A DNA stretch of 64,000 bases from Prevotella sp. E13-27 (lineage in GTDB: Bacteria > Bacteroidota > Bacteroidia > Bacteroidales > Bacteroidaceae): NCBI RefSeq assembly GCF_023217965.1, contig NZ_JALPSC010000001.1, positions 1,240,001-1,304,000 of the forward strand, read 5' to 3'. Below are positions 1-64,000 of this stretch, piece by piece. Positions within the stretch are counted from its first letter, which is position 1, and each line of letters begins with the position of its first letter. A program made the translations under genes and the position numbers. Under the pieces are notes generated by a model. The model had not been told where the DNA came from. It ran no database searches and was given only the letters and a program-made list of their open reading frames with translations.

Positions 1-76
1 GCTTTTCCAGCAGATTTATGGAGTTGGCATCATCGGCAACGATGAATACGCGTACCAGTCTTTGGTTTTGTGTCAT
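1..76 (-). CDS. Partial response regulator (N-terminus only)
   Basis: The reverse strand opens with ATG at 76 and reads MTQNQRLVRVFIVADDANS and on to the left edge, so only about 25 residues are visible. A hydrophobic strand followed by two adjacent acidic residues (VFIVADD) is what the start of a receiver (CheY-like) domain looks like. The gene lies directly downstream of a LytS-type sensor kinase on the same strand, where a LytTR-type response regulator is usual. The assignment rests on this short stretch and on position, so the output domain cannot be stated. Confidence 0.55.
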   Translation of the reverse strand, partial: MTQNQRLVRVFIVADDANSINLLEK

Positions 77-130
77 CTCAGAATTAGTTTTGTGTTTCAG
101 TTATTGGTAGTTGTTCAAAGTCATTCTTGA

Positions 131-2281
131 CTATTGCGGGAGTGAGTAGTTGTTAAACGTATATTTGAAGTTGTCGGGCAGTAGCAGCCATGCACGGCAA
201 CCGGTGTCACCGTCTGTATGGGTGTAGTTGCCTATGCCGTAGTCCATGAGAGGCTGTGCTTTTGCTCCTGCTGCCTGCAGGTGTTGCTCGTTGAGCAGCA
301 TAATGGTCTGGCGTACGACCTTCAGTCCGGTGTGCTCCTTCGGTTTTGATCCCGATGGCAGTCCTATGCCGTTGTCTATCACTTCTATAAGCACCGCATC
401 GCAGACTTTGGTACCTTTTACCACTACTCGGCGCAGCTTGCCTTCCTGTGGTTTCTTAGCTTTTAAGCCATGCTTTATGGCGTTCTCCACCATTATCTGT
501 ATTGCCATCGATGGTAGCATGACCTTGTCGGTATCGATGTCTTTTCCAAGGTCAATATCAAGACGGAAGTCGCTGCCCACAGAGCGTTTCTCCACCTCGC
601 AGTAGAAGCGTATGAACGCCAGCTCGTCATTCAGCGTTGACTCTTCCACGTCAGTCAGCTCTATTCCGCGATGGAGCAACTGAACCAGCGAGTCGAGCGA
701 GGTCTCTTTACCTTCCATCTGGGCATTAATCTCTACTGTCAGTGCATTGCTTATGAAGTGTGGCGTTATGCGATTACGAATGGTCTCCATGCGCAGCCGG
801 GCAATGCTGTTTCTTACCTCTCGCTCGCGGAACTTGCGTTCACGATTCTGCATATAGAAGATGATGACAAGCATTACCAGTATCGTAACCGTTGCCACGA
901 GCAGTGCCAGCGCCCATCTGAAACTGAGGTCTTTGGCTTCCAGCTCACGCTGTTTGTTGAGCATCTGCTTCTCGTGTTCGTAGCTCATAATCTTCTCTGA
1001 GAAGCGCATCTTCATGTTGCCGTTGGAGATGCTGTCGTAGAGTTCTGTATAATCGTTGACTACGTCGGCATATTCTTTCCACATGCCAGCTTCCTTGTAG
1101 AGGCGCAGAAGCACTAAACGGCGTAACTGCTTTTGCTCGGGAATAATCCATTCGGGTATAGGATTCTCTTTGACGAGTCGTTTCGCTTCGGCAAGATTGC
1201 CGCTGATTATGGCCAGCTCTATGCGCTGAGTGGCGAGGTAGAAAAGTGGCAGGTGCTGTTGCTGATTGGTAAAGAACTCTTCCGTTTGCTTTAGAAGTGG
1301 CAGGGCTTTCTCTATCTGTCCTAACTTGATATACACATCGCTAAGATTAGTTCGCTCAAACATCATCTCCCACACCATGTTCTTTTCCGTTGAGAGCATA
1401 GAGTCGAGTTCAAGGAAACACTGAAGACTCTCCTCATATTTGCTTTGCAGGTAATAGTCATTGCCGCGGTTGTTCAGATAGTGGAACAATTCAACAGGTT
1501 GCATATCATCCTTTAGTTCTTCGGCTTTCTTCCACCAGTCAGCACTCTGGCAGAAGCTGCCCATCGAAGCGTAGGCCGATGCTATGCCTATGGCTACGTT
1601 TATGCGTGTGGCGCTGCTCATGCCGAGTGAGTCACCCAGCAGAAGCGCTTCCTTGTAATAGTTTACGCTCTTGTCATATTGTCCCAGCTGTTTATATACG
1701 TCGGCAAGGTTAGTAAGAGCCAGCAGACGATAGTCGGGCAGCTCGGGGAACTCTTCCGATAGCTCCAGTGTGGTGATATCGTGCGTTAGGGCAGAATCCA
1801 TGCGTCCGGTCATCTTAGCCTCATAGACACCTTTCTGCATCTCGCAGTCCAGTTTAAGAAGCTTAAGCTCTCTCGTTGCTATGCTGTTTGAATCGTCTTT
1901 CTGCTTCTTGTCGGTGCCATTGCTGATAGCTTCTTCACAACGCCTGATATATTGGCACAACTTATGGTTTGACTTCAGAAAAGAGTCAACCTGCATGGTA
2001 TAAAAGAAATATTTCGCCTGAAGTATTTCGTATCGGTAGTATTCGTTGCTGTCCTTTGCCGATGCCTTTCCCTTCGTTATTGTCTTGAGTGCCTCGTCAA
2101 TGTTTCCGTTTTTCAGGCTGTGTTCGCCGTCTTGATAGAGGCTTGGCAGTCTTATTGCCTTCACGTCTGAACAGCTGTTCAGGGTCAGTAGTGTCGTGAG
2201 TGTGTTGCTCGGAGGCAGCAACGTGAGGAATATGGCTATAATAGCTATTGACGTAATGATAAAAACTAGTAATTTTTTCAT
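131..2281 (-). CDS. TPR-containing LytS/YehU-type sensor histidine kinase
   Basis: 716 residues. A hydrophobic N-terminal segment (about 5-25) is followed by a helical tetratricopeptide-like region (about 45-430, for example NLADVYKQLGQYDKSVNYYKEA minus its ends), a second membrane segment (about 452-475) and a coiled linker. The phosphoacceptor region reads RITPHFISNAL, a variant of the NPHFLFNSLN motif of the His_kinase family (PF06580). The ATPase part has an N-box (MVENAIKHG) and a G-box (DNGIGLP). Such TPR-LytS kinases are common in Bacteroidota and signal to LytTR regulators; the partial regulator on its 3' side fits. The sensed signal is unknown. The Thr in place of the usual Asn before PHF is a mild oddity. 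Confidence 0.85.
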   Translation of the reverse strand: MKKLLVFIITSIAIIAIFLTLLPPSNTLTTLLTLNSCSDVKAIRLPSLYQDGEHSLKNGNIDEALKTITKGKASAKDSNEYYRYEILQAKYFFYTMQVDSFLKSNHKLCQYIRRCEEAISNGTDKKQKDDSNSIATRELKLLKLDCEMQKGVYEAKMTGRMDSALTHDITTLELSEEFPELPDYRLLALTNLADVYKQLGQYDKSVNYYKEALLLGDSLGMSSATRINVAIGIASAYASMGSFCQSADWWKKAEELKDDMQPVELFHYLNNRGNDYYLQSKYEESLQCFLELDSMLSTEKNMVWEMMFERTNLSDVYIKLGQIEKALPLLKQTEEFFTNQQQHLPLFYLATQRIELAIISGNLAEAKRLVKENPIPEWIIPEQKQLRRLVLLRLYKEAGMWKEYADVVNDYTELYDSISNGNMKMRFSEKIMSYEHEKQMLNKQRELEAKDLSFRWALALLVATVTILVMLVIIFYMQNRERKFREREVRNSIARLRMETIRNRITPHFISNALTVEINAQMEGKETSLDSLVQLLHRGIELTDVEESTLNDELAFIRFYCEVEKRSVGSDFRLDIDLGKDIDTDKVMLPSMAIQIMVENAIKHGLKAKKPQEGKLRRVVVKGTKVCDAVLIEVIDNGIGLPSGSKPKEHTGLKVVRQTIMLLNEQHLQAAGAKAQPLMDYGIGNYTHTDGDTGCRAWLLLPDNFKYTFNNYSLPQ

Positions 2282-2297
2282 AGTTTTGATCTATGCT

Positions 2298-2924
2298 TTA
2301 TTTTTTCCTTATCAGTGTGAGCCCGTCGCGAAGAGGCAGTATGACTCGCTCCACCCGCTCGTCGGCTGCTACGAAGTCATTAAAGTGCACTATGCCCTGC
2401 GTCTGCTGGTCTCGGCTGTAGGCTTCGTCCACCACATGTCCGTCCCAAAGGGTGTTGTCTGCCAAGATAAAGCCGCCCGGACGTAGCACTGAGAGCACCA
2501 TCTCGTAGGTCTCCATGTATGTGCGCTTGTTGCCATCGATGAATGCCATGTCGAACGTGATGCCCAGTCGTGGTGCCTCGGTGATGGCATCGCCGATGAT
2601 GAACTCTATCTTGTCGGCTACTGGCGACTGCTCTATCCACGGACGTGTGAAGTCTTCCTGCTCGTCGTTTATCTCAAACGTGTAGAGCCGTCCGTCATCT
2701 TCCAGTCCCTCTGCCATGCTTATGGCGGAATAACCGCTGAATGTGCCCACCTCGAGTATGTTCTTCGGGCGTATCATCTTCACCAGCATCTTCAGCAGAC
2801 GCCCTTGCAGATGACCGCTTGCCATACGCCCATGCAGCAGGTGTATGTTCGTAGCACGGTAGAGCCGGTAGAGATAGTCAGGCTCCGGGTCAATGTGGTC
2901 TTCTATGTATCTGTCTAAGTTCAT
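2298..2924 (-). CDS. SAM-dependent O-methyltransferase (caffeoyl-CoA/catechol OMT family)
   Basis: 208 residues when started at MNLDRYIEDHID. A longer reading with an Arg-rich N-terminus exists, but this ATG overlaps the aroQ stop codon as ATGA, which argues for translational coupling and for this start. The SAM-binding motif I is ILEVGTFSGYSAISMAEGL (about residues 50-68), followed by FDMAFIDGNK and ILADNTLWDGHV, the acidic metal/SAM-binding stretches of class I O-methyltransferases (PF01596). The acceptor is unknown. Related Bacteroidota proteins are usually annotated only as O-methyltransferase. It forms an operon with aroQ. Confidence 0.85.
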   Translation of the reverse strand: MNLDRYIEDHIDPEPDYLYRLYRATNIHLLHGRMASGHLQGRLLKMLVKMIRPKNILEVGTFSGYSAISMAEGLEDDGRLYTFEINDEQEDFTRPWIEQSPVADKIEFIIGDAITEAPRLGITFDMAFIDGNKRTYMETYEMVLSVLRPGGFILADNTLWDGHVVDEAYSRDQQTQGIVHFNDFVAADERVERVILPLRDGLTLIRKK

Positions 2925-3355
2925 TTGGTGCTGAGGAAACTGTCTATTGCTAAGCGATAGCTGTCGAGCCCGAAGCCGCATATGACACCTCGGCACACTG
3001 CTGACAGGTAACTGTGATGGCGGAAGTCCTCGCGCGTGTGTACATTAGATATATGTACCTCCACCACTGGCGACTTCAGCGAGCGTATGCAGTCGTGCAG
3101 TGCTATACTCGTGTGGGTGTAGGCACCGGCATTAAGTACTATGCCGTCGCATACAGGACAGCTTGTAAAACCAGCTTCCTGCAACTTGTTGATAAGCTCA
3201 CCCTCAATGTTGCTCTGGAAATAGTCTATCTCCACATCAGGATAAGCCTGACGCAGTTTCTTAAGATAGTCATCAAACGATGAGCTTCCATAGATGCCAG
3301 GCTCGCGTTGTCCTAATAAGTTTAGGTTTGGACCATTAATAATTAGAATTTTCAT
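2921..3355 (-). CDS. aroQ: Type II 3-dehydroquinate dehydratase
   Basis: 144 residues, the normal size of the type II enzyme, which converts 3-dehydroquinate to 3-dehydroshikimate in aromatic amino acid synthesis. The N-terminus MKILIINGPNLNLLGQREP is diagnostic. The active-site Arg17 and Tyr22 (GQREPGIYG) and the late His cluster (VEVHISNVHTREDFRHHS) are present. It is divergent from xerD, sharing a palindromic promoter region, and its stop codon overlaps the methyltransferase start (ATGA). Confidence 0.97.
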   Translation of the reverse strand: MKILIINGPNLNLLGQREPGIYGSSSFDDYLKKLRQAYPDVEIDYFQSNIEGELINKLQEAGFTSCPVCDGIVLNAGAYTHTSIALHDCIRSLKSPVVEVHISNVHTREDFRHHSYLSAVCRGVICGFGLDSYRLAIDSFLSTK

Positions 3356-3367
3356 CTATTAATTATT

Positions 3368-3402
3368 TTTTTTCGTAATTTTGTGGCAAAATTACGAAAA
3401 AA
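3368..3402. promoter_or_regulatory. Palindromic divergent promoter between aroQ and xerD
   Basis: A perfect inverted repeat with 16-bp arms (3368-3383 and 3387-3402) and a 3-bp centre TGG. Each arm carries TAATTTTG, a match to the Bacteroidota -7 element TAnnTTTG, one copy on each strand (3376-3383 on plus, 3387-3394 on minus). It lies 2 bp upstream of the xerD ATG at 3405 and 12 bp from the aroQ ATG. Confidence 0.7.
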
Positions 3403-3404
3403 TA

Positions 3405-4319
3405 ATGGAAGTGACCCAAAAAAACATAGAGAATATTCGAAAACGCTATCTGCGCTACCTCAAACTGCAGCGTGGCATGTCTCCGAACACGCTCGATGCA
3501 TATGCGCGTGACCTTGACAAACTGCTCAACTATCTCGACGGCATAGGGTTGCATGTCCTCGATGTGGAGCTGTCGGACCTGCAGCATTTTGCCGCCGGAC
3601 TCCATGACATAGGCATAGGCCCACGGTCGCAGTGCCGCATACTAAGCGGTGTGCGCACATTCTATAAGTTTCTCGTTCTTGACGGTTATATTGAGCAGGA
3701 CCCCGCTGAACTGCTGGAGTCGCCAGTGCTTGGTGAACATCTGCCCGAGTTCCTCACCCCTGCTGAGGTGGACCAGTTGAAAGACAGCATAGACGTGTCG
3801 AAGCCCGAGGGCCATCGTAACCGTGCAATCATCGAGGTGCTCTTCTCATGTGGGTTGCGTGTGTCGGAACTGGTGAACCTGAAGCTGTCGGATATCTATC
3901 GTGACGAACAGTTCGTGCGCGTCTTCGGTAAAGGTTCGAAGGAGCGTCTCGTGCCCATCTCATCTACCGCCCTTCGCGAGATAGACAACTACTGGTCGTG
4001 GCGTGAGGAATTGAAAATAAAGCCTGGTGAGGAAGACTATCTCTTCCTAAACCGCCGTGGTGCCCACCTCACTCGCACCATGATTCTCATCATGTTGAAA
4101 CAACAGGCAGAGGAGGCGGGCATCCAGAAGACCATCTCTCCCCATACCCTTCGCCACTCCTTTGCCACCGCTCTTCTCGAGGGAGGTGCCGACCTGCGCG
4201 TCATCCAGGCCCTCCTCGGTCACGAGTCAATAGCCACCACCGAGATCTACACCCACATCTCCAGCCAGACCCTTCGCCAGACTATCCTCGAGCATCATCC
4301 GCGAAACATGAGAAAGTAG
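3405..4319 (+). CDS. xerD: Tyrosine recombinase XerD
   Basis: 304 residues from the ATG at 3405; an upstream TTG would lie inside the promoter palindrome and is rejected. An N-terminal SAM-like core-binding domain (RYLKLQRGMSPNTLDAYARD) precedes the catalytic domain. The catalytic residues are all visible: Arg in SCGLRVSELVNL, Lys in GKGSKERLVPI, His-x-x-Arg in SPHTLRHSFATALLEGG, His in LLGHESIATTEIYTH and the nucleophile Tyr of that last motif. Length and lack of mobile-element context point to the housekeeping XerC/XerD enzyme that resolves chromosome dimers at dif rather than to a phage or transposon integrase. The choice of XerD over XerC follows usual annotation of the single-type recombinase here. 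Confidence 0.9.
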   Translation: MEVTQKNIENIRKRYLRYLKLQRGMSPNTLDAYARDLDKLLNYLDGIGLHVLDVELSDLQHFAAGLHDIGIGPRSQCRILSGVRTFYKFLVLDGYIEQDPAELLESPVLGEHLPEFLTPAEVDQLKDSIDVSKPEGHRNRAIIEVLFSCGLRVSELVNLKLSDIYRDEQFVRVFGKGSKERLVPISSTALREIDNYWSWREELKIKPGEEDYLFLNRRGAHLTRTMILIMLKQQAEEAGIQKTISPHTLRHSFATALLEGGADLRVIQALLGHESIATTEIYTHISSQTLRQTILEHHPRNMRK

Positions 4320-4492
4320 AACTCGAAGGTACTTACACTCGGAAATAAAAAGAAAAACGCGTTTTCCTTTTGTATTTCGCTCGCTTAATCGTACCTCTGA
4401 CCTTTGGTCGAAGGTACTACGTTCGGAAAAATGCAAATATATTTGCTTTTTTCCTCACTTAATCGTACCTTTGCCGGTAGAAAACTGAAAAT
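4316..4492 (+). promoter_or_regulatory. Multi-unit promoter element with hairpins upstream of the AAA-ATPase gene
   Basis: This 170-bp gap starts at the xerD stop. A distal unit ends in TACCTCTG (4392-4399, a damaged -7) and a proximal unit in a perfect -7, TACCTTTG (4466-4473), 74 bp apart. Between them lie a hairpin GACC-TTT-GGTC flanked by GTACCT/AGGTAC and an A/T palindrome GCAAATATATTTGC. Before the distal unit is another palindromic tract around GAAAAACGCGTTTTCC. The first bases (GAACTCGAAGGTACTTACACTCGG) resemble the tail of a third unit. The same arrangement recurs near 21.2, 31.4 and 41.6 kb. Confidence 0.65.
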
Positions 4493-4495
4493 ATT

Positions 4496-6040
4496 ATGAA
4501 GTACCCTATTGGCATACAGAATTTTGAGAAGATTCGTCGCGATGGCTATGTCTATGTTGACAAGACGCCATGGATGTGGAAGATGATATCAGAAGGTAGC
4601 TACTACTTTCTTTCTCGTCCGCGTCGCTTTGGCAAATCGCTGATGGTCAGTACGCTTGAGGCCTTCTTCTCAGGCAAACGCGAATTGTTCAAAGGCCTGT
4701 ATGCTGATACGGTGGAGTGGGACTGGCAACAGTACCCCATCTTTCATCTTGACCTGAACGTTAAGAAATACGAGACGAAGGCTGATCTTGAAAAGGTGCT
4801 TAACAGACATCTTGAACAATGGGAAACAGCATACGACAGCCCCTATGGTGAGCGTGATTTGGAAGAGCGTTTCCTACAGGTTGTGCGTCTTGCATACGAA
4901 AAAACTGGCAGGCAGGTGGTAATTCTGGTTGATGAGTACGACAAGCCATTATTGCAAGCCATTGGTAATGATGAGCTGCAGTCAGAATATCGCTCAACGC
5001 TTAAGGCTTTTTATGGAGTCTTAAAGTCCTGTGACCGCTATATCAAGTTTGCCTTCCTAACGGGTGTCACAAAGTTTGGGAAGATTAGTGTATTCTCAGA
5101 TTTAAATAATCTGATAGACATATCAATGCTACCACAGTTTACTGCTGTCTGTGGAATCACTGAAAAAGAATTGCACACCTGCTTTGACGAAGGTATAGCA
5201 GAACTTGCTGATGCTAACAGTTTGACCAAGGAAGAAACCTACGAGCGTCTTCGTCGTGACTTTGACGGATATCGTTTCAACGAATATATCAATGAAGGGA
5301 TTTACAATCCATTCAGTGTGTTGAACACTCTTTCCTACAAGATTTTCAAGGACTACTGGTTCGAGACAGGGACGCCCTCATTCCTTGTCTATCAATTACA
5401 GAAAACTAACTTTCCCCTGGAGTCTATAACCACTGCTGAACTGACAACTGATGTTTTGAACAGTATCGACATCATGGATACTAACCCGCTACCGTTACTT
5501 TTCCAGAGTGGCTATCTTACCATTAAGGACTATGATAAAGAGTTCAACACCTATCTGTTAGGTTTCCCCAATCGAGAGGTAGAGGTTGGTTTTGTGAAAT
5601 ATCTTGTACCATTCTATAGTCCCAGCAAAGCTGACCAGCCGCTGACATATATTGGCAACTTCGTGAAAGAAATAAGGAGTGGCAATGCCGAGGCATTCAT
5701 GCAGCGCGTGGAACGTTTCTTTGACGGTGGCGATTATCAGGTGGCAGGAAAGGCAGAACTTTATTTCCAGAACACCCTGTGGGCACTGTTTAAGTTGCTT
5801 GGACTGTATGTTGATGTCGAACGCCACACTACTGATGGTCGTATGGATATCCTTATGCAAACCAAGGATTTTATTTATATTCTCGAAATAAAGATAGACC
5901 AAAGTGCAGATGTTGCCCTTCAGCAGATTGAAGAAAAGCAATACGCCAAGGCTTTTGATGGCGATGAGCGTTCCATCATAAAAATTGGTATCAACTTCTC
6001 TTCTGACACCCGTCGCTTGACAGAGTGGAAGATTGGCTGA
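4496..6040 (+). CDS. AAA-ATPase-like / PD-(D/E)XK nuclease-like protein, copy 1 (intact)
   Basis: 514 residues. The N-terminus MKYPIGIQNFEKIRRDGY and YVDKTPWMWKM are hallmarks of the AAA-ATPase_like family (PF09820). Walker A is PRRFGKSLMVST (about 43-54) and Walker B is VVILVDEYDKPLL (about 142-154). The C-terminal domain keeps a PD-(D/E)XK-like core, MDILMQTKDFIYILEIKID (about 450-468, with D and ExK). These proteins are greatly expanded in Prevotella and relatives, and no cellular role is established. A truncated second copy lies at 12245. The two copies share their upstream promoter sequence and their 3' end, so they are recent duplicates. Confidence 0.9.
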   Translation: MKYPIGIQNFEKIRRDGYVYVDKTPWMWKMISEGSYYFLSRPRRFGKSLMVSTLEAFFSGKRELFKGLYADTVEWDWQQYPIFHLDLNVKKYETKADLEKVLNRHLEQWETAYDSPYGERDLEERFLQVVRLAYEKTGRQVVILVDEYDKPLLQAIGNDELQSEYRSTLKAFYGVLKSCDRYIKFAFLTGVTKFGKISVFSDLNNLIDISMLPQFTAVCGITEKELHTCFDEGIAELADANSLTKEETYERLRRDFDGYRFNEYINEGIYNPFSVLNTLSYKIFKDYWFETGTPSFLVYQLQKTNFPLESITTAELTTDVLNSIDIMDTNPLPLLFQSGYLTIKDYDKEFNTYLLGFPNREVEVGFVKYLVPFYSPSKADQPLTYIGNFVKEIRSGNAEAFMQRVERFFDGGDYQVAGKAELYFQNTLWALFKLLGLYVDVERHTTDGRMDILMQTKDFIYILEIKIDQSADVALQQIEEKQYAKAFDGDERSIIKIGINFSSDTRRLTEWKIG

Positions 6041-6082
6041 TAGGAAAGAATTTATAAAAAGGATAATAGTAAGTAAACAAAT

Positions 6083-6115
6083 ATGGACAAAGCGAAAAAA
6101 AACTGCTTTGTCCAT
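6083..6115. terminator. Bidirectional intrinsic terminator
   Basis: Inverted repeat ATGGACAAAGC (6083-6093) and GCTTTGTCCAT (6105-6115) with an A-rich loop on the plus strand, followed by GTTTTGTTT. It lies between the convergent AAA-ATPase gene and the MBG-protein gene and can serve both. Confidence 0.75.
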
Positions 6116-6138
6116 GTTTTGTTTGAGAATGTGATGGT

Positions 6139-7716
6139 TCACTTCACCACTTTCCTGCCTCCTACGATGTAGAGTCCCTTTTTCATGTTGGTTACCTTGC
6201 GCCCTTGCAAGTCATAAACAGTTTTACTATCTTTCTTCTTGTTCATACTTGCAGCGTCACCGATGTCTGTGGTCTTTGTTACTGTCAGTACGCCGTTGAC
6301 ATAGTTGAACTCATAATTCTGTGCCTCACCGCCGCTCACGATAATGGGATATTCACCTATGGGTGATTCCTTTGTGGCTGTTGTTGTGGCAACAGGTTTC
6401 GCAATGAGTACGCTTTCGTCCTCGCCGTTTTTCCAACCGCTGTAATTAATTACAAACTCGGGATCCTTCTGTTTATACTCTCGTGAGTAATTTCCTACTG
6501 AAGCTGTTAGCGGCGCTTTTGTAATGGTCAGTGTACCTTTCGCGTAGGTCACGTTGTAGTTTGTTACTGTTCCCTGCTTCACTATAATATCGTAGGTGCC
6601 TACAGGAGTAGTGGCCGTGGCTTCGCAAGTGATCTCTGGTACGCCTTCAAGTGTTGCGCCCTCTGTTGTGAACTCGAACGCAGGATTGGTTTCACCATAC
6701 TCGCGGGTGTAACTCTTAGCTTTAATCATGATGAGGTCTGCTTCCGTCACTATCAGCTTACCATTGGTATAGTTGATGTTATAGTTCTGTGCCTCAGCAC
6801 CTGATACCGTCACAGGATACTCGCCTGGGGCGCTGGCTACTGTTGCCTCACAACTTACCGTTGGCAGTTTTGTCAGTACGTCTTTCGTCTCGTTGTTCTT
6901 AAAACCTTCATAGCTCAGAGTAAATTCAGGCATAGCCTCACCCTGCTTCTTCGTGTAAGTACAAGCAGCAATCGTCAATGGTGCCTTGGTGATGGTCAAC
7001 GTACCATTAACGTAAGTGACTCGCTTGTTCTCTACCGTTCCTTTTGATACGACGATTGGATAAGTACCAACAGGCGAAGTCTTTGTTGCCTCGCACGACA
7101 ACTGTGGTGTTCCCACTAACTCAGCACCTTCTGTTGTAAATGTCAGTTCAGGAACCTCATCACCATACGTCATCGTCAGGTTATTTGCCTTAATCGTTAT
7201 GGGATCAGGCAATTTCACAACAATATTTTCTGTTACATCTGCTGATGTATAACGAACGGCCTGCGGATCGGTCAGCACTATGTTCTTCAGACTGACAGGA
7301 TAACTTCCCACTTCCACATTTGTAGCAACTGACAGCGTTAGGCTGAGCACTGTGCCGCTATTACCTGTAAATGTGGCGTTTGACATTGAACTGCACAGAA
7401 TACGCAGACAACCATTATCAAGGATACGAGTATCCAGATTATGCCGTCTGGTAGTGGTGCGGCTCATCTCAATAAGATAGTCTCCATACGTGTCGGTTGC
7501 TACAGAGAAGCCCGTTGGCAAGTAAAGGTCGCATTGAAATCCCGTTATATTATTCTCATTTTCCAATTGCACGGGAACGACGACCTCTGTAGTACCAGTC
7601 TCGATGGTTATTTCTTGCTGCAACGCCAGCCGGTTAGGCTCGTTCGCGGCAAGCGCTTGACTGTGGGAGATGACTCCCACAGCAAGCATCATGATACCAA
7701 TTATTCGTTTTAGCAT
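6139..7716 (-). CDS. Exported MBG-repeat protein with cohesin-like domain and C-terminal sorting tail
   Basis: 525 residues. A signal peptide (about 1-24, ending ALAANEP) is followed by a cohesin-like beta domain (about 30-165: IETGTTEVVVPVQLENENN, GFQCDLYLPTGF). Four MBG-type repeats of about 75-80 residues follow, each with YG(D/E)..PEF/L near its start and a KGTLTITKAPLT-like end. The last 26 residues (YDLQGRKVTNMKKGLYIVGG and RKVVK) match the C-terminal signal seen on type IX-secreted or surface proteins of Bacteroidota. It starts 18 bp after the BspA gene and is probably co-transcribed. Surface location is inferred; ligand unknown. Confidence 0.8.
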   Translation of the reverse strand: MLKRIIGIMMLAVGVISHSQALAANEPNRLALQQEITIETGTTEVVVPVQLENENNITGFQCDLYLPTGFSVATDTYGDYLIEMSRTTTRRHNLDTRILDNGCLRILCSSMSNATFTGNSGTVLSLTLSVATNVEVGSYPVSLKNIVLTDPQAVRYTSADVTENIVVKLPDPITIKANNLTMTYGDEVPELTFTTEGAELVGTPQLSCEATKTSPVGTYPIVVSKGTVENKRVTYVNGTLTITKAPLTIAACTYTKKQGEAMPEFTLSYEGFKNNETKDVLTKLPTVSCEATVASAPGEYPVTVSGAEAQNYNINYTNGKLIVTEADLIMIKAKSYTREYGETNPAFEFTTEGATLEGVPEITCEATATTPVGTYDIIVKQGTVTNYNVTYAKGTLTITKAPLTASVGNYSREYKQKDPEFVINYSGWKNGEDESVLIAKPVATTTATKESPIGEYPIIVSGGEAQNYEFNYVNGVLTVTKTTDIGDAASMNKKKDSKTVYDLQGRKVTNMKKGLYIVGGRKVVK

Positions 7717-7734
7717 AGTCGTCTCTTTTTATAT

Positions 7735-10700
7735 TTAACGAACCACGACCTTCTTTCCGTTCACCATATAAATACCCTTCTTCACGGCATTCACGCGACG
7801 ACCTTGCATATCGTAAACGTTTTTCAGCTGCTTGGCAGTCTCAATAGAAACGATACCAGTAGCCTCATCGCCAATCATCAGCTGAGCGCCAGCATTAGCT
7901 GCCTCGTGTCTCTGAGCATTGACATCAGAGAGAACCACATTGCCAGCCTGCACACGATAGGCTCCCTGCATGTCGTTTGCAGCCTTCACTTGCAGACGCA
8001 TCACAGCACCCTCGTTCAGTTCATCGTTCATCATCGAAGAGCAGATAACACGGTAATATCCATCTGCATGCTTCTGAGCCCAAACACCATGATGGCGGTC
8101 TGTTGCCTCGGCAGTCTCGGTATTCAGCTGGATACCCTCTGGCAGATACAAATCGAACTGCAAGCCCGTGTAGCTTCTATCTTTATTAATAAGGTTTACA
8201 ATCAGTTCGCCCTCGCCATTTGCATTTACTGTCATATCAGAGAGACTGATGATGTTTGGATACATCTCCATTTGACCAAACATACGACTACCGGCAGGAG
8301 CATTCTGTGCAAGGATCACATTCACCAGTGCGGCATAGTCGTTCACCTCTACAACTCCGTTTCCATCCATATCGGCGGCATTGAACACGAGGCTGGCATC
8401 AGCATTCTCAAGGATAAAGAGAACCACACCCGTCAGGTCGGCCACGTCAATATGTGTATCATTGTTTACATCACCCATCGTATAGGCAGAAACAGTAATC
8501 ACACTCTTCATGTCAGCCGCAGCATAGCGAGTGGCCTGCGGATCAGTGAGCACGATATTCTTCAGTTCCACATCATAGTCGCCAGCTTCCATTGTGGTCT
8601 GCGGGAAGAGAACCAATGAAAGCAGGGTACCGCTATTGCCTGTAAAGGTGGCATTCTGAGTGGATGAAACAACCACACGCAGTGCGCCATCGCTCATCAC
8701 GCGAGAAGACACAGAGTGACGGCGAGTAGTAGTACGGTCGCCCAGCTCTATCTGATAGTCACCATATTCATCGGTGCTCAGCAGCATGCCCTCTGGCAGA
8801 TACAAGTCGAACTGAACTGCACTAATTTCATTCACGTTGTTCATCTCGATAGGCAGACGGAACTCCGCACCACGTGAAGCCTTCAAGCTGCTGGCAAAAG
8901 CCAGTGTGTTGTCGGTCTGATACTCGTTCTTCACCTGCTTGTTCTTAAACGAGCGGATAGCGGTGTTCAGCAGTTCGGTACAGTCTTCTACATCCTCTTT
9001 GAGCATGTTGTCAACGATGCGTGCGCTTACCTCATTGATTACAGCCTTCAAAGCAGCCTTGGCACCTGGGCGATAGTTACCTGGTTCAGTACCTTCCACA
9101 GCAGCATTGTAGAGTGCCTGAGCCTCACCGAGCAGAGTCTCAAGGGCGGCAATCTCCTCAGCAGTAGCCTTCGGTTCGCTGCCAATAGCCACCACGTTCG
9201 TAAACTGCTTCCAGTTGTCAGCCTTCGTATAGGCAGTCTTAGCAGAAGAAGGAACATGCAAAGTGGGAGTAGTATAGTCAGTGAAAGTGTTTGCTTGAAT
9301 GGTTGGAGGAGTGGTAGCGTTCATATAAATATTTGAAAGAACTGAGCAACCCGCAAAGGAATTCGAGCCAATTGAAGTTACAGATGAAGGAAACGCAATC
9401 TTCTTTAGACTACGGCAATTTTTGAAAGTATTTTCACCGATTGTATTTAGTACATTACTATTAATAACAACATCGACTAATTTTACGCAATCTTCAAAGC
9501 ATCCCTTACTATTGGATGTTTTTATAGAATTAAGCCCAGTACCTATTATAACCTTTTTCAAAGATGAACATCCTTTAAAAACTGAAGTCATAGTCTCGAC
9601 GCTATTTGGAATGTCAATACTTTCCAACTTAACGCAATTTTGAAAAGCGCCATTATCAATAGAAGTAACCTTTCCCAATTCAACATTTTTTAGATTTGTG
9701 CAATTATCGAACGTATTACTCTGAATGGTCAATACAGAATTGTCAAATACTACAGACTCCAAACCTATGCAATCAGAAAAAGCATAATTGCCTAAACTCG
9801 TTACATATTCAGGGATAAACACATCCGTTAAAGAAGTACACCCAGAAAATGCTCTACTGCCGATAGCAGACAATGATGGGGGCAAATTTATTGTCTGTAA
9901 TTTTGAACATCCTTCAAATGCACGGCCACCTATTGATTGCAAAGTATTTGGTAAAGCAATTAATTTCAAATTGTTGCATCTCCCAAAAGCACTTTCACCA
10001 ATAGATATTAATGTATTAGGAAGTGATATGCTTTCCAAACTAGAACAGCCAGAGAATGTCATACCAGGAAGATCTGTAATTGTATTTGGAAGATGGACAG
10101 ACGTAAGTTTTACACAATTCTCAAAACACCCGTGAGTAGAGCTTAACCAAAATGTATTAAGAACAACTAACGAATTCCCTAAGTCAACTTCTTCCAATGA
10201 AGAACAACCAAAGAAAGGAGCTTTTAGCGTTACATTCGCATCTTCAACTTTAACTTTCTTCAGGCTTTCGCAGTTTCCAAAACAGCCATCATCCATATTA
10301 GTAACAGAAGCAGGAATAATAACTTCTTTCAACGAAGTTTGAGCAAAGGAATGACCTCCAATAATTTTTAATGAAGAAGGAAATGTTATTGAAGACAAAG
10401 GATTATTGCTAAATGCAGACACTCCGATACTTGTCAAAGAAGAAGGTAGCTCGATTTCTGTAATAGCACAACTAGAAAAAGCGTTGTCCTCAATCTCTGT
10501 CATCGTATTAGGTAATTTTACGTCATACAACTTAGTACAACCTTCAAATGTATATTTTCCTGTTTTTAGAAGTGATGAAGGCAGTGTTATGGTTTTTAAC
10601 GATTTACAACCATAGAAAACACGGCCAGGATCGCCTGATCTGGTTATTATAGTGCCTAAGTCATAGACAGCATTACCCAAATCAACTTCTTCCAAAAGTC

Positions 10701-11343
10701 CACATTGAAAAAATGAATATGCGCCGATTGCTGCGGAAGCATTATTAATAACTAGTGATTTTAGTTTTGAATTATTTTGGAAAGCTCCAGCTCCGATTGT
10801 TTTAACAGAATTCGGAATCAATACATTTTCAACACCAGCATTCTCAAACGCGTTTTTTTCGATAGAGACTGTCTGATTTCCAAAAGACACAGTGTTCAAA
10901 TTAGAACAGCCATAAAAAGAGTATTCTGCAACATCTTTCAGTGCATCTGGTAACACAATACCCTGTAAATTCTTACACTCACGGAATGCGCTAGCGCCCA
11001 AGCTACTCAACGTAGAAGGCAGGCTGACAGTCTTTACTCCTGACTGATAGAAGGCCTGATTACCAATTATGATTAGTCCTTCAGGAAGTGTAACACTTTC
11101 CAAGTTTGCAGCAGACTTAAAGGCATTCTCGCCAATAGCCGTTACGAGATAGGTCTTACCGCTCAGTCCTACGGCTTGCGGAATTGTAACATCACCATCA
11201 TAAGCATAATCGCCACTAACTACACTCACGGTGTTGGAACCCGTAATGGTGTAATAAATACCATCTGACTCGAAGTCGTAAGCCAACACGTTGAGGCTAC
11301 TCAACACCGTTAGCATACAAAGTAGAAAAGATCTCTGTTTCAT
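7735..11343 (-). CDS. BspA-like leucine-rich-repeat surface protein with cohesin- and dockerin-like domains
   Basis: 1202 residues. A signal peptide (about 1-21) is followed by a long array of LRR_5 repeats (PF13306, about 45-720), with units such as AFSGCTSLTDVFIPEYVTSL of about 23 residues. A helical FIVAR-like stretch (about 730-805) comes next, then a cohesin-like domain (about 815-940), a dockerin-like Ca-binding repeat pair (MGDVNNDTHIDVADLTGVVL and MDGNGVVEVNDYAALVNVIL, about 945-1000), a second cohesin-like domain (about 1020-1150) and a sorting tail (YDMQGRRVNAVKKGIYMVNG). BspA relatives bind host proteins and promote adhesion. Here adhesion is an inference. It is transcribed through a long structured leader from a promoter shared with the C10 peptidase gene. 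Confidence 0.85.
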   Translation of the reverse strand: MKQRSFLLCMLTVLSSLNVLAYDFESDGIYYTITGSNTVSVVSGDYAYDGDVTIPQAVGLSGKTYLVTAIGENAFKSAANLESVTLPEGLIIIGNQAFYQSGVKTVSLPSTLSSLGASAFRECKNLQGIVLPDALKDVAEYSFYGCSNLNTVSFGNQTVSIEKNAFENAGVENVLIPNSVKTIGAGAFQNNSKLKSLVINNASAAIGAYSFFQCGLLEEVDLGNAVYDLGTIITRSGDPGRVFYGCKSLKTITLPSSLLKTGKYTFEGCTKLYDVKLPNTMTEIEDNAFSSCAITEIELPSSLTSIGVSAFSNNPLSSITFPSSLKIIGGHSFAQTSLKEVIIPASVTNMDDGCFGNCESLKKVKVEDANVTLKAPFFGCSSLEEVDLGNSLVVLNTFWLSSTHGCFENCVKLTSVHLPNTITDLPGMTFSGCSSLESISLPNTLISIGESAFGRCNNLKLIALPNTLQSIGGRAFEGCSKLQTINLPPSLSAIGSRAFSGCTSLTDVFIPEYVTSLGNYAFSDCIGLESVVFDNSVLTIQSNTFDNCTNLKNVELGKVTSIDNGAFQNCVKLESIDIPNSVETMTSVFKGCSSLKKVIIGTGLNSIKTSNSKGCFEDCVKLVDVVINSNVLNTIGENTFKNCRSLKKIAFPSSVTSIGSNSFAGCSVLSNIYMNATTPPTIQANTFTDYTTPTLHVPSSAKTAYTKADNWKQFTNVVAIGSEPKATAEEIAALETLLGEAQALYNAAVEGTEPGNYRPGAKAALKAVINEVSARIVDNMLKEDVEDCTELLNTAIRSFKNKQVKNEYQTDNTLAFASSLKASRGAEFRLPIEMNNVNEISAVQFDLYLPEGMLLSTDEYGDYQIELGDRTTTRRHSVSSRVMSDGALRVVVSSTQNATFTGNSGTLLSLVLFPQTTMEAGDYDVELKNIVLTDPQATRYAAADMKSVITVSAYTMGDVNNDTHIDVADLTGVVLFILENADASLVFNAADMDGNGVVEVNDYAALVNVILAQNAPAGSRMFGQMEMYPNIISLSDMTVNANGEGELIVNLINKDRSYTGLQFDLYLPEGIQLNTETAEATDRHHGVWAQKHADGYYRVICSSMMNDELNEGAVMRLQVKAANDMQGAYRVQAGNVVLSDVNAQRHEAANAGAQLMIGDEATGIVSIETAKQLKNVYDMQGRRVNAVKKGIYMVNGKKVVVR

Positions 11344-11532
11344 AAGCGTTAATAATTTTTAAGTTATTGATATCTTATATTCTCTTATTGCTTCGCAGCA
11401 ACACACAGCAGAAGCGCGGGACTGTCTTTGCCAGTTCCGAGATGAAGGTCCTAGGAAAACCCTGAATAAAGAAAATGGAGATACAGCCCCACGCGTAACG
11501 CGTGAAACAGTCGTGCCCTCCTGCTTTATTCA
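11344..11532 (-). promoter_or_regulatory. Structured 5' leader of the BspA-like gene
   Basis: No gene is visible here. An imperfect inverted repeat pairs 11438-11471 with 11524-11569: CTGAATAAAG against CTTTATTCAG at the inner ends, CGAGATG..CCTAGG against CCTAGG..CATCTCG at the outer ends. At its centre is CACGCGT-A-ACGCGTG (11490-11504). In the minus-strand mRNA this could fold into a long hairpin between promoter and start codon. The role is unknown; attenuation or mRNA stability are possibilities. Confidence 0.5.
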
Positions 11533-11624
11533 GCCTTGCTTTTTGAAAATTTCCTAGGTTCTCATCTCGCAAGTTTGGAGCATAACGCTTCTTCTGCCGA
11601 GCGAATCCTTTTCGCTCTCGGTGG

Positions 11625-11632
11625 CAAAGATA
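11625..11632 (-). promoter_or_regulatory. -7 element (TATCTTTG) of the BspA-like gene
   Basis: A perfect TAnnTTTG match on the minus strand, about 280 bp upstream of the BspA start, just after the terminator in repeat A. The transcript would begin near 11618, directly at the CCGAGAGCGAA/TTCGCTCGG hairpin. Confidence 0.6.
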
Positions 11633-11635
11633 GAA

Positions 11636-11665
11636 CAAAAAATCCGAACCGCCAAGCGATTCGGA
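11636..11665 (-). terminator. Intrinsic terminator of the MNT/HEPN remnant
   Basis: Minus strand: CCGAATCGC-TTG-GCGGTTCGG (one T-G pair) followed by six T. It stops transcription from the toxin-antitoxin remnant before the surface-protein promoter. An identical copy is at 20542-20570. Confidence 0.7.
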
Positions 11666-11682
11666 GAAAAAGTCTAATTATT

Positions 11683-11822
11683 TCAGTCTGTATAGGCGAC
11701 TATTTCATAAAGATGCTCTATGAAATAATCTATTGCATCTCTGAGTGCAGGCAAATCATTCTTTACAACATCCCATACCAAATCAGTGTTGATGTCAAAA
11801 TAACCATGAGTGGTGTACGATT
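11683..11822 (-). pseudogene. HepT-like HEPN toxin remnant (C-terminal third only)
   Basis: In a frame offset from the upstream nucleotidyltransferase, the minus strand reads ESYTTHGYFDINTDL then VWDVVKNDLPALRDAI and ends IVAYTD-stop. This matches the C-terminal part of HepT/DUF86 HEPN toxins (typically RN...HGYF.ID...VW..VKNDLP.L). The N-terminal two thirds and the Arg of the RX4-6H active-site motif are absent. There is no start codon; the frame joins directly onto the 3' end of mntA, so a deletion removed the 5' part. Its stop codon lies inside repeat A. Confidence 0.7.
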
Positions 11823-12125
11823 CTAAGCTGCTGTAAAGATATCGATGCCATCTTTTTCAATTTGTTCTTTGAAGAAAGGACGTAAACCACTATGGTCTTG
11901 TACAAGATCTACCTTACATCCAAGCAGATATTCCAAAAATTGAGCAGCAAAGATATGATTATAAAATTTCGCAGGCATCCTTACAAATAGATCGACATCG
12001 CTTCCTTCATGATTCTCACCACGAGCAACAGATCCAAACAGGCGCATATAAGTTATTCCGAATCGCTTCTGCAGTTCGGTGGCATTCTTGCGAATGATGC
12101 TTATGTACTCTTCCGTTGTCTTCAT
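11823..12125 (-). CDS. mntA: MntA-like minimal nucleotidyltransferase (antitoxin of HepT type)
   Basis: 100 residues, the normal size of minimal nucleotidyltransferases. The active-site motif is LFGSVARGENHEGSDVDLFV (GSxARG and DxD), and a further acidic residue lies in KVDLVQDH. In MntA/HepT systems this protein AMPylates and silences the HEPN toxin. Here the partner downstream is reduced to a fragment, so the enzyme is orphaned. A TATCTTTG -7 (12143-12150, minus) lies 18 bp upstream, with TTTG 19 bp further up, a near-ideal Bacteroidota promoter. Confidence 0.85.
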   Translation of the reverse strand: MKTTEEYISIIRKNATELQKRFGITYMRLFGSVARGENHEGSDVDLFVRMPAKFYNHIFAAQFLEYLLGCKVDLVQDHSGLRPFFKEQIEKDGIDIFTAA

Positions 12126-12143
12126 AATGTTTAGATCGGCAGC

Positions 12144-12219
12144 AAAGATAAGGATTATTTGTGAAACGGCAAAGGAAACATTGCAAATAATTTGCTTTTT
12201 TCCTCACTTAATCGTACCT
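12144..12219. repeat. Repeat B, copy 1: divergent promoter segment
   Basis: 76 bp identical to 21096-21171. On the minus strand it gives the TATCTTTG promoter of mntA; on the plus strand it carries the GCAAATAATTTGC palindrome and TACCTTTG (12215-12222, running 3 bp past the repeat) that serves the AAA-ATPase copy 2. The copy at 21 kb differs at the very next base on each side, spoiling both -7 elements (TATCTTTA, TACCTCTG). Confidence 0.85.
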
Positions 12220-12244
12220 TTGCCGGTAGAAAACTGAAAATATT

Positions 12245-13475
12245 ATGAAGTACCCTATTGGCATACAGAATTTTGAGAAGATTCGTCGCGATGGCTATGT
12301 CTATGTTGACAAGACGCCATGGATGTGGAAGATGATATCAGAAGGTAGCTACTACTTTCTTTCTCGTCCGCGTCGCTTTGGCAAGTCACTGATGGTAAGC
12401 ACGCTTGAAGCGTTCTTCTCTGGTCAGCGCGAATTGTTCAAAGGATTGTACGCCGATACCGTGGAGTGGGACTGGCAACAGTACCCCATCTTTCATCTTG
12501 ACCTGAACGTTAAGAAATACGAGACGAAGGCTGATCTTGAAAAGGTGCTCAATAGACATCTTGAGCTGTGGGAGAAGACATACGAAAGCCCCTATGGTGA
12601 GCGTGACCTAGAAGAACGTTTTTTGCAAGTTTTGCGTTTGGCCTATGAGAAGACTGGTCGCCAGGTCGTAATTCTCGTCGATGAATATGACAAACCATTG
12701 TTACAGGTGATAGGTAACGATACATTGCAGTCAGAATATCGCTCAACGCTTAAGGCTTTTTATGGAGTCTTAAAGTCCTGTGACCGCTATATCAAGTTTG
12801 CCTTCCTTACGGGTGTCACAAAGTTTGGGAAGATTAGTGTATTCTCAGATTTAAATAATCTGATAGACATATCAATGCTACCACGGTTTACAGCTGTCTG
12901 TGGAATCACTGAAAAAGAATTGCATGACAACTTCGATGCTGATGTCAAGGCTTTAGCAGAAGCCAATGGCATGACTGTTGACGAATGTTATGAGCGGCTA
13001 CGCCAGGACTTCGATGGTTACCATTTCGATGTGGATGCACCTGGAATGTACAACCCGTTCAGCGTGTTGAATACCCTGTCCAGCCAGCGTTTCAAGGATT
13101 ATTGGTTTGAAACAGGTATGACTAATCATATCTTTAGACAAATGAAATCCCAAAACTATTCATTGGACATGGTTGCCAACGAGCCGCTTTTCTATTTCCA
13201 ACTTCATATCCTCGAAAAAGGGCACGATAGTATTGTTCAGCAGCTCTATCAAAGTGGTTACTTGACCATTAAGGAGTATGACAATGAGTTTAAGACTTTT
13301 TTTCTCGACTTTCCCAACCATATAGTTAAAGAAGGTCTGGAAAATAGATATATGAACTATATTCAACATTAAACAATATGCCAAGGCCTTTGATGGCGAT
13401 GAGCGTAACATCATAAAAATTGGTATCAACTTCTCTTCTGACACCCGTCGCTTGACAGAGTGGAAGATTGGCTGA
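12245..13475 (+). pseudogene. AAA-ATPase-like / PD-(D/E)XK protein, copy 2 (internally deleted)
   Basis: A duplicate of the gene at 4496. The first 375 codons are open, with near-identical AAA part (Walker A PRRFGKSLMVST, Walker B VVILVDEYDKPLL). The middle diverges (QMKSQNYSLDMVANEP). After NRYMNYIQH a stop occurs at 13370, and the DNA immediately continues with the last 100 bp of copy 1 (from CAATATGCCAAGGC to the final TGA at 13475). Thus a deletion removed the segment encoding the PD-(D/E)XK core, while the original 3' end survives out of use. The shortened 375-residue protein could still be made from the intact promoter. Confidence 0.85.
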
Positions 13476-13500
13476 TTCTTCAGGAAAATGGTGATACATA

Positions 13501-13543
13501 AAAAGAATGCTGTCCGTTGAAAAAACGGACAGCATTCTTTTTT
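13501..13543. terminator. Bidirectional intrinsic terminator
   Basis: AAAAGAATGCTGTCCGTT, loop GAAA, AACGGACAGCATTCTTTTTT. A long perfect stem with A and T tracts on both sides, between the AAA-ATPase pseudogene and the end of the C10 peptidase gene. Confidence 0.85.
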
Positions 13544-16500
13544 ACTTCACAATTATCTTTTTTCCCTTCACCATATAAATGCCCTTGGGTAATCCTTTAA
13601 GCGACGTTTCGTGACTGCGAATCATATGTCCGTTTATGGTATAGACATCGAAGGGTTCGTCATTGGCAAGAATGTTGGTAATACCTATCAAATTATATTC
13701 CGTAAAATAGCCAGGAGCTTTCGAACCACCATCAATACGGGCGTAGGTTGCATCGGTATGAGCACTGGAATATACTGTTCCCATGCCGCCAACCAATTTC
13801 TTGCAGCCTGTAAACATATCCTCACTATTAGTCAAATTCTTAGTGTTCCATTCCTCACTGACGTAGATTGTTTTCAGAGTCGAACTTCCATAGAACATCC
13901 AGCCCATGTTGGTCACATTAAAAGTATTAAAGCTACTCAAGTTAAGACTCGTCAGAGAAGAGCAACTAGCGAACATTGACTGCATGTTGGTCACATTCGA
14001 GGTATTAAAGCCACTCACATCAAGACTCGTCAGAGATGAGCAGCCATAGAACATTGCATACATGTTGGTCACATTCGAGGTATTAAAGCTACTCACATCA
14101 AGACTCGTCAGAGAAGAGCAGCCATCAAACATACTCCACATGTCGGTCACATTCATAGTATTAAAGCTACTCACATCAAGATTCGACAGAGAAGTGCAAC
14201 CAGAGAACATCGCATTCATATACTCCACATTCGAAGTATTAAAGTTACTCACATCAAGACTCGTCAGAGAAGAACAACCTTCGAACATCCAGAACATGTC
14301 GGTCACATTCGAGGTATTAAAGCCACTCACATCAAGACTCGTCAGAGAAGAGCAGTTTTCAAACATCCCAGACATTTCGATCACATTCGAAGTATTAAAG
14401 CTACTCAAGTCAAGACTCGTCAGAGAAGAGCAGCCTTCAAACATCCAGCTCATATACGTCACATTCGAAGTATTAAAGCTACTCAAGTCAAGACTCTTCA
14501 AAGAAGTGCAATCAGAGAACATAGAAGTCATATAGGTCACATTCGAAGTATTAAAGCCACTCAAGTCAAGACTCTTCAACGAAGTGCAACCAGAGAACAT
14601 AGTATTCATATCGGTCACATTCGAAGTATTAAAGCTACTCAAGTCAAGTCTCGCCAGTGAAGAGCACCCACGGAACATACAGGACATATCGATCACATTC
14701 GAAGTGTTCAGGTTTACTATACCATTAATAGTGGTAAGTTTTTCACAACCATCGAACCATAATACTGTGCTTGTCACACCTTTATACTCAGCGAATGTCT
14801 CGTCGAAGACTACACGCTTAATGAGTGAGGCAACATCGTTCCATCCTCGTTCATCATCCCAACCAAACGCGTCATGGTTAAACGGGCCGATGTTCATACC
14901 GTCTCGTTCTGCCTTCTTCTTATCATAGTAGAAAGTCAGCACGGTATTGCCATTGCTTAGTGCGGCGTAAGGCTCTGGACCCTCTAACACAGTCAGTTTT
15001 CCGTTTGTATAGCTGATGTCGTAGTTCTGAGCCTTGGCACCAGACACTGTAACAGGGTACTCACCAGGTACACTCCCCACTGTTGCCTCACAACTCACCG
15101 TCGGCTGTTTGATCAGCACATCTTCCGTCTCATTGTTCTTGAAGCCCGTGTAGGTCAGGGTGAACTCGGGCATCTCCTCCCACTGCTCCTTCGTATAGGT
15201 GCCTGCGGCAATAGTCAGAGGAGCCTTGGTGATGGTTAGCGTACCCATCACGCACTTCACATTATAATAATTTTCAACAGTTCCCTTTCTCAGAATGATG
15301 TCATAGGTACCTACTGGAGATGTAGCTGTTGCTTCACAGAAAATCTCAGGGGTTCCCTCAAGCGTGATGCCCTCAGTTGTAAACTCAAACACAGGATTGA
15401 CATCGCCATACTCACGGGTGTAATTCTTGCCTGTGATGGTTCCCAATGGCATGGGATCGTCTAAATCTATCGTTAGCCATCGTTTTGTCGCTTCATCTGA
15501 GAATTCCAGGTATGCCTGACAGGCTTTCTGTACATAACCATTGTCCGCATGTCTCATTATACCACGACCAGCCATATAATAAATACCATTATTAACCAGC
15601 GTGTCAACACTGAAAGCATCATAGTTACCAACAAACTTCACATTGCCCATTGCGTAACTGAGGTGGCTACCTTCTTTAGAGGAGATGACGACGTTCGAAA
15701 ATTCAGGATTCACGATATCCTCGCCTTCATCCCATTTTACAAAATATGGCACACCGGCTTGAATATATGTCAACGAGTCACTGAAAGTCATAGTCACACA
15801 AGAAGCGTCCATGGTAGCTTTGTTAAGCGTCTTAGCCACAGCGCCATCTAAACTACTCCCCTCTAGTGTCAAGTTAAAAGGTAAGGTAATCGTATTCCAA
15901 TTTTTGTCTTTCTTTAGCGTACGTCCCGCAAGGGTTACGTGAGCCTTCCTTCCCTGATTATTGATAATCACCTTGCTGTTTACACCCTCGTCACGAAGGG
16001 TAATCAAAGCGAATTCCCCACTCTCGGTCCATTCGCCTGGTTCTCCGTCTACAATACTGCGTATGCGATATTCGTATCCATTATTAGTCGGCAGGCCGCT
16101 CAGCGTAGCTACTGTATCGGTGACAGTAATTTCTTGCCACTCCCCAGCGGGAGCAGATGATGTTCCGTAAAGACCGAAATTATCAACATTTAGGCGGAAT
16201 TGATCTGTGCTATTAAAGTGACGGATGGCAATATATCCCTGCTGTCCGGCATAAGCGCTCAGGTCTGCGGTATATGCCACATAGTTGCTAGTAGCAGTAG
16301 TTTCTGGCACCAGTTCTGTAGAAAAATCCTCAACAGAAGTACCCGAAGTAGAGAGGTATATGGCAAAATTTTCGACTGGCCATTCTGGGTCCTGCGATCT
16401 CAGATATACACGCATAGTCCCCTGAAGATGGAGGAGCGGCGTAATGAGCCAGTTGTCTGGCGTAAGAGCAGATTTATTGTAACTGGCCGATGTGACACAA

Positions 16501-19500
16501 CTCCTACCCATAACAGTAGGAACACCTTTAATATCATTAATATCACTCGGCGTGAAAAGGAACCAGTTATTCCCGTCACCATCATTATCTATTGTAGTCC
16601 AACCTTCTGGAAGAGAAGAGCTCTTGAGTTCCTCAAAACCTTCGAAGAAGAGCACATCATCATTAGCCGTTGTCCGGTATTGCACGTTATAACTGTCGCC
16701 ATAACCCGTCCATCTCAGTGTCGCACCATCGGCCATTAAGTCTGAGCGAATATTGGCGGGCTGAGGATTCTTGACCATGGTGGTGAAATAATGCATATCC
16801 GTCCATTTTGAATCACCTTCTGAGTTAACTGCCTGCATCTGAAATTCGTATGTAGTCTCAGGAGAAAGCCCAGTCAATTCTATGCTCGTTTCTTCAGTTG
16901 ACGCATTCGTCCATTCTACCGTATCGGGCTCGCCATATATGGCAAAATCATCTATTTCAAGACTATAGCAGTTGCTACTCACATGGTGAATGGCAATGTA
17001 TCCCTGCTGTCCGGAATAACGACTAAGGTCTATATTAATTTCTGTCCAGTCGTTGTTATCCGATGCCGCACACATTGCCCGTAATGTATCTGTAAAGTTC
17101 TCTATGACATTGCCCCTAGTAGAAAGAAGGACCTCACAACTATCAGGATAAGCCATCCTTGTACGCACCCAGAATCTCAGTTCATTTCCAAAAGCCACCT
17201 GTGGCGTGACAAGCCAGTTGTCCGCATTATATGCACTTGAGCTTTTCCAACTCCATGCTATGGCAGAATGGGTTCCGCTATGCGCAGAGGATGAAGAATT
17301 CGACACCCATCCATCTGTTTGCGGAGCCCCGCCCTCAGTATATATTGTCCAATGATCAAGTCCATTCTCAAAGTCATCACTGAAGACGACAGGTACAGAA
17401 GTAGCCCTTCTATAACGCACATTGTAAACATCACCTTTGCCAGTCCAGTAAATAGTAGCCTTTGTCGGGGCTGGAGTTACGTCAACAATGATGGGGATTG
17501 GACATATAACTTCTGTAGTAAAAATGACCAAATCACTCCATTTTTCCACCTCATCCGTAGCTGGTTTCACCTTAACCATGTACGTTGTCTCATCCTTTAG
17601 ACCTTCCAACGTAAAAGGATTATTACTGGTTGTGACTTCTGCATAGCTATCCATGCTATCGGTCTTATAGGCCACCACCCATTCGGTGGCAGGAACAAGA
17701 CTGTTTTCAGTCCATTCTATCACCACACTGTGCGAACCAATCTCCTTTATATTGAGATTTGAGGGCCTTCTCCACGGTGTTAGCGTACAATCGACATGAT
17801 AAGTAAACAAAATATCACCAGTATTTAACGACTTGGAACCATTTCCTGAAAAGAGAACCTCATCATTGACATCGGAGACAGACCACATACATTCAGATGG
17901 ATAACTTCCTGCTACCCATAGGAACTGAATGTCCCTACCGCTGGGTACCCGCACTAAATGAATATTCTGCTCATTCTCAGAAGACCCCTTGGTCTCATTA
18001 AGGTTCTCATTGGTATATGTGCCAATTTCAATACCACTCAACGCATCCACAATTTTGATGGCGTTACCACTCCATCCATCGCCATACGTATCAGTAAGCA
18101 TTAACGTAATCTGACAATATTCTTCAGCCAGTTCTGTGTTGAATCTCACAGGTATTGACCATCGGCTAGTCTCATCATCCGTTCTTCCACGCACCTTTAC
18201 TATATATCTCGTGGCATATTCAAGACCTGTGAGTACATAGGGGCTGCTGACGTTTTCTATCAAGGAGTCGTTTATACAGATGTCGCATGTGGCGACATCG
18301 CACGTCCATGTCACAGTTGCCTCCTGTCCCCCAACATAGTCAATAGTGATATCCGTGGCGAAGCCAACTGGAGCAACGTCAGGAGTAGTGTCGAAAACGA
18401 CAGTAGGCAAAAAATTATATATCCGGATATTCGACTCACGCCCGCCCAGAGAGGCACCTATGGCACTCGTACCATACCATTTACTTGGGGCATAATCACC
18501 CGATTTTGTTTGTCTGATACCTACCAAGAGGTTTTCGCCCATATATTGATAAGGCACATCAAAGTCAATTTTCATCTGGTAATCATTAACAATAAGATTA
18601 CCGGCATAGACTCTCTCTAATAAAGACCAATCATAGGAGATAGTGTCAGAAAAGAATGTATCGCCCACTTCACTCAGATATACATCGAATTCAGCTTCCC
18701 CCCAGCTGACAGCCGACAGTGAAGAAGAAAACGTCAAGCCATTGATTTGCGCATAAAGAATATCTTTCAAATTCTCAGCAGGAACAATGAATTGACTTTT
18801 TATATATTCATCACAATACGAGCCATACACCGGTACATAGCTGTTTGTCTCTCTCTTAACGACTGTAAGTGTGGCTGCAACTTCCCCATCAGTAGTATAA
18901 GAGCCTATAGTATTGGGCAAAAAAAACACAAAATTCATGACACCATACGTTTCAGGCCGATATGTAAAGACACAATCTTTCGTCTGTCCAGCAGGAATAG
19001 TGAAGTCACTGCCTTCTAATAAAGAGTATCTGGACTGTCCGTTATAATTTGTTTTTAGGCCTATATATATATCACCATCATAGTCGTCTGTGCTATTATT
19101 GGTGATATTCAGTGTGATAGACACCAACTCGCCCATAAAAATGGTATCGCTGCTTAGATTCATGGCATTCAATGTGAGGTCAAGGACATTTGGTGAGATG
19201 TTTGCCACCGTACCGCCATCAGAAGGTTTCTGAATACCAATAACGGCATCCTGTCCATAATGAAAGCCATCTGCTGACGTACTACCACCAATTCCCTGCT
19301 TTTCGGGGTCTAAGGCTGAAAGCACAAAATAGTCATCGCTCACGCCACCCCATCCCCAGTTGATGTGAAAAAAGTCTGTACCGTCCTCATAAACATAGCC
19401 ATCGCAGACGAACTCATGACCACCGCCAGACGACTGTCCGCCATAGACTACTGGACGTCTGTTTTTCAGTTCATGATAAATCAAGTCAACCCACTTGGAA

Positions 19501-20390
19501 TAAGTGTAGTAACTGCGGGAGATATATTGTGTCGTAATAGAATCATAATCAAAATAATTCTTGAGCGCATCAGCTACAAGGTCGGTGTAGGAACCAGACT
19601 GTGGACCATAATCCGTCATTACGGACCAGCCGCAGTATTTCATCAGCGTAGCAACGGCATCAGCCTCTTCCGTGGTATAGTCTTCGGAATAACTGTCTCT
19701 CATATTTTCCCAGTTGAAGGTTGTAGCCGTGAGGGAAGATAAACTCATGTTATATGACGAGGTCGTGTATCCAGGAATGATTGCGGTTTCAGACTGTGGC
19801 CATTGATGGAACTTCATGACTTGTGCCATTGCCGTAGCCACACAACCTGTAGCCGACCTATAGTAGTAGCTGCCGCTCTTATACTGGGGCGTTTTATTAT
19901 TATACGGCACTCCTTGATTCCATGTCGTTGCCACAAGGGGAGCAATGGGAAGTCTCTCCGAATCAGAAATCTGATTGGAGACTGTGACCATAGCAAACCG
20001 CCCATCCTCGTCTTGCCGCTGCAACCATGAGATTTCGTCAGCGTAGCCCTGTAGCCAAGCATACATATTGGCTGGCATTGCGGTCGCATCGAAGATTCCA
20101 CTTTCACTAAAGCCTAATATAGACCTGGTACGACTGTCGCCCGAAACGACTACAAAACCACCATTAGACTCATCATTGAATATATAATAAGCATCACTAC
20201 TCAAAGCAGTCACCATCCGCGGATCCTTTCGGGGTGCTTTCTTTTTTCCTTTACTTAATGTTGATGACTTTGTAAAAAACTGCAATGCGCGCTGTTTCGC
20301 ATCATCCATAGAAATTTTCTGCGCCCAGAGATTTCCTCCTATCATCAGAAATGTAATGGACAAACATAAAAATAAAAAAAACTTTCTCAT
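13542..20390 (-). CDS. Giant exported C10 (streptopain-like) cysteine peptidase fused to MBG and BspA-type DUF285 repeats
   Basis: 2282 residues from MRKFFLFLCLSITFL; the 51 upstream codons are only repeat A read through. Signal peptide about 1-23. Then a Spi_C10-like propeptide (about 25-110) and a C10 peptidase domain (about 125-400) with nucleophile Cys183 (RSATGCVATAMAQ) and His325 (SGGGHEFVCDGY), followed by HINWGWGG. The middle holds beta-sandwich/Fn3-like modules and two jelly-roll 'cleaved adhesin'-like domains (ADNWLVTPQVAFGNELRFWV; PDNWLITPLLHLQGTMRVYL). Two MBG repeats, about a dozen 25-residue DUF285 repeats (SFNTSNVTDM.MF.GCSSL) and a sorting tail (LPKGIYMVKGKKIIVK) complete it. 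Probably a secreted or surface protease-adhesin. Substrate unknown. Confidence 0.85.
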   Translation of the reverse strand: MRKFFLFLCLSITFLMIGGNLWAQKISMDDAKQRALQFFTKSSTLSKGKKKAPRKDPRMVTALSSDAYYIFNDESNGGFVVVSGDSRTRSILGFSESGIFDATAMPANMYAWLQGYADEISWLQRQDEDGRFAMVTVSNQISDSERLPIAPLVATTWNQGVPYNNKTPQYKSGSYYYRSATGCVATAMAQVMKFHQWPQSETAIIPGYTTSSYNMSLSSLTATTFNWENMRDSYSEDYTTEEADAVATLMKYCGWSVMTDYGPQSGSYTDLVADALKNYFDYDSITTQYISRSYYTYSKWVDLIYHELKNRRPVVYGGQSSGGGHEFVCDGYVYEDGTDFFHINWGWGGVSDDYFVLSALDPEKQGIGGSTSADGFHYGQDAVIGIQKPSDGGTVANISPNVLDLTLNAMNLSSDTIFMGELVSITLNITNNSTDDYDGDIYIGLKTNYNGQSRYSLLEGSDFTIPAGQTKDCVFTYRPETYGVMNFVFFLPNTIGSYTTDGEVAATLTVVKRETNSYVPVYGSYCDEYIKSQFIVPAENLKDILYAQINGLTFSSSLSAVSWGEAEFDVYLSEVGDTFFSDTISYDWSLLERVYAGNLIVNDYQMKIDFDVPYQYMGENLLVGIRQTKSGDYAPSKWYGTSAIGASLGGRESNIRIYNFLPTVVFDTTPDVAPVGFATDITIDYVGGQEATVTWTCDVATCDICINDSLIENVSSPYVLTGLEYATRYIVKVRGRTDDETSRWSIPVRFNTELAEEYCQITLMLTDTYGDGWSGNAIKIVDALSGIEIGTYTNENLNETKGSSENEQNIHLVRVPSGRDIQFLWVAGSYPSECMWSVSDVNDEVLFSGNGSKSLNTGDILFTYHVDCTLTPWRRPSNLNIKEIGSHSVVIEWTENSLVPATEWVVAYKTDSMDSYAEVTTSNNPFTLEGLKDETTYMVKVKPATDEVEKWSDLVIFTTEVICPIPIIVDVTPAPTKATIYWTGKGDVYNVRYRRATSVPVVFSDDFENGLDHWTIYTEGGAPQTDGWVSNSSSSAHSGTHSAIAWSWKSSSAYNADNWLVTPQVAFGNELRFWVRTRMAYPDSCEVLLSTRGNVIENFTDTLRAMCAASDNNDWTEINIDLSRYSGQQGYIAIHHVSSNCYSLEIDDFAIYGEPDTVEWTNASTEETSIELTGLSPETTYEFQMQAVNSEGDSKWTDMHYFTTMVKNPQPANIRSDLMADGATLRWTGYGDSYNVQYRTTANDDVLFFEGFEELKSSSLPEGWTTIDNDGDGNNWFLFTPSDINDIKGVPTVMGRSCVTSASYNKSALTPDNWLITPLLHLQGTMRVYLRSQDPEWPVENFAIYLSTSGTSVEDFSTELVPETTATSNYVAYTADLSAYAGQQGYIAIRHFNSTDQFRLNVDNFGLYGTSSAPAGEWQEITVTDTVATLSGLPTNNGYEYRIRSIVDGEPGEWTESGEFALITLRDEGVNSKVIINNQGRKAHVTLAGRTLKKDKNWNTITLPFNLTLEGSSLDGAVAKTLNKATMDASCVTMTFSDSLTYIQAGVPYFVKWDEGEDIVNPEFSNVVISSKEGSHLSYAMGNVKFVGNYDAFSVDTLVNNGIYYMAGRGIMRHADNGYVQKACQAYLEFSDEATKRWLTIDLDDPMPLGTITGKNYTREYGDVNPVFEFTTEGITLEGTPEIFCEATATSPVGTYDIILRKGTVENYYNVKCVMGTLTITKAPLTIAAGTYTKEQWEEMPEFTLTYTGFKNNETEDVLIKQPTVSCEATVGSVPGEYPVTVSGAKAQNYDISYTNGKLTVLEGPEPYAALSNGNTVLTFYYDKKKAERDGMNIGPFNHDAFGWDDERGWNDVASLIKRVVFDETFAEYKGVTSTVLWFDGCEKLTTINGIVNLNTSNVIDMSCMFRGCSSLARLDLSSFNTSNVTDMNTMFSGCTSLKSLDLSGFNTSNVTYMTSMFSDCTSLKSLDLSSFNTSNVTYMSWMFEGCSSLTSLDLSSFNTSNVIEMSGMFENCSSLTSLDVSGFNTSNVTDMFWMFEGCSSLTSLDVSNFNTSNVEYMNAMFSGCTSLSNLDVSSFNTMNVTDMWSMFDGCSSLTSLDVSSFNTSNVTNMYAMFYGCSSLTSLDVSGFNTSNVTNMQSMFASCSSLTSLNLSSFNTFNVTNMGWMFYGSSTLKTIYVSEEWNTKNLTNSEDMFTGCKKLVGGMGTVYSSAHTDATYARIDGGSKAPGYFTEYNLIGITNILANDEPFDVYTINGHMIRSHETSLKGLPKGIYMVKGKKIIVK
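13899..14710 (-). repeat. 75-bp coding repeat array (DUF285 units of the C10 peptidase)
   Basis: About eleven tandem copies of a 75-bp unit encoding SSFNTSNVTDM..MF.GCSSLTSLD. The copies are highly similar at DNA level, so unit number may vary between strains by recombination or slippage. Confidence 0.85.
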
Positions 20391-20439
20391 AAACTTGTAA
20401 TAATAATCGTTATTCCAATAGTTTGTATATAGGTTATTA

Positions 20440-20596
20440 GCCTTGCTTTTAAAATTTCCTAGGTTCTCATCTCGCAAGTTTGGAGCATAACGCTTCTTCT
20501 GCCGAGCGAATCCTTTTCGCTCTCGGTGGCAAAGATAGAACAAAAAATCCGAACCGCCAAGCGATTCGGAGAAAAAGTCTAATTATTTCAGTCTGT
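20440..20596 (-). repeat. Repeat A, copy 2: terminator + promoter + leader
   Basis: Second copy of the segment at 11533-11691. On the minus strand it has the toxin stop codon, a terminator (20542-20570), a TATCTTTG -7 (20530-20537) and a 5' hairpin leader, and here drives the C10 peptidase gene with a leader of about 130 nt. Confidence 0.9.
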
Positions 20597-20741
20597 TCCT
20601 TAATGATATCGGATTCATTTTCGTATCCCAAACATCTCGGATATATACGGTATCTGACTTATCACCATATTCTATTCTGGCATGATCCACATATTGATTA
20701 AACAGAGACCATGCTTGCTTCCGCCATTTGATTACAGCCAT
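20583..20741 (-). pseudogene. RelE/ParE-family toxin with internal deletion
   Basis: 52 residues from MAVIKWRKQAWSLF. The first 27 residues (KWRKQAWSLFNQYVDHARIE) look like the N-terminus of ParE/RelE plasmid-stabilization toxins, and the last 21 (VYIRDVWDTKMNPISL and RNRLK) look like the C-terminal strand and tail of the same family. The usual middle of about 45 residues is missing with the frame kept. Family members run to about 95-105 residues, so this is most likely inactive. It overlaps the upstream antitoxin gene by 10 bp, and its stop codon lies in repeat A. Confidence 0.6.
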
Positions 20742-21052
20742 GGATGTTCCTTTCTCATAGCAGCCCAAAAATCATCAATCTGAATCCATTTCTTGGGGTC
20801 TTCTATACCTGCATCTATCTCATCCATATCGGCCTCCATCTCCGCAACTCTTTGCTCAAAAACCTCTGGGTCATCGGTATAGAAACCAAACATACCGAGA
20901 GGTGTTCTGTCAATATTCTCGGTTTCCTCATCCATATATTCGATATCAGAAGAATTCTTGTCTTGCGTAGCATACGCCACCGCAGGCTCAGAGGCAGTCA
21001 TGCAACTGCCGTCCTCTTCTTCAATTATGGGATATTTCTTTTCTTCCATCAT
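20732..21052 (-). CDS. Putative antitoxin partner of the ParE-like remnant
   Basis: 106 residues (or 105 from the second ATG), very acidic, starting MMEEKKYPIIEEEDGSCM. No DNA-binding motif is obvious. Acidic character, position directly upstream and a 10-bp overlap with a ParE-like reading frame suggest the antitoxin of that pair. The family is not recognised by sequence. The mRNA leader has a GCACC/GGTGC hairpin (near 21077-21091). Its -7 (TATCTTTA, 21095-21102) is a mutated form of the mntA promoter at 12143, so expression may be weak. Confidence 0.5.
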   Translation of the reverse strand: MMEEKKYPIIEEEDGSCMTASEPAVAYATQDKNSSDIEYMDEETENIDRTPLGMFGFYTDDPEVFEQRVAEMEADMDEIDAGIEDPKKWIQIDDFWAAMRKEHPWL

Positions 21053-21095
21053 AAATGTTAAATAAAATGTCCGTGCACCAAGATGGTGCGCGGTA

Positions 21096-21171
21096 AAGAT
21101 AAGGATTATTTGTGAAACGGCAAAGGAAACATTGCAAATAATTTGCTTTTTTCCTCACTTAATCGTACCTC
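21096..21171. repeat. Repeat B, copy 2
   Basis: 76 bp identical to 12144-12219. It bounds the antitoxin/toxin slot on the right as its twin does for mntA/hepT, and forms the distal half of the double promoter element ahead of rbfA. Confidence 0.85.
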
Positions 21172-21248
21172 TGACTTCGTCTAAGGTACTCTCGCTCGAA
21201 AAAGCTCAAAAAACTTTTTGGCTTTTTGCTCGCTTATTCGTACCTTTG
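21130..21248 (+). promoter_or_regulatory. Double promoter element upstream of rbfA
   Basis: The distal unit ends in TACCTCTG (21167-21174) and the proximal one in TACCTTTG (21241-21248), 74 bp apart. Between them are the hairpin GTACCTCTGAC-TTC-GTCTAAGGTAC and an A/T stem-loop AAAAAGCTC..CTTTTTGGCTTTTT. Same design as at 4.3, 31.4 and 41.6 kb. Confidence 0.65.
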
Positions 21249-21279
21249 CAGCTGATTTATAAATAGATAGAAGAATAAT

Positions 21280-21615
21280 ATGCAGGAAACAAGACAAAAC
21301 AAGATAGCAAGGCTGCTACAGAAGGAGCTGAGCATGATATTCCAGGAGCAGACGCGCAGCATGCACGGAGTGATGGTTAGCGTAACCCGCGCAAAGGTGT
21401 CGCCCGACCTCAGCATCTGCACTGCCTACCTTAGCATTTTCCCGTCAGAACGTGGTGAAGAGTTGCTGAAGAACATTGAGCGTAGCACACAGCAGATACG
21501 CTTCGCACTGGGACAACGCGTGCGCCATCAGCTGCGTATAGTGCCCGAACTGCGATTCTTCATTGACGACTCGCTCGACTATATTGACCGCATAGACGAA
21601 CTGTTGGGAAAATAA
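21280..21615 (+). CDS. rbfA: Ribosome-binding factor A
   Basis: 111 residues, normal for RbfA, a KH-fold protein needed for late maturation of the 30S subunit and cold adaptation. The N-terminus ETRQNKIARLLQKELSMIF, central VSVTRAKVSPDLSICTAYLS and C-terminal LRFFIDDSLDYIDRIDELL are the conserved parts of the family. It sits 24 bp ahead of the FtsX/LolE-like permease, with a heptamer repeat in the gap, and the two are probably co-transcribed from the double promoter element. Confidence 0.93.
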   Translation: MQETRQNKIARLLQKELSMIFQEQTRSMHGVMVSVTRAKVSPDLSICTAYLSIFPSERGEELLKNIERSTQQIRFALGQRVRHQLRIVPELRFFIDDSLDYIDRIDELLGK

Positions 21616-21634
21616 CCTCTCACCTTTTACCTCT
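21615..21634. repeat. Heptamer repeat (ACCTCTC type)
   Basis: ACCTCTC ACCTTTT ACCTCT between rbfA and the permease gene. Confidence 0.75.
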
Positions 21635-21639
21635 GGAAG

Positions 21640-22869
21640 ATGAACTTCCCGTTTTTCATAGCACGACGATACCTCTTCTCAAAGAAGTCGACAAACGTTA
21701 TCAATGTCATCAGCGGCATCAGCGTCATTGGCGTTGCTGTGGCTACCATGGCACTGGTGGTGACGCTGTCGGTGTTCAATGGTTTCAGCGACCTTGTGGC
21801 ATCGCTCTTTACCGCCTTTGACCCACAGATAGAGGTAACACCGTGTGAGGGCAAGACCGTGGCTGCCGACGATTCCACGTTGACGGTTATACGTGAGCTG
21901 CCCGAGGTGGAAGTGTCAACAGAGTGTGTGGAGGATATGGCTTTGGTGGCCTTTCACGGTCGTCAGGCGGTGGTGACGCTGAAAGGTGTTGATGATAACT
22001 TTGACCAGCTGACACATATCCGTGAGATTCTCTATGGCGATGGCACGTTTGAGCTTCATGCTGCCGACCTCAGCTACGGCATTCTTGGCATTGGACTGGC
22101 TGAGAGACTGGGTACTGGCTACCGATTCAATGAGCCGCTCATGGTCTATGCTCCGCGTCGCGAAGGACAGCTGGCTATGGGTGACCCTGCCGACGGTTTT
22201 ATCTCTGATGAGCTTTATTCGCCAGGAGTGCTCTTCTCTGTGATGCAGGCGAAGTATGACCGTAACTATGTCATAGCCCCGATAGCCTTTGCGCGTCAGC
22301 TGTTCGACCAGCAGGGCATGGTGTCGTCGTTGGAGCTCCGACTGAAGAGCGGCAGTAACTTCGATGCCGTGAAGCGAAAGATTGAGGAAATTGCTGCAGG
22401 ACGGTTTTATGTCAAGGATCGCTACGAGCAGCAAGACGACACGTTCCGCATAATGAAGATTGAGAAGCTGATGGCTTACATCTTCCTTACATTTATTCTT
22501 GTGGTGGCTTGTTTCAATATCATCGGTTCGCTGTCTATGCTTATCGTTGACAAGCGCGATGATGTGGTGACGCTGCGTAACCTCGGTGCCACGGAGAAAC
22601 AGATAACCCAGGTGTTTCTCTTTGAGGGCAGACTGATATCGATGATGGGAGCAGTCATCGGCATAGCCGTAGGATTGTTGCTATGCTGGATGCAGCAGAC
22701 GTTTGGCATCATTGCCCTTGGCAGCAGTGCAGGCTCGTTCATCGTTGACTCCTATCCGGTGAGCGTTCATCCCACTGACGTGATACTGGTGTTCTTCACC
22801 GTAGTGGTGGTAGGATTCCTCTCGGTGTGGTATCCTGTGCGCTACTTCTCGCGCCGATTGCTGAAATAA
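21640..22869 (+). CDS. FtsX/LolE-family ABC transporter permease
   Basis: 409 residues. The N-terminus FFIARRYLFSKKSTNVINVI and ISVIGVAVATMALVVTLSVF is typical of LolC/LolE lipoprotein-releasing permeases. One membrane segment lies near 20-45, a large periplasmic MacB-PCD-like domain follows, and three segments are near 270-300, 320-340 and 375-400, with the FtsX motif VTLRNLGATEKQITQVFLFE. It would move lipoproteins from the inner membrane with a LolD-type ATPase, which is not nearby. Linkage to rbfA is often seen in Bacteroidota. Confidence 0.85.
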   Translation: MNFPFFIARRYLFSKKSTNVINVISGISVIGVAVATMALVVTLSVFNGFSDLVASLFTAFDPQIEVTPCEGKTVAADDSTLTVIRELPEVEVSTECVEDMALVAFHGRQAVVTLKGVDDNFDQLTHIREILYGDGTFELHAADLSYGILGIGLAERLGTGYRFNEPLMVYAPRREGQLAMGDPADGFISDELYSPGVLFSVMQAKYDRNYVIAPIAFARQLFDQQGMVSSLELRLKSGSNFDAVKRKIEEIAAGRFYVKDRYEQQDDTFRIMKIEKLMAYIFLTFILVVACFNIIGSLSMLIVDKRDDVVTLRNLGATEKQITQVFLFEGRLISMMGAVIGIAVGLLLCWMQQTFGIIALGSSAGSFIVDSYPVSVHPTDVILVFFTVVVVGFLSVWYPVRYFSRRLLK

Positions 22870-22877
22870 CAGACTTT

Positions 22878-24890
22878 TTAAGCAGCTTTTTGAGCTGCTT
22901 TCTCCTCTGCCTTTTTGCGCTTGCGCTCTTCTTTCTCCTGTTTGCGCAGGGCTTTAGCCTCGGCTTTCTCCTGTTTCTTCTTTGCCTTTGCCTCAGCCTT
23001 TGCCTGCTTATCTTCCTCGGAGAGTCCGTGGAACCTTATGCCAGGCCTTACCTTCAGCTTGTTCTTCACCGAGTCAGTGCTCATGTATGAGAAGTTACAG
23101 ATGATGTCGGTATGACGACCTTTCAGCGTCAGCTTACCATCAGCCACGGCACCGTCGCTCTGTATGTCGGCAAGCAGATTCTTTACTTTGAGCTTCTTGT
23201 AGCTGCCTTCGTTGACTGTTGCCTTCACCTGTCCTATAGGCAGCTTGCCGCCTTTCTGCTTACGCATGAGTGCTGTTCGCGGCTTGGAGATGTCGAAGTT
23301 AAAGTCCGCTTCGCATCCTACAGGCCCCAGATCATCCACGGCAAACACATGACCGAGCTCGAGACTGTTTGTCTTCAGCGTGCCATTGAGGTATTTGTTG
23401 GCTTCGTCGATAGCAAAATTGAAGTCCACGTTGCCTTGCTCAGTGTATAGCTTTCCGTTGAACGCCTCCTTCTTCCATAGTACAGCCATGTCGCCCTGAT
23501 AGTTTATAGTGCCAAGGGTGTGCAGCTGTTTCATCATGAGCTTCTTGACGGGGAACTGGTTTATTATTTCTTCCTTGACACTACCTTTTGCCGTCATGTT
23601 ACTGATATGGAAGCGCACCTGCAGTTTATATTTGTCTCTCAGGTTGATGATGCCGCCATAGGCAGCAATCTTCAGCTTCTTGTCAAGTGTGGCTATTATG
23701 ATGTCTGAGAAAGCCATTGAGTCGTCGTTGCCGCGCATCTTCGCGTTGAGGGTCAGTGGGACATCGAACTTTGAGAGCACAGGTGCAAACGGCTTGGCGA
23801 TATCCTTAAGCATCACATATCCGTTGAAGGTCGATGTTGAATAGGTCAGCTCCCTTCCTTCTTTCTTGCTTGGCAGCTGTATGGAGGCTTTCGGTATCTC
23901 GAGTACTGTGCTGTCGAGCTTAACTATGATGTCGGTAAGGTGGGCCTGTTTCTTGTTTGTGTTTACTTTGAACGACAGGTCGGTGATGTTTATGCCGGCT
24001 ATGGAGTCAGTGCCCTTGAAATTCCTTACCGTGGCAATGATGGAGTCTTTCTGTAGCATGTCAATGAACACCTGCAGGTCGGCAGTCATGTCTATATGTC
24101 CTACATCAAACGCCCCTCGCTTCGGTCTGCCAGTATTCTTACGTGGCAGGTGATTGTCGTTGGCGAAGTGCAGTCCGTGGACAAAGGCCTCATGCTTGTC
24201 GCCTCTCTGTGTATAGTTCACGAGGTCTATGCTTGCCTCGCAGTCTTCCATTCCCTTCTTCGTCTGTCGCTTCCATGTGGTCTTCAGTCCGCGCAGCACA
24301 CCTTTCTTCTCGCCATTTAGCTGAGTGTGATAGTCCAGCTTTTCGAACTGTGCCTCCAGGTCGTTGTATTTCACCTTTATGTTGCTGAGGTCCAGTTCGT
24401 CGATGTCGAGTTCGAGCTTTTTGTTTTTCTTCATCTCTTCCTCTATCTCTGCGGCAGCCTTCTCGTTCTTCTTGTCTTTCTTGAAGGCATCAATGATGAA
24501 CTGTAGGTTCAGCGGGTCGTCGGGCGAGAGCTTGTAAAGCTCAGCTTCCAGACCCGAGATCTTTGCCGACTGTACCTTCACCTTGTTCTGAGCCAGTTGG
24601 AACAGGTCAAGGCTCACCTTCATCTCGTCTATCTGTAGCATCTTGTACTGTTGCTGGTCTTCAATATACACGCCGTTGAAGTGGATGTCCTGTGTCAGCA
24701 GGTCTATGCTCACACTGTCTATGTCAACGGCAGTGTTGAGCTTCTCCGACAGCATGGCGGTAGATTTCTTCAGCAGCTTGTTCTGTATAGACTGGGTGTT
24801 GAGCAACAGTCCGCCCACCACAACGATTATGATCACTGTTGTGGCAATGGCGCCTATGATGGCAAAGATGCGTACGACGATTTTCCTCAT
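22878..24890 (-). CDS. AsmA-like inner-membrane/periplasmic protein with Lys/Glu/Ala tail
   Basis: 670 residues from MRKIVVRIFAIIGAIATTVI; a 28-codon upstream extension lacks a plausible start and overlaps lpxH. One N-terminal membrane helix (about 5-27) is followed by a long beta-rich region opening SEKLNTAVDIDSVSIDLLTQ, the pattern of AsmA/TamB-type proteins thought to bridge lipid transport across the periplasm. The last 50 residues are an extreme KAEAKAKKKQEKAEAK-type charged helix, unusual for the family. It follows lpxH by 19 bp on the same strand, which fits a role in outer-membrane lipid homeostasis. Confidence 0.6.
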   Translation of the reverse strand: MRKIVVRIFAIIGAIATTVIIIVVVGGLLLNTQSIQNKLLKKSTAMLSEKLNTAVDIDSVSIDLLTQDIHFNGVYIEDQQQYKMLQIDEMKVSLDLFQLAQNKVKVQSAKISGLEAELYKLSPDDPLNLQFIIDAFKKDKKNEKAAAEIEEEMKKNKKLELDIDELDLSNIKVKYNDLEAQFEKLDYHTQLNGEKKGVLRGLKTTWKRQTKKGMEDCEASIDLVNYTQRGDKHEAFVHGLHFANDNHLPRKNTGRPKRGAFDVGHIDMTADLQVFIDMLQKDSIIATVRNFKGTDSIAGINITDLSFKVNTNKKQAHLTDIIVKLDSTVLEIPKASIQLPSKKEGRELTYSTSTFNGYVMLKDIAKPFAPVLSKFDVPLTLNAKMRGNDDSMAFSDIIIATLDKKLKIAAYGGIINLRDKYKLQVRFHISNMTAKGSVKEEIINQFPVKKLMMKQLHTLGTINYQGDMAVLWKKEAFNGKLYTEQGNVDFNFAIDEANKYLNGTLKTNSLELGHVFAVDDLGPVGCEADFNFDISKPRTALMRKQKGGKLPIGQVKATVNEGSYKKLKVKNLLADIQSDGAVADGKLTLKGRHTDIICNFSYMSTDSVKNKLKVRPGIRFHGLSEEDKQAKAEAKAKKKQEKAEAKALRKQEKEERKRKKAEEKAAQKAA

Positions 24891-24909
24891 AGAAGATGTG
24901 CCTTTATTT

Positions 24910-25674
24910 TTATAACTTTGTCTCGCCTTCGATATATTGTGACATGAACAGATGCTGTCCGTCCCATACCACATAGCTGAAGTGACTTATCCAGTCGCCG
25001 AGTATTATCATGCGCGACTTCTTCGAGAGCTGCAGGTCTACCTCTATGTGGCGATGTCCGTAGATGAAATAGTCAATGTCGTTGTGTGACTCGATATACT
25101 TCTTTGTATAGAGCACCAGATGTTCGCGGTTCTCGCCCATGTAGGGAGGCTCCTCGCCGTCAGGACGCTTCATGCGTGAGTGCTTGGCCCAGTTCAGCCC
25201 GAACCACATGGCCCATCGTGGGTGCAGTGCAGAGAAGAGCACCTGGCATGTCTTGTTGTGGAAGATGCTTTTAATGATTTTGAAGCTCTTGTTCGGGTCG
25301 CCGAGTCCGTCGCCGTGGGCGAGATAGAACACTTTTCCGTAGAGCTCTACCGTCTCTGGCTTCTTGTGGAGCGTGACGCCACATTCGTCTGCCAGATACG
25401 AGTATGCCCATATGTCATGGTTGCCAGTGAAGTAGTGCACCTCCACACCCATGTCGGTAAGCTCCGACAGCTTACCTAAGAATCGGGTGAAGCCTTTCGG
25501 CACCACATATTTATATTCGTACCAGAAGTCGAACATGTCGCCGAGCAGATACACTGCCTGCGCCTTGTCTTTTATGTCGTCAAGGAAGCGCACCAGGCGT
25601 CGCTCCTGCATCCTGCGGTGCTGAATGGCAAGTGAGCCAAGGTGAGCGTCGGAAAGGAAAAAAATCGGTTTCAT
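24910..25674 (-). CDS. lpxH: UDP-2,3-diacylglucosamine diphosphatase (LpxH-type metallophosphoesterase)
   Basis: 254 residues. Calcineurin-like metal ligands are visible: DAHLG (about 9-13), GDMFDFWYEY (about 45-54), GNHDIWAYS (about 84-92), a His in YLAHGDGLGD and GHRHIEVDLQ near the C-terminus. LpxH cleaves UDP-2,3-diacylglucosamine to lipid X in lipid A synthesis on the inner face of the inner membrane. The gene is followed by the AsmA-like gene at 19 bp, giving a lipid A / envelope pair. Confidence 0.88.
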   Translation of the reverse strand: MKPIFFLSDAHLGSLAIQHRRMQERRLVRFLDDIKDKAQAVYLLGDMFDFWYEYKYVVPKGFTRFLGKLSELTDMGVEVHYFTGNHDIWAYSYLADECGVTLHKKPETVELYGKVFYLAHGDGLGDPNKSFKIIKSIFHNKTCQVLFSALHPRWAMWFGLNWAKHSRMKRPDGEEPPYMGENREHLVLYTKKYIESHNDIDYFIYGHRHIEVDLQLSKKSRMIILGDWISHFSYVVWDGQHLFMSQYIEGETKL

Positions 25675-25684
25675 AAAATTTTTT

Positions 25685-25711
25685 AGATGATAGATGAAAG
25701 ATGATAGATAT
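25685..25711. repeat. Heptamer repeat (GATGATA/GATGAAA type)
   Basis: Three to four degenerate 7-bp units between lpxH and the four-helix-bundle gene, the same type as the reverse of ATCTTTC at 26154. Confidence 0.75.
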
Positions 25712-25713
25712 GA

Positions 25714-26094
25714 TTAGTTCTGGAGTTCTGTTATTCCCATTTTTCTTTTCAAGGTCTTCACTGAAGTTACCAGCATTTTTACTAACTCAGTACAGTCTTG
25801 GTTGATGGAATTATACTCTTTATCATTCAAGTACCCCCCTTCGTAAAGCTTTTTAAGCCAAAAGAGAGTTTCATCGGCTTCTTTAAGAGCAATATTCTGT
25901 TTGCTCAAATAGTCAGGAGTACTCTGTGCATTTTTGCTTTCAGAAAGATTTGCACCTATACTCGTTCCGCTTCTTAACACTTGTTTGGACATAATACTCT
26001 CTCTTTTATAATCTTTCAGATATTGATACATTTTTATTATTCTAGCAGAAAAAGCGTCAGATTTCTCTAATAATATATTTGGCTCTCTTTTCAT
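25714..26094 (-). CDS. Four-helix-bundle protein (23S rRNA intervening-sequence type)
   Basis: 126 residues. SKQVLRSGTSIGANLSESKN and ALKEADETLFWLKKLYEGGY are the conserved core of the four-helix-bundle family (TIGR02436) found in 23S rRNA intervening sequences and as free-standing genes in Bacteroidota. The fold is known; the function is not. Its AT-rich composition and setting between heptamer repeats (25685, 26154) contrast with the GC-richer housekeeping genes around it and suggest insertion. Confidence 0.85.
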   Translation of the reverse strand: MKREPNILLEKSDAFSARIIKMYQYLKDYKRESIMSKQVLRSGTSIGANLSESKNAQSTPDYLSKQNIALKEADETLFWLKKLYEGGYLNDKEYNSINQDCTELVKMLVTSVKTLKRKMGITELQN

Positions 26095-26153
26095 GCTATT
26101 TATATAATAATTTGTTTATCATATTTTATCTTGATAAAAGCAGAACTAATCAT

Positions 26154-26180
26154 ATCTTTCATCTTTCATCTCTCATCTTG
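26154..26180. repeat. Heptamer repeat (ATCTTTC type)
   Basis: ATCTTTC ATCTTTC ATCTCTC ATCTTG between the four-helix-bundle gene and the SufT-like gene. Confidence 0.8.
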
Positions 26181-26188
26181 AATTAGGC

Positions 26189-26506
26189 TCAAAAGCCTAA
26201 TTCAATTCTTGCTTCTTCGCTCATCATGCTTTGATCCCATGCTGGTTCGAAGACGAGGTTGATGTTAGCTGTCTTGACGCCATCCACGCTCTCCACCTTC
26301 GTATGCACGTCTTCGAGGATGAAGTCGGCAGCGGGACAGTTGGGGGCAGTGAATGTCATGTCTATGTCAACGGTGGCATCGTCCTTGACATCTATTTTGT
26401 ATATCATGCCAAGCTCGTAGATGTCAACAGGTATCTCAGGGTCGTAAACCGTCTTCAGCACATCAACGATGCGCTCTTCTATCAGTGTTTTCTCTTCTTG
26501 TGTCAT
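26189..26506 (-). CDS. SufT/MIP18-family (DUF59) iron-sulfur assembly protein
   Basis: 105 residues, a complete DUF59 domain. Conserved VYDPEIPVDIYELGMIYKID and TAPNCPAADFILEDV carry the DPE and the Cys of the family. Bacterial SufT and eukaryotic MIP18 help assemble or deliver Fe-S clusters. No other suf gene is in view. It follows dcp on the same strand by 43 bp, a gap that contains a heptamer repeat. Confidence 0.85.
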   Translation of the reverse strand: MTQEEKTLIEERIVDVLKTVYDPEIPVDIYELGMIYKIDVKDDATVDIDMTFTAPNCPAADFILEDVHTKVESVDGVKTANINLVFEPAWDQSMMSEEARIELGF

Positions 26507-26528
26507 AACACAACTATTATATTAATTC

Positions 26529-26553
26529 TTCACTTTTCACTCTTCACTTTCAC
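26529..26553. repeat. Heptamer repeat (TTCACTT type)
   Basis: TTCACTT TTCACTC TTCACTT TCAC, reaching into the stop codon of dcp at 26550. Confidence 0.8.
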
Positions 26554-28691
26554 AGTCCTCTTGCCTTGAGCAGACCTGTGGCGTCTGGCTGTTGCATGCC
26601 TGTGAAGTCAGTGAACATCTGCATCAGGTCGCCCGTATTACCGCGGCTGAGAATCTTGTCGCGCATGTCCTGACCTGTCTGAGGGTTCAGTGCTCCGCGC
26701 TGTGCGAATACATCGGCAATGTTTACTGCCAGCACCTCCGTCCACAGATAGCTATAGTAGCCGGCAGCATAGCCACCGCCCCACACATGGTTGAAATAGC
26801 TGGTGCTGTAGCGTGGTGGAATCTGGTTGTTCAGCAGTCCAATCTTGCGTAGGGCCTCAGTCTCGAACTTTGCGGCATCCTCTGCTGATGGCACCTCTTT
26901 CGATGACAGCATGTGCCATGCCAGGTCAAGGCATGTGGCTGCAAGGTTCTCACCAAGAGCATAGGCAGAGTGGAAGTTTATGCTGTTGAGCATGCGCTCC
27001 TTCAGGTCGGCTGGCATGGCCTCGCCTGTCTCGCAGTGGCGTGCGTAGTTATCGAAGATCTCTGGTATAGAAGCAAACGACTCGTTGAACTGTGATGGCA
27101 TCTCCACGAAGTCGCGGGCTACGTTAGTACCTGCGAGCTTCTGATACTTACAGTTGGAGAGGATGCTGTGCAAGGCATGACCGAACTCATGGAACATTGT
27201 TGTCACCTCGTCCCATGTGAGTAGCGATGGCTTTCCTTCAGGTGCCTTTGCACTGTTGCATACATTGAAGACTATTGGCATCTGGTTCCAGTAGTTGCTC
27301 TGCTCAATGAAATTGTCCATCCATGCGCCGCCTCGCTTAGTTGGGCGACGGAAGTAGTCGGTGTAGAACAGCGCCTTTGTCTTGCCGTCCTTGTCTATAA
27401 CCTCAAAGACCTTCATGTCAGGATGATAGGTGGGAATATCGGTGCGCTCCTTGAACGAGAGTCCATAGACGCGGTTGGCAGCATAGAACACACCGTTGAT
27501 GAGCACGCTGTCCACATTGAAGTAAGGCTTCACCTCATCCTCAGAGATGTTCAGTTTCTCTTTCTTCATCTTTGCAGAATAGTAGAAGCGGTCGTAGGGT
27601 TCGAGGCTCGAGGTGAGAGGCAAGGGGTTAGAGGTTAGAGAAGCATCATGGGCAAAGGCCTCGATGGCTTTTGTCTCAGCATCGGCCTTCGGGGTGTATT
27701 GCGCAATGAGGTTCTTCAGGAAAGCATAGACATTCTCTGGAGTCTTCGCCATGGTGTTGTCCAGTGAGTAGGCGGCGTATGTGGGGAATCCCATGATTTC
27801 TGCCTTCTCAGCACGCAGTTTCGCCATCTCGCTGACAATGGCAAAGGTGTTGTGATTGTTTGTTCCGTCGGCGCGGTGTATTGATGACTCGAACACCTTT
27901 TTTCTCAACTCGCGGTTGTCGAGGCTTGCCAGTATGGCCTGCTGTGTGGTGTTTACTATCACTATGGCGTATGGTGCCTTGCTTCCACGGCTCTCTGCAT
28001 CCTTCTGGCACTGGGCAATGTCAGCCTCTGAGAGTCCTGCGAGGTCCTCCTTCTTATCAACCCACACCACGGCATCGTTGGTAGCAGCAGGCAGCTGGTC
28101 GCCCCACTGTTGCTGCAGCTCAGAGATTCGCATGTTTATCTCCTTCATGCGAGCCATCTTGTTTTCTGGCAGGAGGGCACCATTGCGTACGAACTCCTTG
28201 TATATCTCCTCTGTCAGCTTTTTTTCTTCGCCCTGCAGCGACTCATATTCGTTGTCATATACCTTCTTTATGCGCTCGAAGAGAGACATGTTGAAGGCAA
28301 TCTCGTTCTCAAGGTCGGTAAGCATGGGCTGCACTTTCTTCTCTATCTCGCCAATCTCAGGAGTCTTGTCGGCCTCAACAATGGAGAAGAACACACGGCT
28401 TACGCGGTCGAGCAGTCGTCCGCTCTCCTCGTAGGCGAGGATGGTGTTTTCAAACGTAGCTGAGTCAGCTGATTCGGTAATCTTCTTTATGCCTTCGCGT
28501 CTCTGCTCTATGGCAGCCTCGAAGGCAGGCAGATAGTCCTCTGTCTTTATCTGGCTGAAGTCTGGAGCACCATAGGGTAGGGCGCTCTCTTGCAACAGTG
28601 GGTTCTCGCGCTGTTCTTTCTGACAGGCGCTAAACGGCATCATCATGGCTGATGTGATAACAAGTGTCATAATGTTTTTTGTCAACTTCAT
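26550..28691 (-). CDS. dcp: M3-family peptidyl-dipeptidase (Dcp-like) lipoprotein
   Basis: 713 residues. A lipoprotein signal peptide ends at the lipobox FSAC (Cys about 23), so the enzyme is probably anchored in the envelope. The zinc motif is FHEFGHALHS (about residue 490) in TTMFHEFGHALHSIL, with the downstream Glu in the M3 pattern. Sequence across the length (ALPYGAPDFSQIKTEDYLPA at the start) matches Dcp/oligopeptidase A. It releases dipeptides from peptide C-termini. The stretch HDASLTSNPLPLTSSLEPY is an in-frame heptamer-repeat insertion (27609-27645). Confidence 0.9.
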   Translation of the reverse strand: MKLTKNIMTLVITSAMMMPFSACQKEQRENPLLQESALPYGAPDFSQIKTEDYLPAFEAAIEQRREGIKKITESADSATFENTILAYEESGRLLDRVSRVFFSIVEADKTPEIGEIEKKVQPMLTDLENEIAFNMSLFERIKKVYDNEYESLQGEEKKLTEEIYKEFVRNGALLPENKMARMKEINMRISELQQQWGDQLPAATNDAVVWVDKKEDLAGLSEADIAQCQKDAESRGSKAPYAIVIVNTTQQAILASLDNRELRKKVFESSIHRADGTNNHNTFAIVSEMAKLRAEKAEIMGFPTYAAYSLDNTMAKTPENVYAFLKNLIAQYTPKADAETKAIEAFAHDASLTSNPLPLTSSLEPYDRFYYSAKMKKEKLNISEDEVKPYFNVDSVLINGVFYAANRVYGLSFKERTDIPTYHPDMKVFEVIDKDGKTKALFYTDYFRRPTKRGGAWMDNFIEQSNYWNQMPIVFNVCNSAKAPEGKPSLLTWDEVTTMFHEFGHALHSILSNCKYQKLAGTNVARDFVEMPSQFNESFASIPEIFDNYARHCETGEAMPADLKERMLNSINFHSAYALGENLAATCLDLAWHMLSSKEVPSAEDAAKFETEALRKIGLLNNQIPPRYSTSYFNHVWGGGYAAGYYSYLWTEVLAVNIADVFAQRGALNPQTGQDMRDKILSRGNTGDLMQMFTDFTGMQQPDATGLLKARGL
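27609..27645. repeat. Heptamer repeat inside dcp
   Basis: GAGGTGA GAGGCAA GGGGTTA GAGGTTA GAGAAG, translated on the minus strand as SLTSNPLPLTSSL and keeping the frame. Confidence 0.75.
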
Positions 28692-28717
28692 ATTTCTTAT
28701 TATTATAGTTTTATTTT

Positions 28718-28740
28718 CTAACCTCTAACCTCTTGCCTCT
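28718..28740. repeat. Heptamer repeat (CTAACCT type)
   Basis: CTAACCT CTAACCT CTTGCCT CT, upstream of dcp. Confidence 0.75.
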
Positions 28741-28756
28741 TATACGGCTTTACAAT

Positions 28757-28822
28757 AGCGTTCTTACCAAACACTCGAAGCGTTCTTACCAAACGCTCTT
28801 AGTATTCTTACCAAACGCTACT
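28757..28822. repeat. 22-bp palindromic repeat array, 3 units
   Basis: Three exact 22-bp periods around the invariant TTCTTACCAAAC, each with AGCGTT/AACGCT-type dyad symmetry. Lies between radC and dcp. Shares its TTACCAAAC frame with the array at 49231. Confidence 0.8.
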
Positions 28823-28831
28823 TTCCACCTC

Positions 28832-29518
28832 TCATATTCTCCCACTCTCATGATAAGAGTAGTACTGTCCATCGGCAACGATGACGTGGTCCATGAACTT
28901 TAGGCGCATCAGGTTGCAGGCCTGCAGGAGACTTTTTGTCAGGTCGTTGTCAGCCTTGCTGGGCATGATGTTGCCCGAAGGGTGGTTGTGGCATGCCACA
29001 ACGATTGTGGCGTTGCAGAGCACAGCCTCGCGGATTATTATGCGCACATCCACGCTCACCTCTGATATGCCACCGCGTGCTATTCGCTGTTTCTTGATAA
29101 GTCGCTGACTCTGGTTCAGGTATAGCACCCAGAACTCCTCTGTGTCGAGGTCTTGCATCAGTGGGTGCATGTGGTTATAAATGCGAGTGGCTGTGGTCAG
29201 CTCAGGGCGTTCCTCAGGCTTCTCCATCTGGCGACGCTTGCCCAGTTCGCAGGCAGCCATGATGGTTATGGCCTTCGCTGGTCCTATGCCGTTATACTGG
29301 CACAGGTCGTGAATGGTCTTCTTGCCCAGCGTGTTCAGGTTGTTGTTGCAGTCGCCCAGCAGTCGTTTCATCAAGCTGACAGCATCCTCCTTTGTTGATC
29401 CAGAGCCGACGAGTATTGCCAACAACTCTGCGTCGCTGAGCGACTGTGCCCCCAGCCGCTCCATCTTTTCGCGCGGACGGTCTTCCTCTGCCCATTGGTT
29501 AATGTTCAGCTTCGTCAT
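28832..29518 (-). CDS. radC: RadC-family JAB/MPN protein
   Basis: 228 residues from MTKLNINQWAEEDRPREKME; an upstream ATG at 29545 would be almost on the transcription start. N-terminal helix-hairpin-helix-like region (IHDLCQYNGIGPAKAITIMA) and a C-terminal JAMM metal site, VVACHNHPSGNIMPSKADND (HxH, then Ser and Asp). RadC was once linked to DNA repair, but its biochemical role is unsettled. A TAATTTTG -7 (29551-29558, minus) lies 33 bp upstream of the chosen start. Confidence 0.9.
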   Translation of the reverse strand: MTKLNINQWAEEDRPREKMERLGAQSLSDAELLAILVGSGSTKEDAVSLMKRLLGDCNNNLNTLGKKTIHDLCQYNGIGPAKAITIMAACELGKRRQMEKPEERPELTTATRIYNHMHPLMQDLDTEEFWVLYLNQSQRLIKKQRIARGGISEVSVDVRIIIREAVLCNATIVVACHNHPSGNIMPSKADNDLTKSLLQACNLMRLKFMDHVIVADGQYYSYHESGRI

Positions 29519-29550
29519 CGTTTTTTCTTCGTCATTTCTCATCATGGCGA

Positions 29551-29558
29551 CAAAATTA
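29551..29558 (-). promoter_or_regulatory. -7 element (TAATTTTG) of radC
   Basis: Matches TAnnTTTG on the minus strand, in the same CGTAATTTTG context as the aroQ/xerD palindrome. Confidence 0.55.
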
Positions 29559-29600
29559 CGAATAAAAATTGAAACACCAACTATTATGTTGATTTAAAAC

Positions 29601-29645
29601 AAAAAACACGAGCAAAACATGCATTTCTATTTTGCTCGTGTTTTT
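29601..29645 (-). terminator. Intrinsic terminator of the efp-glycosyltransferase operon
   Basis: AAAAACACGAGCAAAA ... TTTTGCTCGTGTTTTT stem with T tract on both strands, just past the end of the glycosyltransferase gene and upstream of the radC promoter. Confidence 0.85.
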
Positions 29646-29661
29646 ATTTTGTGTCGTGTAT

Positions 29662-30789
29662 CTACTTATAGAACTTCTTTTCCAAAGCTTGGCGTTCTGC
29701 CTCTGAGAGGTCGGCAGGTAGTGCTTCCGGCTGCTTCAAGACGCAGCGTTTCCACCATTGCTCTATGAAACCGAGGCCGTAGCCCATGAGCTGAACAAAG
29801 GCAGCAGGGATGCTGAGAACACCTACCCAAAGACTCTTATTGAGAATGCTGGAGTCGATACAGATAATGAGACTATATAATATAATAGGTGATAGTGCCA
29901 GGAGCGACAAGCAGGGAGCCAGGAAGAGTAGGATGGCTGTGCACAACAGCAAGCCAATGACGCCAAGTGTGAAGACGGTGGGCAACAGGTGAACAAGCTT
30001 CATGGTGCCCGGGTGGCGCTTCTCCAGGTTTATGCGGGCGCGACCGCTGTTGCTCACCTGGCGGAAGAACTTACGGAAGTCAGTGCGGCGCTTGTGCCAT
30101 ACCCACGCCTCGGGGATAAGGGCTGTCTTATAGCCTGCCTCGACTATGCGATAGGAGAAGTCGATGTCCTCGCCAAAGCGCATCTTCGAAAAACCGCCCA
30201 GTTCCTGATAGACCTCACGACGGATGCCCATGTTATAGGAACGTGGGAAGAACTTGTCGAGCTTTTTTCCTTTGCCACCGCGAATGCCGCCAGTGGTAAA
30301 GAATGAGGTCATGCTGTAAGAGATGGCTTTCTGGATAGGGGTGAACGACGGGTGAGAGGCGTCGGGACCGCCCCAGGCGTCGATGCTTGAGATGATAGAT
30401 GATAGATGAGAGATATGGTCGGTTTTGCTGTCGGGTTCTTTACCGCAGGTGTAATCATATCTTTCATTTTTCATTTTTAATCTTTCATCTACGGCATGTA
30501 GATAATCTTCGGGTAGCACAACGTCAGAGTCGAGCACAATGAGCCAGTCGCCGTTGGCGCGCTCGGCACCGTAGTTGCGGCTCTGTCCTGGGCCGCTATT
30601 CTCCTTAAAGTAATAATGCAAATCAAGGATGCCTGCGTACTTGTCGCAGACATCCTTGCATGGTATGCTCGATCCGTCTTCAACGATGATGACTTCAAAA
30701 TCCTTTACCTCCTGCTGACAGAGACTCTCTAAGAGCTCATCAACTTCATCAGGACGATTGAAGACCGGAACGATGATGCTGTATTTCAT
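29662..30789 (-). CDS. Family 2 glycosyltransferase with C-terminal membrane segments
   Basis: 375 residues from MKYSIIVPVFNRPDEVDELL; upstream codons read into efp and are rejected. The GT-A nucleotide-sugar site is VIIVEDGSS and the metal motif LIVLDSDVVLPEDY. Acceptor-side motifs DAWGGPDA and FGEDIDFSYRIVEAGY follow, then two or three membrane helices near 280-350. An in-frame insertion of about 30 residues (KMKNERYDYTCG.. to ..SHLSSIISSI) separates VDERL from DAWGGPD and is made of two heptamer repeats with a spacer. Substrate unknown. It begins 1 bp after efp. Confidence 0.88.
   Translation of the reverse strand: MKYSIIVPVFNRPDEVDELLESLCQQEVKDFEVIIVEDGSSIPCKDVCDKYAGILDLHYYFKENSGPGQSRNYGAERANGDWLIVLDSDVVLPEDYLHAVDERLKMKNERYDYTCGKEPDSKTDHISHLSSIISSIDAWGGPDASHPSFTPIQKAISYSMTSFFTTGGIRGGKGKKLDKFFPRSYNMGIRREVYQELGGFSKMRFGEDIDFSYRIVEAGYKTALIPEAWVWHKRRTDFRKFFRQVSNSGRARINLEKRHPGTMKLVHLLPTVFTLGVIGLLLCTAILLFLAPCLSLLALSPIILYSLIICIDSSILNKSLWVGVLSIPAAFVQLMGYGLGFIEQWWKRCVLKQPEALPADLSEAERQALEKKFYK
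30389..30415. repeat. Heptamer repeat inside the glycosyltransferase gene (GATAGAT type)
   Basis: GATGATAGAT, GATAGAT, GAGAGAT units, read as HLSSIISSI on the minus strand. Confidence 0.75.
30459..30492. repeat. Heptamer repeat inside the glycosyltransferase gene (ATCTTTC type)
   Basis: ATCTTTC ATTTTTC ATTTTTA ATCTTTC ATCTAC; read as RLKMKNERYD on the minus strand. Confidence 0.8.
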
Positions 30790-30790
30790 A

Positions 30791-31357
30791 TTATTCTTTA
30801 GCGCGAGCGAGGTAGCTGCCGTCGCGAGTGTCAACCTGGATGAGGTCGCCCTCGTTGATGAACAGAGGAACACGCACTTCAACGCCTGTCTCAAGTGTAG
30901 CTGGCTTCAGAGTGTTGGTAGCGGTGTCGCCCTTGATGCCGGGCTCAGAGTGTGTAACGCGGAGAATGGTCTTCACAGGCATCTCAGCGTAGAGGATAGT
31001 GCCGTCGGTGGTGTCAGAAACAACCTCCACGATGTCGCTCTCCTTCATGTACTCATGACCGATAACGAGCTCGTTGTCGATGGGAATCTGCTCGAAGGTC
31101 TCCTGATTCATGAAGATACGGCCTGACTGGTCCTCGTAGAGATACTGGTATGGGCGACGCTCGATGATGACGTCTTCCAGTTTCTCACCGATGTTGAAAC
31201 GACGCTCGAGCACGCGGCCGTCGCTGACGTTCTTCAACTTGATAATCATGATGGTGTTTCCCTTACCTGGCTTGCGGTGCTGGAAGTCGATGCAAACCCA
31301 AATGGCGCCGTCCATACGAATGGCGGTGCCCTTCTTAATGTCTTGTGAGTTAATCAT
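30791..31357 (-). CDS. efp: Elongation factor P
   Basis: 188 residues from MINSQDIKKGTAIRMDGA; a long upstream reading frame is spurious. EF-P binds stalled ribosomes and speeds peptide-bond formation at polyproline. The tip loop is HRKPGKGNTIM, with the conserved Lys (about 33) that is modified in many bacteria. The three beta domains are of normal length, with the late HxxxGIKGDTATN motif (HSEPGIKGDTATNT). Expression is from the double promoter element at 31409-31491, and the glycosyltransferase follows by 1 bp. Confidence 0.96.
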   Translation of the reverse strand: MINSQDIKKGTAIRMDGAIWVCIDFQHRKPGKGNTIMIIKLKNVSDGRVLERRFNIGEKLEDVIIERRPYQYLYEDQSGRIFMNQETFEQIPIDNELVIGHEYMKESDIVEVVSDTTDGTILYAEMPVKTILRVTHSEPGIKGDTATNTLKPATLETGVEVRVPLFINEGDLIQVDTRDGSYLARAKE

Positions 31358-31408
31358 AAAAACTTGAAAATGTATATATACAAATAATAAATGCGTACTT
31401 TGCGGCTG

Positions 31409-31545
31409 CAAAGGTACGAATAAGCGAGCGAAAATGCAAATAAATTTGCAATTTTCCGAGCGAAAGTACTTTCGAGCAAAGCTCAGAGGTACGAATAAGC
31501 GAGCGAAAATGCAAATTATTTTGTAATTTTCCGAAAATACAAATA
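31409..31545 (-). promoter_or_regulatory. Double promoter element upstream of efp
   Basis: On the minus strand, a distal TACCTCTG (31484-31491) and proximal TACCTTTG (31409-31416) lie 75 bp apart. Between them is a hairpin GAGC-TTT-GCTC framed by GTACCT and AAGTAC, then GGAAAATTGCAAATTTATTTG palindrome. A further A/T palindrome lies distal (to 31545). efp begins 52 bp downstream of the proximal -7. Confidence 0.65.
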
Positions 31546-31572
31546 AATTTTTGTTTTTGTGTTGAAAAGCAT

Positions 31573-31580
31573 TACTTTTG
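31573..31580 (+). promoter_or_regulatory. -7 element (TACTTTTG) of dgt
   Basis: Perfect TAnnTTTG match 8-11 bp before the paired ATG codons, so the message would have almost no leader. Confidence 0.55.
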
Positions 31581-31591
31581 CAGCTGTTATG

Positions 31592-32959
31592 ATGAACTGG
31601 AACCAACTGATATCTAATTGTCGTCTCGGTCAGGAGCATCGCCGTCTTGAGCGCCATGATGACCGCACGGAGTTTAAACGCGACTATGACCGCCTGATTT
31701 TCTCGGCCCCTTTCCGCCGTTTGCAGAACAAGACGCAGGTGTTCCCATTGCCGGGCAGCGTCTTCGTCCACAACCGCCTGACCCACTCGCTCGAGGTAGC
31801 TTCTGTGGGCATGTCCTTGGGCAATGATGTCTATCAGCACCTGCATGAGCGCTATGGCTCAGAGCTCAGTCCGCTGGTGGCAGAGATAGGTCAGATTGTG
31901 GCAACGGCTTGTCTGGCTCACGACATGGGCAACCCACCGTTCGGCCATTCAGGTGAAAAGGCCATTCAGACATTCTTCACCGAGGGCAAGGGCGCCTATC
32001 TGCAACAGAAGGTGTCGCCAATATTCTGGGATGACATTACCCATTTCGAGGGCAATGCCAATGCTTTCCGCCTGTTGACCCACCAGTTCTGTGGCCGTCG
32101 TCCTGGTGGCTTCGTCATGACCTACAGCACCCTGGCTTCAATAGTGAAGTATCCTTTCTCATCGTCTGTTGCCGGCAAGAAAGGCAAGTTCGGCTTCTTC
32201 GACAGTGAGGCACCTATCTATCAGCGCATTGCCGAAGAGTTGGGAATACTGAGAATAGAAGAAGACAATCCTCTTACCTCTCACCTCTCGCCCCTCACCT
32301 CTCACCTGCGTTTCGCCCGTCATCCGCTGGTATATCTCGTTGAGGCTGCCGACGACATCTGCTATGAGATAATGGACCTTGAGGATGCCCACAAGCTGAA
32401 GATCCTCTCTTATGAAGAGACATCTCAGCTGATGCTCAGCTTCTTCGACGAAGAGACTCAGAAGCATATCATGAAGCGTATCGTAGATGAGGAAATAACC
32501 GATAACAACGAACGGGTGCAGTATCTTCGCGCTTGTGTCATTGGCAGGTTAGAGAACGAGTGCGTGAACACCTTCATCGAAAACGAACAGCTCATTCTGG
32601 AAGGACGTTTCGAGGGCTCGCTCGTTGACCATATCTCTCCACTTCAGCGCGATGCCTACAAGCAGTGTACAAAGATTTCCAAGGCACGCATCTATCGCAG
32701 TCGTCCTGTGCTTGATGTGGAACTGTCCGGTTATCGCATCATGGCTACGCTGATGGAACTGATGATTGAAGCCATCGAGCATCCTGAGCGCTACTACTCA
32801 CAGCAGCTAATAGGCCGCGTCAGCAGCCAGTATGACATCAACAGCGATGACCTTGAGACACGTGTCATGGCGGTCATCGACTATATCAGTGGAATGACCG
32901 ATGTCTACGCCCTCGATGTATATCAGAAAATTTGTGGAATATCGCTGCCTATAGTCTGA
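31592..32959 (+). CDS. dgt: Deoxyguanosinetriphosphate triphosphohydrolase (dGTPase-like HD hydrolase)
   Basis: 455 residues from the second of two adjacent ATGs (31589 and 31592); the GTG further up lies in the promoter. The HD-domain metal residues are visible in HNRLTHSLEVASVG, CLAHDMGNPPFGHSGE and the later Asp in YLVEAADDICYEIMDLED. HFEGNANAFRLL is also typical. The enzyme hydrolyses dNTPs to nucleoside and triphosphate. NPLTSHLSPLTSHL (32269-32307) is an in-frame heptamer-repeat insertion between LGILRIE and RFARHPL, outside the core motifs. Confidence 0.93.
   Translation: MNWNQLISNCRLGQEHRRLERHDDRTEFKRDYDRLIFSAPFRRLQNKTQVFPLPGSVFVHNRLTHSLEVASVGMSLGNDVYQHLHERYGSELSPLVAEIGQIVATACLAHDMGNPPFGHSGEKAIQTFFTEGKGAYLQQKVSPIFWDDITHFEGNANAFRLLTHQFCGRRPGGFVMTYSTLASIVKYPFSSSVAGKKGKFGFFDSEAPIYQRIAEELGILRIEEDNPLTSHLSPLTSHLRFARHPLVYLVEAADDICYEIMDLEDAHKLKILSYEETSQLMLSFFDEETQKHIMKRIVDEEITDNNERVQYLRACVIGRLENECVNTFIENEQLILEGRFEGSLVDHISPLQRDAYKQCTKISKARIYRSRPVLDVELSGYRIMATLMELMIEAIEHPERYYSQQLIGRVSSQYDINSDDLETRVMAVIDYISGMTDVYALDVYQKICGISLPIV
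32269..32307. repeat. Heptamer repeat inside dgt (ACCTCTC type)
   Basis: ACCTCTC ACCTCTC GCCCCTC ACCTCTC ACC, read as LTSHLSPLTSHL. Confidence 0.85.
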
Positions 32960-32977
32960 CTTCTTGATGTCAACTTG

Positions 32978-35020
32978 TTACAGCGGCAGGGTCAGCACGA
33001 AGCGTGCGCCAGGATTGTAGCTTGTGTCAAGCGTCACGTCGCCACCCAGACGTCGTGCCAGCGAACGGGCTACGGTGAGACCTATGCCCATTCCGTCGGC
33101 ATATTCATCCAACTGTACAAACTCCTCGAAGATGTGCTCCGCCTCCTCTGCGGGAATAGTCTTTCCATTATCCTCAACAGTGAATGTTACGTTGCGCCCG
33201 TCGCTATCTACCAGCAGTCGGGCCATGGCGTTGGGCAGCATCATTTTTGTGTGGTTGTCCATCGTAAACTTGCGGGCATTATGGAGCATCAGTACAAGAA
33301 TGCGAATCACGGCACTCTCTTGCGTGAGCAGCATGGTCTGCTCGGCAGCGTTGGAGATGCTCATATCGAAGTTCAGTCCCTCCTGTTCCTCTATGCACGA
33401 CTGTGATACAGCCTGTGCTGCCAGCTGTGCCACATATACAGTGTCTGTGCGGTCTATGACGCTGCGGCTGTTGATTTCCGAGAGTTCCAGCATCTTGTTC
33501 ACAAGCTCGGTGATGCGGTTCGTGTTGGTGACTATGCGTTTCGATATGTCCTTCTTCGTGTCTTCGTCAAGCGTCATCCCTGGTGTGGTGACCACTTGTA
33601 CAAAGCCCGACAGCACATTGAGCGGTGTGCGTATCTCGTGGCTCACCTGCTGAATGAAGTCGGTCTTCATCTTCGACGACTCTTCCGCCCTTGCGTTGGC
33701 AATGGTCAGCTCGGCGTTCGATTGCTCCAGCTGATCTAAGCTGTCAAGTAACAGCCGGTGCTCTTTCTTCAGGCGCTGTGCACTGTGATAATAGACAACG
33801 AAGAGCAGTATGAGCATGACGATGATAATCACACCAATCTCGATGATGAAGCGTGACTGCTGCAGCTTGCTCTGCATCTTCAGCTCGTCAACATGGAGCA
33901 GCGTGTTCATCTCGCTCAGCTGCACCTGCATGTCGTGACCATAAATGGAGTCGTTGTCAGCGAGAATCTGTTTGTAGAGGCTGGCAGCCTCGTCGGCACG
34001 CCCAAGGTGAACCAGTGCCTCGGCGCGTAGCATGTCGCCTTGATGGTCAACAAAATCCTCCAGTTTGACAATGCTGTCTGTCCAAGCCAGCGCCTCGGCA
34101 TAATGACTCTGCCGCAGACTGTTGGAAGCCTTGAACAGGTAGATATAGTATAGTCCCAGATCGTTGGGCGAGAGCCTGATGTGCATCTCTGCGCTGTCAA
34201 GTGCCTCCCTGGCCTGCTCGTCGCGGTTGAGTCCGAGGAGTGCCGATGTGCGGGCGATATATGCCGAGCAAAGCGGGCCGTCAACCATTGCTGCTCCACG
34301 CTGCTGCTTTACTTCGTTAAGATAGGCCAGCCAGCGATTGCTTACCTCCAGGGCCTCATTGTATTTTTTGAGCTTGTCATACGACTTGCACAGGAAGTCA
34401 TAGAAACCGCTTGTCATGCCGCGTCTCTCACCTTCGTTCTCCATCAGTGATATGCCGCGAAGGAAGGCATCGGAAGCCTCTTCATACTGCTTCATGTCAT
34501 AGTAGGACAAGCCCATCTGCTTGTAGGCCATGGCGCGGCCTATGTTGTTGTCGCGCTTCGTGGCATCATCGAACATCTTGTGCGACTCTTGTAGTCCCAT
34601 CTTCACCTTGCCTCTGTCGTGGAGGGCTGAACATTTGCGCTGCCATGTCTGGTAGAAGCGGTCCCACATCTCGTGTTTCTTAAACCACTCCATCTGTATT
34701 ACGGCCTCCTGCTCCAGCTGCTCAAAGCGGGCTGAGTTGTTCAGTATGGCCACACGCGTCCAGCGCATAGAAGCCTCTTTGTTCAAGCTGTCTGTCTGCT
34801 GGTAGATGCTGATGAGACTGTCCAGAAAACTGAGCGAGCTGTCTATCTGTCCTCGCTTGTAGTACTCATTATATATAATAAAGCCGGTTCTAGCCTTCTC
34901 CATATCTGTCTGCTTGCTGAACCTCATAAGCAGCGAGTCCATGTCAACGGCATGAGCTGAAACAGCACACACAGACAAGAACACGATGAAGAATAGCGAC
35001 TTTTTCAGAAGCGTAATCAT
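32978..35020 (-). CDS. TPR-containing sensor histidine kinase (HisKA type)
   Basis: 680 residues. Signal peptide about 1-23 (ending SAHAVDMD), a TPR-like helical sensor region (about 30-385), one membrane helix (about 393-415), a coiled coil, then HisKA with the phosphoacceptor His in IQQVSHEIRTPLNVLSGF and an HATPase_c domain ending MGIGLTVARSLARRLGGD. No receiver or DNA-binding domain follows. Its partner regulator is not in the window. Convergent with dgt. The promoter (TTTG, 19 bp, TAACTTTG) lies about 56 bp upstream of the start. Confidence 0.9.
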   Translation of the reverse strand: MITLLKKSLFFIVFLSVCAVSAHAVDMDSLLMRFSKQTDMEKARTGFIIYNEYYKRGQIDSSLSFLDSLISIYQQTDSLNKEASMRWTRVAILNNSARFEQLEQEAVIQMEWFKKHEMWDRFYQTWQRKCSALHDRGKVKMGLQESHKMFDDATKRDNNIGRAMAYKQMGLSYYDMKQYEEASDAFLRGISLMENEGERRGMTSGFYDFLCKSYDKLKKYNEALEVSNRWLAYLNEVKQQRGAAMVDGPLCSAYIARTSALLGLNRDEQAREALDSAEMHIRLSPNDLGLYYIYLFKASNSLRQSHYAEALAWTDSIVKLEDFVDHQGDMLRAEALVHLGRADEAASLYKQILADNDSIYGHDMQVQLSEMNTLLHVDELKMQSKLQQSRFIIEIGVIIIVMLILLFVVYYHSAQRLKKEHRLLLDSLDQLEQSNAELTIANARAEESSKMKTDFIQQVSHEIRTPLNVLSGFVQVVTTPGMTLDEDTKKDISKRIVTNTNRITELVNKMLELSEINSRSVIDRTDTVYVAQLAAQAVSQSCIEEQEGLNFDMSISNAAEQTMLLTQESAVIRILVLMLHNARKFTMDNHTKMMLPNAMARLLVDSDGRNVTFTVEDNGKTIPAEEAEHIFEEFVQLDEYADGMGIGLTVARSLARRLGGDVTLDTSYNPGARFVLTLPL

Positions 35021-35075
35021 TTTTATGGTAGTTATTGGAATAATGTATTAAAAAGTTAAGGTATATTCTACTTTG

Positions 35076-35103
35076 CAAAGTTAGTGTTAATATTACAATA
35101 AAC
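35076..35103 (-). promoter_or_regulatory. Promoter of the TPR histidine kinase
   Basis: Minus strand: TTTG (35103-35100), a 19-bp spacer and TAACTTTG (35083-35076), a complete Bacteroidota -33/-7 pair. Confidence 0.65.
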
Positions 35104-35178
35104 AAACAACTTCATTAAAAAAATGAAATTATTTTTTAATTCGCTGTTCATTCTTTTCGTTATTTTGTAGGATTTCAC

Positions 35179-35186
35179 TACATTTG
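35179..35186 (+). promoter_or_regulatory. -7 element (TACATTTG) of rnhB
   Basis: TAnnTTTG match 27 bp upstream of the rnhB start. Confidence 0.55.
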
Positions 35187-35212
35187 CAAACAAAGCGAAT
35201 GATTATAACCTC

Positions 35213-35866
35213 ATGTTAAAAAACTGTTACTATAAAAACATGATTGAGGCGGGGTGCGACGAAGCCGGTCGCGGCTGTCTGGCAGGTGCTGTCTATGCGG
35301 CTGCCGTCATACTCCCACCGGACTATCACAACGAGATGCTCAACGACTCCAAACAGCTCACCGAGCGCCGCCGTTACTTGCTGCGCACGGAGATAGAGCG
35401 CGATGCTGTGGCGTGGGCCGTGGGCATAGTCAGTCCTAAGGAGATAGACAAGATAAACATCCTCAATGCTTCGATACTGGCCATGCACCGCGCCTTGGAC
35501 CAGCTTTCGGTGCGTCCTGAAGCCATTATTGTTGATGGCAACCGCTTTAAGCCCTATCGTCCTGTGGTCAGCGGCATTGCCGCCGACACTCTCCAGCGAT
35601 CCGCCACCGCCCTTCCCCATACCACCATTGTGAAGGGCGATGCCAAATATCTCAGTATTGCTGCCGCCTCCATTTTAGCCAAGACCTACCGCGACGACTA
35701 TATGAACCAGTTGGCAGAGGAATATCCGCAGTACGACTGGCTGTCGAACAAGGGCTATCCCACGAAGAAGCACCGCGAGGCCATCCGTCTCTATGGCACC
35801 ACGCCCTACCATCGCCGCACGTTCAACCTGCTGGGCGACGGACAACTGGAACTGGAATTCAAATAA
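35213..35866 (+). CDS. rnhB: Ribonuclease HII
   Basis: 217 residues. [20 protein letters not shown] has the Asp-Glu pair of the active site, VDGNRF the third acidic strand, and [21 protein letters not shown] the conserved C-terminal core. It removes ribonucleotides and RNA primers from DNA. A start at the internal Met10 is possible, but homologues carry a short N-terminal extension before [11 protein letters not shown], so the upstream ATG is kept. It lies 29 bp ahead of kbl on the same strand. Confidence 0.95.
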
Positions 35867-35894
35867 CACGAAACCCTTATAAAACCCTAAAACT

Positions 35895-37100
35895 ATGTAC
35901 GGAAAAATGAAAGAACATCTCAGCAAGACGCTCGCTGAGATTCGCGAGGCAGGACTCTACAAGCAAGAGCGTCTTATAGAGAGTCCACAGCGCGCTGCCA
36001 TCGAGGTGGGCGGAAAAGAAGTGCTTAACTTCTGCGCCAACAACTACTTAGGACTTAGTGACCATCCGCGCCTTATCGAGGCCTCGAAGAAGATGATGGA
36101 CCGCCGAGGCTTCGGCATGTCGAGCGTGCGCTTCATCTGTGGCACGCAGGACATACACAAGGAGCTGGAACAGGCCATCTCTAACTATTTCAAGACCGAG
36201 GACACAATTCTCTATGCCGCTTGCTTCGATGCCAACGGCGGCGTGTTCGAACCGCTGTTCACCGAGGAGGATGCCATCATCAGCGATGCGCTGAACCACG
36301 CCTCCATCATTGACGGTGTACGCCTGTGCAAGGCAAAGCGCTACCGTTATGCCAATGCTAACATGGAGGAGCTGGAGCACTGTCTGCAGGAGGCTCAGGC
36401 ACAGCGCTTCCGCATTATCGTTACCGACGGTGTGTTCTCTATGGACGGAAACGTGGCTCCAGTGGATAAGATTTGTGACTTGGCAGAGAAATATGACGCA
36501 CTGGTGATGGTTGACGAGAGCCATTCGGCTGGTGTCGTTGGACAGACAGGCCATGGCGTCAGCGAGTTCTTTGGCACTTACGGACGTGTTGACATCTACA
36601 CGGGTACCCTTGGAAAATCATTTGGCGGTGCCCTCGGCGGCTTCACTACCGGCCGCAAGGAGATAATCGAACTGCTACGTCAGCGCTCACGTCCTTATCT
36701 GTTCTCTAACTCACTCGCGCCAGCCATCATCGGTGCCTCGCTCGAGGTGTTCAAGATGCTTGGCGAGAGCAATGAGATTCACGACCGTCTGGTAGAGAAC
36801 GTGGAGTATTTCCGCGAGAAGATGATGGCTGCCGGCTTCGATATCAAGCCCACGCAGAGTGCTATCTGCGCCGTGATGCTCTATGATGCGAAGCTCTCGC
36901 AGGTCTATGCCGCGAAGATGCAGGACGAGGGCATCTATGTCACAGGCTTCTACTACCCCGTGGTACCGAAGGGACAGGCACGCATACGTGTACAGATCTC
37001 AGCAGGTCACAACCGCGAACAGCTCGACCGCTGCATAGCAGCATTCATAAAGGTCGGACGTGAGTTGGGAGTGCTCTCACCTCTTACCTCTCACCTCTAA
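35895..37100 (+). CDS. kbl: Glycine C-acetyltransferase (2-amino-3-ketobutyrate CoA ligase)
   Basis: 401 residues. PLP enzyme of the alpha-oxoamine synthase family: YNYL-type motif NNYLGLSDHP, FDANGGVFEPLF, DESHSAGVVG and the PLP-binding Lys in GTLGKSFGGALGGF. It acts in threonine breakdown, cleaving 2-amino-3-ketobutyrate to glycine and acetyl-CoA. The last seven residues (SPLTSHL) come from a heptamer repeat, so the native end was probably near GRELGVL. The end overlaps the convergent M20 deacetylase gene by 24 bp. Confidence 0.93.
   Translation: MYGKMKEHLSKTLAEIREAGLYKQERLIESPQRAAIEVGGKEVLNFCANNYLGLSDHPRLIEASKKMMDRRGFGMSSVRFICGTQDIHKELEQAISNYFKTEDTILYAACFDANGGVFEPLFTEEDAIISDALNHASIIDGVRLCKAKRYRYANANMEELEHCLQEAQAQRFRIIVTDGVFSMDGNVAPVDKICDLAEKYDALVMVDESHSAGVVGQTGHGVSEFFGTYGRVDIYTGTLGKSFGGALGGFTTGRKEIIELLRQRSRPYLFSNSLAPAIIGASLEVFKMLGESNEIHDRLVENVEYFREKMMAAGFDIKPTQSAICAVMLYDAKLSQVYAAKMQDEGIYVTGFYYPVVPKGQARIRVQISAGHNREQLDRCIAAFIKVGRELGVLSPLTSHL
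37074..37100. repeat. Heptamer repeat at the kbl / M20 gene junction
   Basis: CTCTCAC CTCTTAC CTCTCAC CTCTAA supplies the stop codon and final residues of kbl and the final residues (VRGKR) of the convergent gene. Confidence 0.85.
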
Positions 37101-38150
37101 AATCTCTAAGTATTTCTCTATGGCGGCCGCTATCTCGCTGCGACAGATATATTCGTCGGCAGAGTGAGAGCGGCTGCTTTCGCCTGGTCCCAGCTTGAAC
37201 GATGGGAACGACATCAGTGCCTGGTCCGACAGGGTAGGCGAGCCAAAAGGCTTGAGACCCATAGCTACACATCTCTTTATTAATGGGTGGTCAAGACTTA
37301 TGGCCGAAGAGTGCAGACGGAAGGAGCGTGCCTTCAGCTCACAGTGTTTCATGTTCTTGCACAGGAACTCATAGACATCCTCGTTACGATGGTTCTCGTT
37401 GGTGCGCACGTCGAGTATGAAATGCAGCGTGTCGGGCACCACGTTGTGCTGAGTGCCGGCTTCTATCACCGTGACGGTCATCTTCGTAGGACCAAGCAGC
37501 GGACTGACTTTATCGAAACGGTAGTCTCGCAACCACACGAGGTCGTCGAGAGCCTCGTAGATGGCGTTCACACCTTCGTTGCGTGCCGCATGGCCGCTTA
37601 CCCCGTGAGCATAGCCGTCTATTACCATTAGTCCCTTCTCTGCCACGGCTGGCTGCATGCCGGTAGGTTCTCCCACTATGGCCACGTCAATTCGTGGCAG
37701 TAGTGGCAGCACCATCTCTATGCCGCTCTTTCCTGACACCTCTTCCTCACAAGAAGCCAGAAACACCAGGTTATAGTCTCTAGTCTGTAGTCTATAGTCC
37801 TCTGCCTGTAGTCTAAAAACTGTAAGCAGCGACACCAGTCCTCCACCGCAGTCGTTGGCGCCCAGTCCGTAGAGTCGGTCGCCCTCCCACTGTGGTGTGA
37901 ATGGGTCTTTAGTCCACGTTGCCACAGGCTTCACCGTGTCTATGTGGGCGTTGAGAAGAATGGTCTGTCGCAACTCGTCAAAGTAGGGCGACAGCGCCCA
38001 TATGTTGTTGCCTTTGCGCTGAGGCTGTAGCCCCCACTGCTCCATCTGTGTGAACAGCAGGTCTGCCGCAGCCGTCTCTTCACGGCTTATGCTTGGTGTT
38101 GCAATGAGCCGCTCCAGTAGCTCGCATGCCTGTTTCGTGAGTTCGTCCAT
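37077..38150 (-). CDS. M20-family deacetylase/peptidase (ArgE/DapE-like)
   Basis: 357 residues from MDELTKQACELLERLIATPS. Zinc ligands and catalytic residues are in NAHIDTVKPV, YGLGANDCGGG, LASCEEEVSGKSG and GEPTGMQPA, with the last His in SSRSHSADEYIC. This is the co-catalytic metallopeptidase family that includes acetylornithine/acetylcitrulline deacetylase; in Bacteroidota the arginine-pathway enzyme uses unusual acyl groups, so argE is plausible but not proven. FRLQAEDYRLQTRDYNLVF contains an in-frame AGTCTNT heptamer insertion (37775-37816). Confidence 0.85.
   Translation of the reverse strand: MDELTKQACELLERLIATPSISREETAAADLLFTQMEQWGLQPQRKGNNIWALSPYFDELRQTILLNAHIDTVKPVATWTKDPFTPQWEGDRLYGLGANDCGGGLVSLLTVFRLQAEDYRLQTRDYNLVFLASCEEEVSGKSGIEMVLPLLPRIDVAIVGEPTGMQPAVAEKGLMVIDGYAHGVSGHAARNEGVNAIYEALDDLVWLRDYRFDKVSPLLGPTKMTVTVIEAGTQHNVVPDTLHFILDVRTNENHRNEDVYEFLCKNMKHCELKARSFRLHSSAISLDHPLIKRCVAMGLKPFGSPTLSDQALMSFPSFKLGPGESSRSHSADEYICRSEIAAAIEKYLEILEVRGKR
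37775..37816. repeat. Heptamer repeat inside the M20 gene (AGTCTNT type)
   Basis: AGTCTCT AGTCTGT AGTCTAT AGTCCTC TGCCTGT AGTCTAA; read as RLQAEDYRLQTRDY on the minus strand. Confidence 0.85.
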
Positions 38151-38182
38151 AGTCAAGAACTGATTTTGCAAATATTTGCGTG

Positions 38183-38190
38183 CAAAAGTA
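38183..38190 (-). promoter_or_regulatory. -7 element (TACTTTTG) of the M20 gene
   Basis: TAnnTTTG on the minus strand, 33 bp upstream of the start; followed by the GCAAATATTTGC palindrome (38168-38179) in the leader. Confidence 0.55.
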
Positions 38191-38306
38191 ATAATTATTC
38201 TATGAATAGCTACACCGTTTGGCAAAAATCAGGCGAAAAGAACATAGAACCACAGCAATTTCTATTTTTTTTCGCAAAAATGAAGATGTAATACAAAAAC
38301 AATTCT

Positions 38307-38314
38307 TATCTTTG
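38307..38314 (+). promoter_or_regulatory. -7 element (TATCTTTG) of the small lipoprotein gene
   Basis: TAnnTTTG match 28 bp upstream of the ATG at 38342. Confidence 0.6.
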
Positions 38315-38341
38315 TCCAAATTTTATTCACAAACCAAAACT

Positions 38342-38824
38342 ATGAGTATGAAAAAACTACAATTCTTTAGCCTTCTGTTAGGCTTAGTGTTCGGTTCGCT
38401 GGCTTTCGTTGCCTGCGGCGATGATGATGACGACAACAACACCACTCCCAAAGCTACCACTGCTACACTGGCAGACACAAAATGGTATGAGGAACAGACT
38501 ATGGATGGTAAGTTCCTAAACTATGTTACCTACATCTTTGACAATGCAGGCCATGTCAGTTTTGGCAATTTGGACAATAATGGTGCCGATAAGAAGTGGC
38601 ACAAGTGGACTCGCCATACCTATGATTATACTGTCAGTGGCGAGAAGTTCTCTTGGACTAACGAAGGTGGTACCTCCACAGGAACGTACTCTATTAACGG
38701 CGATATCCTTACTATTAAGATGGAGAGTAACTCGCGTGACATTGTCGTGAAGCGTATGACTGGCGATGTGTTGAACTGGTATAACAACGCTATCGAGGGC
38801 TTCGAAGGATATTACAAAAAATAA
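38342..38824 (+). CDS. Small lipocalin-like lipoprotein
   Basis: 160 residues from MSMKKLQFFSLLLG; the 41 upstream codons precede the promoter. The lipobox AFVAC puts the lipid-anchored Cys near 25, followed by GDDDDDNN, an acidic run typical of surface-exposed lipoproteins in Bacteroidota. The mature part has repeated short beta strands (TLADTKWYEEQTMDG, TGTYSINGDILTIKM) resembling lipocalin-like domains of gut Bacteroidota. No function can be assigned. It is monocistronic, ending at a strong terminator. Confidence 0.75.
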   Translation: MSMKKLQFFSLLLGLVFGSLAFVACGDDDDDNNTTPKATTATLADTKWYEEQTMDGKFLNYVTYIFDNAGHVSFGNLDNNGADKKWHKWTRHTYDYTVSGEKFSWTNEGGTSTGTYSINGDILTIKMESNSRDIVVKRMTGDVLNWYNNAIEGFEGYYKK

Positions 38825-38867
38825 ACATAAAAACACGTCAGTAATCCTGTCTGACGCATAATACAAA

Positions 38868-38895
38868 CAGCCGGAGGTTTTCTCGCCTCCGGCTG
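38868..38895. terminator. Bidirectional intrinsic terminator
   Basis: CAGCCGGAGG-TTTTCTCG-CCTCCGGCTG between the lipoprotein gene and the convergent GH95 gene; 10-bp GC-rich stem. Flanking T tracts are weak. Confidence 0.75.
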
Positions 38896-38901
38896 TTGCT
38901 G

Positions 38902-41454
38902 TTATTTAGCTTTTAACTCACAAACTTGACCTGGCACCGTCTGAATGTCATATTCAAACACCTTCTTCAGCTGAATCTGGGGTTTCGAGGTGAGCGCCTT
39001 GGACAGCAGCGGTTCCTTTATCTGTGCAGGGGCAAAGAGCTCGTTGGGACAATCGCCTTGGGCAGGCTGCAAGCCTTTACCCTCCAATTCAACGTATGAG
39101 CGTACTCGTAGCGTGCCACCAATGGTAGAACGCACACTCGCTGATATAAGATTACCTTCGCGCCACTCCTCGTCCACGATGAATCCGCCACGTGCACGCA
39201 AGCCTTTTACCTGGCCTTTCTTCCAGTCTGTAGGCAGGGCAGGCAACAGATGGACGGCACCGTCATGACTCTGCAGCAGCATCTCGCAGATACCTGCCGA
39301 CACGCCAAAGTTACCATCAATCTGGAAAGGCGGGTGGGCATCAAAGAGATTCGGATAGGTGCGGCCGTTGGGATACTTACGGGCAGCACCATCGTCGGGC
39401 AACAGATGCAGCATATTCTTAATGATGCGGAAGGCATGGTCGCCATCAAGCATGCGTGCCCAGAAATTCGTCTTCCATCCCAGGCTCCATCCCGTAGCCA
39501 TGTCACCACGCTGGTTCAAGGTGTTAGCAGCAGCGGCAAAGAGTTCGGGATGTGAATACGGAGAAATCTGATTCGAGGGATACAAGCCATAGAGGTGAGA
39601 AATATGGCGATGCTCGTCCTTGGGATCGTCAGCATCGATAATCCACTCCTGAAGTTGGCCGTAACGTCCTATCTGCATGGGAGGGAGGTTCTTAAGTGAA
39701 AAGTTAAGAGTGGAGAGTGAAGAATCTCTTGCCGCATCCGTGTCCTTTCCAAGTACCTTGGCTGCCTTCAGCGTTTGACTCAGCACGTCGAAAGCAATCT
39801 GGTTGTCCATAGTGGAACCTGCACAGACATTAGTGCCTTTCCCCCTCGGTCCGTGCTCGGGTGAAACCGTAGGAACAGTCATCAGCCATCCAGCAGCCTG
39901 CTTCACCTCACCGGCAGCAGGATACACCTGCATATAATCGAGCAGGAAGTCAGCAGCACCTTTCATCACAGGATACCACTGTTTCAGGAATTCTTTGTCG
40001 CCTGTATAGAGATAATGCTGCCAGATATGCGTGGTCATCCAGGCTCCACCAGTGGGGAACATACCCCAAGGTGTGCCGTCAACAGGACCGGCAATACGCC
40101 ACAGGTCGGTATTGTGATGTGCCACCCAGCCACGGCAACCATACATTTCCTTGGCAGTCTTCGCACCCGTCTCACTCAGATCTTTTATCATTGAGAAGAA
40201 GGGCTCTTGCGTCTCGGCGAGGTTGCCTATGAGTGCCGGCCAATAGTTCATCTCGGCATTAATGTTGATGGTGTACTTCGAGTCCCAGGGGGCATTCATC
40301 TTGTCGTTCCATACGCCCTGCAGATTTGCTGCCTGTCCGCCAGGCTGACTTGAAGAAATCAGCAGGTAGCGGCCATATTGCATCATCAGCGCTACCATGT
40401 CAAGGTCTAACTGAGAACTTAGAGTTGAGGACTGAGAGGTATGATTGGATTTTTCTTCAAAGGCCGCCAAACGCTTATCTGTAGCTAATGAAGAATCATC
40501 CGATTTAGGTAAAATAAGCTTTACACGATTGTACTGCTCCTGATATTTCTTAATGTGATTGGCCAGTACTAGCTTGTAGGGCTTGCCATACACAGCTGCC
40601 AACGCCTCATTATTCTTCTTCACAGGATTGCCGCTCACATCGTGGTAGTTTACGAAATTAGTACCTGCTGTGATATAGAGCGTAGCAGTTGTAGCATCAT
40701 CCACGCTGATTCCATTGGATTTGAGCTCCACCTCGCCATCAGTTTCCACCAATACACGACACTCGGCTTTCAGTCCGGCCTTGATACCCTCCTGTCCTAC
40801 GCCATCTATGACGGCTGCCAGTTCATTGACCGTTCCCTTGATACCTTCATGCTCTTTAACAGTAAAGACGTTTGAGGGTAACTGGCTTGTGAATTCCATG
40901 TCAAACTCCAGTTGCTTTCTCTTGTTGGCCTTCAGTTGCACAACAATCACATTGTCAGCCTGCGAAGCAAACACCGTGCGTTCGTATTTAACACCATTAT
41001 AAACGTAAGAAGTTGTGGCAGTAGCATCACCAAGATTCAAGGCACGCTCATATTTTGTGACATTCTTATGACCTAACGACAGCTTCAGGCTACCCATAGG
41101 CAGGAAACGCATGCCATGAGGACCTTTCACGAAATGCTGGTCAATAAGCTTTGCAGCCTCGCCCTCCTTACCTTGGAAAATCAGACTGCGCACATCTGAT
41201 AGATACTCCTGTGACTCAGTGCTGTTGTTACTATAAGGCTGACCGCTCCAGAATGTCTCTTCGTTGAGTTGAATCTCCTCAACATCGGTACCGCCATAAA
41301 CCATGGCACCCATGTGACTGTTACCTACAGGCAGTGCCTCCAGCCAGTGGGCGGCAGGTTGTGCGTACCAAAGACGTTCGGTGTTGTTGTCTTTTTTTGC
41401 GAAAAGCTGTGCAGCTGACAGCATTGTTAGCAGGACAAGGATTGCTTTTTTCAT
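38902..41454 (-). CDS. Family GH95 glycoside hydrolase (alpha-L-fucosidase/galactosidase type)
   Basis: 850 residues from [19 protein letters not shown] (signal peptide). The N-terminal GH95 domain begins [20 protein letters not shown] and has [12 protein letters not shown]. The catalytic barrel shows [43 protein letters not shown] and [19 protein letters not shown]95 enzymes remove alpha-1,2-linked L-fucose (or L-galactose) from host glycans or plant xyloglucan. With the signal peptide, action in the periplasm is likely. Two in-frame heptamer insertions (39694-39728, 40409-40439) add Ser/Leu/Thr-rich stretches. No SusC/SusD pair is nearby. Confidence 0.92.
39694..39728. repeat. Heptamer repeat inside the GH95 gene
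   Basis: AAGTGAA AAGTTAA GAGTGGA GAGTGAA GAATCTC; read as [10 protein letters not shown] on the minus strand. Confidence 0.75.
40409..40439. repeat. Second heptamer repeat inside the GH95 gene
   Basis: AACTGAG AACTTAG AGTTGAG GACTGAG AGG; read as [10 protein letters not shown] on the minus strand. Confidence 0.75.
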
Positions 41455-41503
41455 TTCTGTTATGTTTATGATTCTGTATTTAGTTATTGTGGTTATCTGG
41501 GTG

Positions 41504-41511
41504 CAAAGATA
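41504..41511 (-). promoter_or_regulatory. -7 element (TATCTTTG) of the GH95 gene
   Basis: TAnnTTTG on the minus strand 50 bp upstream of the start. Confidence 0.6.
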
Positions 41512-41575
41512 CAATAAATACATCAAAAACGCGCAAAGATTATGTTGCTTTGGCTTTTTAAAATGTTTCAAATGT

Positions 41576-41704
41576 ATCGAAAAAGCTCAAAAATCTTTTG
41601 GCTTTTCCCTCGCTTAATCGTACTTTGAGACTTTGTCTCTAAGATACTCTCGCTCGGAAAATTGCAAATTTATTTGCATTTTCCCTCGCTTAATCGTATC
41701 TTTG
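41576..41704 (+). promoter_or_regulatory. Double promoter element upstream of the yitT-like gene
   Basis: The distal unit has a stem AAAAAGCTC../..GGCTTTTC and a defective -7 (TACTTTGA, 41621); the proximal unit ends in TATCTTTG (41697-41704), 76 bp on. Between them are the hairpin GAGAC-TTT-GTCTC and the palindrome GGAAAATTGCAAATTTATTTG. The start codon is at 41725. Confidence 0.65.
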
Positions 41705-41724
41705 CAGCCGCAAAAGAAAAAGAG

Positions 41725-42624
41725 ATGAACAAGATAAAGATAACAAGGGCAGGAATATTAGCTGAGGTGCGTGACTATCTGGTCATCGCCATCGGTATGC
41801 TGTCTTACTGCATAGGATGGGGCGTGTTCCTTCTGCCAAACAATATCACTACTGGTGGAGTGGCAGGTGTGTCGTCAATTCTCTTCTGGGGAACAGGCAT
41901 ACCGGTTGAGGTGAGCTATTCCGTGATAAACGGTGCTCTGCTGCTTGCCGCACTGAGGATTCTTGGTATACGTTTTTGTCTGAGGACCATCTACGCTGTT
42001 GCCGTACTGACATTTGGCGTAGCCTTCACCACCGCAAACTATCACGGTCATCTGCTTGCCGACCAGCCGTTCATGGCAGCAATAATTGGTGCGGTGTTCT
42101 GCGGATGCGGTGTGGGACTGGGTCTCTCGAGCAATGGCTCCACAGGTGGAACAGATATCGTGGCTGCGATAATAAACAAATACCGTGACATATCGCTCGG
42201 ACGAGTAATAATGATGTGTGACGTTATCATCATCTCGTCGAGCTATCTTGTACTGCAAGACTGGGAAAAAGTTATCTACGGCTATGTGGTTCTTTACGTC
42301 ACGGCTTTCTGTATTGACCAGGTGGTGAACTCACAGCGTTCGTCAGTACAGTTCTTCATTATTTCTAACAAGTATCGTGAAATTGGCGAACGTATAAACC
42401 GTGAACCACATCGTGGCTGTACGGTCATTGATGCACAGGGCTTTTATTCAGGCAACGAGGTGAAGATGCTGTTCGTGTTGGCAAATCGCCGTCAGAGCGA
42501 CGTTATCTTCCATATAATCAACGATGTTGACCCCAACGCTTTCGTGTCGCAGAGTGCTGTCATAGGTGTCTATGGCGAGGGCTTTGATAAGTTTAAGGCG
42601 CGTCGTAGTAAGAAAGAGAAATGA
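41725..42624 (+). CDS. YitT-family membrane protein (DUF161/DUF2179)
   Basis: 299 residues from MNKIKITRAGILAEVRDYLV. About five to six membrane helices carry the family signature LLPNNITTGGVAGVSSILF and GLGLSSNGSTGGTDIVAAII. The cytoplasmic C-terminal DUF2179 domain reads PHRGCTVIDAQGFYSGNEVK. Members are probable small-molecule transporters of unknown substrate. The stop codon overlaps the start of the hemolysin III gene (ATGA). Confidence 0.88.
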   Translation: MNKIKITRAGILAEVRDYLVIAIGMLSYCIGWGVFLLPNNITTGGVAGVSSILFWGTGIPVEVSYSVINGALLLAALRILGIRFCLRTIYAVAVLTFGVAFTTANYHGHLLADQPFMAAIIGAVFCGCGVGLGLSSNGSTGGTDIVAAIINKYRDISLGRVIMMCDVIIISSSYLVLQDWEKVIYGYVVLYVTAFCIDQVVNSQRSSVQFFIISNKYREIGERINREPHRGCTVIDAQGFYSGNEVKMLFVLANRRQSDVIFHIINDVDPNAFVSQSAVIGVYGEGFDKFKARRSKKEK

Positions 42625-43268
42625 TACGCTATACTCATAAAGAAGAGATTTGGAACACGTTCTCCCATGCCGGCGGCATCTTGCTTGGCGTGGTGGTGGG
42701 CATCATCTTTCTGGTGATGACCATAGGTGCTGAGAGCTCATGGGCAAGCATTGGCGTGTCGCTTTATCTTTTCGGAATGCTTGGGAGCTATATCGCCTCT
42801 ACCGTCTATCATGCTCTGCCATTACGCTCGAAATGGAAGGAGCGTCTTCGCCGGTGGGACCACGCTGCCATCTATTGGCATATAGCAGGCTCTTACTCGC
42901 CACTAACGCTTGTAGCCCTTCGCAACGAAGGCTATTGGGGATGGAGCCTTTTCTCGTTTGTATGGCTGTGTGCCATTGTGGGCACCATCGTGAGCTTCAT
43001 CCATCTGAAGGAACATTCCAATTTCGAGACACTGTGTTTCGTAGGCATGGGACTGAGTGTGTTGGTAGCTTTCAAACCGCTCATAGATACTGTCTCCACT
43101 GCCGCCTTCGTGTGGATAGTTGCCGAGGGTGTGAGCTACATAACCGGAGCAGTGTTCTATTCTCTGAACAAAACAAAATACATGCACTCTGTGTTCCACT
43201 TCTTCGTTCTTGCAGGAAGCATCTGCCACATCATTGCTGTGTGGGATGTGCTGCTGGAGTATCTTTAG
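42621..43268 (+). CDS. Hemolysin III / PAQR-family membrane protein
   Basis: 215 residues with seven predicted membrane helices. The family metal-site pattern is visible: ETWNTFSHAGG-like start (EIWNTFSHAGGILLGV), ASTVYHALPL, RWDHAAIYWHIAGSYSPL and, near the end, the paired His residues of HSVFHFFVLAGSICHIIAVW. PAQR relatives act as ceramidase-like hydrolases or receptors; the bacterial role is unclear. Translationally coupled to the YitT-like gene by ATGA overlap. Confidence 0.9.
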   Translation: MIRYTHKEEIWNTFSHAGGILLGVVVGIIFLVMTIGAESSWASIGVSLYLFGMLGSYIASTVYHALPLRSKWKERLRRWDHAAIYWHIAGSYSPLTLVALRNEGYWGWSLFSFVWLCAIVGTIVSFIHLKEHSNFETLCFVGMGLSVLVAFKPLIDTVSTAAFVWIVAEGVSYITGAVFYSLNKTKYMHSVFHFFVLAGSICHIIAVWDVLLEYL

Positions 43269-43270
43269 AG

Positions 43271-43312
43271 GTGAGAGGTGAGAAGTGAGAGGTGAGAAGT
43301 GAGAGGTGAGAG
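43271..43312. repeat. Heptamer repeat (GTGAGAG/GTGAGAA)
   Basis: Six tandem units alternating GTGAGAG and GTGAGAA, filling the gap between the hemolysin III gene and the M28 gene. The longest and cleanest array of the family here. Confidence 0.9.
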
Positions 43313-43324
43313 AAAAGCAATGAG

Positions 43325-44365
43325 ATGAAAAAAATATTATATATTTCAGTTATTTGTCTGTTAATGACGCTTGTTTCTTGTGGCGGCACAAAGCAGGGCG
43401 GAAAGGAGACGGCGGCAGAAGAAAAACCCGTTGGAGTGGAGTTCTCTGCTGACTCTGCCTATAGCTTCTGTCAACAGCAGTGCGACTTCGGGCCACGAGT
43501 AATGAACAGCGAAGCCCACGACCGTTGTGCCGAGTGGATAATGGAGAAGTTCCGTAGCTATGGCATGAGTGTTGAGGCTCAGCAGGCAACATTACATGGC
43601 TATGACGGTACACAGCTCCGCAGCATGAACATCATTGCGAGCTATCGTCCGGAGAAGACCGAGCGCATTTTGCTCTGCGCCCACTGGGATAGTCGTCCAT
43701 GGGCCGACAACGACCCTGACGAGGCTAACTGGCACAAGCCCGTCATGGCAGCCAACGATGGTGCCAGCGGTGTGGCGGTGATGCTCGAGGTGGCTCGTCT
43801 GCTTGCGCTTACCGAGAGAGGCATTTCGGTTGACTCTGCAAATGCAGGCGCTGCTCTCAATGAGAATATCGGCATTGACTTCGTTTGTTTCGATGCTGAG
43901 GACTGGGGCACTCCGCAGTGGGCTGAATCGAAGGGTGATGATAGCGACACATGGGCGCTGGGAGCACAGTACTGGGCAGCCAATCCTCATCGCGACGGCT
44001 ACAAGGCTCGTTTCGGCATACTGCTTGACATGGTGGGTGGCAGAGGTGCTCATTTCTATCAGGAACTCTATTCCAAGCACTATGCGCCAAGCATTGTCAA
44101 CCGAGTGTGGAAAGCTGCTGAGACAGCTGGCTATGGCAGTTTCTTCCCCCGACTGGAGGGTGGTGCCATCACCGACGACCATGTGCCAGTGAACAAAGTA
44201 GCAGGCATACCATGTATAGACATCATACCTTACTATCCTGACTGTGAGGCAAGCTCGTTCGGACCTACATGGCATACAGTCATTGACGATATGAGCCATA
44301 TAGATGCCTCAACGCTCCGTGCCGTAGGACAGACCGTTGTGCAAGTGGTGTTCTCGGAGAAATGA
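43325..44365 (+). CDS. M28-family lipoprotein (glutaminyl-peptide cyclotransferase-like)
   Basis: 346 residues. The lipobox LVSC gives Cys about 19. Metal ligands of the M28 fold are visible in LLCAHWDSRPWAD, MAANDGASGVAVMLEVARLL, CFDAEDWG and ITDDHVPVNKVAGIPCIDII. The overall pattern is that of bacterial glutaminyl cyclases, which convert N-terminal Gln to pyroglutamate on exported proteins, a common modification in Bacteroidota with SPI cleavage before Gln. An aminopeptidase is the alternative. Confidence 0.82.
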   Translation: MKKILYISVICLLMTLVSCGGTKQGGKETAAEEKPVGVEFSADSAYSFCQQQCDFGPRVMNSEAHDRCAEWIMEKFRSYGMSVEAQQATLHGYDGTQLRSMNIIASYRPEKTERILLCAHWDSRPWADNDPDEANWHKPVMAANDGASGVAVMLEVARLLALTERGISVDSANAGAALNENIGIDFVCFDAEDWGTPQWAESKGDDSDTWALGAQYWAANPHRDGYKARFGILLDMVGGRGAHFYQELYSKHYAPSIVNRVWKAAETAGYGSFFPRLEGGAITDDHVPVNKVAGIPCIDIIPYYPDCEASSFGPTWHTVIDDMSHIDASTLRAVGQTVVQVVFSEK

Positions 44366-44372
44366 GAACTGA

Positions 44373-44825
44373 TTACTCCCAATAAGGTTCTTGATATTTC
44401 CATAGCCAAAGACTGCGATAATCGTCTTTGGCTTTTTTCATGTATCGCGCCTGCTCGTCGTGACCGAGCTTGCGCCACAGGCGGTCAATGTTACGTGCCA
44501 ACTCCTCCAGCGTAGTAGAGGCGACCTTGCTGTCAAAAGAATAGACTGCGGTGTTGATGGGCTCGTCACACCATTCCCAATTGTCGCCGCTGACCATTGA
44601 GAAGGTGTCAGTCCACACGCGCAGTGCTAAAACAGGATGACCTGCATCTTCGCAAATCTTGCCAAGATGCAGGCCACGCTTTGCCCTTTCGTCGCCTCCA
44701 TGTGAACATTCTACTGCTTTCATTCCCCATTTCACTGTCTCATAGAGCTCTCGGGCATCCATGTTGGTGATGTTTCCTTTGGGGTCGCCACAGCAGACGA
44801 GTTCACCTTTTATGCGTTTTCTCAT
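44373..44825 (-). CDS. Uncharacterised 150-residue soluble protein
   Basis: MRKRIKGELVCCGDPKGNIT start, with no signal peptide or membrane helix. The interior resembles a short helical-repeat protein (AKRGLHLGKICEDAGHPVLA, then RVWTDTFSM), and the C-terminus is Trp/Tyr-rich (LWLWKYQEPYWE). I do not recognise a family. It is convergent with the M28 gene, whose intrinsic terminator lies inside the 3' end of this reading frame. It starts 25 bp after the CoA-transferase gene on the same strand, so it may be its operon partner. Confidence 0.6.
   Translation of the reverse strand: MRKRIKGELVCCGDPKGNITNMDARELYETVKWGMKAVECSHGGDERAKRGLHLGKICEDAGHPVLALRVWTDTFSMVSGDNWEWCDEPINTAVYSFDSKVASTTLEELARNIDRLWRKLGHDEQARYMKKAKDDYRSLWLWKYQEPYWE
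44405..44438 (+). terminator. Intrinsic terminator of the M28 gene, inside the convergent gene
   Basis: GCCAAAGAC, loop of 10, GTCTTTGGC, then six T. It lies within the last 35 codons of the opposite-strand 150-residue protein. Confidence 0.8.
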
Positions 44826-44849
44826 AGTGAGGCTCGCGAAAAGTATAGT

Positions 44850-46355
44850 TTATTTTACGTATTCAGAGAAGTCGGTGAGGTGCATGTCGCCTTTGCGAGC
44901 CAGCGTGTCGTGCATGGCAAAGGCAGCTGTAAGCTCGTGACGTGTCTGTCCCATCTTTGCCAGCTTCAGATACTCGCGAAGCAATGGCTTGTAGTCGGGG
45001 TGAGCGCAGTTCTCGATGATGATTTCTGCACGCTGTGCAGGAGACTTACCACGCAGATCGGCTACGCCCTGCTCTGTTACGATGATGTTCACATCGTGCT
45101 CTGAAGAGTCCTGATGGCTCACGAATGGCACTATAGACGAGATGAGACCACCCTTTGCCGTTGATGGACAGGTGAAGATAGACAGATAGGCGTTGCGGAT
45201 GAAGTCGCCCGAACCGCCAATACCGTTCATCATCTTTGTACCACTGATATGGGTAGAGTTCGCGTTGCCATAGAGGTCCACCTCGATAGCTGTGTTGATG
45301 GCGATGACGCCCAGTCGGCGTATAACCTCGGGCGAGTTGGATATCTCGCTCTGGCGCAGGGTGAGGTGGTTCTTAAAGTAGTCCATGTTATCATAGACCT
45401 GCATAAGGCAGTCGTTAGAAACTGTCAGAGAACAAGCAGAAGCATCCTTTACACGACCGTTGAGCATCATGTCGATGACAGAGTTCTGGATAACCTCAGT
45501 ATAGATGTTGAAGTTAGGCACATGCTTATCCTGTCCCAGCGCACCGAGGATGGCATTTGCTGTTGAGCCTACACCGCTCTGCAGTGGAAGGAACTCCTTT
45601 GGAATGCGACCCTTGTGCATCTCCTCAACGAGGAATTCTGCGGTAAGGAATCCAATCTTGTCGGTTACAGGATCATTATCCTTGAAGGCACGTGCCTCAT
45701 CGGGGATGTTACATTCTACCACACCAACAACCTTGTCCTTGGGTATTGACACGTAAGGCACACCGATGCGGTCGCTCACCTTCTCAATCATGATGGGCTT
45801 GCGATAAGGAGGGTCGAGAGGCTCGTAAACGTCGTGGATAAATTTCGCGTTAGCGTTGTGGAACGAGTTGAGCTCCAGTATGACGCGCTTTGCCAGTCGG
45901 GCTGCTGTTGGCGAGATGCCGCCTGCTGCTGTGAGATAAACGTGGTAGTCGTTGCCAACTTCTTCGATGTCGCACACCTCAAGTATTGCCCAGTCCACCT
46001 GTCCATAGAAGCCATAGCGCAGCTCCTGTGCCATGTGACTCAGGTGCAGGTCGTTATAGGGAATTTCACCCATGTTGACGTGCTTGCGGAAATCGGGGTT
46101 TGTGGTGTAGGGAGCACGGTATTTGATGGCCTGTGCATTTGCCATGTCACCATCGGTTGACTGACCTGTTGATGCACCGGTGAAGATGCCAACCTTAAAC
46201 TCGCGTCCTGCCTCATGCTCCTTTACGGCAATCTTGGCAAGTTCTTTCGTTGTAGCCTTTGCCACACCAGCAGGCGTAAAGCCGCTCATGGCAATGTTAT
46301 CTCCGTTTTTGATAAGTGCTGCAGCCTCGGCAGCGGTCATACGTGTGTAAGCCAT
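44850..46355 (-). CDS. Acetyl-CoA hydrolase/transferase family protein (succinyl-CoA:acetate CoA-transferase type)
   Basis: 501 residues from MAYTRMTAAEAAALIKNGDN; ten upstream codons lie in the leader. SGFTPAGVAKATTKELA begins the family, the catalytic Glu is in IYTEVIQNSVIDMML, and GIGGSGDFIRNAYLS and VTEQGVADLRGKSPAQRAE bind CoA. Class I CoA-transferases of this type swap CoA between succinyl-CoA and acetate, producing acetate in succinate/acetate-fermenting Bacteroidota. Promoter TAATTTTG at 46383-46390. Confidence 0.9.
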   Translation of the reverse strand: MAYTRMTAAEAAALIKNGDNIAMSGFTPAGVAKATTKELAKIAVKEHEAGREFKVGIFTGASTGQSTDGDMANAQAIKYRAPYTTNPDFRKHVNMGEIPYNDLHLSHMAQELRYGFYGQVDWAILEVCDIEEVGNDYHVYLTAAGGISPTAARLAKRVILELNSFHNANAKFIHDVYEPLDPPYRKPIMIEKVSDRIGVPYVSIPKDKVVGVVECNIPDEARAFKDNDPVTDKIGFLTAEFLVEEMHKGRIPKEFLPLQSGVGSTANAILGALGQDKHVPNFNIYTEVIQNSVIDMMLNGRVKDASACSLTVSNDCLMQVYDNMDYFKNHLTLRQSEISNSPEVIRRLGVIAINTAIEVDLYGNANSTHISGTKMMNGIGGSGDFIRNAYLSIFTCPSTAKGGLISSIVPFVSHQDSSEHDVNIIVTEQGVADLRGKSPAQRAEIIIENCAHPDYKPLLREYLKLAKMGQTRHELTAAFAMHDTLARKGDMHLTDFSEYVK

Positions 46356-46382
46356 TTTGTTAGTTTTACGTAAAATTGCAAG

Positions 46383-46390
46383 CAAAATTA
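46383..46390 (-). promoter_or_regulatory. -7 element (TAATTTTG) of the CoA-transferase gene
   Basis: TAnnTTTG on the minus strand 28 bp upstream of the chosen ATG. Confidence 0.55.
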
Positions 46391-46474
46391 CAAAGTATGT
46401 AACAGAAACGGAAGAATTACACGTTGTTTAACACAGTTTAACTTATAGATAAAGATAAAAAGCTAATAATTATG

Positions 46475-46482
46475 TACTTTTG
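46475..46482 (+). promoter_or_regulatory. -7 element (TACTTTTG) of the exported-protein operon
   Basis: TAnnTTTG match 39 bp upstream of the ATG at 46521. Confidence 0.55.
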
Positions 46483-46520
46483 GCCTTTGTAAGTTGAACC
46501 CTATTAATATTACTACTGTT

Positions 46521-47036
46521 ATGAAAAAACTACTCATGTTGGTCTGCGTGACCATGTTGGCATTAACTGCCAGTGCCCAGAAGAATATCTATCAGTTGCA
46601 GAGTTCACAAGCCCGTTCATTGGAAGTTATCAGCAATTCCTATGTGCGCCCAGTCACCGTAGAGTTGAAGATTGATGAAACCAAGGGCCGCATAAAGGAT
46701 GTGTGGGAAATTACCTACGAGGAGTTTGCAAGCATAGCCGGTGCAATAAGCGACCGCGGCTACAGCGACCAGCAGATGCAGCGCCTGCGCGACTATGCCA
46801 CCTTCATGTCGAGCCAGAAACACAACTGCGATGTTATAGTCTCGCCAATCATTAACATCAGCACGAAGAACCTCGCCCAAGGCTGTACCATCACCCTTGT
46901 GGGATTCACTGCAAACTACATCAACTGGCGCACGATGCAGGATAGTGACATTCCCTGGATTAGAATTGAAAGCGAGCATCCACGCATACAAGGACAGGGC
47001 TATGTACCCTACACCAGAGCTACTGAACAAAAATAA
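46521..47036 (+). CDS. Uncharacterised exported protein, 171 residues
   Basis: Starts MKKLLMLVCVTMLALTASAQ, a signal peptide with cleavage before Gln, a pattern frequent in Bacteroidota. The mature part, QKNIYQLQSSQARSLEVISN onward, is mixed alpha/beta with no family I recognise; it may bind near the envelope. First of three co-directional exported genes (gaps of 12 and 25 bp), so all three probably act together, perhaps with the beta-barrel protein that follows. Confidence 0.65.
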   Translation: MKKLLMLVCVTMLALTASAQKNIYQLQSSQARSLEVISNSYVRPVTVELKIDETKGRIKDVWEITYEEFASIAGAISDRGYSDQQMQRLRDYATFMSSQKHNCDVIVSPIINISTKNLAQGCTITLVGFTANYINWRTMQDSDIPWIRIESEHPRIQGQGYVPYTRATEQK

Positions 47037-47048
47037 CCACATCGCCTT

Positions 47049-47807
47049 ATGAAGAAACTGTTGATTTTACTGTTGGCATTAGGCACCTATGTCTCTGAAG
47101 CCAGCGCTCAATTTGGTACGGTCGTTTCGAAGAAGATTACTTCGAACACCATGAATGTAATCAAAGTACCTCGTGACAGAACGTTTTATTTTGCCGCTGG
47201 CGGACAGTTGAATGGCGTTACGGAAAGCCATTTTAAGCCCGTCATTGGCTACGAGGCAGCATTAGGCTACCAGTGGGCCATGAAACGTGGCACACAACTT
47301 GGGGCACAATTAGGCATTGAGGCTGGTATCACAAGTCGCGGATGGGAATATGACCAATTCTATGCAAGCCATAAGTCAACAGGTATGGCAGTTTTCCTCT
47401 CACCCATTAACTACGTTTACCGTATGGGACTGGGAGCAAATAATAATATCTGGTTAGAACCTCATATCGGTGCCTTTGCCGCAATAGATGTTATTGACAA
47501 CTACGTACATAATGAGGGAAAGTATGAATTAGGAGAAAGAGGATATATAAACAGCCACACAAGTACTCCAGAAGTCGATGCAGGCATCAATGTAGGACTA
47601 CGCCTATGGGTAGCTAAGCGCATCAGTGTGGATCTCTCTTATCGTCAAGGCTTCATCGAATTTGCAGAAGAAGAGGCAAAAATCCAATATAGAAACCATA
47701 CCACTTTTTCAGGCTACGATGGTTATGAAACTACGGCTGAAGAGGTTAAGCACAGTGGCTTGTCTGGAAACCTTTGCCTGCGTATTGGCGTGAAATTAAA
47801 TAAATAA
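47049..47807 (+). CDS. Putative outer-membrane beta-barrel protein
   Basis: 252 residues. Signal peptide about 1-20 (ends SEASAQF). The mature sequence alternates hydrophobic and polar residues in strands rich in Gly and aromatics (YEAALGYQWAMKRGTQLGAQ, INVGLRLWVAKRISVDLSYR), and ends in a strand (LSGNLCLRIGVKLNK) as porin-like barrels do. Family not recognised. The gene is middle of a three-gene exported set. Confidence 0.65.
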   Translation: MKKLLILLLALGTYVSEASAQFGTVVSKKITSNTMNVIKVPRDRTFYFAAGGQLNGVTESHFKPVIGYEAALGYQWAMKRGTQLGAQLGIEAGITSRGWEYDQFYASHKSTGMAVFLSPINYVYRMGLGANNNIWLEPHIGAFAAIDVIDNYVHNEGKYELGERGYINSHTSTPEVDAGINVGLRLWVAKRISVDLSYRQGFIEFAEEEAKIQYRNHTTFSGYDGYETTAEEVKHSGLSGNLCLRIGVKLNK

Positions 47808-47832
47808 CTTATTCCCCCAAAAGACATCCATT

Positions 47833-48453
47833 ATGAAACATATCAAATACATCTTCCTGTCAATTGTTGCTTTAGCAATAGCTTCCTGCGGTAAAGAAAT
47901 GACTGTTGAAGAAATCACGCAGAAACTGCCAGAGCCTAAAGTCAATATAGAGATATCCTATGGAACAGGGTCGGAACTGAGAGTAAACAGAACTCAAACC
48001 ATTTATCCTACGTGGAATTTCGGAGGTGAGAAAGTCAATTGGAGAACATCCAATGACAATGTTGTAATAACTGATTTCACCTTGTCATCTTCATCTGCTC
48101 CACATTCCGTCAGTGTTAAGGGCGTTGCTCAAGGAAAGTCCATCGTGACTGCTGAGATTGATGGCTATGAAGGTTCTGTTGAGGTGGAAGTTCTTCCCCT
48201 TGCCGATTTTACTATAAAACAAACTTCTGGCACAAAAAAAATGACTTATACCTTCGTTGCCCAATATTATGAGTTCTATCGTGCCGAGTGGAGTTTTGGA
48301 GACGGCACTACCTATAGCCAATATTCAGACTCTAAATACAATGGGGTAAATACCTACTATGCTTCAAGTGGCACTTATAATGTTACTCTTTCTCTGTACG
48401 ACAAGAAGGGCAATAAGATTGATTCATACACCAAGTCAGTTACTGTAGAATAG
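47833..48453 (+). CDS. Lipoprotein with Ig-like and PKD-like domains
   Basis: 206 residues. Lipobox IASC (Cys about 19). A BIG2-like beta domain (about 45-120: VNWRTSNDNVVIT, VAQGKSIVTAEIDGYEG) is followed by a PKD-like domain (about 125-205) with the diagnostic AEWSFGDGTTYSQYS and YASSGTYNVTLSLYDKKGN. Such domains occur in surface adhesins and glycan-binding lipoproteins. Last of the exported trio; a beta-barrel plus lipoprotein pairing is suggestive of an outer-membrane complex. Confidence 0.75.
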   Translation: MKHIKYIFLSIVALAIASCGKEMTVEEITQKLPEPKVNIEISYGTGSELRVNRTQTIYPTWNFGGEKVNWRTSNDNVVITDFTLSSSSAPHSVSVKGVAQGKSIVTAEIDGYEGSVEVEVLPLADFTIKQTSGTKKMTYTFVAQYYEFYRAEWSFGDGTTYSQYSDSKYNGVNTYYASSGTYNVTLSLYDKKGNKIDSYTKSVTVE

Positions 48454-48551
48454 CATTACTCTGTTTTGGTATTATAGAAGCAAAATAATGTTTTAAGTGA
48501 AATTATAGTTAATTATGGTCATAGTCCAAGCGATTATGGCCATATTTTTTT

Positions 48552-48559
48552 TACCTTTG
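48552..48559 (+). promoter_or_regulatory. -7 element (TACCTTTG) of the DUF4294 gene
   Basis: Perfect -7 match ending only 5 bp before the ATG at 48565, implying a leaderless message. Just upstream is a repeated TATGGNCATA motif (48513-48544). Confidence 0.6.
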
Positions 48560-48564
48560 CGCCC

Positions 48565-49173
48565 ATGAAACGACTTTCTGCATTTTTTATTATGTTTCTG
48601 TTGGCAGTGACCGTAGCCTTCGCTCAGGACGATGCGAAGGAGGAGACGGTGCTCACACCTTCTTTGAAAATAGGAAAGGTGCTGGTGGATGGCGACTCTA
48701 TACAGTACATGGAGATGCAGAACGTCTATGTATATCCTGAACCCACGTTTAAGACAAAGCGCCAGCAACAGGCATATATGCGCTTGGTACGCAATGTGAA
48801 GAAGGTGTTGCCCATAGCCAAGCAGGCGCGACAGATGCTCATAGAGACAGCGGAGTATATAGAGACGCTGCCCACTCAGAAAGAACGCGATGAACATCTG
48901 AAGCGTGTGGAGGCAGCCATAGTGGCAGAGTATAAGCCCAAAATGAAGAAGCTCACCTTTTCACAAGGCAAGCTTCTCATTAAACTTGTTGACCGCGAGT
49001 GTCACTCCACTGCTTTTGAGGCTATCCAGGCCTTCATCGGTCCTGTGCGTTCCGGCATGTGGCAGGCTTTTGCCTGGATGTTCGGTGCTTCACTGAAGAA
49101 AGACTATGACCCAGAAGGAGTTGACCGTCTCACCGAGCGTGTTGTTCTAATGGTAGAGGCGGGACAGCTCTGA
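48565..49173 (+). CDS. Exported DUF4294-domain protein
   Basis: 202 residues. Signal peptide about 1-20 (MKRLSAFFIMFLLAVTVAFA). The body matches DUF4294: VLVDGDSIQYMEMQNVYVYP, RLVRNVKKVLPIAKQAR and FSQGKLLIKLVDRECHSTAF. The domain is nearly confined to Bacteroidota and has no known function. The start is fixed by the signal peptide. Because the -7 element ends 5 bp before it, the message is probably leaderless. Confidence 0.85.
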   Translation: MKRLSAFFIMFLLAVTVAFAQDDAKEETVLTPSLKIGKVLVDGDSIQYMEMQNVYVYPEPTFKTKRQQQAYMRLVRNVKKVLPIAKQARQMLIETAEYIETLPTQKERDEHLKRVEAAIVAEYKPKMKKLTFSQGKLLIKLVDRECHSTAFEAIQAFIGPVRSGMWQAFAWMFGASLKKDYDPEGVDRLTERVVLMVEAGQL

Positions 49174-49230
49174 CTAAACTGTAACATAGCGGAAACAATA
49201 ATGCGATGCAGTTCTTAATGTGCTATTTTA

Positions 49231-49362
49231 CAAACTCGTCGACTTTGGTCACCAAACTCGACGAGTTTGGTTTTCAGCTTAGTTAGTTCTGGATTACAGA
49301 ACTGTCAGGACAGGATTACAAAACTGCCAGTATTGAATTACAAAATTGCCAGTATTGGATTA
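49231..49362. repeat. 22-bp palindromic repeat array, 6 units
   Basis: Six consecutive units of exactly 22 bp, each starting CA: 49231, 49253, 49275, 49297, 49319, 49341. Later units agree on CARAACTGNCAGNNNNGRATTA. Unit 2 is a near-perfect 21-bp palindrome (ACCAAACTCG-A-CGAGTTTGGT). Cores vary but several stay palindromic. It fills the gap between the DUF4294 gene and the sulfatase gene. Confidence 0.85.
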
Positions 49363-49376
49363 ATAAGTTGAGCCTT

Positions 49377-50828
49377 TTATTTGTCTTCAGGTAGTGGCCA
49401 GCATTCCGAGGGCGTGTGCATGCGTCGCATAGCCTCGTCGAAGAGTTGCACCATTTCGGGGTAGTCCTTGGCCAGATTATTCTGCTCAGCAGGGTCTTCA
49501 TCGAGGTTATAGAGCTCGAGTGGTGCACCTTTCTTTATTGTAACACACTTCCATTTGCCCAGGCGTGCGGCACGTTGCTTGCCAGGGAACTCCCAGTAGA
49601 GCATGCGGTGGTTGGTGTCGGCATCGCTACCGAAGAACAGTGGTGAGATGTCCATGCCATCAGTATTCTGTGGCATGACGGCATCAGCGGCTTTTGCATC
49701 AGTAGAGCCATCGTCCTTGCTTGTGGCAATGCTGGCGAGCGTGGGCATGAAGTCGGGGAAATAGACCAGGTTGTCAAGACGACGCACAGGTACACGACCT
49801 GGCTGATAAACGATGAGCGGCACACGGATGCCTCCTTCGTAGAGCTGTGCCTTACGTCCGCGGAACCCCGCATTACAGTTCAGCTGAGGCAGTGGTGCCT
49901 GAACGGCGGCACCGTTGTCGCTGGCAAAGATGACGAGAGTGTTCTCTGCCAGTCCGCGTTTCTCAAGATGTTCCATAAGCCGGCCTACGGCTGCATCCAT
50001 GTGTTCAATGAGTGCTGCATAGCGCTGTGCATTCTCCTTTGCCTCTGGCGAAGTGAACGGTTCGTCTATATCGTGCCAGCGCCAAGTGTGCTGGTCGATG
50101 ATGTATGGCTCGTGGGGCGCATCATAGGCGAGATAGAGGAAGAAAGGCTCGTCTTTCTTCTGCTGACGGTCTATGAAGGCGATGGCGTCGTCGGTGGAGA
50201 TGTCGGTATTGTGACGCACATGACGGTCGTTGCGGTTCGCCTTGATGTTTACGAGCTGGTCGCCGTCGAAGCGATAGTACGGATAATAATATGGTGCGTT
50301 GGAATGTACTGTAGAGATGGTCCAGCCATGGAACTCGTGGAAGCCGCGGTGGTTGGGCGCTGCCTGCGGATCATAGCCATCGAGGTGCCACTTGTTAATG
50401 AGACAAGTGCGATAGCCTGCTGAGGAAAGGACTGTGGCGATGGTGGTGTCACAGGGCATGAGGTTGGTGCGGTGGATATAGGTGGTGTCGCCGCGAGGGT
50501 TCACCTTGATGCCTACGCGACCGCCAACAGGACACTGATTGTCGCGAATACGCGAATGGCCTGTGTGCAGACCTGTCATGAGTGAACAGCGTGAGGGTGA
50601 TGAGATGCCGCTGCCGGCGTAGCAGTGGGTGAACGTGGTGCCTTGGCTGGACAGACGGTCGATGTTTGGCGTGCTTACATGCTTGCTTCCAAAACACGAG
50701 AGGTCGCCATAGCCCATATCGTCGGCTAAAATAAAAACAATGTTCGGACGTTGGGGTGTGGCTTTCTGTGCATCCGAGGGTGATGCTATGGCTGACAGCG
50801 CCAACAGTGACAGTGCGGTTTGTTTCAT
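49377..50828 (-). CDS. Ser-type sulfatase (arylsulfatase family)
   Basis: 483 residues from MKQTALSLLALSAIASPSDA (signal peptide). Metal site NIVFILADDMGYGDLSCFG. The formylglycine motif is SSPSRCSLMTG, so the modified residue is Ser and an anaerobic sulfatase-maturating enzyme (anSME) is needed. FASDNGA and YEGGIRVPLIVYQPG complete the family S1 pattern. Likely substrate is a sulfated glycan such as mucin or host glycosaminoglycan. Promoter TACTTTTG at 50846-50853. Confidence 0.92.
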   Translation of the reverse strand: MKQTALSLLALSAIASPSDAQKATPQRPNIVFILADDMGYGDLSCFGSKHVSTPNIDRLSSQGTTFTHCYAGSGISSPSRCSLMTGLHTGHSRIRDNQCPVGGRVGIKVNPRGDTTYIHRTNLMPCDTTIATVLSSAGYRTCLINKWHLDGYDPQAAPNHRGFHEFHGWTISTVHSNAPYYYPYYRFDGDQLVNIKANRNDRHVRHNTDISTDDAIAFIDRQQKKDEPFFLYLAYDAPHEPYIIDQHTWRWHDIDEPFTSPEAKENAQRYAALIEHMDAAVGRLMEHLEKRGLAENTLVIFASDNGAAVQAPLPQLNCNAGFRGRKAQLYEGGIRVPLIVYQPGRVPVRRLDNLVYFPDFMPTLASIATSKDDGSTDAKAADAVMPQNTDGMDISPLFFGSDADTNHRMLYWEFPGKQRAARLGKWKCVTIKKGAPLELYNLDEDPAEQNNLAKDYPEMVQLFDEAMRRMHTPSECWPLPEDK

Positions 50829-50845
50829 GAAACTCTCTTTTGGAG

Positions 50846-50853
50846 CAAAAGTA
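50846..50853 (-). promoter_or_regulatory. -7 element (TACTTTTG) of the sulfatase gene
   Basis: TAnnTTTG on the minus strand 18 bp before the ATG. Confidence 0.55.
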
Positions 50854-50896
50854 CTAAAAAACATGATTAAAACAAGCGTTTTGATAAAAAATGTGC

Positions 50897-50904
50897 TAAT
50901 TTTG
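50897..50904 (+). promoter_or_regulatory. -7 element (TAATTTTG) of the HAD hydrolase-comEC operon
   Basis: TAnnTTTG on the plus strand 34 bp before the ATG at 50938. Confidence 0.55.
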
Positions 50905-50937
50905 TAGGCTGTTAATTGCTTAGCAAGAAAAAAACCG

Positions 50938-51630
50938 ATGATTAAGGATATTAAATATATAGCTTTCGATGCCGATGACACGTTGTGGGACTGTCAGGGA
51001 CATTTCGAGCGGGTGATGCAGGAACTATACACGTTGCTGGAGCCATGGGTGGACCGCCAGACTGCTGCACGCGAGCTCTTTGCCACCGAGCGCAAGAACA
51101 TGGCTCTGCTGGGCTATGGTACGAAGGCCTTCACTCTTTCGATGATAGAGACAGCGCTGAGAGTGTCGCACCACAAGATGAGCGGCGACCGTTTGGCATG
51201 GATTCAGCGCGAATGCTATACATTGCTTGAACTGCCAGCCACACCGCTGCCTGAGGTGAAGGAGACGCTGGACGAGCTGAGCCGACAGGGCTGGCATATG
51301 GCGGTCTTCACAAAAGGTGAGCTGCTTGACCAGGAGAACAAGCTGCGCCGATCAGGACTGGATGGCTACTTTGAGCATGTGGAGATAACGAGTGACAAGA
51401 CCGAGCGTGAGTTCCTGAATCTTTGTAAGAGGGTGGGGCACAAGCCCGAACAGCTGCTCATGGTGGGTAACTCGCTGAAGAGCGACATAGCACCAGCGCT
51501 TGCCATAGGAGCATCGGCAGTACATATTCCATTCCAAGTGACATGGGAGCTGGAGCATAGCGAGCCTTTCGAGCATCCGCGTCTGCGAAACATTACTCAC
51601 TTTGGTGAACTGCTCGACATCTTGCGATGA
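50938..51630 (+). CDS. HAD-superfamily hydrolase
   Basis: 230 residues. Motif I is YIAFDADDTLWDCQGHFE (nucleophile Asp and general-acid Asp), motif II AVFTKGE and motif III/IV LMVGNSLKSDIAPALAIGA. The cap sits between motifs I and II, so subclass I. These are phosphatases or phosphoglucomutase-like enzymes; substrate unknown. The stop overlaps the comEC start (ATGA). Confidence 0.9.
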   Translation: MIKDIKYIAFDADDTLWDCQGHFERVMQELYTLLEPWVDRQTAARELFATERKNMALLGYGTKAFTLSMIETALRVSHHKMSGDRLAWIQRECYTLLELPATPLPEVKETLDELSRQGWHMAVFTKGELLDQENKLRRSGLDGYFEHVEITSDKTEREFLNLCKRVGHKPEQLLMVGNSLKSDIAPALAIGASAVHIPFQVTWELEHSEPFEHPRLRNITHFGELLDILR

Positions 51631-53102
51631 AAATACCGTCCATAGAAAAAGCACCTCTTCTTCCTATCGCAATAAGCCTTGTGGCAGGCATTCTGACAGG
51701 ATTCAATATTGATGCCAGTATAAGCTACCCCTTTCTGGTGGTGATGGCTGTACTGGCATTCTTTTTGCGAAAAAAGCCTGTGGCCCATACACTGACGATA
51801 GTCATCGCGACAATGCTTTTGGGTATGGTTATTGCACAGAGGGAACATAGGATTAGTCATGGCTATGGCTACGATGGGCATGAAAGAATGTGCGACGTGG
51901 TCATAACATCGGAGCTTGTGGAGAAACGCAAGACGGTGGCTGTGGACGCGGTGAATGTGGATAATGGGGAGAAGCTGAAGTGCTATGTTCAGAAGGATAG
52001 TCTTTCTATGAAGCTGATGCCTGGCAACGGACTGAGGATAATGGCTCGCATAGAGGGACTTTCTGACGACGAAAAGACTTCCGACTATGACAGATACCTT
52101 CTCCGGCAAGGATATGCAGGACGTTGCTTCGTTAAGGCTGAGCATTGGGAGTGTCGAAGGTTGAAACTTGACAAACTGTCGGTTGTCATTCGTGCCCAGA
52201 TAAGGTTCTTGCAGTGGCGCCATCAGTTGCTTGAACGTTACCGTATGGCAGATGTCTCTGGTGATGCCTATGCCGTGGTGGCTGCCATGACGCTTGGCGA
52301 CAAGACAATGCTTAACGATGACTTGCGCGACACCTATTCCATTAGCGGTGCGTCACATGTGCTTGCTCTTAGTGGAATGCATCTCGGCATCATCTGTTGT
52401 CTGCTGCTGATGCTCACTATGAGTCGACGTCGACCACGCGTGCTGTCGCAGATATTACTCGTCATTGGCATCTGGGGCTTTGCCTTCCTTGTAGGGTTGC
52501 CTACAAGTGTAGTTCGTTCGGCACTGATGATAAGTATCTTTGCAGTGTTCTCGCTTGGTTACAGGACACACATGTCGGTGAACCTGCTGTGTCTGGCTGC
52601 TGTGATAATACTGTTGTGTAGCCCTTACGCTGTCTATGACGTGGGCTTTCAACTGTCTTTTGCTGCCGTGATGAGTATAGTGGTGCTTATGCCAATGTTT
52701 TTTGATGAACGTAACCCGTCTTTTCTTGTGGGGTGTATGGCGGTGTCGCTGGCAGCACAGGTGGGAGTGGCACCTATAATAGCCTATCACTTCGGACGCT
52801 TCTCCACTTATTTCCTGCTTACGAATCTTGTCGTGGTGCCTGCGGCATATGCCATAATCTGTGGCGCTTTCCTGACACTGCTGTTCCCGCCGCTGTCGAT
52901 AGTACTAGTGTGGACGGTGAACACGCTGAACACAATACTCACCATGATAACGCGAATGCCACTTGCAAGCATCGAAGGGCTTCATCCCTCAATGGTGCAA
53001 GTGGCACTATACTATGTTTTTGTTGCCGTTATGTTGGCGGCTTATCTTATTTGGAAAGGCGATTACCCGAAGAGTGTGAACAGATGGTATAAAAGTTCAT
53101 AG
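51627..53102 (+). CDS. ComEC/Rec2-family membrane protein without metallo-beta-lactamase domain
   Basis: 491 residues. An N-terminal pair of helices and a DUF4131-like beta domain (about 70-185) precede the competence domain with many membrane helices. The hallmark SGASHVLALSGMHLGIICCL (about 238-257) is clear, as is VGLPTSVVRSALMISIFAV. ComEC forms the channel that moves single-stranded DNA into the cell during transformation. The C-terminal beta-lactamase-like nuclease domain of longer ComEC proteins is missing, as in some Bacteroidota. Coupled to the HAD gene by ATGA. Confidence 0.9.
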   Translation: MKIPSIEKAPLLPIAISLVAGILTGFNIDASISYPFLVVMAVLAFFLRKKPVAHTLTIVIATMLLGMVIAQREHRISHGYGYDGHERMCDVVITSELVEKRKTVAVDAVNVDNGEKLKCYVQKDSLSMKLMPGNGLRIMARIEGLSDDEKTSDYDRYLLRQGYAGRCFVKAEHWECRRLKLDKLSVVIRAQIRFLQWRHQLLERYRMADVSGDAYAVVAAMTLGDKTMLNDDLRDTYSISGASHVLALSGMHLGIICCLLLMLTMSRRRPRVLSQILLVIGIWGFAFLVGLPTSVVRSALMISIFAVFSLGYRTHMSVNLLCLAAVIILLCSPYAVYDVGFQLSFAAVMSIVVLMPMFFDERNPSFLVGCMAVSLAAQVGVAPIIAYHFGRFSTYFLLTNLVVVPAAYAIICGAFLTLLFPPLSIVLVWTVNTLNTILTMITRMPLASIEGLHPSMVQVALYYVFVAVMLAAYLIWKGDYPKSVNRWYKSS

Positions 53103-53118
53103 CCCTTATAGCCTGCTG

Positions 53119-54954
53119 TTACAGCTGCTGCATGTCATACAGACGCTTATAGTAGCCGTTCTTTTCAATAAGCTCTTCGTGCTGACCGCGCTCAACAATC
53201 TCGCCTTCATAGAGCACATATATCTCGTCAGCGTTCTTGATGGTTGACAGACGGTGGGCGATGGCAATGGTGGTGCGGCTCTTCATCAGTCGCTCCAAAG
53301 CCTCCTGTACCAAGCGTTCGCTCTCTGTGTCAAGCGCAGAGGTAGCCTCGTCAAGAATGAGAATTGGCGGGTTCTTCAGGATGGCACGGGCAATAGACAC
53401 GCGCTGACGCTGACCGCCTGAGAGTCGTCCGCCACGGTCGCCAATCATAGTGTCGTAGCCGTGTTCGCTCTCCATGATGAACTCATGGGCATTGGCAATC
53501 TTTGCAGCTTCGATAACCTGTTCCATAGTTGCATTCTCTACACCGAACGTGATGTTGTTATAGAATGTGTCATTGAACAGGATAGCCTCCTGGTTAACAT
53601 TACCAATGAGCGAACGGAGCTCTGATATGCGCACATTCTTTATGTTCTTACCATCGATGAGCACCTCGCCGCTGTTCACGTCGTGATAGCGAGGTATGAG
53701 GTCAACGAGCGTTGACTTACCTGAGCCTGACTGTCCTACGAGAGCTATGGTCTTGCCCTTCGGAACGGTGAGGTTGATGTGCTTCAGCACCGGACGGTCA
53801 GCGATATAGCTGAACGACACATCGCGAAGCTCAACTTCTTTCTCGAAAGAAGGCATGGGCTCTGGATTCTCTGGCTCCTTGATGGGGTTCTCAGCTTTCA
53901 GTATGAAGTCGATACGGTCCATTGATGCCAAGCCAAGTGGTATCTGATAGGTAGCCTTAGACAACTCCTTCAATGGGTTGATGACACTATATAGAATCAC
54001 CATGTAGAAGATGAATGTCGAGGCATCGATAAGATGTGACTCGCTAAGGATGAGTGAGCCGCCAAACCAGAGCACGATGACGATGATGATGGTGCCGAGG
54101 AACTCCGACATCGGGTGGGCGGCATTCTGACGGATAATCATGGAGTTCATGCCGCGGCGGAACTCGTCGTTGACAAAACGGAAACGTGCGGCCATCTTGT
54201 GCTCGGCAATGAAAGCCTTGATGATACGCAATCCGCCGAGGGTCTCGTCAAGCTGGGCGATGATGTCGCCCCACTGTCCCTGAACGGCTGCTGACTGGCT
54301 CTTCAGCTTACGGCTCACGACGCCCATAATCCATCCGGCTATAGGGGCTACGATGAGCACGAAAAGGGTCATCTGCCAGCTCACGGTGAACAGGGTGAAG
54401 AAACACACGAGGATGGCGATGGGCTGACGGATGAGCATGTCGATAGAGCTGGTTATAGATCCCTCGACACACTGAACGTCGGCCGACATACGGGCAATGA
54501 TATCGCCCTTGCGCTCTTCGGAGAAGAAGCTCAGTGGTAGTTTCAGCACTTTCTCATAGACCTGTATGCGGATGTCGCGAACAACACCTGTACGTAGAGG
54601 CACCATCACGGCTGAAGAGGCGAAATAGCCTGCGGTCTTGATGGCTGTCATTACGATAAGAGCTATACCCATGATGACAAGGGTGATGAATGCGCCGTGA
54701 TTGGTAATCATCTCCTGCACCCATGCATAGCCGTTGTTTATGATATCGTCCTTATGGATGTGTGACCAGTCAATGGGCTTATACTCATAGACTGTCGTGT
54801 CGATTTTGAAAAGGATGTTGAGAATAGGGATGAGCACTACGAACGAGAACACATTCATCCACTGTGAGAAAAAGTTCAGCAACACTGACCAAGCCAAATA
54901 TTTACGATATGGCTTGAGGTAGCGTGCCATGATAGATAGAAACTGTTTCAGCAT
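53119..54954 (-). CDS. MsbA-like ABC exporter (fused permease and ATPase)
   Basis: 611 residues. Six membrane helices (about 20-340) precede an ATPase domain with Walker A ALVGQSGSGKST, signature LSGGQRQRVSIARAIL, Walker B PILILDEATSALD and the His switch IAIAHRLSTI. By length and fold it belongs to the MsbA/type IV exporter group, and lipid A-core export is the best guess for a Gram-negative cell. Promoter TACCTTTG at 54975-54982. Convergent with comEC. Confidence 0.88.
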   Translation of the reverse strand: MLKQFLSIMARYLKPYRKYLAWSVLLNFFSQWMNVFSFVVLIPILNILFKIDTTVYEYKPIDWSHIHKDDIINNGYAWVQEMITNHGAFITLVIMGIALIVMTAIKTAGYFASSAVMVPLRTGVVRDIRIQVYEKVLKLPLSFFSEERKGDIIARMSADVQCVEGSITSSIDMLIRQPIAILVCFFTLFTVSWQMTLFVLIVAPIAGWIMGVVSRKLKSQSAAVQGQWGDIIAQLDETLGGLRIIKAFIAEHKMAARFRFVNDEFRRGMNSMIIRQNAAHPMSEFLGTIIIVIVLWFGGSLILSESHLIDASTFIFYMVILYSVINPLKELSKATYQIPLGLASMDRIDFILKAENPIKEPENPEPMPSFEKEVELRDVSFSYIADRPVLKHINLTVPKGKTIALVGQSGSGKSTLVDLIPRYHDVNSGEVLIDGKNIKNVRISELRSLIGNVNQEAILFNDTFYNNITFGVENATMEQVIEAAKIANAHEFIMESEHGYDTMIGDRGGRLSGGQRQRVSIARAILKNPPILILDEATSALDTESERLVQEALERLMKSRTTIAIAHRLSTIKNADEIYVLYEGEIVERGQHEELIEKNGYYKRLYDMQQL

Positions 54955-54974
54955 ATCATTTTATGTTTTGCGTG

Positions 54975-54982
54975 CAAAGGTA
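54975..54982 (-). promoter_or_regulatory. -7 element (TACCTTTG) of the MsbA-like gene
   Basis: TTATTCGTACCTTTGC on the minus strand, the same core as in the double promoter elements but a single unit without hairpins, 20 bp before the ATG. Confidence 0.6.
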
Positions 54983-55061
54983 CGAATAAAAAACTAATAT
55001 GTATTAAAAAAAGGAATAATTCTTATAATTAGCACTTTGTTAGTGCTTGACATACCCACAC

Positions 55062-57014
55062 TTACGGTGTGAGCCGGTCTTGTGTCATTCGTTCCATATA
55101 TTGCTGTATGATAGCTTTCAACTCTTTTTCCATTGGTTGTTGATGGCTTACTTTGTTCAGCAGGTTGTTCTGCATGAGTGAGTCGCTGAGGGCATAGACA
55201 GCACGTGTGTTCTGACCATCGAACTGTAGCACATGACCGTGTTTTACATACTGATAGATGCCGTTCATGTAGTTAACAGCCCAAGTGCTGTCGGCAGGGG
55301 TGCTAAGCAAGTCGATGCCGAAGCCGAAGTATGGCTTTTCATAATGGAGCATGCCCATGACCGTTGGCAGTATGTCGATCTGCTGGGCAATCTTGTCCTG
55401 CATCTCAGGCATAAGGTCAGCATTACCTGGCTCATATATAATAATAGGTGAGCAGAATCCCCCGAGGTCAGTCTGATAGAAGGCATGGTCGCTGGTGTTA
55501 GTGTGGTCGCTGGTGATGATGAAGATTGTGTTCTTAAACCACGACTCTCTACTTGCAGTCTCAAAAAAACGTCCCAGCGCCATGTCGGTATAGCGTATGC
55601 ACTTGTGTATCTCGATGCCTTCCTCTGGATAGACATCCTTGTATTTCTCTGGTATGACGTAAGGATGATGGCTCGATGCGGTGAAGACAGCTGTCATGAA
55701 AGGCTCTTTCATCTCAGACATCTTCGTAGCATAGTATTGCAGGAACGGCTCGTCCCAGATAGCCCAGGTTCCGTCGAAATCATTGTCACCTCCGAAGCGC
55801 TTGTCTTCGTTGAAGTCCTCACGGCCGTAGTATTCCTGAAAGCCGATGCTCTTGGCGAAAGCCATGAATCCCATGGAGCCGCGTTGTGCTCCGTGGAAGA
55901 AGGCTGTCTTGTAGCCTTCGGCTGCCAGCAACGATGCTATGCCATCAACGTGGTTCATTGAGGCGGGAGTAAGGAAGAACGGTTCCACGAACATGGGAAT
56001 GGATGCCAGAATAGAGGGCATGCCATCGATGCTCTTCCTACCATTGCAGTAAGAGTGACGGAAGGTGATGCTTCGGCTTATGATAGAGTCTATGCATGGG
56101 GTGTAGCCTTTGTATTTGCCATCTTCCAAATGCTCGTTTAGTGCTCCGATATATTCGCGACCGAAACTCTCGACAATGAGAACCACGACGTTCTTCTTTG
56201 TCATCGTGATGCTGTCGGCAGGTATGTGGATGGGAGAATAAACAGATGCCATCTCATGCTCGTCGGAGAAATACTCTGGTACGACGAACACAGACTTGCC
56301 GATGGTGCGGTAGAGCGAGAAAGGTGTGTTCAATACCAATGCTGCCTCTATGGGACGCGCGGCATACTGGTTTGCATTCGAGATGGTTATAGGGCGCACG
56401 GCCTTTGTGAATCCACCTCTTATACCGCCAATCACCAATGGCGTCATGAGGAGTAGTGATAGCAGTGCGGCTCCGCTATAGTGAAGCCATGAGAAGTCGT
56501 TTGGCTTGATGGCAGGCTTCCTGTATAGCCGGTACATCACCCATATGATAACCACAAAGATAACGACAAGATATATGTGGTTGATTGTCTCTGTTAGGAA
56601 GATGCTTCCCAGATTGCCTTCGTTAGAGAACTCGCTAAACACTGTCGTTGTGGTTCGTCTCATCGTGAAGCGGAAATAGACGGCATCACACAGATTGACA
56701 GCTAATGCCAGCCCATTGACAGTCAGGAACAGGGCCTGACATAGTTTCTGATACCAGGCGACCTCTTTCAGATGAAGCGGGAAGAGCATCATGACGATAT
56801 AGAGGCTGTTGGTAAGCAGGATGGCCGAAGTGTCGAACATCAGTCCACCGCCAAACAGCTCCATCAGGTGATTGAACGTGAGACCCTGCGAGAAATAGCT
56901 TAGGTTCTCCAACAGGTAGATGATGCGTGCCAGAAAATAGACGGCATAGGCTATGACAAGATTGCATAGCGTAGCCGTCAGTGGGGATAAGAGTCTTAGA
57001 CTTCTGAAATTCAT
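55062..57014 (-). CDS. LTA-synthase-family membrane sulfatase/phosphoglycerol transferase
   Basis: 650 residues. About five N-terminal membrane helices (to about 215) precede an alkaline-phosphatase-fold domain: NVVVLIVESFGREYIGALNE (metal Glu), nucleophile region NGRKSIDGMPSILASIPMF, IITSDHTNTSDHAFYQTD (metal ligands). Gram-negative members modify membrane lipids or glycans with phosphoglycerol or phosphoethanolamine. The substrate here is unknown. It starts 4 bp after miaB on the same strand, so it is likely in that operon. Confidence 0.88.
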   Translation of the reverse strand: MNFRSLRLLSPLTATLCNLVIAYAVYFLARIIYLLENLSYFSQGLTFNHLMELFGGGLMFDTSAILLTNSLYIVMMLFPLHLKEVAWYQKLCQALFLTVNGLALAVNLCDAVYFRFTMRRTTTTVFSEFSNEGNLGSIFLTETINHIYLVVIFVVIIWVMYRLYRKPAIKPNDFSWLHYSGAALLSLLLMTPLVIGGIRGGFTKAVRPITISNANQYAARPIEAALVLNTPFSLYRTIGKSVFVVPEYFSDEHEMASVYSPIHIPADSITMTKKNVVVLIVESFGREYIGALNEHLEDGKYKGYTPCIDSIISRSITFRHSYCNGRKSIDGMPSILASIPMFVEPFFLTPASMNHVDGIASLLAAEGYKTAFFHGAQRGSMGFMAFAKSIGFQEYYGREDFNEDKRFGGDNDFDGTWAIWDEPFLQYYATKMSEMKEPFMTAVFTASSHHPYVIPEKYKDVYPEEGIEIHKCIRYTDMALGRFFETASRESWFKNTIFIITSDHTNTSDHAFYQTDLGGFCSPIIIYEPGNADLMPEMQDKIAQQIDILPTVMGMLHYEKPYFGFGIDLLSTPADSTWAVNYMNGIYQYVKHGHVLQFDGQNTRAVYALSDSLMQNNLLNKVSHQQPMEKELKAIIQQYMERMTQDRLTP

Positions 57015-57018
57015 GCGG

Positions 57019-58323
57019 TCAGATTATTTCACCCAATAGTGTGGCACTTGTTGACCCTGTTATGCGAACACGTACCGTCTCACCAATATGGTGGGAACCT
57101 TTATCTACGACCACGGCCTTGTTCTGCTCAGTGCGTCCCATGAGCTGTTCACGGCTGCGCTTTGAGAAACTCTCAAGGAGCACATCGAACTCCTTGCCTT
57201 CGTCGCGTTTGTTTGCTTCTGCCGAGAGCTGTGTCTGCAGGGCAATCATCTCGTTCAGACGGCGAATCTTCTCTTCCTCGGGCACGTCGTCGGGAAGATG
57301 CTTAGAGGCGTAGGTTCCAGGACGCTCGCTATACTTGAACATGAAGGCAGAGTCGTAGCCCACCTCACGCATAAGCGACAGGCTCAGCTGATGATCCTCT
57401 TCTGTCTCGGAGTGATAGCCCACAAAGATGTCGGTGGAAAGGCCGCAGTCGGGTATGATGCGGCGAATGGCGGCAACACGGTCCAGATACCATTCACGGG
57501 TATATTTGCGGTTCATGAGTTTCAGGATACGGTCACTGCCGCTCTGTACTGGCAGGTGGATGTGCTTGCATACGTTGGGCTCCTCGGCAATGACATGGAG
57601 CGTCTCGTCGCTCATGTCCTTCGGGTGAGAGGTGGTGAAGCGTATGCGCATCTCGGGAACCTCATGAGCTACGGCTCTAAGAAGCTTCGGGAAGTCGAAG
57701 CCTTCAAAATTATATGAGTTGACATTCTGTCCTAACAGCGTGACCTCTTTGTAGCCACGGTCGCGAAGGTCACGTACCTCGCGCAGGATGCTCTCCACGT
57801 CGCGACTGCGCTCACGTCCGCGAGTGTAGGGAACAATACAGTAGTGGCAGAAGTTGTTGCAGCCACGCATGATGCTCACGAAACCACCTATCTTTGCACC
57901 ATGCAGGCGCTGAGGTACGATGTCGCGGTAGGTCTCGGTCGTAGAAAGCTCAATGTTTATTGCCTTGTGGCCAAGCTCTGCCTGTGCTACAAGGTCGGGA
58001 AGTGACAGATAGGCGTCGGGACCTGCCACGAGGTCGGCACCATGATTCTCAAGCAGGTCCTGCTGAACACGCTCTGCCATGCAGCCGAGCACGCCAATGA
58101 TTAGCGGGCGTTTGCGCTTCTGGTTGTTTAATGCTTCTAAACGGTGATATATCTTCTGCTCTGCATTGTCACGAACAGAGCAAGTGTTCAAGAACACAGC
58201 GTCAGCCTCTTCTACATTCTCACATGCTTCATAACCAGCCATCTTCATGACTGACGCTACAACCTCGGAGTCAGCAACATTCATCTGACAGCCATAGGTT
58301 TCAATAAATAGTTTTTTCATCAA
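57019..58323 (-). CDS. miaB: tRNA-2-methylthio-N6-dimethylallyladenosine synthase
   Basis: 434 residues. The N-terminal UPF0004 domain holds the auxiliary [4Fe-4S] Cys residues (ETYGCQMNVADSEV, FLNTCSVRDNAEQK, GVLGCMAERV). The radical-SAM motif is RGCNNFCHYCIVPYTRGRER (CxxxCxxC), and a TRAM domain ends the protein (GETVRVRITGST). MiaB adds the methylthio group at A37 of UNN-reading tRNAs. The order of motifs and GKEFDVLLES support MiaB over RimO or MtaB. Confidence 0.95.
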   Translation of the reverse strand: MMKKLFIETYGCQMNVADSEVVASVMKMAGYEACENVEEADAVFLNTCSVRDNAEQKIYHRLEALNNQKRKRPLIIGVLGCMAERVQQDLLENHGADLVAGPDAYLSLPDLVAQAELGHKAINIELSTTETYRDIVPQRLHGAKIGGFVSIMRGCNNFCHYCIVPYTRGRERSRDVESILREVRDLRDRGYKEVTLLGQNVNSYNFEGFDFPKLLRAVAHEVPEMRIRFTTSHPKDMSDETLHVIAEEPNVCKHIHLPVQSGSDRILKLMNRKYTREWYLDRVAAIRRIIPDCGLSTDIFVGYHSETEEDHQLSLSLMREVGYDSAFMFKYSERPGTYASKHLPDDVPEEEKIRRLNEMIALQTQLSAEANKRDEGKEFDVLLESFSKRSREQLMGRTEQNKAVVVDKGSHHIGETVRVRITGSTSATLLGEII

Positions 58324-58347
58324 TCTTTTTTAAATCTTCAATTTTTG

Positions 58348-60297
58348 TTATTCCGGAATATTATTTACTCGTTGCAAAGAGAAACCGGTACCCTTGTTCT
58401 CAGGCTCGGGCTCTGGTTCTTTTTGTTGTGTTTTCTGTTGCTTCTTTTCTTGTTTGTTATCCTGTTGTACAGGCTTTGTCACTTCTTTAGTGCGCTCTGT
58501 CTCCTGTTTCGGTGCGGTCTCTGGCTGAGAAGGCTGCGTCTGCTCAGACTTTTCCGTCTGTTGCTTTGTTTCAGTCTTCTTTGCAGCTCTTGCCTTTCCG
58601 CCATACTGGAAGTAATAGACTCCCTTCTTGTTCTTGCCAATAGACTTGATGTACTGTCCTGGGCGTACGGTGTCGTCGTTGGTGTCCATCGTCAAGTTAC
58701 CGTTAGAGTCGATGAGGTAGAGCACAGCAAGACGCTCTTCCGTTTCACGGCTCTCAACAATAAAGGCGAGACATCCATTTTCACCAACCTTCTTACTCGT
58801 GTAGATATTACGTCCGTCGGAGTCGCTTCCGTAGATCTTCATCGTCCTGTCGGTGATAATGTTCTTGCGGAATTCGATGAGGGCTTTCCTGTAATTGGCT
58901 TTGGCAATCTTCTCTTTTGCAGCTTCATCGCCCCACATACTTTCGAGCAGGCTCCACTCCTCCTCGGTGCAGATACAGCTGTCGGCAATATAACCTTCTT
59001 CACCGTTGGCTTTCACTCTATACAGCTCGCCTACCTTCTCATAGCCTTTCACTTCATCGCTATACTTGACAGTGCCGATGACCTGTGCACTGCTCTTGTC
59101 ATCAAGGAGCACGTCGGTCTTGTCAGAGATGACATACATCTTCTCGCTTGAGCCATCGAAGATGTCAGAAACCCAGTTCCACGCAGAGTTAAACCATCCG
59201 TAGTACCAACCCAGACCGATGAGCGCAATAGTTATCAGACAGCCGCAGCCGCTACTGCTGCTCGAGTCGCTGCTACTACTGCTTGAAGAACTGCTCGATG
59301 ATGATGAGGTCTGTTGTGTCGTTTGCTGTGAACCGCTACGACGAGCTTGAGCCAACATGTCGCGGAACATGTTGCAGTTGTCAACACCCGCATTCTCTGC
59401 TGCACGCAGATAAGTCTCTGCAGTATTGAGGTTGCGCCCTACACCGACACCGTTAATATATGCATAGCATAACAACAGGTTTGCAGGATTGTATCCGAGG
59501 TCAACAGCCTTCTTAGCCAGTTCAACACCACGCTGTGCACGTGATGTGTCATTGAATAGGATATGGTTTGCCATGAGGTGCATAGCTGATGCAGAACCCT
59601 TATCAACAGCACTCTCAAGCCACATCAACGCCTTCTTGTGATCTTTGGCTACTCCAATGCCGTTCTCGTAACAGTAGTGAACACGCACCATACAGTCGGT
59701 ATCGGCGCTGAAGCTGTTGTTATCTTGGGCACCTTTCATGTAACACTCGAATGCTTTAGAGGCATCCTTCGTAACGTGCATGCCTGACTCGTACATGCGT
59801 CCCAGATAGTAATATGCGGGGTTATATCCCTGATTTGCGAATGACTCGAAGACCGAGTATGCCATATCCAGGTCTTCATTGTGCTGGAAGGCATAAACGG
59901 CTCCGTTCCAAAGCGTATCAAAGTCCAAACCCTGGTCTTGCTTCTGATCCTGTCGTGTCCAGAAGAGAGCGTCCTCTGATGTCTGATCCAGGGTCATCAC
60001 CTGCATGAAGTCCTGATAGTCTGCTTTCTGCTTTAGCTTCTTGACATTTGATGCAAAGGTCTCGGCATGCTGCTTCAGATCAAGGTCGGTATAGTCACTG
60101 ACCTCGGAAACGAGCGTTTCACAGATGTTGTGCAGGTCGTCGACCGACTTGCCGTTCTCCAGTGCCTCAATGATGTCAATGATAAGATTGTGGACGGTGG
60201 CGCATTTCTCTACACCACCGATTCCTTCTATATGCTTACGCAGCTTTTGCAGACTTTTCTGACATTTCTTCGCCTGCCCTTCTAAGATCTGATCCAT
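58348..60297 (-). CDS. SEL1-repeat / poly-Ser / membrane / SH3-like protein of the Hsp70 operon
   Basis: 649 residues. An N-terminal helical region (about 1-110) precedes SEL1-like repeats (about 125-320: YNPAYYYLGRMYESGMHVTK, ASAMHLMANHILFND). A Ser tract of about 20 residues leads to one membrane helix (GCGCLITIALIGLGWYYGW, about 355-373), then an SH3-like domain (about 385-440: VGELYRVKANGEEGYIADS) and a second conserved part. The end is a Gln/Lys/Glu-rich low-complexity tail. It begins 32 bp after the Hsp70 gene. A scaffold or client-binding membrane protein is a reasonable inference only. Confidence 0.75.
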   Translation of the reverse strand: MDQILEGQAKKCQKSLQKLRKHIEGIGGVEKCATVHNLIIDIIEALENGKSVDDLHNICETLVSEVSDYTDLDLKQHAETFASNVKKLKQKADYQDFMQVMTLDQTSEDALFWTRQDQKQDQGLDFDTLWNGAVYAFQHNEDLDMAYSVFESFANQGYNPAYYYLGRMYESGMHVTKDASKAFECYMKGAQDNNSFSADTDCMVRVHYCYENGIGVAKDHKKALMWLESAVDKGSASAMHLMANHILFNDTSRAQRGVELAKKAVDLGYNPANLLLCYAYINGVGVGRNLNTAETYLRAAENAGVDNCNMFRDMLAQARRSGSQQTTQQTSSSSSSSSSSSSSDSSSSSGCGCLITIALIGLGWYYGWFNSAWNWVSDIFDGSSEKMYVISDKTDVLLDDKSSAQVIGTVKYSDEVKGYEKVGELYRVKANGEEGYIADSCICTEEEWSLLESMWGDEAAKEKIAKANYRKALIEFRKNIITDRTMKIYGSDSDGRNIYTSKKVGENGCLAFIVESRETEERLAVLYLIDSNGNLTMDTNDDTVRPGQYIKSIGKNKKGVYYFQYGGKARAAKKTETKQQTEKSEQTQPSQPETAPKQETERTKEVTKPVQQDNKQEKKQQKTQQKEPEPEPENKGTGFSLQRVNNIPE

Positions 60298-60329
60298 GCT
60301 TACCTGTTCGTTTCTTCCTTATTATTACT

Positions 60330-61847
60330 TTACACGTGCTTGTTAGCCAGACGGCGACGCTCGCGCTCAATCTCCTGTTCACTGAGCGTGCCCTCGCCCT
60401 TGATGGTGAATGTCTTTGTTTTACCCTGACACTCCACCTTAATATTTACTATACCATTAGAGTCGCGTACAACAAAAGCAGTGATCTCTGTCTTTGCAGG
60501 TACGGGGAAGCCCCATTCGAGCTCAGACTCCTCAATGAGTGTACACTTCTCCAGCTCCACCTCTTCGTCGGTACTGATGTTCTCGTAGAGAGCAAGGTTA
60601 ACGCTTGTGCTTCCGTCTTCGCGGGTTGTGAATCCTGTAGAGCCCTCATAGACCAGTGAGTCGGTACGCTTAATGACGTTCTGCACGATGAGGCGGTCCT
60701 CAGAACCGTAGCAGCGGATGCCATAAGAGCGTGTGGCGAGGTCGTCGCCGAGCGTCACCTTGGTTTTCTCGCCCTCTAAGCTTGAGGCATGGATGGCTGC
60801 ACCTTTAGCTACAGCACGGTCTGGCTCAAGGTTGTCCAGTCTGAGGTTGCAGTTTGGATATTCCTCCATCAGGCGCTTCTTAATCATCGGCATATATGAT
60901 GAGCCGCCAACGAGGATGATATCACTGATGTTGAGATTGTCGGTACGCTCAAGAGCCAGCTTCTTCGCTTTCTCTACTATGTTGATGGTGCGGTCAACGA
61001 GGTCTTCAGTCAGTTCCTCGAACACACTGCGAGAAATGTCTATAAAGTGCATCTTGCGCTGATACATGAACTTGAAGGCAGCCTTATCAGCTTTAGACAG
61101 GTTCTTCTTACAGTTCTCTGCATTGACGAGCATCTTACCGACTTCCTTCGAGTCCTTGATGTCATCATAAGTTACGTCAAGTCCTTCCTTCTGAAGGGCA
61201 TAGTCTATGAGAGCGATGTCCCAGTCCACGCCGCCGAGGTGGTGGTTGCCGTCGCTGGCGAGTGTCTCAAGCTCGTTGTTCTCCATGCGCATGATGCTCA
61301 CATCGAAGGTGCCACCGCCAAGGTCGTAGATCATAAATGTCTTGTTGTTCAGTCCCTTTGTGCCATAGCTAAGTGCTGCCGCTGTAGGCTCGTTGAGCAG
61401 TCCGAGCACTTCCAGTCCGGCTATCTGCGCAGCCTGCTTAGTGCGCTCGCGCTCGTCGTTGCCGAAATAGGCGGGAACGGTGATGACTGCCTTATGAATG
61501 GGCGGCAGTCCCTCATAGGAGCGTTGCTCGTTGGCATCGTCAACAACTTTCTTCAGTATGAGTGCTGATGCTGTGATAGGAGTGACTGTAGTGCCATCGA
61601 TGTCGAGCTCGTAGTTCTTGTTGGACATCTCGCGCTTAATGAAAGCCACAGTACGCTTGATATCACTACCCATCATACTCTTTGCCTCGCCGCCCACTAC
61701 TGGCTCACCTGTCTCGTCATAGAATATAACTGATGGCGTTGTAGCAGCATCCTCAAGGTTCTTGATGACCTGTGGCAGTCCGTCCTCACCGATAACAGCG
61801 ATACAAGAGTTGGTTGTGCCCAGGTCAATGCCATATACTTCTTTCAT
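60330..61847 (-). CDS. Hsp70-family protein, short form lacking the full C-terminal lid
   Basis: 505 residues from MKEVYGIDLGTTNSCIAVIG; the 15 upstream codons are not needed. ATPase motifs are clear: GIDLGTTNSC (phosphate 1), NEPTAAALSYG, IYDLGGGTFDVSIM (phosphate 2) and DIILVGGSSYMPMI (adenosine). The interdomain/substrate part continues to about 500, but canonical DnaK has about 630 residues, so the helical lid is missing or very short. It lies with a GrpE-like gene, a MORN gene and a SEL1/SH3 gene, not with dnaJ. A specialised chaperone rather than the housekeeping DnaK. Confidence 0.9.
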   Translation of the reverse strand: MKEVYGIDLGTTNSCIAVIGEDGLPQVIKNLEDAATTPSVIFYDETGEPVVGGEAKSMMGSDIKRTVAFIKREMSNKNYELDIDGTTVTPITASALILKKVVDDANEQRSYEGLPPIHKAVITVPAYFGNDERERTKQAAQIAGLEVLGLLNEPTAAALSYGTKGLNNKTFMIYDLGGGTFDVSIMRMENNELETLASDGNHHLGGVDWDIALIDYALQKEGLDVTYDDIKDSKEVGKMLVNAENCKKNLSKADKAAFKFMYQRKMHFIDISRSVFEELTEDLVDRTINIVEKAKKLALERTDNLNISDIILVGGSSYMPMIKKRLMEEYPNCNLRLDNLEPDRAVAKGAAIHASSLEGEKTKVTLGDDLATRSYGIRCYGSEDRLIVQNVIKRTDSLVYEGSTGFTTREDGSTSVNLALYENISTDEEVELEKCTLIEESELEWGFPVPAKTEITAFVVRDSNGIVNIKVECQGKTKTFTIKGEGTLSEQEIERERRRLANKHV

Positions 61848-61895
61848 TGTTCTGTTGTTTTTATTTATGATTCTTTTTTGTTTTTGCTTCACGTG

Positions 61896-62696
61896 TTATT
61901 TCAGCTTGACCACCTCTTCCTGACGGATGACATAGCTGAACTTCTTTGGCACTTTGTTGTCTGCCATGATATTCTGCAGCTGTACGTCGGAGCGCACCAC
62001 TACATAGGGTACTGCCCACTCATATCCAGGCTGCTCTGTGCGATAGGTGCCTGCGAGTTCTGGCGTTGGAGCTTCCTCGGTGTCGGTGATGGCCTGTCGC
62101 TTAGGATTGAACTCCAGTGTACCGGCTTCGGCGAAGCGGCGCACACCATTGTCCTCAAGCGACGAGTCAATCCACTGCTCCAGTCGGCGCACGTCATCAA
62201 GCAAGTCGTCATAGTCCTTAGCCTCTTTCTGCTTGGCCAGGATGGTGCGCACGTTGTCTGCCAGACCTATAAGCTCCATTATTAGTCCGTGTTGCGTCTT
62301 GTATATCACATCATCCTGGAATTTCAGCAGTTGGTTGTGCTGCTGCTGGATGATATTCTCTTTCTCTTCTATCTGTGCGTCGAAGCGTTTCTGGGCTTCA
62401 GCATATTCGTTCTGCTGTTTCTCTGCCGAACGCTGTATGCTGTCCATGCGGGCGTTCATCTGCTGCAGATAGAACGCTATGTTCTGGAGCACGGCATTGC
62501 CTGCAGTCTGCTTCTGCTGCTCTGTCTCAGCAGTAGTCACCTGCTCTGTGGCCTTCGCCTCTTGGCTGTCATTCACTTGTTCTTCAGCCTTATCTTCAAT
62601 GACAGTCTGTGACTGTTCTTCTACCTTTGTCTCTTCAGTAGGCTTCTGTTCCTCCTGAGAGTGGGTTTCTTCTTTCTTTTTCCAACTCCATTCCAT
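61896..62696 (-). CDS. GrpE-like nucleotide-exchange factor paralogue
   Basis: 266 residues, longer than GrpE (about 190-200). An acidic Glu/Gln-rich N-terminus (about 1-75) leads to a long coiled coil (about 75-140: EKENIIQQQHNQLLKFQDDV) and then a GrpE-like head: LEDNGVRRFAEAGTLEFNPK corresponds to the L...GV......G..FDP segment, followed by PGYEWAVPYVVVRSDVQLQN, matching G....VLRPA.V.V. It lies 48 bp upstream of the Hsp70 gene, so it probably serves that Hsp70. Confidence 0.75.
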   Translation of the reverse strand: MEWSWKKKEETHSQEEQKPTEETKVEEQSQTVIEDKAEEQVNDSQEAKATEQVTTAETEQQKQTAGNAVLQNIAFYLQQMNARMDSIQRSAEKQQNEYAEAQKRFDAQIEEKENIIQQQHNQLLKFQDDVIYKTQHGLIMELIGLADNVRTILAKQKEAKDYDDLLDDVRRLEQWIDSSLEDNGVRRFAEAGTLEFNPKRQAITDTEEAPTPELAGTYRTEQPGYEWAVPYVVVRSDVQLQNIMADNKVPKKFSYVIRQEEVVKLK

Positions 62697-62714
62697 AGCT
62701 GTATGTATTTGTTG

Positions 62715-63584
62715 TTATCTTTCTTTCTGTCCTTTGTTCCACCGTTCGTCTTCCACCTCTCCGTCATCATAATAGTGATGGCATAGTCCGTCAGGACCTT
62801 CCGGTGTCATTCGTCCAGTGATGTAAGAGCCGTCGCGCAGATAGCAGATACCTTCGCCTTCCTGCATGACGCCATTTTTAAAACGGGCGCAGATCTGTTT
62901 GCCGTCGGGCAGATAGAGGATACCTGCTCCGTTCTGCTTTCCGTTCTTCCATTCGCCAGCATATCGGTAGCCGTCAGCACCTATGCTCACGCCTACGCCC
63001 TTCTGGCGATTTATGCTCCACTCGCCGGCATATTTGTTTATGTTCTTATCGACCTCCATGCCTATGCCCTGTCGCATGTCCAGCTTCCATTCGCCGGCAT
63101 AGTAGTCGTTAAGTTCCGAGCGCTCCACGCCGAAGCCTGAGCGTTCGCCCTCCTTGCTGCGGTTGCCGCAGTAGAATTTTCCGTTGTCTTCTTCCTCGAA
63201 CGAGAGCTCTCCTTTAGGTCCCCCTTCGTTGTTGCCATCGTCGGTCAGTTCCTCCGGCATCTCGTCTGTCCACTCCAGTGAGTAGAGGAAACAATCTACG
63301 ATATAGTCGGCTACTCCGTGGCGCAGGAAGTTACGCTCTTGGAACGCCTGTTTGATGTTTGCCAGTCGCAGAGAATAGATGTCATCGTCAAGTCCCTGTA
63401 GCTCCAAGAGCTGCGCTCCAAGGTTACTGTTCACTGCACACTGTATGATGCGGTTGCTGACAGCGTCGCCAGGCAGATAGTCGCTGATGAGACCGCGCAG
63501 TCGCGTCTCACCAACGACATCTTGTCCGAATTGTTCCACCAGCTCGTGCATGGCGGTGTAAAGTGTCATCTCTTCTTGTCTCAT
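62715..63584 (-). CDS. MORN-repeat protein of the Hsp70 operon
   Basis: 289 residues. The N-terminal domain (about 1-110: HELVEQFGQDVVGETRLRGL, SDYLPGDAVSNRIIQ) resembles helical domains found beside Hsp70 genes in other bacteria, though I cannot name it with certainty. About six MORN repeats follow (YAGEWKLDMRQGIGMEV, YAGEWSINRQKGVGVSIG, YAGEWKNGKQNGAGILYL). MORN repeats bind lipids or proteins. The start codon overlaps the stop of the upstream gene (ATGA), so the two are coupled. Confidence 0.82.
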   Translation of the reverse strand: MRQEEMTLYTAMHELVEQFGQDVVGETRLRGLISDYLPGDAVSNRIIQCAVNSNLGAQLLELQGLDDDIYSLRLANIKQAFQERNFLRHGVADYIVDCFLYSLEWTDEMPEELTDDGNNEGGPKGELSFEEEDNGKFYCGNRSKEGERSGFGVERSELNDYYAGEWKLDMRQGIGMEVDKNINKYAGEWSINRQKGVGVSIGADGYRYAGEWKNGKQNGAGILYLPDGKQICARFKNGVMQEGEGICYLRDGSYITGRMTPEGPDGLCHHYYDDGEVEDERWNKGQKER

Positions 63585-64000
63585 TCTTCAGCTATAGACT
63601 CTTGAGAATCTTGTTCTACTGGCTCTTGAGGTTTTTGCTCTTCAGATATTTGAGGCTCTTCTGTCTCTTGAGGTTCCACTGTTGACAGCATGCTGCTGAG
63701 AGTCGCTTCTTCTGGCTCTTGTTCGATAGCCTCTGGTGTTTCCACCGGTACTCTCTCCAGAGCCTCAAGGGCTTGCTGTGAGACGGCCTCCATGTTCTGC
63801 TGCTTCTGTTGCAGTGCCTCCATACGGCGGTTGCTGTCAGCGGTGTGGTAGTCAGCGGTCTGCTGTTGCCACAACAGTCGGGCTGCCTCTTCATCGTTGC
63901 TGGCTTTCTTGCGTATGTCATCCACCTCAACCTTGAGCGTATTGAAGCGTTCCTCGTTGGCAGCCATCCACTCGTTGTAGGCTTCTGTCTCCTGTTTCAG
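63581..64000 (-). CDS. Partial coiled-coil protein at the right edge
   Basis: Open on the minus strand from the window edge (LKQETEAYNEWMAANEERFN) to a stop at 63581, so 139 residues of C-terminus are visible. The first 80 are a charged coiled coil (RRMEALQQKQQNMEAVSQQA); the rest is Glu/Pro/Gln-rich. First visible gene of the Hsp70 operon, coupled to the MORN gene by ATGA overlap. The N-terminal domains are outside the window. Confidence 0.75.
   Translation of the reverse strand: MKQETEAYNEWMAANEERFNTLKVEVDDIRKKASNDEEAARLLWQQQTADYHTADSNRRMEALQQKQQNMEAVSQQALEALERVPVETPEAIEQEPEEATLSSMLSTVEPQETEEPQISEEQKPQEPVEQDSQESIAEE

Follow-up and report, generated by a model that had tools for sequence, protein, structure and literature searches.

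Results

Two toxin-antitoxin slots with unlike contents

The window analysed here is a stretch of 64,000 nucleotides from Prevotella sp. E13-27 containing two short slots, slot 1 of 452 nt (11692-12143) and slot 2 of 499 nt (20597-21095), each lying between a copy of a Repeat A and a copy of a Repeat B. The genes in and around the slots are the following, with H1 and H2 denoting the two copies of a hairpin-promoter element (H) described below:

7735..11343, minus strand: BspA-type leucine-rich-repeat secreted protein, under the predicted H1 promoter (label from a less than full-length Pfam scan)
11683..11820, minus strand: hepT remnant, the C-terminal ~43 residues, ending in a parE tail (from alignment with relatives)
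11823..12125, minus strand: MntA, nucleotidyltransferase antitoxin, intact, 100 aa (NTP_transf_2)
12245..13372, plus strand: AAA-ATPase_like protein (PF09820)
13542..20390, minus strand: C10 peptidase/BspA-type secreted protein, under the predicted H2 promoter
20583..20741, minus strand: parE-like toxin remnant, 52 aa, ~50 codons lost in frame
20732..21052, minus strand: acidic antitoxin, intact, 106 aa (leader GCACCATCTTGGTGCACGGACATTTTATTTAAC)
21280..21615, plus strand: rbfA, a housekeeping neighbour

The initial annotation had placed an MntA/HepT pair in one slot and an acidic antitoxin/ParE-like pair in the other, which holds for the antitoxins, both of them intact, but not for the toxins, which are present only as remnants. 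The MntA of slot 1 matches PF01909 (NTP_transf_2) with an E-value of 6.5e-15 (55.7 bits, cut-off 21) and NCBIfam MntA with 47.2 bits, under the cut-off of 60; PADLOC run on the window returned only uninformative matches, such as PDC-S09 for MntA. The HEPN core is absent from the HepT of slot 1, and intact HepT is found in the related loci L017, L022 and L024. For slot 2, family searches gave no match to the 106-aa acidic antitoxin and Pfam gave none to the parE-like remnant (51-61 aa), the ParE_toxin domain included; ParE-like relatives align with the remnant over its whole length, with a gap of ~50 residues inside. Since HepT is cut to its C-terminus and the ParE-like protein misses ~50 codons, both toxins of the window are judged dead on sequence grounds.

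Repeats A and B

The repeats that bracket the slots are these:

11533..11691, minus strand: Repeat A copy 1, consisting of the parE-like tail, H, its promoter and the 5' half of a leader RNA
12144..12219, no strand assigned: Repeat B copy 1 (B1), a divergent promoter, the identity block spanning from -7 box to -7 box
20440..20596, minus strand: Repeat A copy 2, with only the 5' half of the leader RNA
21096..21171, no strand assigned: Repeat B copy 2 (B2), both -7 boxes one base off

The observation that (near-)identical flanks enclose slots of no likeness is confirmed. The 150-nt core of A (11542-11691 and 20447-20596) is 99% identical between the copies, which on the minus strand are the same from ACAGACTG through AAGCAAGGCT except for one 2-nt indel, and the 84 nt of B (12139-12222 and 21090-21173) are 96% identical with an inner 76-nt core at 100%, while slots 1 and 2 share no sequence (best blastn E 0.33). 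Across the whole genome (3.96 Mb in 2 contigs) A is present as 2 full copies and 1 partial copy and B as 2 full and 10 partial copies, the partial ones being mostly the plus-strand promoter half. That half of B is a promoter type common in the source genome. The claim that B holds a divergent promoter is borne out for B1 (TTTG-N19-TATCTTTG on the minus strand and TTTG-N20-TACCTTTG on the plus strand), but the -7 boxes of B2, TATCTTTA and TACCTCTG, each deviate by one base. The rbfA gene has its own promoter, 75 bp beyond B2.

Read from its sequence, Repeat A is a composite: a parE-like tail comes first, then a predicted terminator hairpin joined to a promoter, then the opening half of a leader RNA. 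Rfam searches with A, B and H gave no match at the gathering threshold in the window; within 7000-24000 there were only weak chance-like matches, and none to A.

The H element and the fusion in slot 1

The ~55-nt core of A, called H here, is a predicted terminator hairpin whose loop supplies the -33 element of a promoter at fixed spacing. In the window its parts are:

11666..11691, minus strand: 26 nt upstream of H1, starting with the parE-like 3' tail ACAGACTGAAATAA
11643..11665, minus strand: H1 stem-loop TCCGAATCGCTTGGCGGTTCGGA, a predicted terminator, its loop TTG 20 nt ahead of the -7 box
11625..11632, minus strand: -7 box TATCTTTG of the H1 promoter (from sequence)
20548..20570, minus strand: H2 stem-loop, same sequence as H1

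Within A the order is thus a 23-nt stem-loop, a T run, TATCTTTG and the first half of the leader RNA. The promoter consensus of Bacteroidetes has a -33 element TTG or TTTG and a -7 element TAnnTTTG about 19-20 nt apart, a pattern that the TTG-N20-TATCTTTG of H fits. With a stable G+C-rich stem followed by a T run (fold of -15.6 kcal/mol, z -3.9), H has the form of an intrinsic terminator, so that the initial prediction of a terminator plus promoter in A stands. Its hairpin matches at two places only in the window, against 0 expected from shuffled sequence, which rules out chance.

In the genomes described below, 224 H sites less 60 near-duplicates left 164, of which 163 were long enough for alignment. 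Within 45 nt downstream of the stem, 138 of the 163 have an exact TANNTTTG and another 15 a copy that differs at one position; for 127 of the 138 the distance to the stem is precisely 10 nt. Upstream of the stem, as a control, it occurs in 2/163 (same strand) and 14/163 (opposite strand). The conserved block starts ~9 nt ahead of the stem and reaches the -7 box (about -9 to +45); the conservation of the stem itself is partly built into the search, which allowed up to 3-4 mismatches. The stem is nearly palindromic, and some of its variants are compensated.

The sequence just upstream of the hairpin bears on the history of the two slots. In slot 2, ACAGACTGAAATAA is the natural C-terminus of the ParE-like protein (NRLK stop; relatives end in RLK or NRL). 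In slot 1 a different frame runs through these bases and makes them the C-terminus of HepT (YTD stop), where HepT relatives end in EIVPFE or similar. With hepT thus running into a parE tail in its A copy, slot 1 is a recombinant that includes sequence of a parE-type slot.

A structured leader RNA

The remainder of A, extended downstream, is a predicted structured RNA of ~190 nt, present in full at H1 and by its 5' half only in copy 2 of A:

11404..11596, minus strand: structured leader RNA of the BspA-type gene (model R1, E 9.5e-45)

In a first alignment of 7 sequences, 14 of 53 predicted pairs show double changes. Model R1 matches in 41 of 247 genomes of the order and 33 of 174 genera. Over 30 leader loci, in an alignment fitted to the model, pairing holds in 92% of cells, double changes are seen at 30 of 43 pairs and the score is 0.490, compared with 0.225 for shuffled and 0.072-0.107 for slid alignments. 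Of the 30 loci, 27 have a -7 box no more than 70 nt upstream of the RNA; all 30 have a gene after the RNA, which a crude rule classes as signal-peptide-like in 20. This leader RNA, half of which lies in A, is undescribed, and Rfam has no match to it.

Distribution of H

With a 28-nt pattern and up to 3 mismatches, H is found in 43 of 299 congeneric genomes, in several copies per genome, 3 of them in the source genome; a control with the reversed pattern gave 0 among the genomes listed. The relatives are mostly metagenome-assembled genomes (MAGs), one genome per species. The exact 23-nt stem occurs in 92 genome-contig stretches, and the 80 listed carry titles of Prevotella, Prevotellaceae, Bacteroidaceae or Bacteroidales, many from rumen, reticulum or abomasum. 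H is carried by some Prevotella, many of them rumen-derived. The exact stem has 0 matches in IMG/VR, on which ground a viral vehicle for H was rejected.

The neighbourhood of rbfA was considered as a fixed slot and rejected: 30 loci were examined, rbfA was found in 29 of the 30 and its upstream sequence inspected, and H occurs only at the window's own. As the other 29 rbfA loci lack it, H is not tied to one fixed site; it moves about the genome and marks no single place, being found also between housekeeping genes and ahead of BspA-type genes. Each of the three copies in the source genome lies next to toxin-antitoxin genes. The third (C1:1321598) leads into an mntA that lacks its hepT, after which come hicA (PF07927, E 3e-18) and a gene weakly like hicB. 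The leader after this copy resembles that of the slot 2 antitoxin, GCACCATCTTGGTGCACGGACATTTTATTTAAC, a likeness that would fit a joining of B to the slot 2 antitoxin operon at the -7 box.

The initial annotation had suggested searching relatives for A followed closely by B: varied toxin-antitoxin or small genes between them would speak for a cassette slot, and absence of the pair elsewhere against it. Of 344 loci, only the window's two places have both repeats within 1.5 kb, and a direct search of 149 relatives yielded no A-B pair among the matches listed, with 3 candidates scored per genome; one other contig (L097 = L269) has H with a 35-nt B-like promoter piece at 83%. Since the pair does not occur together elsewhere, the A-B bracket fails on this half of its own test, and the core of A passes the positive half, many different toxin-antitoxin genes lying between H copies (27 of 28 segments, below). 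On the sequences compared, the shared unit is only the ~55-nt hairpin-promoter inside A, not the A-B pair.

Toxin-antitoxin genes beside and between H copies

Toxin-antitoxin and Rpn genes are associated with H on both of its sides. In a tblastn search, whose seeds came from H loci and so depend on H, 38 of the 141 sites long enough for this count have such a gene within 400 nt on the upstream side and 49 on the downstream side, compared with 2/738 and 3/738 for the controls, which were gene ends with no H closer than 1.5 kb. They are present on at least one side at 83 of the 141 sites and on both at 4, and the remaining 58 have no recognised toxin-antitoxin or Rpn gene within 400 nt on either side. 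A Pfam scan of 119 downstream and 118 upstream genes, which is independent of the seeds, found PDDEXK_2 (Rpn) in 14/119 downstream and 7/118 upstream genes, NTP_transf_2 in 6 downstream and 2 upstream genes, PIN_3 in 3, HEPN in 2, HepT-like in 2, ParE in 2 upstream (ParE_toxin 2/118), and LRR_5 in 7/119 downstream genes. Among 115 control genes, taken from 330, none of these toxin-antitoxin or Rpn families was among the best 25 of 123 families, so each has at most 1 member there.

Neighbouring H copies within 12 kb have the same orientation in 33 of 33 distinct pairs (44/44 if contigs present twice are counted twice), and one same-contig pair 18.5 kb apart (G304:C67) has opposite orientation. 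The pairs enclose 28 distinct H-to-H segments shorter than 3 kb, the 28th being an ATPase remnant and the other 27 containing toxin-antitoxin or Rpn genes. By Pfam (E<=1e-3) 16 were assigned: 7 Rpn, 3 PIN, and MNT/HepT, HEPN/MNT, HigB, zeta, RelE (under Pfam's own cut-off) and ParE. The other 11 were assigned via homology or inspection: 4 carry a 108/120-aa pair in which the larger protein resembles PemK/MazF, going by the NCBI names of two close homologues and a PF02452 score of 28.0 bits in homologue P0094, and the remaining 7 comprise five antitoxin/ParE-like segments, one VapB with a deleted VapC and one Rpn C-terminal remnant. Arrays of two cassettes are found in L214 and L270. PemK homologues occur in 15 of the 299 genomes; 8 close ones have H at both ends (3), at the 5' end (1) or at neither within 6 mismatches (4), and none of 9 distant ones has H. 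The PemK gene of L305 is truncated, no more than 4 nt away from H.

Probable exchange and decay between related loci

The clearest case of changed contents between shared flanks is that of L228 and L274, whose left flanks are 98.8% and right flanks 92.4% identical. The order in L228 is H1-VapB-VapC-ATPase-H3-typA and in L274 H1-(deleted ATPase)-H2-VapB-(deleted VapC)-H3-typA, the two diverging right behind H and TACCTTTGCA. Two cassettes are clearly in swapped order between common flanks, the only clear order swap found and one between MAG contigs. The ATPase of L228 has a non-H promoter. H precedes typA in both loci, while the typA of L263 has a native promoter that lacks H but carries the same TTCGTACCTTTGCACCC. 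In L164 and L171 an Rpn gene is 99.8% identical over 1052 nt and the adjoining flank 87.4%, after which the contents differ. In a mosaic test of 126 H sites, the window's own left out, both sides match in 0 of 75 homologous H-site pairs (64 downstream only, 11 upstream only) and in 4 of 19 control pairs (4 downstream only, 11 upstream only), the H side being inflated by Rpn paralogues. A comparison with empty sites at ruvA-ddh (L081, L086, L110, L142, L150, L284) also showed differing contents and was discarded as proof because ddh itself is missing beside H in L284.

Loss of toxin parts with retention of the antitoxin is seen in both window slots and, partly by inspection, in L161, L175, L270 and L274. 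In the Rpn genes of L169/L079, L089 and L223 the nuclease domain is gone and the C-terminal part remains, which in E. coli Rpn is reported to act as antitoxin (PMC10327210). The first reading of the two slots, cassette exchange at a fixed site, is thus partly supported: contents and order do differ between the same flanks in relatives and slot 1 is a recombinant, but A and B with their slot are not a fixed unit.

Discussion

Relation to known systems

A literature search, with subscription journals mostly outside its reach, had no paper on H among the titles listed, and the pattern of H brackets appears new. Several known systems resemble it in part. Chromosomal integron arrays likewise consist of single-unit cassettes in one orientation with copies of a hairpin site between them, change in order and carry toxin-antitoxin cargo, and the directly repeated sites between cassettes by which integrons are recognised are found for H too (33/33 pairs on the same strand). 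In contrast to integrons, H genomes have no integron integrase over the cut-off (12 genomes), the H site is a terminator plus promoter rather than an attC, and the arrays are short, with 1-3 cassettes, and lie at dispersed places in the genome. Mobile promoters and promoter propagation, compared by name only, share the idea of a promoter as a dispersed spreading unit and differ in that the H promoter is fused to a terminator and tied to toxin-antitoxin cassettes.

Genes for Rpn, recombination-promoting nucleases, are the commonest cargo of H cassettes. Rpn are described as toxin-antitoxin systems with an intragenic antitoxin that are horizontally mobile, and rpnC has been inferred to have entered the panC-panD interval on two separate occasions (PMC5350276, PMC10327210); the Zhong 2023 preprint describes Rpn ends as variable and without identifiable terminal repeats (PMC10327210). 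Here, unlike in these accounts, the H boundary is common to Rpn genes and unrelated toxin-antitoxin families. Among the latter are MntA-HepT (type VII), to which slot 1 belongs through an MntA that matches NTP_transf_2 and, weakly, NCBIfam MntA, its toxin deleted, and modules of ParE/RelE type, to which slot 2 belongs through a remnant that aligns with ParE-like relatives, the toxin deleted and the antitoxin left.

Alternative explanations

We think it rather unlikely that H is a regulon promoter, with a palindromic operator centred on the -33 box through which a common regulator would control accessory genes (toxin-antitoxin, Rpn and BspA-type), the brackets arising only because such genes are neighbours. 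The nearly palindromic stem with some compensated variants speaks for such an operator, as does H ahead of toxin-antitoxin or Rpn genes at 49/141 sites and of BspA-type genes (LRR_5 in 7/119), but H stands behind toxin-antitoxin genes almost as often (38/141), the contexts beyond it differing; typA has H in L228 and L274 but an H-free native promoter in L263; and the swapped order and the parE tail of slot 1 are left unexplained. That the likeness is a local event only, A and B having been copied between two loci by duplication or gene conversion with the differing toxin-antitoxin genes incidental, we hold to be quite improbable. It would account for the near identity of A and B in the source genome and for an A-B pair seen nowhere else, and the half of A that is leader RNA, which belongs natively to C10/BspA-type genes and occurs without H at L019 in G050, offers homology for conversion. 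Yet H recurs with toxin-antitoxin genes (43/299 genomes carrying H), and the A of slot 1 begins inside the parE tail, so that the contents of slot 1 were exchanged and not merely copied.

Two kinds of mobile element have also to be weighed. A small mobile promoter or REP/MITE-like element inserting beside genes, with toxin-antitoxin genes as tolerant sites, would be a sharply bounded repeat (about -9 to +45 of the stem) dispersed at low copy number, several to a genome, just as H is; the common orientation of 33/33 distinct neighbouring pairs, a roughly hundredfold toxin-antitoxin association on both sides and the lack of conserved terminal inverted repeats beyond the stem in 163 sites make this very improbable. 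Direct repeats, single-unit cassettes and a hairpin site recall an integron or CALIN with H as an attC-like site moved by an integron integrase, a reading to which we give next to no credence. TIGR02249 is over its cut-off in 0 of 12 H genomes (partly incomplete), weak generic matches occurring in all 12 and in all 14 control genomes alike, and tyrosine recombinases are absent from the H contigs in 6 of 8 genomes, lying 14 kb away in G291 and 7.4 kb away in G000; an integron integrase or nearby tyrosine recombinase was rejected as the mover on these counts. The consensus boxes of attC are GTTRRRY and RYYYAAC. H, at 23 nt plus a promoter, is without the GTTRRRY box, its conserved columns over the 163 sites reading GTTCGGA by eye, and the cassettes have promoters of their own.

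A proposed exchange joint made of transcription punctuation

On balance we consider it probable that the window slots are recombinant members of an H-bounded toxin-antitoxin cassette arrangement in a Prevotella clade, with exchange by short homology or template switching and without an integrase. A cassette would be a toxin-antitoxin operon or an Rpn gene, each ending in H and many also starting with it. H would close the upstream transcript and start the next one, and because it both terminates and restarts, addition, loss or exchange of a cassette would leave the neighbours transcribed. Strands would be exchanged at H and at the universal -7 box, by short-homology recombination or template switching with no dedicated integrase. 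In the window, the parE-type slot 2 may represent the older state, slot 1 having perhaps arisen when mntA-hepT was joined to parE-type A and B sequence; both toxins would then have decayed by deletion and the antitoxins been retained.

A wider proposal, which we offer tentatively and with more doubt than belief, is that a transcription punctuation mark serves as an exchange joint at which toxin-antitoxin cassettes of unrelated kinds change places, inside one genome or from one genome to another, without an integrase and perhaps aided by Rpn, and that toxin loss leaves antitoxin-only cassettes behind. A role of the Rpn nuclease in H exchange is a guess by analogy with the RecA-independent recombination described for Rpn in E. 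coli in Kingston 2017 (PMC5350276).

In practical terms, a searchable boundary of ~55 nt would predict sites of toxin-antitoxin modules and what else may sit there, and with H as a marker one could count, genome by genome, how often cassettes are gained, lost or reordered and how often toxins decay. The tolerance of insertions would be explained if every boundary insulates and restarts transcription, and the arrangement thereby bears on the old question of how toxin-antitoxin modules move and why they gather at certain places.

A candidate structured leader RNA

The gene for a BspA-type protein is preceded by a putative leader RNA of ~190 nt, which follows the promoter of H (a ~55-nt fused terminator hairpin and promoter that recurs beside toxin-antitoxin and Rpn genes) and has a second copy in its own genome:

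Window 11404-11596, minus strand: leader RNA
C1:2170988-2171176: leader RNA, second copy

The leader was found in 41 of the 247 genomes of the order searched and had no match in Rfam, and across the 30 aligned loci (L315-L344) compensatory changes occur at 30 of its 43 pairs. From these sequence comparisons we regard it as a candidate new structured RNA, distributed order-wide ahead of mostly exported proteins.

Other promoter units and contig ends

Promoter units of ~65-76 bp also stand in tandem 5' of genes, as ahead of rbfA in G232 (L180); the same spacing separates B2, the second copy of promoter-bearing repeat B, from the rbfA promoter (21217-21249) in the window. Further tandem units, among the matches listed, are:

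G000:C1:1271408 and 1271484
G027, G049, G051 and G082

Equally scoring tyrosine recombinase matches lie close to both ends of C1 and one end of C2 in G000, whose contig ends may fall within a repeat:

C1:544-966, C1:2227940-2228362 and C2:7618-8040

Genes and elements associated with H

Ahead of unrelated genes, the H promoter is repeatedly followed by a short 5' leader that contains a GTGCAT..ATGCAC hairpin (directly after H in L128, L107, L173, L129 and others). At L161:4064-4944 and L090, H is followed by an unnamed gene pair encoding proteins of 156 aa (no Pfam or NCBIfam family) and 140 aa (no Pfam family), possibly an undescribed toxin-antitoxin pair. An H-like variant, read by eye at L300 (G034:C65) ahead of a PemK cassette, has a different stem, GCCGAATCGTTTGCACGATTCGGC, then TAACTTTG, which suggests that other families share the architecture of H.
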